Below are positions 1 through 24,343 of a stretch of 24,343 bases of DNA, piece by piece. The stretch's first letter is position 1, and the number at the start of each line of letters is the position of its first letter. The translations under genes were made by a program, and so were the position numbers. Source of the stretch: a virus. Below the pieces are notes generated by a model, which worked only from the letters and a program-made list of their open reading frames with translations, made no database searches and was not told where the DNA came from. The DNA is taken from the IMG/VR virus record IMGVR_UViG_3300020472_000161, positions 1 to 24,343 of that record. One strand, given 5' to 3'.

Positions 1-1
1 A

Positions 2-100
2 CATCCGAGTGGTTCAGGGCCAACAGGGCCACCAATGCCACCGACACCAATTAAATTAAATTTATTAAAATCAATGAAAATAGGACAGAGTTTCGAATAA
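2..100 (+). CDS. C-terminal end of an unidentified phage gene (partial)
   Basis: The window opens inside a reading frame in frame 2 that encodes 32 residues before a TAA at 98-100. The visible tail is rich in glycine and proline (GSGPTGPPMPPTP), then turns basic and hydrophobic and ends in KIGQSFE. The stop shares one base with the next start (TAATG), the usual sign of translational coupling between neighbouring phage genes, which supports this frame over frame 1, where a stop occurs at 52-54. The start lies outside the window, so no function can be given. The following 157-residue protein contains a similar GPPVTPP stretch, which may mean related proteins or just a shared flexible linker style. 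By position it is probably a virion protein. Confidence 0.6.
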   Translation, partial: HPSGSGPTGPPMPPTPIKLNLLKSMKIGQSFE

Positions 101-573
101 TGGCATTAGTTAGAAGTATGTTACAAAACGAATTGGGATCGCATTTTGCAAAAAACCCAGCAAGTGGAATACCACAGGGACAAAACATTGCAAAGGCATA
201 TAAGAATTATTTACAGAGTGCACAAAATACTGGAGGGTTTCCCTTTTCTACAGTTATGACTGAACCTTTTGGTATAAATATGGGTCAAATTTTTGAAGGA
301 AAACTACCTGCGGGTATGACTATTGGTCAGGCACTTGCAGCACAAATGACTAATATGGCATTAACATTTATGAGTGGACAACAAATAGGGCCACCCGTAA
401 CACCACCTTCACATTTACCCCAGTTAATGAACTTGTTTAATGCTTATGCGCCATCTCCTATGCAATTTGGTAGGGCGCTTGGTGGAATTATGGATGATTG
501 GACAAAAACTTGGGTTGTAAGCGGATTAATTCCCGGCACACCACCTGTACCTTTTTCGGGACCATTATCATAG
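100..573 (+). CDS. Unidentified structural-region protein, 157 aa
   Basis: I do not recognise this protein. It is 157 residues, has no signal peptide or clear membrane segment, and is rich in Gly, Pro and Met. The first third looks helical (LVRSMLQNELGSHFAKN, then NIAKAYKNYLQSAQ). The middle carries GQIFEGKLPAGMTIGQ and a hydrophobic helix around residues 80-95 (QALAAQMTNMALTFM). The end is proline-rich (GTPPVPFSGP). The ATG at 100 overlaps the upstream stop and no strong ribosome binding site precedes it, so it is probably translated by coupling. It sits at the head of four closely spaced unknown genes that lead into the baseplate wedge genes. A small tail or baseplate protein is likely from context only. 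Confidence 0.75.
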   Translation: MALVRSMLQNELGSHFAKNPASGIPQGQNIAKAYKNYLQSAQNTGGFPFSTVMTEPFGINMGQIFEGKLPAGMTIGQALAAQMTNMALTFMSGQQIGPPVTPPSHLPQLMNLFNAYAPSPMQFGRALGGIMDDWTKTWVVSGLIPGTPPVPFSGPLS

Positions 574-583
574 AGAAATAATT

Positions 584-3367
584 ATGGCAGGAGCAGTACA
601 AAAAAAGATCAATGATGTTGTAAATGAACTAAACAATGCGCCCGATAACCATTTGCTTGCAAGAGAGGGTATTTTAGAATCTATTACTTTGACTAGAGAA
701 TTTGCACAAACTATGTTAAATGCACTTTGTGAAAAGTTTACTTCAGCGTCAGGTAGTTATTCATTACCACAAGTATGTGAGAATTTGGCACAACAAAGGG
801 CTATATGTTATGGTGCTAGACAAATTAAAACCACATTTAAAAAATTTGTGTTTCCTACATATGAGGTTGTGAACGGTGCATTGGGTTTATCTGAACCTAA
901 TACTTCTTTTATGGGTATAGCAGCATCTCATATTTTAGATGAATATCCAATTACATTAAGTAGTGTGGGTGGGACAACTCAAACAGAGGGACCTAATACT
1001 TTTAGTACTTATATTGGTGATTATTATTTTACTAGATCCCGAGTTGATGGAGAATTGGTAGACATAAATTCTAATTTGACTCCTTATACGACACCAGATG
1101 GTGATATTCCTTTTGGTAATACTATAGCTTGGGGAGATGATGTATCGGGTGAACAGGCAGCCAATACTTGGAATTATCATTGGGCAAAAGCAAATACTGG
1201 TACAGTAGATATAATTAATCCCGGAGCGTATAATGAATTAACAACATTAACTTTAACGGATCATTTAACACAAGGAAGTAATACAGATTATGATCCTGTG
1301 GGTCCTCAATTTGGAAATATATTTTATTTAAAAAGACATGCTGATTCAGTAAACACGTTCACTATCACGGGCACTACAACGAAAGGTAGTCAGGAGGTTA
1401 CTGAGGTATCTGATTCTGATATGGCAAAAGTTAAATATTCGGATGTGATAACTTCTGATAATCTACCTATGGGTTATTATGGCCCGACAAAGATTGCAGC
1501 AGCTAAGGCAGCAGAAAGTAAAATTAGAATTACTGATTTGATTTATGATATAGGTACAGTAGAACAGAGTATGAATACTGTTACTTTAACTGGTGGAACT
1601 TGGCCGATGGAAGTTGATGGTGGTACAATAGAATTTACAGGGGGTATAGAAGGTGGTGGTAAAGTTATTAGTAGACCCAGTGATATTAAAATAGTACTTT
1701 CAACTTCTGCAAATGTGGAATCAGGACAAGCATTTACTTTAACTTATGGAGGAGTTGCTAACTCAAATGGTATAACAACATTTACAATTAATAGTGTTCC
1801 TTTCGGTCATGGAAAGGATGATATTTTCTGTCAAGTTAAGGTAACTGCTGAGGGCATCGTTAAAAATCCTAACTGGAAATCTATAGGTGATGGAGTTGGT
1901 GGATATAGTGGTGCACATGAGGGACCTGATGATACTTTAACTGCAAATACAACTCAATTTGTGGGACTTTTGGGATTCTATGATCCAGATAATGGTTCTG
2001 CTAATGCGACAAACGATTTGACAAGATCAGCCAGAGAAGATTTTTCATCTCAAGGGAAAGAATTTAATGAGACTGATTATCCTAATATAGAAACAAATCC
2101 ATTTAAACCAGCTGTAGGTATTACTCATCAATCATATAAAGAAGAAAACAATGAACTTACAGGAACCCAACCAGCATCATTGAGTGGTGATGATGTATAT
2201 ACTGGTAGATATATTCGATGGGATGTAAAAAGAGCATCTGCTCAAGGTGCGGAACCGGAACACAGATATTATACAGATAGTGCAGAGAAATTTTATTATG
2301 AATTACCTTGTGATTCACAGTATACTTGTGGTACAGCTACTATTGGTGCTACTCATACAATGCCAAACTCAGCTGAACCACCTATTGCAATTACGAAAAC
2401 TGGGTTATCGGATTGTGTCAGTAGAATACACGGAGCATCCGTTTCATGTGTTGGAGTTACTGTAGATGTATCAGCTACAGGAGATGTTCCTCCAGATGAT
2501 AATACTACACATCCTGCGTTAAGTGGTAGTTTTAGTCCCCCTTCTGCTGGTTCTACTATAGGAAATTATTATACTGTTGGAGGAGATAATTACATTTATA
2601 TAAACAGATTGCATTATGAGAATGTTACTTCAGGAAATTCAGGTTGGACTGCTACTCTTAGTACGGATACGACTGTCTTTCCTTGTCGATATAATTTTGC
2701 ACAGAAACACATATATGAAGGTGGCGGAACGGCAAATTCTACAATGAATGCTGATGTACAGTTTATACGTGATACAGTAGACGATTTACAAGCAATAGAT
2801 GCATTCCGTGATCCTCTTGTTTCGGGAGCAGAAGCTGGTGGAAGTGGAATATCTGATGTAGATTTTGATACTTATTTGACGACAGAACCTGATGCTGATT
2901 TGGCGACATTATCTACTTCATTAACTAATTATCGTAATTCACTTAATAGTCAAAACAGAACGGGTGATAACAATGGAAATAATAATAAAGGGTCAGTAAT
3001 AACATATGCAAACACGGCATGGGCAGCTTTTCATTCTGAAATGCAAACCTTTCTTGATAACTGTTTAAAACGTGTTACGGAAATAGATGCACGTATTGGA
3101 ACACCAACTCGTTCAGGAACCCGTGCAACTACTCGTGGTACACCCCCAAAGATCCGTGTGTCGGCAATTCCCTCATCGAATACAACGGGAGGACAGGCAC
3201 CTTATGGTAGATCGATTTATAATAATGTTAATAATTTATTAGGGAAAGACCTTGACTTGTTAGGTAAGTTAATTCAAGATGTACAGTCATTATCGACACA
3301 GATAGATTTGGTGAGAAAAGCAAGAAATAAATTTGAAATGTATAATGGTAGAGATAAGGAGTATTAA
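584..3367 (+). CDS. Large unidentified virion protein, 927 aa, probably tail or baseplate
   Basis: This protein is not one I can name. Residues 1-110 are helical (VQKKINDVVNELNNA, TREFAQTMLNALCEKF). Residues about 120-700 are dominated by Thr, Ser, Gly and Asn with alternating beta-type patterns, as in phage tail surface proteins. A module at about 330-390 (TVTLTGGTWPMEVDGGTIEF ... AFTLTYGG) resembles beta modules in the gp7-like protein downstream. Cysteines are scattered, but four fall within about 45 residues in the region encoded around 2308-2455 (PCDSQYTCGT, SDCVSRI, VSCVG). A Gly/Asn linker (GDNNGNNNKG) at about 800 precedes a helical C-terminus (NNLLGKDLDLLGKLIQDVQS, then a basic end). 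It ends two bases before the next ATG, and its last codons carry that gene's ribosome binding site. The position beside gp25 suggests a virion role. Confidence 0.8.
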   Translation: MAGAVQKKINDVVNELNNAPDNHLLAREGILESITLTREFAQTMLNALCEKFTSASGSYSLPQVCENLAQQRAICYGARQIKTTFKKFVFPTYEVVNGALGLSEPNTSFMGIAASHILDEYPITLSSVGGTTQTEGPNTFSTYIGDYYFTRSRVDGELVDINSNLTPYTTPDGDIPFGNTIAWGDDVSGEQAANTWNYHWAKANTGTVDIINPGAYNELTTLTLTDHLTQGSNTDYDPVGPQFGNIFYLKRHADSVNTFTITGTTTKGSQEVTEVSDSDMAKVKYSDVITSDNLPMGYYGPTKIAAAKAAESKIRITDLIYDIGTVEQSMNTVTLTGGTWPMEVDGGTIEFTGGIEGGGKVISRPSDIKIVLSTSANVESGQAFTLTYGGVANSNGITTFTINSVPFGHGKDDIFCQVKVTAEGIVKNPNWKSIGDGVGGYSGAHEGPDDTLTANTTQFVGLLGFYDPDNGSANATNDLTRSAREDFSSQGKEFNETDYPNIETNPFKPAVGITHQSYKEENNELTGTQPASLSGDDVYTGRYIRWDVKRASAQGAEPEHRYYTDSAEKFYYELPCDSQYTCGTATIGATHTMPNSAEPPIAITKTGLSDCVSRIHGASVSCVGVTVDVSATGDVPPDDNTTHPALSGSFSPPSAGSTIGNYYTVGGDNYIYINRLHYENVTSGNSGWTATLSTDTTVFPCRYNFAQKHIYEGGGTANSTMNADVQFIRDTVDDLQAIDAFRDPLVSGAEAGGSGISDVDFDTYLTTEPDADLATLSTSLTNYRNSLNSQNRTGDNNGNNNKGSVITYANTAWAAFHSEMQTFLDNCLKRVTEIDARIGTPTRSGTRATTRGTPPKIRVSAIPSSNTTGGQAPYGRSIYNNVNNLLGKDLDLLGKLIQDVQSLSTQIDLVRKARNKFEMYNGRDKEY
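3356..3361 (+). promoter_or_regulatory. Strong ribosome binding site (AAGGAG) for the 57-aa gene
   Basis: AAGGAG lies inside the last codons of the 927-residue gene and ends eight bases before the ATG at 3370. Its quality and spacing are the main argument that the very short downstream reading frame is a real gene. Confidence 0.7.
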
Positions 3368-3369
3368 TC

Positions 3370-3543
3370 ATGGCTAAAAAAGAATCTAAATGGGAACAAT
3401 CGGCCCCAACAAGAAATGATCTGAAGAATTTATTAGAGTCAACGAAAAAATTTGCTGAGATGTATTTAACTGTTCTTAATGAAAGACGGGATGTTTGGGT
3501 AGATCAATTAGAAAAACAGAAGAAGAAAGAGCAAGATGGCTGA
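3370..3543 (+). CDS. Small charged helical protein, 57 aa
   Basis: A reading frame of 57 residues fills what would otherwise be the only sizeable gap in this cassette. The product starts MAKKESKWEQSAPTRNDL and continues with leucine-spaced, highly charged helical sequence (LKNLLESTKKFAEMYLTVL) to a lysine- and glutamate-rich end (DQLEKQKKKEQDG). It is preceded by AAGGAG with ideal spacing and overlaps the next gene by eight bases (ATGGCTGA), so both ends fit a coupled operon. It has no cysteine, no signal peptide and no membrane segment. A short coiled coil is likely; such small proteins in tail clusters can be assembly factors or minor virion parts, but nothing here proves either. Confidence 0.75.
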   Translation: MAKKESKWEQSAPTRNDLKNLLESTKKFAEMYLTVLNERRDVWVDQLEKQKKKEQDG

Positions 3544-5521
3544 TTCATTAAAATGGGGTAAATGGACAAATGCAGATGCCGGGACTATTAAAGATATAGC
3601 GGAAACTGCTAGTACTTTAGCCGAACAAATTAAAACTACTTCAGTATTAGCTAATGCGGCTATGACTACTGTAAAATGGGTTGCAGAGTTACAATCTGTA
3701 AACCCCTTTTTAGCGGCTTTAGATAAACTTGCTGATGAATTACTTAAAGCTATTGGTGATATAAAGAACGCAGGTTATTATTATTTAATTGTTGATCCAT
3801 ATTCACCTAAGAAAAATGTTGAAGCTAAAATTGAGGCAGCATTAGGATGGGAAGTAGTAAGAGATAAAGCAGGAAGAAGACAATATTGGAACCCAAGTGC
3901 ACCAGATCCTGAGGATACTGTGACTGTTAATATGCCCACAGGAGATAAGGGGCTATCATATGAACCAAAGTTGGCTTATCCTAGAAAATTAGTAGCTGGA
4001 GGCCATAATCCTTTACAGGATAATACGTTTGATCCGTTTACAACAATGTCACCATTTCCTGTATATAATGCCAAAAAGGTCATTAAAACCATGGCTGCTG
4101 CATTTAAAGATAAGGGTGATGTGCCAAGATATGTCAGTGCTTCTTTTGAAGACTTACCTAAAACGGGTGTAGTTGTATTTAATAATGATGGAGAGCCTGT
4201 TAGTGGTTGGGATCGTAGCAAAGAATTTGGCCAACAACTTTGGGACATAGGAAAAACAAAAATAGATGGATCTGCACATACTTCTTCTGATTTAGTGGGT
4301 ACTGGATGGAAAACACAACGAAGACAAATTAACAGAAGAACTGCTGTTGGTAAGCCATATATTGAAGGAAGTACAATGTCTTTCAGTCCGATGTCATCCA
4401 AAGAAGATGTATCTGTTACTTCATCGGCTATGGTTTTTATTATAGGTGCCACATCATATAAACATTTTGCTGAAAGTTTTGATGCATTTTGTAAACTATT
4501 TGCTGACTTGGATGCACTACAGGCTGGTGTAACACAAAGTGTTTTAGATGCATATAAAGCCTTTACTGAACCTGAACCACAAGTTGTAAAATTAACTATG
4601 TGTGATGAACAATATGGTTTATTCGCTAAGGGTGATGTTATAAGAGGTCAGAATTATGGGGGACTCGGAACGATAACTTCTATAAATTCTACAGCTACAG
4701 CTAATTCATCCATAGTTTCTACTGTATCTGTATTACAAACAGATGATATTGGTAATACAAGAAGAAGATTTGTGGAAAAAGATATGAATGCAAAAGGTCG
4801 ATATAAAGATATGGAGGTAACAATAATGCCTATTCCTACCAAAGAGACTAAAGGAATAGAATATTTTACTCCTAATGACAGCGTTTATGAACAAGAACAG
4901 AGAGGTAATTGGGGTTCAGGAGATCAATTACATCCAAATTATCAAGTTAAAGGTGTTGATACTATGTCATTTGCTAGTACTGATACTACTGTTCAGAGAG
5001 AGAAAAATCCTGAACGGACAAGGACAAATACAGCTAAACAAACAAGTAGAGTTTATCCAAAATATGGTACAGTAGCTATGCAGTCTCTAGAGTCACCGCC
5101 TGATGCCACGCCTCCAAATTTTGAAGGTATTCAAATTGGCCAAATGATTCCTGGCTGGAACGATGCATTTGAGCTGATTGAGGGTTATGTTGAACAAGTA
5201 AAGGGATATATTGCCACTTCTACGGAATTTATTCAAGATATGATTGATTCACTTAATGACCTTATAGAGTTTCTAGAAGATTTAATTAAAGCCATTCAAG
5301 ACTTTTTGAAATTTTTCGAAGTAGATTTATCTAGTTCAGGGATATATTCTCTTTACATACCAGATAATGCAGGAGGAAGTTCTGGCCTGGCTAGTAAAAT
5401 TCAAGCAGCTGAAGGTATGCCAGACAATTTAGATTATGCCGCAGGAATCCTATTTGTTGGGATAGGATCTTATAATGATTTATTGGGACCTATTTTCGAT
5501 CCTAAACAAGGATGGAAGTAA
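3536..5521 (+). CDS. Unidentified virion protein with duplicated terminal modules, 661 aa
   Basis: Not assigned to a named family. Residues 1-85 are helical (IKDIAETASTLAEQIKTTS, LDKLADELLKAIGDI). Then comes a beta-helix unit at about 78-105 (YYYLIVDPYSP ... KIEAALG) and, after a long insertion, a hydrophobic strand at about 296-322 (AMVFIIGATSYKHF). The same order returns near the C-terminus: a long amphipathic helix at about 555-595 (IDSLNDLIEFLEDLIKAIQD), GIYSLYIPDNAGG ... KIQAAEG at about 602-629, and AGILFVGIGSYNDLL at about 637-651. The two halves look like copies of one module, the first interrupted by about 190 residues. A region around 350-500 is hydrophilic and lacks clear motifs. 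The gene overlaps the 57-residue gene and is followed 27 bases later by gp25. A tail or baseplate structural role is inferred from context. Confidence 0.8.
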   Translation: MADSLKWGKWTNADAGTIKDIAETASTLAEQIKTTSVLANAAMTTVKWVAELQSVNPFLAALDKLADELLKAIGDIKNAGYYYLIVDPYSPKKNVEAKIEAALGWEVVRDKAGRRQYWNPSAPDPEDTVTVNMPTGDKGLSYEPKLAYPRKLVAGGHNPLQDNTFDPFTTMSPFPVYNAKKVIKTMAAAFKDKGDVPRYVSASFEDLPKTGVVVFNNDGEPVSGWDRSKEFGQQLWDIGKTKIDGSAHTSSDLVGTGWKTQRRQINRRTAVGKPYIEGSTMSFSPMSSKEDVSVTSSAMVFIIGATSYKHFAESFDAFCKLFADLDALQAGVTQSVLDAYKAFTEPEPQVVKLTMCDEQYGLFAKGDVIRGQNYGGLGTITSINSTATANSSIVSTVSVLQTDDIGNTRRRFVEKDMNAKGRYKDMEVTIMPIPTKETKGIEYFTPNDSVYEQEQRGNWGSGDQLHPNYQVKGVDTMSFASTDTTVQREKNPERTRTNTAKQTSRVYPKYGTVAMQSLESPPDATPPNFEGIQIGQMIPGWNDAFELIEGYVEQVKGYIATSTEFIQDMIDSLNDLIEFLEDLIKAIQDFLKFFEVDLSSSGIYSLYIPDNAGGSSGLASKIQAAEGMPDNLDYAAGILFVGIGSYNDLLGPIFDPKQGWK

Positions 5522-5548
5522 AAGTAACTAAATAATACAGAGGATTAT

Positions 5549-5941
5549 ATGGCCACAACAAACGGAAAAGATTATATTGATTTTGATATGGAGTTTACTC
5601 CACATCCTGCGCATGGTGATCTGGTACAAGTTAAAAAAAATAATGTTATTAGTCGATCAATTAAAAATATAATGAAAACTGCTGCATATGAGAGACTATT
5701 TCAACCAAACGTAACGGGTGGTGTATCTGACTTGTTATTTGAGAATTTCGGCCCGTTGACTGATGCCAGACTCGCTAAATCAATTCAATATTCTATTGAA
5801 CAATTCGAACCTAGGGCGATTGTAAAAAAAGTGAAAGTTATAAGACTAGAGGATGAAAATGCCTATCAGATTTATATTGAATATTTACCGGACAATAGTT
5901 CTGAAATTGAATCTACTGAAGTCTATTTGGAAAGGACATAG
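5549..5941 (+). CDS. gp25: Baseplate wedge protein gp25 (sheath initiator)
   Basis: This is a T4 gp25 / GPW_gp25-type protein of 130 residues; T4 gp25 has 132. In that family the protein sits at the inner end of the baseplate wedge, binds gp6 and gp53, and provides the template from which the contractile sheath polymerises. The sequence shows the characteristic order: a short beta N-terminus (DYIDFDMEFTPHP), SRSIKNIMKTAAYERLFQP, VSDLLFENFGPLTDARLAKS, and the conserved Glu-Pro-Arg motif at residues 87-89 (QFEPRAIVKKVKV), then a two-strand C-terminus. Translation starts at an ATG four bases after AGAGGA (5539-5544). Despite the old 'lysozyme-like' family label, no catalytic activity is expected. 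gp6 follows after six bases. Confidence 0.93.
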   Translation: MATTNGKDYIDFDMEFTPHPAHGDLVQVKKNNVISRSIKNIMKTAAYERLFQPNVTGGVSDLLFENFGPLTDARLAKSIQYSIEQFEPRAIVKKVKVIRLEDENAYQIYIEYLPDNSSEIESTEVYLERT

Positions 5942-5947
5942 AAGGAT

Positions 5948-7834
5948 ATGGCAAGCACAGAAGGAAAATTAAACATAGCCGAATTAGATTTCTCACAAAT
6001 TAAAGAAAATCTTATAGGCTTTTTACAGAATCAGTCCGAGTTTGTTGGTTATAATTTTAGGGGATCATCATTTGATGTTCTTCTCGATGTAATGGCATAT
6101 AATACACATTATAATGCATATTATGCTAACATGGTAGCAAATGAAATGTTTTTAGATTCAGCTTCACTTCGGAATTCCGTAGTTGCTAGAGCAAAACATT
6201 TAGGATACTTACCAAGGTCAGCAAAGGGTTCAAAGGCGGTAGTTGATCTTACTATTACACCAACTGGTGATCCGGCCGTTATAACTATTCCTAGATTTAC
6301 CCAATTTCAGGGTGATGTAGATGGTGTTAATTATATTTGGTGTACATCTAATTCACATTCTGTTAATATTAATGCAAATCTTGTTTATACTGTATCTGAT
6401 GTTGAATTGACACAGGGTATACCAATTTCTTATAAATACACGGCCGCCACGGCTGATGTTGACCAAAGATATCTTCTTCCTAATGCAAATATTGACACAG
6501 ATACCCTAACTGTAACAGTACAAACTTCTGAGACGGAATCCGCATCTTTTGCATATGATTTAGCAAATGATGTTACAACTGTTAATTCCACTTCTAAACA
6601 TTATTTTCTAGATGCTCAAGATGATGGGCTGTTTGAAGTACAATTTGGAGATGGGATATTAGGTAAAGAAATAGCAAATGGAAATATTATCACATTAGCG
6701 GGATTAGTAACAGATGCGGGTGCTACTAATGGATGTAAAACATTTTCTGTTGTGTCTGATGTTGGTGGTTATTCGAATGTTCAGATAATTACATCGGATC
6801 CGGCTGGAGGTGGAGTTGCACAGGCCGATATACAAGAAATTAAATTTAATGCACCTAAGAGCTTTGATGCACAGAATAGATGTGTTACAACTTATGATTA
6901 TGTGAGTCTAGTTAAAAGAGATTATCCTGAAGCACAGTCTGTAGTGGCATGGGGAGGAGAGGATAGTGATCCTCCAATTTATGGTAAGGTCTATGTAGCA
7001 ATTAAGCCTAGAATTGGAAATGTTTTATCTTTCGCTGCAAAAGCCAGAGTAGAAAAGGCAATTTTATCTAAAAGAAATGTTGTAGGCGTAACCTCCGTGG
7101 TTGTTGATCCAGATTATATATATTTAGGATTAGATACTACAGTAAAATACGATTCATCATTAACATCTAATAGTGAAGCCGTATTAAAACAAACTGTTAC
7201 ATCAACAATTAGAAATTTTGTTAATACTAATTTAAAAGATTTTGATTTGGCATTTAGATATTCGAATATAGTTCGATTAATAGATGAATGTGAAGTTTCT
7301 GTAAGAAGTAATCAGACAGCTGTTTCATTAAAAAGATATCTCTATCCTTTGATAGGGTCTACTGCTGCGTATTCCCTAAAATTTTCTAATGAGATATATC
7401 ATCCTTCTAATACATTCTGGGGTGCAATAACAAGTAGTAAATTTTCTTATAAAGACACAGCTAATACTGTCTGGCCAGATTGTAGATTTCAAGATGAAAA
7501 TGGATATGTTCAAGTATATAGAAAATTTGGATTAGAAAGAATTCTTGTTGCGAATAATATCGGAACTATAACTTATTCAACAGGAGTAATAAATCTTACT
7601 GGATTTTTACCTGAAGAAATAAACACTATAGCAGAAGGTAATACTGAGCCTATGACTGTTACTATTATTCCCGCCTCATCGGATATAAAACCAGTCCGTG
7701 AACAAATTTTATTACTAGAAGATAGCGATATTACTGTCACTATGTTAGATGATTCTCCATCCGGAACATATGTTTCTGGTGTACATAGTAAAGTAGATGG
7801 ATCAACCCTACGTACAGGATATGAGAAAGCGTAA
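5948..7834 (+). CDS. gp6: Baseplate wedge protein gp6 (baseplate J-like)
   Basis: A clear T4 gp6 homologue of 628 residues (T4 gp6 has 660). In T4, gp6 dimers form the ring that joins the six wedges around the hub. The N-terminal signature is intact: LDFSQIKENLIGFLQNQ, then VLLDVMAYNTHYNAYYANM at about 45-62 and RAKHLGYLPRSAKGS at about 81-95. The baseplate-J motif FGDGILGKEIANGNII appears at about 233-248, followed by VTTYDYVSLVKRDYPEAQSV. The C-terminal third is the gp6-specific beta-rich part. The ATG at 5948 has AAAGGA (5931-5936, inside the end of gp25) eleven bases upstream; a nearer AAGGA at 5942-5946 is too close to serve alone. The stop abuts the start of the gp7-like gene with no spacer. 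Confidence 0.93.
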   Translation: MASTEGKLNIAELDFSQIKENLIGFLQNQSEFVGYNFRGSSFDVLLDVMAYNTHYNAYYANMVANEMFLDSASLRNSVVARAKHLGYLPRSAKGSKAVVDLTITPTGDPAVITIPRFTQFQGDVDGVNYIWCTSNSHSVNINANLVYTVSDVELTQGIPISYKYTAATADVDQRYLLPNANIDTDTLTVTVQTSETESASFAYDLANDVTTVNSTSKHYFLDAQDDGLFEVQFGDGILGKEIANGNIITLAGLVTDAGATNGCKTFSVVSDVGGYSNVQIITSDPAGGGVAQADIQEIKFNAPKSFDAQNRCVTTYDYVSLVKRDYPEAQSVVAWGGEDSDPPIYGKVYVAIKPRIGNVLSFAAKARVEKAILSKRNVVGVTSVVVDPDYIYLGLDTTVKYDSSLTSNSEAVLKQTVTSTIRNFVNTNLKDFDLAFRYSNIVRLIDECEVSVRSNQTAVSLKRYLYPLIGSTAAYSLKFSNEIYHPSNTFWGAITSSKFSYKDTANTVWPDCRFQDENGYVQVYRKFGLERILVANNIGTITYSTGVINLTGFLPEEINTIAEGNTEPMTVTIIPASSDIKPVREQILLLEDSDITVTMLDDSPSGTYVSGVHSKVDGSTLRTGYEKA

Positions 7835-10800
7835 ATGGCCGATAAAATAAAAGAATCGAAGGATATCTCCGCATTAATAGAGACTCTTGTTCCTGAATTT
7901 GTAACTGCTGATTATCCGAAGATGAAAATCTTCATTGAGAAGTATTATGAATTCATGGAGTCCCATCAGGTTTATTTTGAAGGTATTGCGTTTAATGAAT
8001 ATAAACTAGTACAAGAGGGTGAGGATGATGCTTCACTGGAACCCGATTATTGGATTTTCGAAGATGAAATAAACAGTAAATTAATGCCTAATGGCGATCC
8101 TAATGAATTTTATGATGACCGTGTTCTAGACGGTGGTATTGTAAATCATAGAATACAACTTGAATCAGATCGTGATACCTCGAAAGATGATCAACTACAA
8201 TTTCAAATCGGTGAACTTGTTTATGGTAATACTACTGACGCAGAAGCGGTTGTTACTGGTATATCTGGTAATACTATTGCATGGATAAAACCCACCACAC
8301 AAACAAACTTTATATATGGAGAAGAACTTACAGGTGTATCTTCACGTGCTTGGACAACATTTGCAAATGGTGTTACGGCCGGAATATTTTCTGAAGGTTC
8401 TATAGAAGGTTTTCGTACAAGAGGGCCAATTGCGGCAACTAAAGAATTAAAAGCGTTTCAAGATATTGATACTACTGTAGAGGGATTGATTGACTCTTCT
8501 TGGAAAAAAGAATTTTATACTCATGTTCCAAAACAGGCAGAAACAGACAGAAGAAAATTACTAAAACAAATGAAAGAGGTTTATCGCTCAAAAGGTGGTG
8601 AGGCTTCTTACGATTGGTTATTCAGAGCGATTTTTGATTCTCAGGATATAGATTATTATTATCCTAAAAATGACATGATGAGGTTGTCCGATGGTAAATG
8701 GACAAAAGACAAAACAGTTAAAATTTTAACAGATACCGCAAATAATGCTCATTTATTTGAGGGTAAAGAAATTCGAGGACACACATCTAACGCCACTGCT
8801 ATAGTAGAACAAACAGTTACTAAAACTGTGGGTATGACTCAAATTACTGAATTATTTCTATCGAATATTATAGAAGGTACAGGTGGTGATGGTATTACAG
8901 GATTGTTTAGAAAGTATGAAGGTGTCGAAACTCCTCCTGATGCGAATAATCAAACCGCATTGGGTTTTTGTTCTGGTATTATTTCAGATGTTACTATTCA
9001 ATATGGAGGCAGTAATTATGAAATAGGAGATAGGATACAATTTGTTTCTGGAGGAGGAGCTGAAGCTAGAGGTGAAGTCACTGCCCTTGTAGATGATATT
9101 CTTAAAGGTTTTAGGATAACTGATGCTGGAGACGGATATTGTGTAGGAGATAAATTAGATTTTATTGATGGTGGCACAGGAGGAGAGGGTGCCGCAGCTA
9201 CTGTGGGAACTATTATTCCAACAGGAAAACTTTTAAAGAATAGTAATATAATTAAAGATGTTGAACAACTTGCAATTAATTCTAATAACGTTAATAAACC
9301 TTTATTTGCAAATTCATCACACACATTCACTGCAGAAATTAAAGATGAGTCTGGTGCCGTTTGGGATGCAGCAGGGGCGTTTTTTACTTCACAATTCTTC
9401 AATGTGGGTGATCTTATTAAAAGACAAAAAAGAATTGATAGTACAGAAGTCTATCCTGAGGGACCCGGTAAAGGAATCACCTTAACTCAATCCGGTACAA
9501 CTGTTACACTTTCTAGTGCACTTGAACATGATGAAGTTTTAGCCATCATCGGAGGAAAACTTACTTATGCAAATGGTAATAATACTATTATTGCAGCACA
9601 AGGAAATACAACTACACTTTATACTAAAGATGCACACACAATAGGTAGTGGACAGAATTTTAATATTTACTATGGAGATGAAGATCCTTGGGCACCTAGT
9701 GCAACAGTAGTTGCTGCTAATAGTGATATTCTTGTTTATACTCTTAATTCTGTCCATGTTGACGATTTAGGAAAACAAACAATAACAAATTTTTCTAATA
9801 ACGATACACTTATTCTATATGATACTTCAAAGGGTGTTTTAGGTGATCCATTAAATGCAAATAGTAGTGATGCTGCATTTACACATACAGGATTTGTTTT
9901 TGATGTAGGTAATACTCCTGAGAGTGTTTCTGGTTGGAGTGTTACTTTGGGTGATGCTTTTGCGATAGGAGGCGGATATCCTGTAAATCAAACAAATACA
10001 ACTTATAATGTATCTCCAATATTAACTTATACAGAACACGATTTTGGTTCTATTAACTCGTTAGCAATTACTGATGGTGGTTCTGGATATCAACGTTTGC
10101 CTATAATTACAGTAGCTAATACTTTTTTGACAAGTATAGGTAACTCAAGAGAACATACTGGTGATCCTAATTCTATACTTAATGTTAATTTACATTCTTA
10201 TTCTACTGGAACAATAACACAAATTGGCCAACAAGTAACATTAAGTGGTGGTTATTTTCCTACTGGTGCCATTACTACTGCAAATGGCGTTGGCTCATCC
10301 GAAAATAATTTATTACATATAACATATGCTAATGGTGTTCAAAACTATATCACAAATGTAAGTAGTAATACAATAGTTACTGTAGCTGATACACCTGATA
10401 GCGATATCTCTACCCCAGAAGCATACACACTTACATATATGGCAACCGCAAATACCTTCGCGGCCCATGATCTTATCTATAATGATGATTATTCTGCGAG
10501 AGCACGAGTATTAGATTTTATAGATGAACCTGCAGTAAATACATTTCCTAGATCGATAGGTAAATCTTATGAAGGATCTTATGTAGAGCGACCCGGTCAG
10601 ACCAACTATATGAGAAGAAATATACTTCATGGTAATACCTCTCTCAGAGTTGATATGTTATCTACCCAAGAGTTTTCTGGTGAACTTTCTTTTATATCTG
10701 CCGAGGGACCTCCTGATGCATATGGTGATCCACATAGAATAGTTTTTGAGGATCTTTCTGCAATTTTCCCAGAAGATTCTGTAACATTCATGCATACGGA

Positions 10801-13800
10801 AGATGGAGACATCATCATAGCAGAAGATGGTTCTTATATCTTTGCAGAAGATAATGGAAGTGACCGTATTACGGCATTTGATGGTTTGTCAACAATTACA
10901 TATAGTACCGGAACTATTACTCAATCTGGTAACGTTATTACAGCGGTAGATGGAACAACAATTTTTCCAAATGAGATACCTTATAGTACATTTTCTTATG
11001 CAAACAGTTTAACAACAACTGTAGTAGCACATACAAATTCCTCGTCAATTATAGTTGATAGTTCTAGAACTATATCTACAGCTGAAACATTTTCTATTAA
11101 TTATCACCCTGCTGCATATCATGGTGAGACTATTGGTATAACTGCTGTTTCACATCAAGCAAACCTAACGGTAACAGTAACGGAAACAGGACATACTAAA
11201 AATAATTCCGATAAAGTTAAAATAGAAGGATCAACTAATCTTATTTTTAATGGTATTTTTGATGTTTTACCCGTAGATTCTAATACGTATAATTATATGC
11301 TCGCAGAGGAGACATCATTACAACCTGCTGGAGCACTTACAACTAAACTTGTAAAAACTTCATATCTTGATACCGCTAATGCGGCAATGATTGATACTTC
11401 ATTGAAAGGTAATAATGCCGTTGTAGAAGTTTCTAGTGTTGCTGCTGGTTCAATTAAAGCTATAGACATTACAAATGTTGGCGCAGGATATTCATCTTCA
11501 CCTAGAGTTTTAGCAACTGATGGCGATAACAACGCACAAATTACAGCTGTTGTTGGAGCATTTGCACAATATCCCGGAAAATATAGAGGCACTCAAGGTC
11601 GATTAAATGATGCACCAAAAATTCAAGATAGTAGATATTATCAGAGTTTTTCTTATGTACTGAAAGCTCCTATTGATACTACAAAATATAGAGCACATGT
11701 GGATAGGTTGGTTCATCCCGCCGGAATGAAAATGTTCGGTGAATTAGCAATATATCTTAAAGCATCTGCTGAACTTTTTACATCAGGATTCCATGCCGGA
11801 TCGGGTAATAGGCAAGGACCCGGAAAACCTTCGGATGTGGATGATTATGATGATTCAGGATATGAACTTGGTCGTCCATTATATGAACAATTACATACAA
11901 GAAGATATCATCCTATTATAATAATTAATCAACCTCCAAATCTTCCTGCACAGATTACAACATATCGACAGCCTGAAATTGAGGTATATACACATGATAC
12001 TCCATATCATGCAATGGATGGTAGAATAGTACATAGAGGAAATGTAAATCTAATAAGAGAAGATTTTAGAGATGTTGAATCTATGGTACGTGCTTCAGGA
12101 ACACAGTTATCATTTATATTGAATGCTGTCGGAAGTAATAACGACCAATTTGAAGTTGGTGAGGAAGTATTTCAGGGAACATCATGGTTTACTAGAATTA
12201 GAAAAGCAGAAGTGGCCGGATACAATCATGCCACTTTAACGTTAACCCTTATTAATATGGATCCTGTAGGAGATTTCGATTTAAATATGGATATTCGTGG
12301 TTATATTTCAGGAGCCGAATATCCTATTCTTGAAGAAACCACAAGACCAATGGGTGATATTACAGAAATTGCTCATAGTATGGAAATAGGAGATGAAGTA
12401 CAGATTACAAGAGCGGATGGTGCAACAGCTGACTTTTGGAATGGTAGTTATATAATTCAAACCATCCCAGATGCTAATACATATCAAGTCTTTTTATCAA
12501 GATATGGTAAAGATGGAGATCCTTATGGTGATCCGGGAGAGGGTGCGCAAGCTACAGCACAAACAGCTTATGGTGGAGCTTATCTAAAAGTAGAAACAAA
12601 AGCAGTAGCAAATGTTTGGAGAATGAGTGCTCAGGATTATGGATCTCCATTTCATGGTGATATTCTTCATGAAGATGATGTAATAGATGGTGTAACATAT
12701 AATTGGAAGACATTATTAGAAGAGGGTGATACCTACTTGCTTCCAATGGTAGAATTTCCTGAAGCAGAATCAGGAACAGTTACGATTGATATGAGTTTTA
12801 GTAGTGATCTTATGTTAGAAGATCATATCAATCCCGATACAGGAAATCATGAAGATGGATATGTTCTAGCAGAAAATCATGGGACAATGGGAACAGGCCC
12901 ACAAAGATATATTTCTCTAGAAGATGATACAGAAGGAATACAATGGAGTCATGAGAGAGGACATCTTGGCCATGAGACTATGAGTATTCCTTATATGGAA
13001 ACAACTGAGGTTATTACTGTATATGAGAATTTCGGAGATAATTTAAGATTAGAGGATGGTTCACATTTTATAGAAGAAGGAGATGAAACATCTCGACCTC
13101 TATCGAGATTTATGATTGAAGGTAGTTTACCGGGACATCGTTCTACTGAAGCTGAACAAGTTCTAAGACCATTTGGTGAAATAGAATTTGTAAAGGATTG
13201 GACTGATCCTCTTACCGGAACAGAAGGCTCTTTATATGGTGGAAATAATGAAGTGAGTTCGGGCTGGGCTCCGGCCGCAGCTCTTGGAGTGGAAACGGGG
13301 CCATTTATATATGAAGATGGTACCGAGATGGGATTAGAGGAAGGTGGATCTTTACAAACATCACCTCCGGGTGAACCCGAAGAAGGAAGTTTGAGAGAAT
13401 ATGAGTTTAATCTTTATGAAAATGTTGGAGATAATTTAAGATTAGAGGATGATTCTCACATGATCGCTGAGGGTGATGAGACTACAAATGTATTGTCTAG
13501 ATTTATAATAAGTGACACAAGCGAGAAACATTTTAAAACTCCTGTTGGTGAAGTTGAATTTGATCTTTATCATTATGCTATGGGAGGATTAAGACTTGAA
13601 GATGGTTCTCATTTTATTGTAGAAGGTGATCCTACTACAGATTTAGCAAGATTCAGAACAGAAGATTTAACCCATAAGATTCCTGGCATTGGTGAGATTG
13701 AATTTCAGTTAGCAAATGCTAATACTCAACCCTCATTGAGTCAACATGAGGAACAAGTTGAAGTACACTTAGTAGCAGATCGTACTTATTTTAATTGGCA

Positions 13801-15277
13801 TATAGTAACAGAAGATGATAATCATATTATTAATGAGGTCATTACAGAACAATGGGATCAAGGAACGAAATTTGCGTTAGAAAATAATTATTTAAGTACA
13901 TTTCAATATCCCGGAACAGAACATGTAATAGATAAATCTGGAATTTATTCTGATAACCCAATGCGTGTTCACCAGTTATTACAATTTACAGGCCTAACAA
14001 TCGGCGGGCCTTGGATGTCTAGACAAATAGGATCTCAAACTTTTGGTTGTCAAGTTGGGCGTTGTCGAGGTTCTAGACAAAAATATCAAGATGGTGTAAA
14101 CCACACAGGCGACCCATTTTATCGTGGTGATTTAGGAAAATTTGGTGAGGATCGAACATTAGATGGTGATGCATATAGACAAAATTATGGTGAAGCTGGA
14201 AGTATAGTTTCTGGGCCAGGACTCAATATGAACCATCCGGGCCGTATTGGATTATTTAACCAATATTGGGAGTTAATGTCAATACATCATCCTATAATGC
14301 TTACGGGGCCGGCATGGTGGAAAAAATTTGAAATGACAACAACCACAATTACGAGTACACCCGTAATAACACATTGGAGTCCAACTGCTAATTCTCAAGT
14401 AGAACAATTTTTTTCAGAAGTTACAAATCGGAAACCGCCAGGAAGAAAAGTACAAGATGGATTTTTTGAACTTGAAGCACTTACTGATGTGGGTGGAGGT
14501 TATTTTGTTTTAGAAGAATTTCGTTCATCTAATGACGGTAGAACAGGAAGAATATTAACAGATTATGAGATATCAGTTAAGGGTGCTAGTACTTCTTCTA
14601 CCACATTTAATCAACCGACCGGACAAATTTCAATGGCCGCCGGAGGAACAACAGTAAATGGAACTGATACACTATTCCAATCTCAACTTTCTTCTGGTGA
14701 TATAATTCAGACTTTTTCTGAAAATGTTATTGTAGAAGATGATGAGGGTATAGTTATGGAATCTGATGAAAGAATAGAACATGAAGATGTTACTATTGAG
14801 GGATTAGTACAATATGCCGATTCCGGAGAGTTAGCATTTCATTGGAATACACCAATGGAAAGAATTCGTTGGTATATAGCTACAGAAGAGACTTACGGAC
14901 ATTGGGGTAATTATTATCCCGGCACAGGCTATGACCAAGAAACGAAAGAGGATACGCCGGGCTCTTATTATCTATGTGGAGAAGAGTCCATATATGAACA
15001 AGAGATTGGTTTAGAAATAAATACTCCACATGATTCATCAGGAGAAGCAAATAAAGTAATTGCATCGGAGTCTACGTGGGAACAACAGAATTTACTCTTA
15101 GAAGATGGATGGAAATTATTATTAACAAATCAAGCAGAATTTAGGGTTGAATCAGTTACAAATGATACAACAGCTACAGTAACACGGGGCAGTATCGATG
15201 GTACCGGATCCGTGCCGTTTTGGAGACAATCAACTGAAATAGAACGCTCAGCTTCCATTTCAGGTTTACATTATTAA
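7835..15277 (+). CDS. gp7: Giant gp7-like baseplate wedge protein, 2480 aa
   Basis: It occupies the gp7 slot between gp6 and gp8. T4 gp7 (1032 residues) is the wedge backbone to which gp6, gp8, gp10 and gp53 attach. Two stretches recall the C-terminal half of T4 gp7: residues 10-50 plus 215-280 (IFIEKYYEFMES; then EVYRSKGGEASYDWLFRAIF) and residues 1268-1312 (YYQSFSYVL ... VDRLVHPAGMKMFGELAIYL). Between them lie about 1000 residues of small beta modules, including glycine-tyrosine hairpins near 380-460, 740-765 and 1206-1240. After residue 1312 comes an acidic extension of about 1170 residues with LEDG repeats, Trp-rich segments and a Cys/His-containing patch near 2071-2165. No frameshift is visible; the frame is open throughout. 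The start abuts the gp6 stop. The gp7 name is an inference from position and these blocks, made from memory rather than by alignment. Confidence 0.75.
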   Translation: MADKIKESKDISALIETLVPEFVTADYPKMKIFIEKYYEFMESHQVYFEGIAFNEYKLVQEGEDDASLEPDYWIFEDEINSKLMPNGDPNEFYDDRVLDGGIVNHRIQLESDRDTSKDDQLQFQIGELVYGNTTDAEAVVTGISGNTIAWIKPTTQTNFIYGEELTGVSSRAWTTFANGVTAGIFSEGSIEGFRTRGPIAATKELKAFQDIDTTVEGLIDSSWKKEFYTHVPKQAETDRRKLLKQMKEVYRSKGGEASYDWLFRAIFDSQDIDYYYPKNDMMRLSDGKWTKDKTVKILTDTANNAHLFEGKEIRGHTSNATAIVEQTVTKTVGMTQITELFLSNIIEGTGGDGITGLFRKYEGVETPPDANNQTALGFCSGIISDVTIQYGGSNYEIGDRIQFVSGGGAEARGEVTALVDDILKGFRITDAGDGYCVGDKLDFIDGGTGGEGAAATVGTIIPTGKLLKNSNIIKDVEQLAINSNNVNKPLFANSSHTFTAEIKDESGAVWDAAGAFFTSQFFNVGDLIKRQKRIDSTEVYPEGPGKGITLTQSGTTVTLSSALEHDEVLAIIGGKLTYANGNNTIIAAQGNTTTLYTKDAHTIGSGQNFNIYYGDEDPWAPSATVVAANSDILVYTLNSVHVDDLGKQTITNFSNNDTLILYDTSKGVLGDPLNANSSDAAFTHTGFVFDVGNTPESVSGWSVTLGDAFAIGGGYPVNQTNTTYNVSPILTYTEHDFGSINSLAITDGGSGYQRLPIITVANTFLTSIGNSREHTGDPNSILNVNLHSYSTGTITQIGQQVTLSGGYFPTGAITTANGVGSSENNLLHITYANGVQNYITNVSSNTIVTVADTPDSDISTPEAYTLTYMATANTFAAHDLIYNDDYSARARVLDFIDEPAVNTFPRSIGKSYEGSYVERPGQTNYMRRNILHGNTSLRVDMLSTQEFSGELSFISAEGPPDAYGDPHRIVFEDLSAIFPEDSVTFMHTEDGDIIIAEDGSYIFAEDNGSDRITAFDGLSTITYSTGTITQSGNVITAVDGTTIFPNEIPYSTFSYANSLTTTVVAHTNSSSIIVDSSRTISTAETFSINYHPAAYHGETIGITAVSHQANLTVTVTETGHTKNNSDKVKIEGSTNLIFNGIFDVLPVDSNTYNYMLAEETSLQPAGALTTKLVKTSYLDTANAAMIDTSLKGNNAVVEVSSVAAGSIKAIDITNVGAGYSSSPRVLATDGDNNAQITAVVGAFAQYPGKYRGTQGRLNDAPKIQDSRYYQSFSYVLKAPIDTTKYRAHVDRLVHPAGMKMFGELAIYLKASAELFTSGFHAGSGNRQGPGKPSDVDDYDDSGYELGRPLYEQLHTRRYHPIIIINQPPNLPAQITTYRQPEIEVYTHDTPYHAMDGRIVHRGNVNLIREDFRDVESMVRASGTQLSFILNAVGSNNDQFEVGEEVFQGTSWFTRIRKAEVAGYNHATLTLTLINMDPVGDFDLNMDIRGYISGAEYPILEETTRPMGDITEIAHSMEIGDEVQITRADGATADFWNGSYIIQTIPDANTYQVFLSRYGKDGDPYGDPGEGAQATAQTAYGGAYLKVETKAVANVWRMSAQDYGSPFHGDILHEDDVIDGVTYNWKTLLEEGDTYLLPMVEFPEAESGTVTIDMSFSSDLMLEDHINPDTGNHEDGYVLAENHGTMGTGPQRYISLEDDTEGIQWSHERGHLGHETMSIPYMETTEVITVYENFGDNLRLEDGSHFIEEGDETSRPLSRFMIEGSLPGHRSTEAEQVLRPFGEIEFVKDWTDPLTGTEGSLYGGNNEVSSGWAPAAALGVETGPFIYEDGTEMGLEEGGSLQTSPPGEPEEGSLREYEFNLYENVGDNLRLEDDSHMIAEGDETTNVLSRFIISDTSEKHFKTPVGEVEFDLYHYAMGGLRLEDGSHFIVEGDPTTDLARFRTEDLTHKIPGIGEIEFQLANANTQPSLSQHEEQVEVHLVADRTYFNWHIVTEDDNHIINEVITEQWDQGTKFALENNYLSTFQYPGTEHVIDKSGIYSDNPMRVHQLLQFTGLTIGGPWMSRQIGSQTFGCQVGRCRGSRQKYQDGVNHTGDPFYRGDLGKFGEDRTLDGDAYRQNYGEAGSIVSGPGLNMNHPGRIGLFNQYWELMSIHHPIMLTGPAWWKKFEMTTTTITSTPVITHWSPTANSQVEQFFSEVTNRKPPGRKVQDGFFELEALTDVGGGYFVLEEFRSSNDGRTGRILTDYEISVKGASTSSTTFNQPTGQISMAAGGTTVNGTDTLFQSQLSSGDIIQTFSENVIVEDDEGIVMESDERIEHEDVTIEGLVQYADSGELAFHWNTPMERIRWYIATEETYGHWGNYYPGTGYDQETKEDTPGSYYLCGEESIYEQEIGLEINTPHDSSGEANKVIASESTWEQQNLLLEDGWKLLLTNQAEFRVESVTNDTTATVTRGSIDGTGSVPFWRQSTEIERSASISGLHY
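8977..9214 (+). repeat. Tandem pair of glycine-tyrosine beta modules in the gp7-like gene
   Basis: Two consecutive protein-level copies of one short module are encoded here: VTIQYGGSNYEIGDRIQFVS followed by a Gly/Ala-rich turn, then FRITDAGDGYCVGDKLDFID followed by another Gly/Ala-rich turn. The pattern is a hydrophobic strand, a G-x-x-Y turn, a second strand, then a small-residue loop. Single copies recur further on in this gene and in gp8 and the DUF4815-type gene. DNA identity between the two copies is low, so the duplication is old. Confidence 0.65.
13022..13710 (+). repeat. Three LEDG repeats in the gp7-like gene
   Basis: Three protein repeats of about 50 residues start at Tyr1730, Tyr1861 and Tyr1912. 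Each reads roughly Y-x5-(N/G)-LRLED-(G/D)-SH-(F/M)-I-x-EGD-x-T, then a short arginine-phenylalanine step (LSRF, LSRF, LARF), and closes with G-E-(I/V)-E-F. Copies two and three are directly adjacent; copy one is separated by about 75 residues that contain a looser version (YEDGTEMGLEEGG). Copies one and two share an identical 25-base DNA stretch at 13034-13058 and 13427-13451, which suggests fairly recent duplication or gene conversion. Related acidic 'EDG' hairpins are scattered outside this block. Confidence 0.8.
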
Positions 15278-15281
15278 CTTG

Positions 15282-15289
15282 TATAAATA
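15282..15289 (+). promoter_or_regulatory. T4-type late promoter motif TATAAATA before gp8
   Basis: An exact match to the T4 late promoter -10 element TATAAATA lies in the largest gap of the window (69 bases), 57 bases upstream of the gp8 start. In T4 this motif is read by RNA polymerase carrying gp55 with the gp33 co-activator and the gp45 clamp. The octamer alone is expected a few times by chance in AT-rich DNA of this length, but its intergenic position, and a 14-base match (TATAAATATAATGA) to the motif before the tail fibre gene, favour function. Transcription would start a few bases downstream and include the ribosome binding site AGAAGGAGA at 15331-15339. Confidence 0.75.
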
Positions 15290-15330
15290 TAATGAGATTG
15301 AAAATTTTAACAAAAACATTAATATAATTC

Positions 15331-15339
15331 AGAAGGAGA
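15331..15339 (+). promoter_or_regulatory. Strong ribosome binding site for gp8 (AGAAGGAGA)
   Basis: AGAAGGAGA ends seven bases before the ATG at 15347. It is the best Shine-Dalgarno match in the window and fixes the gp8 start. Together with the late promoter just upstream it suggests that gp8 is made in larger amounts, or from its own transcript, relative to the giant gene before it. Confidence 0.75.
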
Positions 15340-15346
15340 CAGTAAA

Positions 15347-16996
15347 ATGCCTGCTATAGTAACCAATAAATTTAGGATTCATAATGCAAAACAGTTTGTA
15401 GAGGCATTTGATGAAGTCGCAGCTACATCCGGTGATGCAATCGTGGATTCTAGTGGGTTATTGACTACCAACATGTATCTTTTCATTGGTAAGGTAACCC
15501 CATGGACAGACGACACACAACCCCCTACTCCTACAGATTCAGTATCTAATACTGTCTACAATCATTGGAGAGATATGATTGCAGCCAAGAGGATCGGGCC
15601 AGCTGATGTTAGTCACGTTGTACCTCGTTATAACTGGACATCAGGACAAAACTACTTTGCATATACACACGCAAATAATACATTATTTGATCAGACATTT
15701 TATGTCATGAACGAAGATTATAATGTATATAAGTGTCTTGCAAATAATAACGCCGGAGGAACTTCTACTACTGTACCTTCCGGAACAGGAACTTCTTTTA
15801 TCACCACGGGTGATGCATACAAATGGAAGTTCATGTATCAAATTTCAGCAGCAAGAGCTCTTAAGTTTGTAACACCTAGTTACATGCCCGTACAGAGAGT
15901 ACGTAAAGCTAACCTTGCGATTGCTAATACTACAGATTCTTCAATGCAGTATGATGTTGAGATCGCAGCAAATACTTCAGGTAATGGTGCGATTGAAATA
16001 GCACATGTAACTAATGGAGGAACCGCCTATAAATTTGAAACTGGAGCAGTTCAGTCAGGATATGTAGAAACTGGAACCACAGCTAAAATTGTCGGTACTG
16101 GTTTAGCAACTGATGATCTAGTTGATAGCGATATCTTCTTTACTTCAGATAGTGGTAGTGGAGTAACAGGAAAAGGCGGAAGAATTACCGCATACGATGC
16201 TACTACTCAAGTTGTAACTTGGACACCTGCACTTTCTGGTGCATCAGTTCCAGCAGATGCTGATGGTTATTCTATCGGGCCAGCTGTTACCATTACGGGT
16301 GACGGACATGGTGCGAATGTTAGAACAACTAATACTGTATCTGGAGTTATTGGTGATGTAGTTGTAGTTGCTGGAGGTAACAATTATGGTAACGCAGTTG
16401 CTACAATTTCCTCAAATGGTGGTTCATCGGGAGCCATTTCACCAATTATCGGGCCACGTGGCGGACACGGAGATGATGCGACAGAAGAACTCGGTGGATT
16501 TTTCGTAATGGTCAATAGCCGATTAGAATATGGTGAATCAGGAAACTTTACTACAAACAACGATTTTCGTAAGATCGGACTTTTGGCACAACCTAATTAT
16601 GCCAATGGTGATGTTGCTACTGCAACAATAGTTGACCAAGCAGTAACATTCACTATTCAAACTTGGAATAGTACAGCATTTGCTGAAGATGAGTTGGTAA
16701 CCGGAGGACAATCTGGTGCGACTGGTAGAGTCATTGACTTTAAGAGTAATACAACTATTCGATTAGCTGATGTTACAATGGGTGGTAATACTACCGCAGG
16801 ATTTGATGGTATTACTGGATCATTCCAAGCAAATGAAACAATTACGGCACCAAGTGGAGCTCAGGCAAATACTTCAGCCATTACAGGCGGAGATTTAGAA
16901 AAATTCTCTGGCGATGTTCTTTACATAGAAAATCGTTCACCTGTTACAAGAGCTGATGACCAAATCGAAGATGTGAAATTGATAATTGAATTCTAG
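15347..16996 (+). CDS. gp8: Baseplate wedge protein gp8, enlarged form, 549 aa
   Basis: A T4 gp8-type protein; in T4, gp8 dimers (334 residues each) bind gp7 and gp10 in the outer wedge. The N-terminus matches the family: AIVTNKFRIHNAKQF, YLFIGKVTPW at about 45-54, PTDSV, a Trp-x3-Met step (HWRDMIAAKRI), DVSHVVPRYNW at about 86-96, then YKCLANNN and DAYKWKFMYQIS at about 163-174. The C-terminus LYIENRSPVTRADDQIEDVK is also typical. The extra length, about 215 residues over T4, lies between these ends and consists of beta modules: a Gly-Tyr hairpin (VVVVAGGNNYGNAVATIS) and two GE-type units (FAEDELVTGGQSGATGRV; FQANETITAPSGAQAN). It has its own late promoter and strong ribosome binding site. 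Confidence 0.9.
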   Translation: MPAIVTNKFRIHNAKQFVEAFDEVAATSGDAIVDSSGLLTTNMYLFIGKVTPWTDDTQPPTPTDSVSNTVYNHWRDMIAAKRIGPADVSHVVPRYNWTSGQNYFAYTHANNTLFDQTFYVMNEDYNVYKCLANNNAGGTSTTVPSGTGTSFITTGDAYKWKFMYQISAARALKFVTPSYMPVQRVRKANLAIANTTDSSMQYDVEIAANTSGNGAIEIAHVTNGGTAYKFETGAVQSGYVETGTTAKIVGTGLATDDLVDSDIFFTSDSGSGVTGKGGRITAYDATTQVVTWTPALSGASVPADADGYSIGPAVTITGDGHGANVRTTNTVSGVIGDVVVVAGGNNYGNAVATISSNGGSSGAISPIIGPRGGHGDDATEELGGFFVMVNSRLEYGESGNFTTNNDFRKIGLLAQPNYANGDVATATIVDQAVTFTIQTWNSTAFAEDELVTGGQSGATGRVIDFKSNTTIRLADVTMGGNTTAGFDGITGSFQANETITAPSGAQANTSAITGGDLEKFSGDVLYIENRSPVTRADDQIEDVKLIIEF

Positions 16997-17041
16997 TATT
17001 TAATTATTTGTTCATTAAAAATAAATTTAGGAATTATTTAA

Positions 17042-20000
17042 ATGCCATTATCTACTAATTTTAATGTTACGCCGTATTATGATGATTTTGATGAATCTAA
17101 AGGTTATTATCGTATACTTTTTAAGCCGGGTTATGGAATTCAGGCAAGAGAGCTTACTCAATTACAAACTGCATTGCAAAATCAGATTGATAAGATAGGC
17201 TCTCACAATTTCAAAAATGGTGAAAAGGTATTAGGCGGTGATATTACTTTAGATACAGATGTTCATTCTCTACAGTTAGAGATGCAATATCTTGGCGAAA
17301 ATATCAATGCAGCCTCCTTTGTAGGAAAGACCGTTGTAGGTGTAACTTCAAATGCTAGAGCGAGAGTTGTAGCATCACAAGCACCTACAAGTCTTTTACA
17401 ACCCATTCTAATGTTTCATTATATGGGTGGTGATACCTTTGCTGACGGTGAAATTGTTCAAAACGAAGTAGTTCCTCCCACGGATCCTGATACTTTCGCG
17501 ACAACTATTAGTTTAGATGGACCCTCTGCGATGGCTAATGCCGTTGCAAACGGTTCTGTTGTTAGTATGGATACTGGTATTTACTTTATTGATGGTCATT
17601 TTGTTCTTTGTCCTGCAAATACTTTAATACTCGACACGGCCAATACTGCGCCTTCTGGTAGAATTGGCCTTGAAATAACAGAAACAATCAAAACAAGTGA
17701 TGATGACAATTCTTTATTGGATCCGGCTGACGGAACCTTTAACTATGCCGCACCCGGTGCAACTAGACTTGATATTGCATTATCCTTAGTAAAAAAAGAA
17801 ATTAATGTTACTGACCCAATCTCACAAGTAGCAGACCCAAATTTTATACACCTATTGAAAATTATAGATGGTGTGAAACATGAAAATGTTAAATACCCTG
17901 TATATAATGCAATAGAAAAAACACTTACTAAAAAATCACATCAAAAATCAGGAGACTTTACAACTACTCCTTTTGATTTAAAATTATCCGCACATAGAGG
18001 TATATCCGGAACAACAGCAAACTCTGGATTAGATGGAACAACTCTATATGGAAATAATACACGTTTTACTACAGAGTTGAGTATTGGCGATAAAATATAT
18101 TTAGGATCCAATGTTACGGCAGCTGAAGTAAGTACAATAGCAAATAATTCAAGATTAACAGTTACTTCTACACTTTCTTCTGCGACCGAAGGATTAACAA
18201 TCTATAATGAATCAGAAATACAAGCAGGCTTAAGTTCTGGTAAAGCAGAGATTGATGGTTATGAATATGAAAGTGTTTCTACTGAATATCTTGATATTGA
18301 TAAAGGGCGTGGTACAGCCACAGACGCCGGTTATAGTATGGGAGTTGAAGTTGGTAACTATGTTATAATTGATAATATGAATAAATTTCTTGATGTGGGA
18401 ACACATGAGATTGTTCATTTACATGCAGCTAAAGTAGCAGATATTAATGTTACAACAAATGCAGAATATTTAGCAACACAAACAGGAACCGCGAGAATTC
18501 GTGGTCTAAAATGGGATTCTTCTTCTGGAAATACTTCAGCCCCTGATACCAACCATTCAAATTATCGAGCATATCTTTATGATATCGATACTTCAAATTC
18601 TGTAGCAGGTACGGTTGGCGCAGCGATTGCAAATACAACCCATGTAAAATTATTCACCGATGATACTTCTTTTGTAAATACTACTTATGTTGGTGCAACT
18701 ATTACTGTGAATACTGTTAATGGTGTTGATTCTACTAGTGATATCAGATTAATAGACGAATATATTTCAAATACTACAGGACATTGGGCTACTGTTAATA
18801 CAGCGATTTCACAAGCAACTATTGCAAATAGTACATATGAAATTTCATTTACTATAGGTGATACTAAATCGTTGACTGTTGCAGATTATTCAATTACCTT
18901 ACCGGGTGCATCTGCAACCATAAATTCTTATGCTGATATTTCTGCAACTGGCAAAACAAATGATAGTGATTCTGGTAGATGTATATTAAAAGATACAGAT
19001 TCGGGTTCTTTAGTTTACCCTTTACCACAGAGTCCCGTTAAAGCAACAGTAATAACGGCCAATACAGTAAATTATCAGTTTAAGTTAGTTGAATCAAATC
19101 TCACTTCTGATGCAGCCGGTAAATTAACTGTAACATTAGCAAATCCAAATTATGAGTTTTTACCCAAATCAGGAACACTAAATTCCACAGAAGCGCGTGA
19201 GGGTTATATTGTAGTTGTTAAAGAGGCGGATGCCGGAGGTGCAACTACAGCACAAACATTTGTTAATGCTGTTTCTGCAGGAAGTTCTCTTCCAAATGCT
19301 TCAGCTTCGATAGCAAGAGATTTGTTGGATGGTGATTGGTTAGATTTGGGTGCTACAGATGATGCGGGAACAAGTATTCGACCCGTTGTTATAAGTTCTG
19401 ATTTACATACAGCTGAAATACATTGTAATACTTCTTCTGCTTTTACTGCTGATATTATATATTGTGCTTCAAGTTCAACAACAAGAAAAGAGCCGGGGCC
19501 CAGGACAAAAACTCTAGTGGGTGGTAATGGTTCACATATTGGTGCATTTGCCGGAGGAAATCCTACAAATCATTTAGCTAGTGGCCAGTTTTATTTTACA
19601 GATCCTAATATAACACAAACTTCTACAGATGAATTATTAGTTTCTGATGGTTTTAATCTAGTAAAAGTTGTTGATTCTGGAGTAGAATCTGTTCCTGTAT
19701 CAAATGCAATGATGACCGCTACCGCGAATGATATCACTCACATGTATGAATTTGATACCGGCCAACGAGATAATTTTTATGATCATTCAAGAATTAAATT
19801 AAAGCCCGGATATTCTGGTCCCGCAGGACAAATTATGGTTGTCATTGACTACTTTATTTGGGACGGCGCTGTTGGATATCATTCTGTTGATTCTTATCCT
19901 ACAGCGGGATCATGGAATCAGAAAGATACAACAAGTACTAAAGTATTCGATTATTCTTCAATACCCGAATTCGAAAGTTCTACGGATGGTAAAACATATA

Positions 20001-23000
20001 AATTACGAGACTGTATAGATTTACGGCCTCGAAGAGAAAATGAATCTAATGATTTTAAAGCGAATACTGCTGCATTAGAAGCAATACCTACTCCTTTACC
20101 AAATGGTGTTCTTCTTGCTGATGTTCAGTATTATCTCCCAAGGGTAGATAAAATTTCATTAACTAAAGATCGCAAATTTAAAATTATAAAGGGTACTCCT
20201 TCATTAAATCCTGTGCCACCACCGGATAATCCAGATTCAATGACATTATACACATTGAACATACCCGCATATACATTTAGTCTTAATGATATTATTACAA
20301 GATATGTAGATAATAAACCATTCTCTATGCGTGACATTGGCAAGCTAGAAAAAAGAATTGAAAGATTGGAATATTATACTTCATTATCATTATTAGAAAA
20401 AGAAACAGCCGCAAGGAATTTTACACGTAATAGTGCAAAAAATACTACATTTAACATTAAAGGTAATGCATTTAAAAATGGTATATTAATAGATTCATAT
20501 AGTGGCCACTCTGTTGGAGATGTTTTAAGTAGTGACCATAACATCTCAGTAGAATATGCAAAGAAAGAAATGCGACCCGGTTTTTATTCAGATAATTACA
20601 AATTTACTTATGATGTGTCATATAGTAATAACGTAATAAAAACTGGTGATTTGGTTACTCTACCATATACTGATGTTGACTTTGTACAACAACCTATGTC
20701 TAGTAATACAGTAGTAGCAAATCCTTTTAATATTATTAACTTTGTTGGAAATTTAAAAACATGGCCTTCCTCTGATGTATGGTATGATCAAAACACTCGA
20801 CCTACTATTATAACAAACTTAGAGGGTCAACATGATAACTGGAAATTAAGTGAAACTAATGGTTTCGGTTCTCAATATAATGATTGGGAAACGAATTGGG
20901 CCGGTACTGAAATAACAGAACCTGCGGTATTAGGAATAGAGTCTAAAGGAAAGACTTATGAAGAGAAGAGAACAACAACAGAAGTAAATGATTCTAAAAC
21001 ACGACTCGGAATACTTCCTACACCTCCAGATGCTATTCTCAAAACTGTAGGAAAGAAAGTTGTTGATACTACTGTTGTTCCTTTTATCAATAGTCAACAT
21101 GTTCAATTTATGGCAAAAGGATTACGACCTCTTACCAATGTATATTCCTTTTTCGGATCAACTAATGTTGGAGATATTACACGTCCTGCAACAATATTAA
21201 CTCTTGGTAGTGTAGACGGCACATTTCAAATAGGCGAAACACTTACTGATGCAGCAAATAATCAATGTACAGTTTTGATGACAACTAATGTTATTTCTAA
21301 TGTTGCGACTGTTTTAATTTCTAATATAACTGGTAATGCCACATCTACTTCCGCCTCTCCTTATGGAGCAGCAAATGGTATAACTGTTGGAACAAGAGAA
21401 CATTTTCCAGATACAGTAGGGAATGCAACTTACGTATTTGCATCAGGTAATACTATTACCGGTGGTTCAAGTGCGGCTACTGCATCTATTACTCTTGCAA
21501 CAAAATATTCTGTCGGCACCGCTAATGGTATTATGAGGACAGATAAAAATGGACAAATCGCCGGAGAAATTCTTATATCAGATGGTACTTTCCGTACTGG
21601 TGACAATCTTCTTAGAATTACTGATAGTAGTTTAGATAATGTTGCAGCAACTGTTGCAGTAGCCGAAACTAAATGGTCAGCTAAGGGTGTATTAGATTCT
21701 CATTCAGCAGAATATGTGTCTACTAGAGAAATAATTAATCGTAGAGAAATACCAGATGAAGAAAGATTATTTTCAGATACTACTGTTAGAGAAACAGAAA
21801 AGACTAATTGGTTGAATCCTATAGCACAAACATTTTATGTAGATGGTAGTAATTTTCCAAAAGGACTATTTCTAAGAAGTGTAGATTTGTATTTTGTAGA
21901 AAAGGACATATATCTACCGATAACAGTACAACTACGTCCTGTTGTTAATGGATTTCCTAGTACTTCAAAAGTAATTCCATTTAGTGAAGTGACATTAAAT
22001 CCTGATTCTGTTGTTACTAATGCGATAGCAAATTCAGCTTCAACTTCAAGTTATACAAGATTCACTTTTGAATCTCCAGTATTCTTACCTCCAAATGAAT
22101 ATGCACTTGTAGTTAATACTAATAGTACAGATTATAAACTGCATATAGCTGAAGAGGGATATATTGCAATAGGAACGGATGCCACGAAGATTTCTAAACC
22201 CACTTACATTGGTACACTTTATAGACCCCAAAATGCGGGATGGTGGGGAACGAATCTAGATGAATATTTAACATTTAGAATGAAGAGAGCTGAGTTTTCA
22301 ATAGGACAAGGTGGATCAAATAACTTTGCAAAAATGGTTGTTCATTGTAATGGCGCATATGGTAATACAGCAAATGTTGATGTTGATGAATTTAATGTTA
22401 GTACTTCTTCATTGGATTTTAGTGATACTGAGACGGTTTGGAAATACGTTGCTTCCAATAATTCATATTCTATGGATGACACAAAAGAGGGAACGGCGGT
22501 ATATACAGAACTTTCTACTAATCAGAATTATAAATTAAAAGATCGAAAGAGAATGATTGCAACTTCTAATGGAACATTTAGATTGCGAGCAGAAATGACT
22601 TCTGCAAATTCACATGTTTCACCTGTGATTGATCTTGATCGATTAAATATGACCACCGTTAAAAATATAGTTGATAATGGAGAGTTATCTGATTCAGATA
22701 TAACAGTAATGGTTAGAGGATCAGGTTATGAAAATGTAGAACCACAATTTGTAACTGCTACATTAGCTGGCGGTGGAACAGATAACGTAGCCACATTAAA
22801 TGTTCATGTTTCTGTAACAATGAATTGTAATTCAAACTCAACAACAATATCTAGTGGAAATAGTGCATATACTGTAGATGGAAGTAATCCCGGACAGTTT
22901 ATTGTTGGCGAAGCTGTGATGGCAAATACCGCAGCTGATGTTAATGCGAATAATAGTGGTATATATGGAGTTATTGATTCAGTAACATATGTCGATGGTG

Positions 23001-23698
23001 ATCCTTTGAATAACGTTGCTACCGTTACTATTAAGACAAGCTCGAATAACCAAGGTATGCTTGCAAATGGTAAGTTAATTTGGGCGAATCCAAATGCACA
23101 GACAAATGCAGCAACTGGATTAGAGTCATCTTGTAGTAATACTAAGATGCAAGTATTAATAGCAAATGGTTATGTTTCAAATGTTGTAGTAGTTGATACA
23201 GGAACAGGATATACGAAAAATCCAACAGTTACTATTACAGGAATGCCAGCTGTTACAGGATCTATTAATGCCGCAGTACAATGTACTGGAGAGGAACGTA
23301 ATAGTGGTGGCCCAATAACTTCTAAGTATATTTCTAGAAGAGTAACACTTAAAGAGGGATTTGATGCCTCAGATATGAAAGTTGTACTAAGTGCTTATAA
23401 GCCAAAAGGTACAGATATTCATGTATATTATAAAGTACATTCTGAAGCTGATCCTGAAGAATTTGATTTGAAAAATTATACATTAATGTCTCAAGAAACC
23501 AGTGCCGGAACATTTTCTAGAGGAGAGGATGATTTTCAAGAGTTTGTTTATAAAACAGTAAATGAAACAACAGAATATTCTTCAAGTGGAGCCTTGTATG
23601 ACTCATTCAAAACCTTCTCAGTTAAGATATCAATGGTTGCTAATACAAGTTATGATATGCCAAGAGTAAAAGATTTAAGGGCTATAGCGTTGGATTAA
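17042..23698 (+). CDS. DUF4815-type giant baseplate/tail protein, 2218 aa
   Basis: It matches the large virion proteins with a DUF4815 domain found next to gp8 in marine T4-like phages. Family marks are the N-terminus (STNFNVTPYYDDFDES, LFKPGYGIQARELTQLQTAL), DYFIWDGAVGYHSVDSYP at about 935-952, LRDCIDLRPRRENES at about 988, a helical LEKRIERLEYYTSLSLLEKE at about 1101-1120, QHVQFMAKGLRPLTNVYSFF at about 1352-1371, NPIAQTFYVDG near 1592 with a following beta domain, and the C-terminal PRVKDLRAIALD. Between residues about 310 and 930, and again near 1375-1560 and 1900-2075, are inserted beta modules resembling those in gp7-like and gp8. The exact role is uncertain: the position after gp8 corresponds to T4 gp9/gp10, so a part that connects tail fibres to the wedge is plausible. 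The start has AGGAA at 17029-17033, eight bases upstream. Confidence 0.85.
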   Translation: MPLSTNFNVTPYYDDFDESKGYYRILFKPGYGIQARELTQLQTALQNQIDKIGSHNFKNGEKVLGGDITLDTDVHSLQLEMQYLGENINAASFVGKTVVGVTSNARARVVASQAPTSLLQPILMFHYMGGDTFADGEIVQNEVVPPTDPDTFATTISLDGPSAMANAVANGSVVSMDTGIYFIDGHFVLCPANTLILDTANTAPSGRIGLEITETIKTSDDDNSLLDPADGTFNYAAPGATRLDIALSLVKKEINVTDPISQVADPNFIHLLKIIDGVKHENVKYPVYNAIEKTLTKKSHQKSGDFTTTPFDLKLSAHRGISGTTANSGLDGTTLYGNNTRFTTELSIGDKIYLGSNVTAAEVSTIANNSRLTVTSTLSSATEGLTIYNESEIQAGLSSGKAEIDGYEYESVSTEYLDIDKGRGTATDAGYSMGVEVGNYVIIDNMNKFLDVGTHEIVHLHAAKVADINVTTNAEYLATQTGTARIRGLKWDSSSGNTSAPDTNHSNYRAYLYDIDTSNSVAGTVGAAIANTTHVKLFTDDTSFVNTTYVGATITVNTVNGVDSTSDIRLIDEYISNTTGHWATVNTAISQATIANSTYEISFTIGDTKSLTVADYSITLPGASATINSYADISATGKTNDSDSGRCILKDTDSGSLVYPLPQSPVKATVITANTVNYQFKLVESNLTSDAAGKLTVTLANPNYEFLPKSGTLNSTEAREGYIVVVKEADAGGATTAQTFVNAVSAGSSLPNASASIARDLLDGDWLDLGATDDAGTSIRPVVISSDLHTAEIHCNTSSAFTADIIYCASSSTTRKEPGPRTKTLVGGNGSHIGAFAGGNPTNHLASGQFYFTDPNITQTSTDELLVSDGFNLVKVVDSGVESVPVSNAMMTATANDITHMYEFDTGQRDNFYDHSRIKLKPGYSGPAGQIMVVIDYFIWDGAVGYHSVDSYPTAGSWNQKDTTSTKVFDYSSIPEFESSTDGKTYKLRDCIDLRPRRENESNDFKANTAALEAIPTPLPNGVLLADVQYYLPRVDKISLTKDRKFKIIKGTPSLNPVPPPDNPDSMTLYTLNIPAYTFSLNDIITRYVDNKPFSMRDIGKLEKRIERLEYYTSLSLLEKETAARNFTRNSAKNTTFNIKGNAFKNGILIDSYSGHSVGDVLSSDHNISVEYAKKEMRPGFYSDNYKFTYDVSYSNNVIKTGDLVTLPYTDVDFVQQPMSSNTVVANPFNIINFVGNLKTWPSSDVWYDQNTRPTIITNLEGQHDNWKLSETNGFGSQYNDWETNWAGTEITEPAVLGIESKGKTYEEKRTTTEVNDSKTRLGILPTPPDAILKTVGKKVVDTTVVPFINSQHVQFMAKGLRPLTNVYSFFGSTNVGDITRPATILTLGSVDGTFQIGETLTDAANNQCTVLMTTNVISNVATVLISNITGNATSTSASPYGAANGITVGTREHFPDTVGNATYVFASGNTITGGSSAATASITLATKYSVGTANGIMRTDKNGQIAGEILISDGTFRTGDNLLRITDSSLDNVAATVAVAETKWSAKGVLDSHSAEYVSTREIINRREIPDEERLFSDTTVRETEKTNWLNPIAQTFYVDGSNFPKGLFLRSVDLYFVEKDIYLPITVQLRPVVNGFPSTSKVIPFSEVTLNPDSVVTNAIANSASTSSYTRFTFESPVFLPPNEYALVVNTNSTDYKLHIAEEGYIAIGTDATKISKPTYIGTLYRPQNAGWWGTNLDEYLTFRMKRAEFSIGQGGSNNFAKMVVHCNGAYGNTANVDVDEFNVSTSSLDFSDTETVWKYVASNNSYSMDDTKEGTAVYTELSTNQNYKLKDRKRMIATSNGTFRLRAEMTSANSHVSPVIDLDRLNMTTVKNIVDNGELSDSDITVMVRGSGYENVEPQFVTATLAGGGTDNVATLNVHVSVTMNCNSNSTTISSGNSAYTVDGSNPGQFIVGEAVMANTAADVNANNSGIYGVIDSVTYVDGDPLNNVATVTIKTSSNNQGMLANGKLIWANPNAQTNAATGLESSCSNTKMQVLIANGYVSNVVVVDTGTGYTKNPTVTITGMPAVTGSINAAVQCTGEERNSGGPITSKYISRRVTLKEGFDASDMKVVLSAYKPKGTDIHVYYKVHSEADPEEFDLKNYTLMSQETSAGTFSRGEDDFQEFVYKTVNETTEYSSSGALYDSFKTFSVKISMVANTSYDMPRVKDLRAIALD

Positions 23699-23699
23699 T

Positions 23700-23933
23700 A
23701 TGGGAAGACACTTACAAACTGATGATCCTAGATATGTTAGAGATGCAGAATCAAAAGCTTTATTAAGTACTGATTATAATGCATTACAACAACATAGGCA
23801 ACAACGTAAATATTTTGAGAGTCAGCAAAGAGATATAAATATAATGAAGGATCAAATTGAAAATTTAACAAAAGTAACTGAAGAGATAATAGAAATGAAA
23901 TCACTTCTTAAACAAGTAGTAGGAAATAACTGA
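23700..23933 (+). CDS. Small helical protein, 77 aa, conserved next to tail fibre genes
   Basis: A 77-residue charged protein starting MGRHLQTDDPRYVRDAESKA. The DPRY...D..SKAL..TD opening resembles a short hypothetical protein I associate with this place in marine T4-like phages. The remainder is helical and probably a coiled coil (QQRDINIMKDQIENLTKVTE, EMKSLLKQVVGNN). There are no cysteines and no membrane segment. It starts one base after the stop of the DUF4815-type gene and overlaps the tail fibre start by one base (TGATG), so it is translationally linked to both. A TATAAATA late promoter motif lies inside it. A role in joining or folding the tail fibre is a guess from position. Confidence 0.8.
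   Translation: MGRHLQTDDPRYVRDAESKALLSTDYNALQQHRQQRKYFESQQRDINIMKDQIENLTKVTEEIIEMKSLLKQVVGNN
23834..23841 (+). promoter_or_regulatory. T4-type late promoter motif before the tail fibre gene
   Basis: TATAAATA occurs inside the 77-residue gene, 91 bases upstream of the tail fibre ATG at 23933. The sequence continues as TATAAATATAATGA, identical over 14 bases to the late promoter motif before gp8. Such shared downstream bases are unlikely by chance, so this is probably a second late promoter that gives the tail fibre gene its own transcript. Confidence 0.65.
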
Positions 23934-24343
23934 TGACTGCAAATGTCCAGATGTCTGAAACGTTTTCGCAACAGGCAACAAAAATTAACGAATTAGCAGT
24001 AATGACACAAGATGATGGAATGAATAATTTCATCAAGGTATTAGATACTACAAATTCTACAAGTAATACCACGGGTTCAATTATTACTGTGGGTGGTGTT
24101 GGAATTGGTAAATCTGTTGTTGTTGGGGAACATCTTAACGTACATGGAAATATACACGCAAATGGTAATATCACATCCGATGGTAGTTTAACTTTTGGTG
24201 ATGCTGATACTGACAATGTTGTATTTGGTGCAGATATAAATTCACATATAATACCTAATACCGATGATACTTATGATTTAGGTTCATCTACACAAAAATG
24301 GAAAGATTTATATGTAAATGGTGTTGCTTATGCTGATTCTATA
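23933..24343 (+). CDS. Tail fibre protein, N-terminal part (runs off window end)
   Basis: A reading frame of 137 codons open to the end of the window, starting at an ATG that overlaps the previous stop (TGATG), with AGGA at 23921-23924 eight bases upstream. The product begins MTANVQMSETFSQQATKINE and then shows fibre-type sequence: GSIITVGGVGIGKSVVVGEH, short Gly/Asn-spaced strands (LNVHGNIHANGNITSDGSL), and the widespread phage fibre motif IPNTDDTYDLGSSTQKWKDL. In this class the protein forms a trimeric, beta-rich fibre whose N-terminus attaches to the baseplate; receptor binding lies at the C-terminus, outside the window. An immunity, enzyme or spike role is not suggested by what is visible. 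Which T4 fibre gene it corresponds to cannot be decided from this part. Confidence 0.85.
   Translation, partial: MTANVQMSETFSQQATKINELAVMTQDDGMNNFIKVLDTTNSTSNTTGSIITVGGVGIGKSVVVGEHLNVHGNIHANGNITSDGSLTFGDADTDNVVFGADINSHIIPNTDDTYDLGSSTQKWKDLYVNGVAYADSI

Follow-up and report, generated by a model that had tools for sequence, protein, structure and literature searches.

A much enlarged protein next to gp6 in a T4-like phage is almost certainly an orthologue of the baseplate scaffold protein gp7

Among the closest systems, XM1 gp17 (242 aa) and A-1(L) gp32 are described as proteins that pair with two gp6-like chains in the wedge and in addition carry spikes or a fibre (PMC10457771, PMC10966104). 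XM1 gp17 binds 12 spikes via its loop 80-106 and its C-terminus (PMC10457771), and the C-terminal loop of A-1(L) gp32 helps to anchor the long tail fibre (PMC10966104). We found no baseplate structure for marine cyanophages or pelagiphages of the type studied here. In pelagimyophages and cyanomyophages gp7 was reported to be absent, with VrlC in its place (PMC7029224). Earlier, cyanophage gp7 had been listed at 4-7% identity to DLP6 (PMC5349666), figures that large length differences would depress. Proteins of this kind have also been detected in virions: the proteome of S-CREM2 contains a 1937-aa slot protein with 91 peptides (PMC10665884), and S-SZBM1 virions contain a 6619-aa 'baseplate wedge initiator' (S-SZBM1_208) with 71 peptides, which we know from the paper alone (PMC9146016).

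We analysed a stretch of 24,343 bases (the window), which is the complete virus record IMGVR_UViG_3300020472_000161 and represents a fragment of the tail cluster of a T4-like phage (Kyanoviridae/pelagimyophage-type, contractile). The genes follow one another on the + strand in the order 157-aa, 927-aa and 661-aa proteins, gp25, gp6, a 2480-aa protein, gp8, a DUF4815 protein and the first part of a fibre-like protein. The genes that concern us here were the following:

5549..5941, + strand: gp25 (sheath initiator / wedge), PF04965 over cut-off
5948..7834, + strand: gp6 (wedge), phrog_219 at E 7e-163, profile match to T4 gp6
7835..15277, + strand: gp7-type baseplate wedge protein, 2480 aa, open, with ATG start
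15347..16996, + strand: gp8 (wedge), PF09215 and phrog_438
17042..23698, + strand: DUF4815 / 'VrlC' protein, 2218 aa, PF16075, not gp7 and without similarity to it

The coordinates 7835-15277 and the length of 2480 residues given in the preliminary description are exact. The reading frame directly abuts gp6 upstream, and gp8 is the next gene downstream. It is not an assembly fusion, because full-length relatives on independent contigs keep its length (2000-2852 aa). We observed gp6 immediately upstream of the gp7-slot gene in 153 of the 155 informative loci. Core columns matched one locus each in the records of 12 relatives (the complete HTVC008M, S-SSM4, DLP6 and T4 included), the other matches being at the level of modules; the window itself is a 24 kb fragment. 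In the sampled loci gp25 has about 125-167 aa and full-length gp6 about 590-698 aa, which bears out the earlier statement that both kept their normal size, and the gp7 slot spans 461-6932 aa. The 157-, 927- and 661-aa proteins (window 100-573, 584-3367 and 3536-5521) form a conserved block between gp5 and gp25, with gp5 seen at its upstream side in the relative L011; Pfam and PHROG scans assigned them to no family, noise excepted. For the DUF4815/VrlC protein, the structure of one relative is solved, namely 9euf (ORF65, 1152 aa, E 8e-28).

Three core segments, A, B and C, could be traced with core models through the whole family. In the window protein they are arranged as follows:

7856..7966, + strand: core segment A, residues 8-44, helices at the N-terminus (core model iE 2e-12)
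7967..8437, + strand: insertion AB, residues 45-201, 157 aa (core models)
8438..8713, + strand: core segment B, residues 202-293, YRSKGGEASYDWLFRAIF helices (iE 5e-28; T4 gp7 about 690-760)
8714..11569, + strand: insertion BC, residues 294-1245, 952 aa, where T4 gp7 has domain V (core models, Pfam borders)
11570..11755, + strand: core segment C, residues 1246-1307, RLVHPAGMKMFG motif (iE 2e-24; T4 gp7 about 865-892)
11756..15274, + strand: C-terminal extension, residues 1308-2480, 1173 aa, where T4 gp7 has domain VI (core models)
12995..14554, + strand: fast-diverging stretch, residues 1721-2240 (divergence from the closest relative)

Two gp7-like blocks had been proposed before, at residues 215-280 and 1268-1312, about 1000 residues apart and followed by another 1170. 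Both are real and coincide with segments B and C, with 952 residues between them and 1173 after, and the core is split by large insertions as had been claimed. Segment A is the counterpart of the helical domain of T4 gp7 (643-689 by its Pfam border), and the helices in the model of a compact relative align to T4 638 onward. In many compact relatives A and B are 3-5 aa apart, compared with 157 aa here. About 2,280 extra residues are thus placed at three points, namely in the insertions AB and BC and in the C-terminal extension. Since the Pfam borders of T4 gp7 (helical 643-689, domain V 766-861, domain VI 920-1012) coincide with these points, the additions fall on junctions between T4 domains. 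Homology to T4 gp7 extends over only about 190-260 residues (T4 about 640-895). Segment A is preceded by 7 residues, and the N-terminal ~640 residues of T4 gp7 have no counterpart. Therefore the earlier figure of 2.4 times the length of T4 gp7 is numerically right but compares different additions, because the common core has about 190 residues and the N-terminal part of T4 gp7 is missing in the window protein.

We compared profiles of this family with gp7 of the T4 group. Twenty compact viral relatives aligned by hhalign to seven Straboviridae gp7s with 98% probability (E 8e-14) over T4 636-824, and the HMM of the compact relatives covers residues 7-1313 of the window protein (iE 2e-119). With the profile of the window clade alone, the best two non-overlapping matches to T4-group gp7 were 243-274 to T4 728-758 (P 0.0013) and 1276-1307 to T4 866-894 (P 0.0023), each P being for a single comparison; they are collinear, as expected for the two blocks if the protein is gp7. 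The window protein scored 36.6 bits for Pfam PF23786 Baseplate_wedge, above the curated cut-off of 27. A profile search of 177,635 PDB sequences returned only two gp7s below 0.2 (E 1.1e-9 and 2.6e-5); a profile was required, as phmmer of the window protein alone found no match in the PDB. There was no match of the window protein to phrog_964, the Straboviridae-type gp7.

Among 1107 non-slot ORFs, the model of segment B found Straboviridae gp7s only (E about 1e-8; next best 0.12), and the best shuffled gp7 gave 0.02. Taken by itself, segment C matches T4 only weakly (E about 0.005, like the best of 2000 shuffles), and its assignment is carried by order and spacing. The N-terminal core helices (T4 643-689) lie inside the hhalign alignment, and the short segment A model alone matched one Straboviridae gp7 weakly. 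Most of the length of the slot protein is beta-rich sequence without a family, as would be the case for a tail-fibre-like protein that resembles gp7 by chance. This explanation is hardly credible given the clean specificity control, the synteny with gp6 and the control pairs, which reached 0.1-0.5% probability (compact profile against T4 gp6, gp8, gp10 and gp11; gp6, gp8 and VrlC families against gp7).

For the fold we used an AF2 model of a compact relative (597 aa, mean pLDDT 70), not of the window protein. The top three Foldseek matches of this model were all gp7 (2.2e-7, 6.5e-7 and 1.4e-4). VIA-align gave Z 11.2 to T4 gp7 638-896 over 241 residues and 11.1 and 8.8 to two other gp7 chains; next came a baseplate chain of phage P1 (7.3), and unrelated chains scored 6.5 or less. 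The predicted core of the compact relative thus has a fold like that of T4 gp7. As a whole the model deviates strongly from T4 gp7 (global rmsd about 19 A), so the domains are placed differently. Elongation-factor beta barrels also appeared in this search (Z 5-6.5), and we took them as common beta arrangements.

We are therefore close to certain that the 2480-aa protein is a much enlarged orthologue of the T4 baseplate scaffold protein gp7, as the preliminary description had suggested. The published view holds that gp7 is absent and that VrlC replaces it; the slot would then be filled by an unrelated structural protein. This view is stated in PMC7029224, and gp7-slot proteins are often annotated 'structural' or 'hypothetical'. 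We consider it very improbable, as profiles, the PDB search and the fold all tie the slot protein to gp7, and the VrlC family profile against gp7 gave a probability of 0.1. This last comparison led us to reject VrlC as a substitute for gp7. It is hence almost beyond doubt that gp7 is present in these phages, contrary to PMC7029224.

Size alone does not set the window protein apart. Same-slot homologues span 284-7312 aa, so at 2480 aa it is a mid-sized member. Among 136 complete same-slot proteins (461-6932 aa, one of them a Straboviridae gp7 that the model also found), the A-B distance is 1-626 residues, the B-C distance 84-2816 and the C-terminal part 15-3302. The three lengths vary independently (S-CREM2, BC 1623 and C-terminal 14; L064, BC 164 and C-terminal 1597). 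All three segments are present even in short proteins of Ackermannviridae S117 (orf167, 284 aa) and Vibrio D495 (335 aa). The longest, PSSM4_080 of P-SSM4 (7312 aa), is already annotated gp7 'baseplate wedge initiator'. Others are those of S-SSM4 (6932 aa), S-RIM2 (6378 aa, from annotated coordinates), ACG-2014f (4225 aa), S-RSM4 (3515 aa), S-PM2d081 (3048 aa) and HTVC008M (1016 aa). For the 1937-aa slot protein of S-CREM2 we confirmed the homology by sequence. The window gp7 is thus not exceptional, as its orthologues reach 7312 aa, and proteins of this family are already in GenBank and in virion proteomes.

Some labels in the family differ. The entry phrog_3465 and some records name it 'head closure Hc2' (noticed at L002:8995-12045 and L214:7685-8539), apparently a mislabel, because the match of S117 orf167 to Pfam Baseplate_wedge runs from end to end of the protein. 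In S-SSM4 the gene after the giant gp7 (L003:28133-29905) contains sequence common to the gp7-slot PHROGs phrog_2885 and phrog_701, which suggests that neighbouring structural genes may exchange modules.

The inserted sequence gave few matches. PHROG scans of each insert returned a single weak one (phrog_9998, E 4e-4, unknown function). The BC insertion contains a 38-aa beta unit in four copies (381-417, 423-458, 738-763 and 1205-1238). Four units are the family median, so amplification of this unit does not explain the size of the window protein and was rejected as its cause. Other material makes up the greater part of the added sequence, and the expansion is not simply one by whole beta modules, as had been proposed earlier. 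The remaining BC sequence is conserved in the clade, and all close members have 922-952 residues between B and C.

The C-terminal extension had no match in 50,697 phage records, and a search of viral contigs found chiefly loci of the same clade; as far as sequence comparison can tell, it has no detectable relatives outside its own clade. A self-similarity comparison detected only three short repeats of GDNLRLEDGSHFIEEGDET-type (GDNLRLEDGSHFI-type) in it, at 1728-1773, 1858-1906 and 1912-1944. A common phage beta module (GTDTLFQSQLSSGDIIQTF ... FRVESVTNDTTATVTR) at residues 2276-2451 (window 14660-15187) looks split by about 135 inserted residues, so that one insertion may be nested within the C-terminal arm. 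The DUF4815 protein has a similar module, unsplit, near residue 340.

By homology, segments A, B and C would come together as the gp7 core, which most likely joins two gp6 chains in the inner ring; each of the six wedges would contain one 2480-aa chain, bound to gp25 and these two gp6 chains. The three stretches of added sequence would form peripheral arms. In line with this, the insertion points fall on T4 domain junctions, the lengths of AB, BC and the C-terminal part vary independently, and the clade conserves the core and diverges fastest at residues 1721-2240. By analogy with XM1 and A-1(L), the arms most likely serve to anchor fibres, spikes or outer wedge proteins and to relay a host-contact signal to the inner ring. 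As a whole, a gp7 orthologue with its core in the wedge and the added sequence as peripheral arms is a highly probable explanation. The baseplate may have the very large periphery that was proposed earlier. That the arms are docking or scaffold elements for fibres or outer wedge proteins may be given an even chance; we favour it because the binding sites of XM1 and A-1(L), an internal loop and the C-terminus, resemble the enlarged sites here, a likeness of position without residue-by-residue alignment. This reading overlaps with two others, in which the arms bind the receptor directly or replace peripheral proteins.

In the first of these the gp7 core is right and the arms are adhesins, with host-binding domains at the end of the C-terminal extension that touch the receptor. 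Residues 1721-2240 diverge much faster than the rest of the protein (63-74% to the nearest relative compared with 81-98% elsewhere), the extension varies in length within the clade (736-1591 aa), and S-PM2d081, a gp7-slot protein, had a non-synonymous mutation among the early changes of an evolution experiment (PMC9910659). Fast divergence, however, also fits co-variation with a docked fibre, and neither PHROG nor Pfam found a carbohydrate-binding or other adhesin domain in the window protein. The AF2 model of residues 1290-2480 is uninformative (pLDDT 35, moderate confidence at about 1411-1575 only). We regard adhesin arms as a rather doubtful alternative.

It is unlikely that the arms take over the peripheral wedge roles of T4 (gp10, gp11, gp12-type), which these phages may lack, so that one chain would make a second baseplate layer. 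The order of genes after gp8 is unlike that of T4, and the DUF4815 protein has no similarity to T4 gp7 or gp10 by profile comparison, but it has solved relatives and may fill that role itself. Less likely still is a chain that is wedge and adhesin at once, with a ~190-residue core and 2-7 thousand residues of arms which both recognize the host and replace the peripheral wedge proteins of T4.

In summary, an enlarged gp7 is of a kind already known in ocean phages, and the useful point is the correction of PMC7029224: abundant ocean T4-like phages do have gp7. Proteins labelled structural, hypothetical, head closure Hc2 or wedge initiator are unified as one gp7 family, and a simple rule emerges in which one wedge protein varies 25-fold (284-7312 aa) around a fixed core, with gp6 and gp25 unchanged. 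Under the docking reading, the enlarged sites show where fibres of such marine cyanophages and pelagiphages may be attached.

Compared with the known systems, XM1 gp17 and A-1(L) gp32 are very small, a comparison made through the papers and not by sequence. S117 orf167 (PF23786) contains all three segments, and no more than about 12 aa separate B from C; it is a near-minimal core, expanded between A and B only, unlike the window protein. In T4 gp7 (1032 aa, PDB 5IV5) the core is collinear (about 638-896), but ~640 residues are added N-terminally, where the window protein has no addition (7 aa); its own additions are the 157 aa of AB, the 952 aa of BC and the 1173 aa after C. An N-terminal expansion like that of T4 is seen outside Straboviridae in the 881-aa homologue of Agrobacterium phage OLIVR5 (L213:9771-12416), with about 270 residues before segment A. 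The best match in the phage database, gp055 of Pelagibacter phage HTVC008M (annotated head closure Hc2), has the same slot and the same core at under half the length. The giant cyanophage gp7s (P-SSM4, ACG-2014f, S-SSM4, S-PM2d081) are longer than the window protein, which has its own C-terminal extension without a relative in the phage collection; they share with it the slot after gp6 where checked, the A-B-C order and the same three expansion points.
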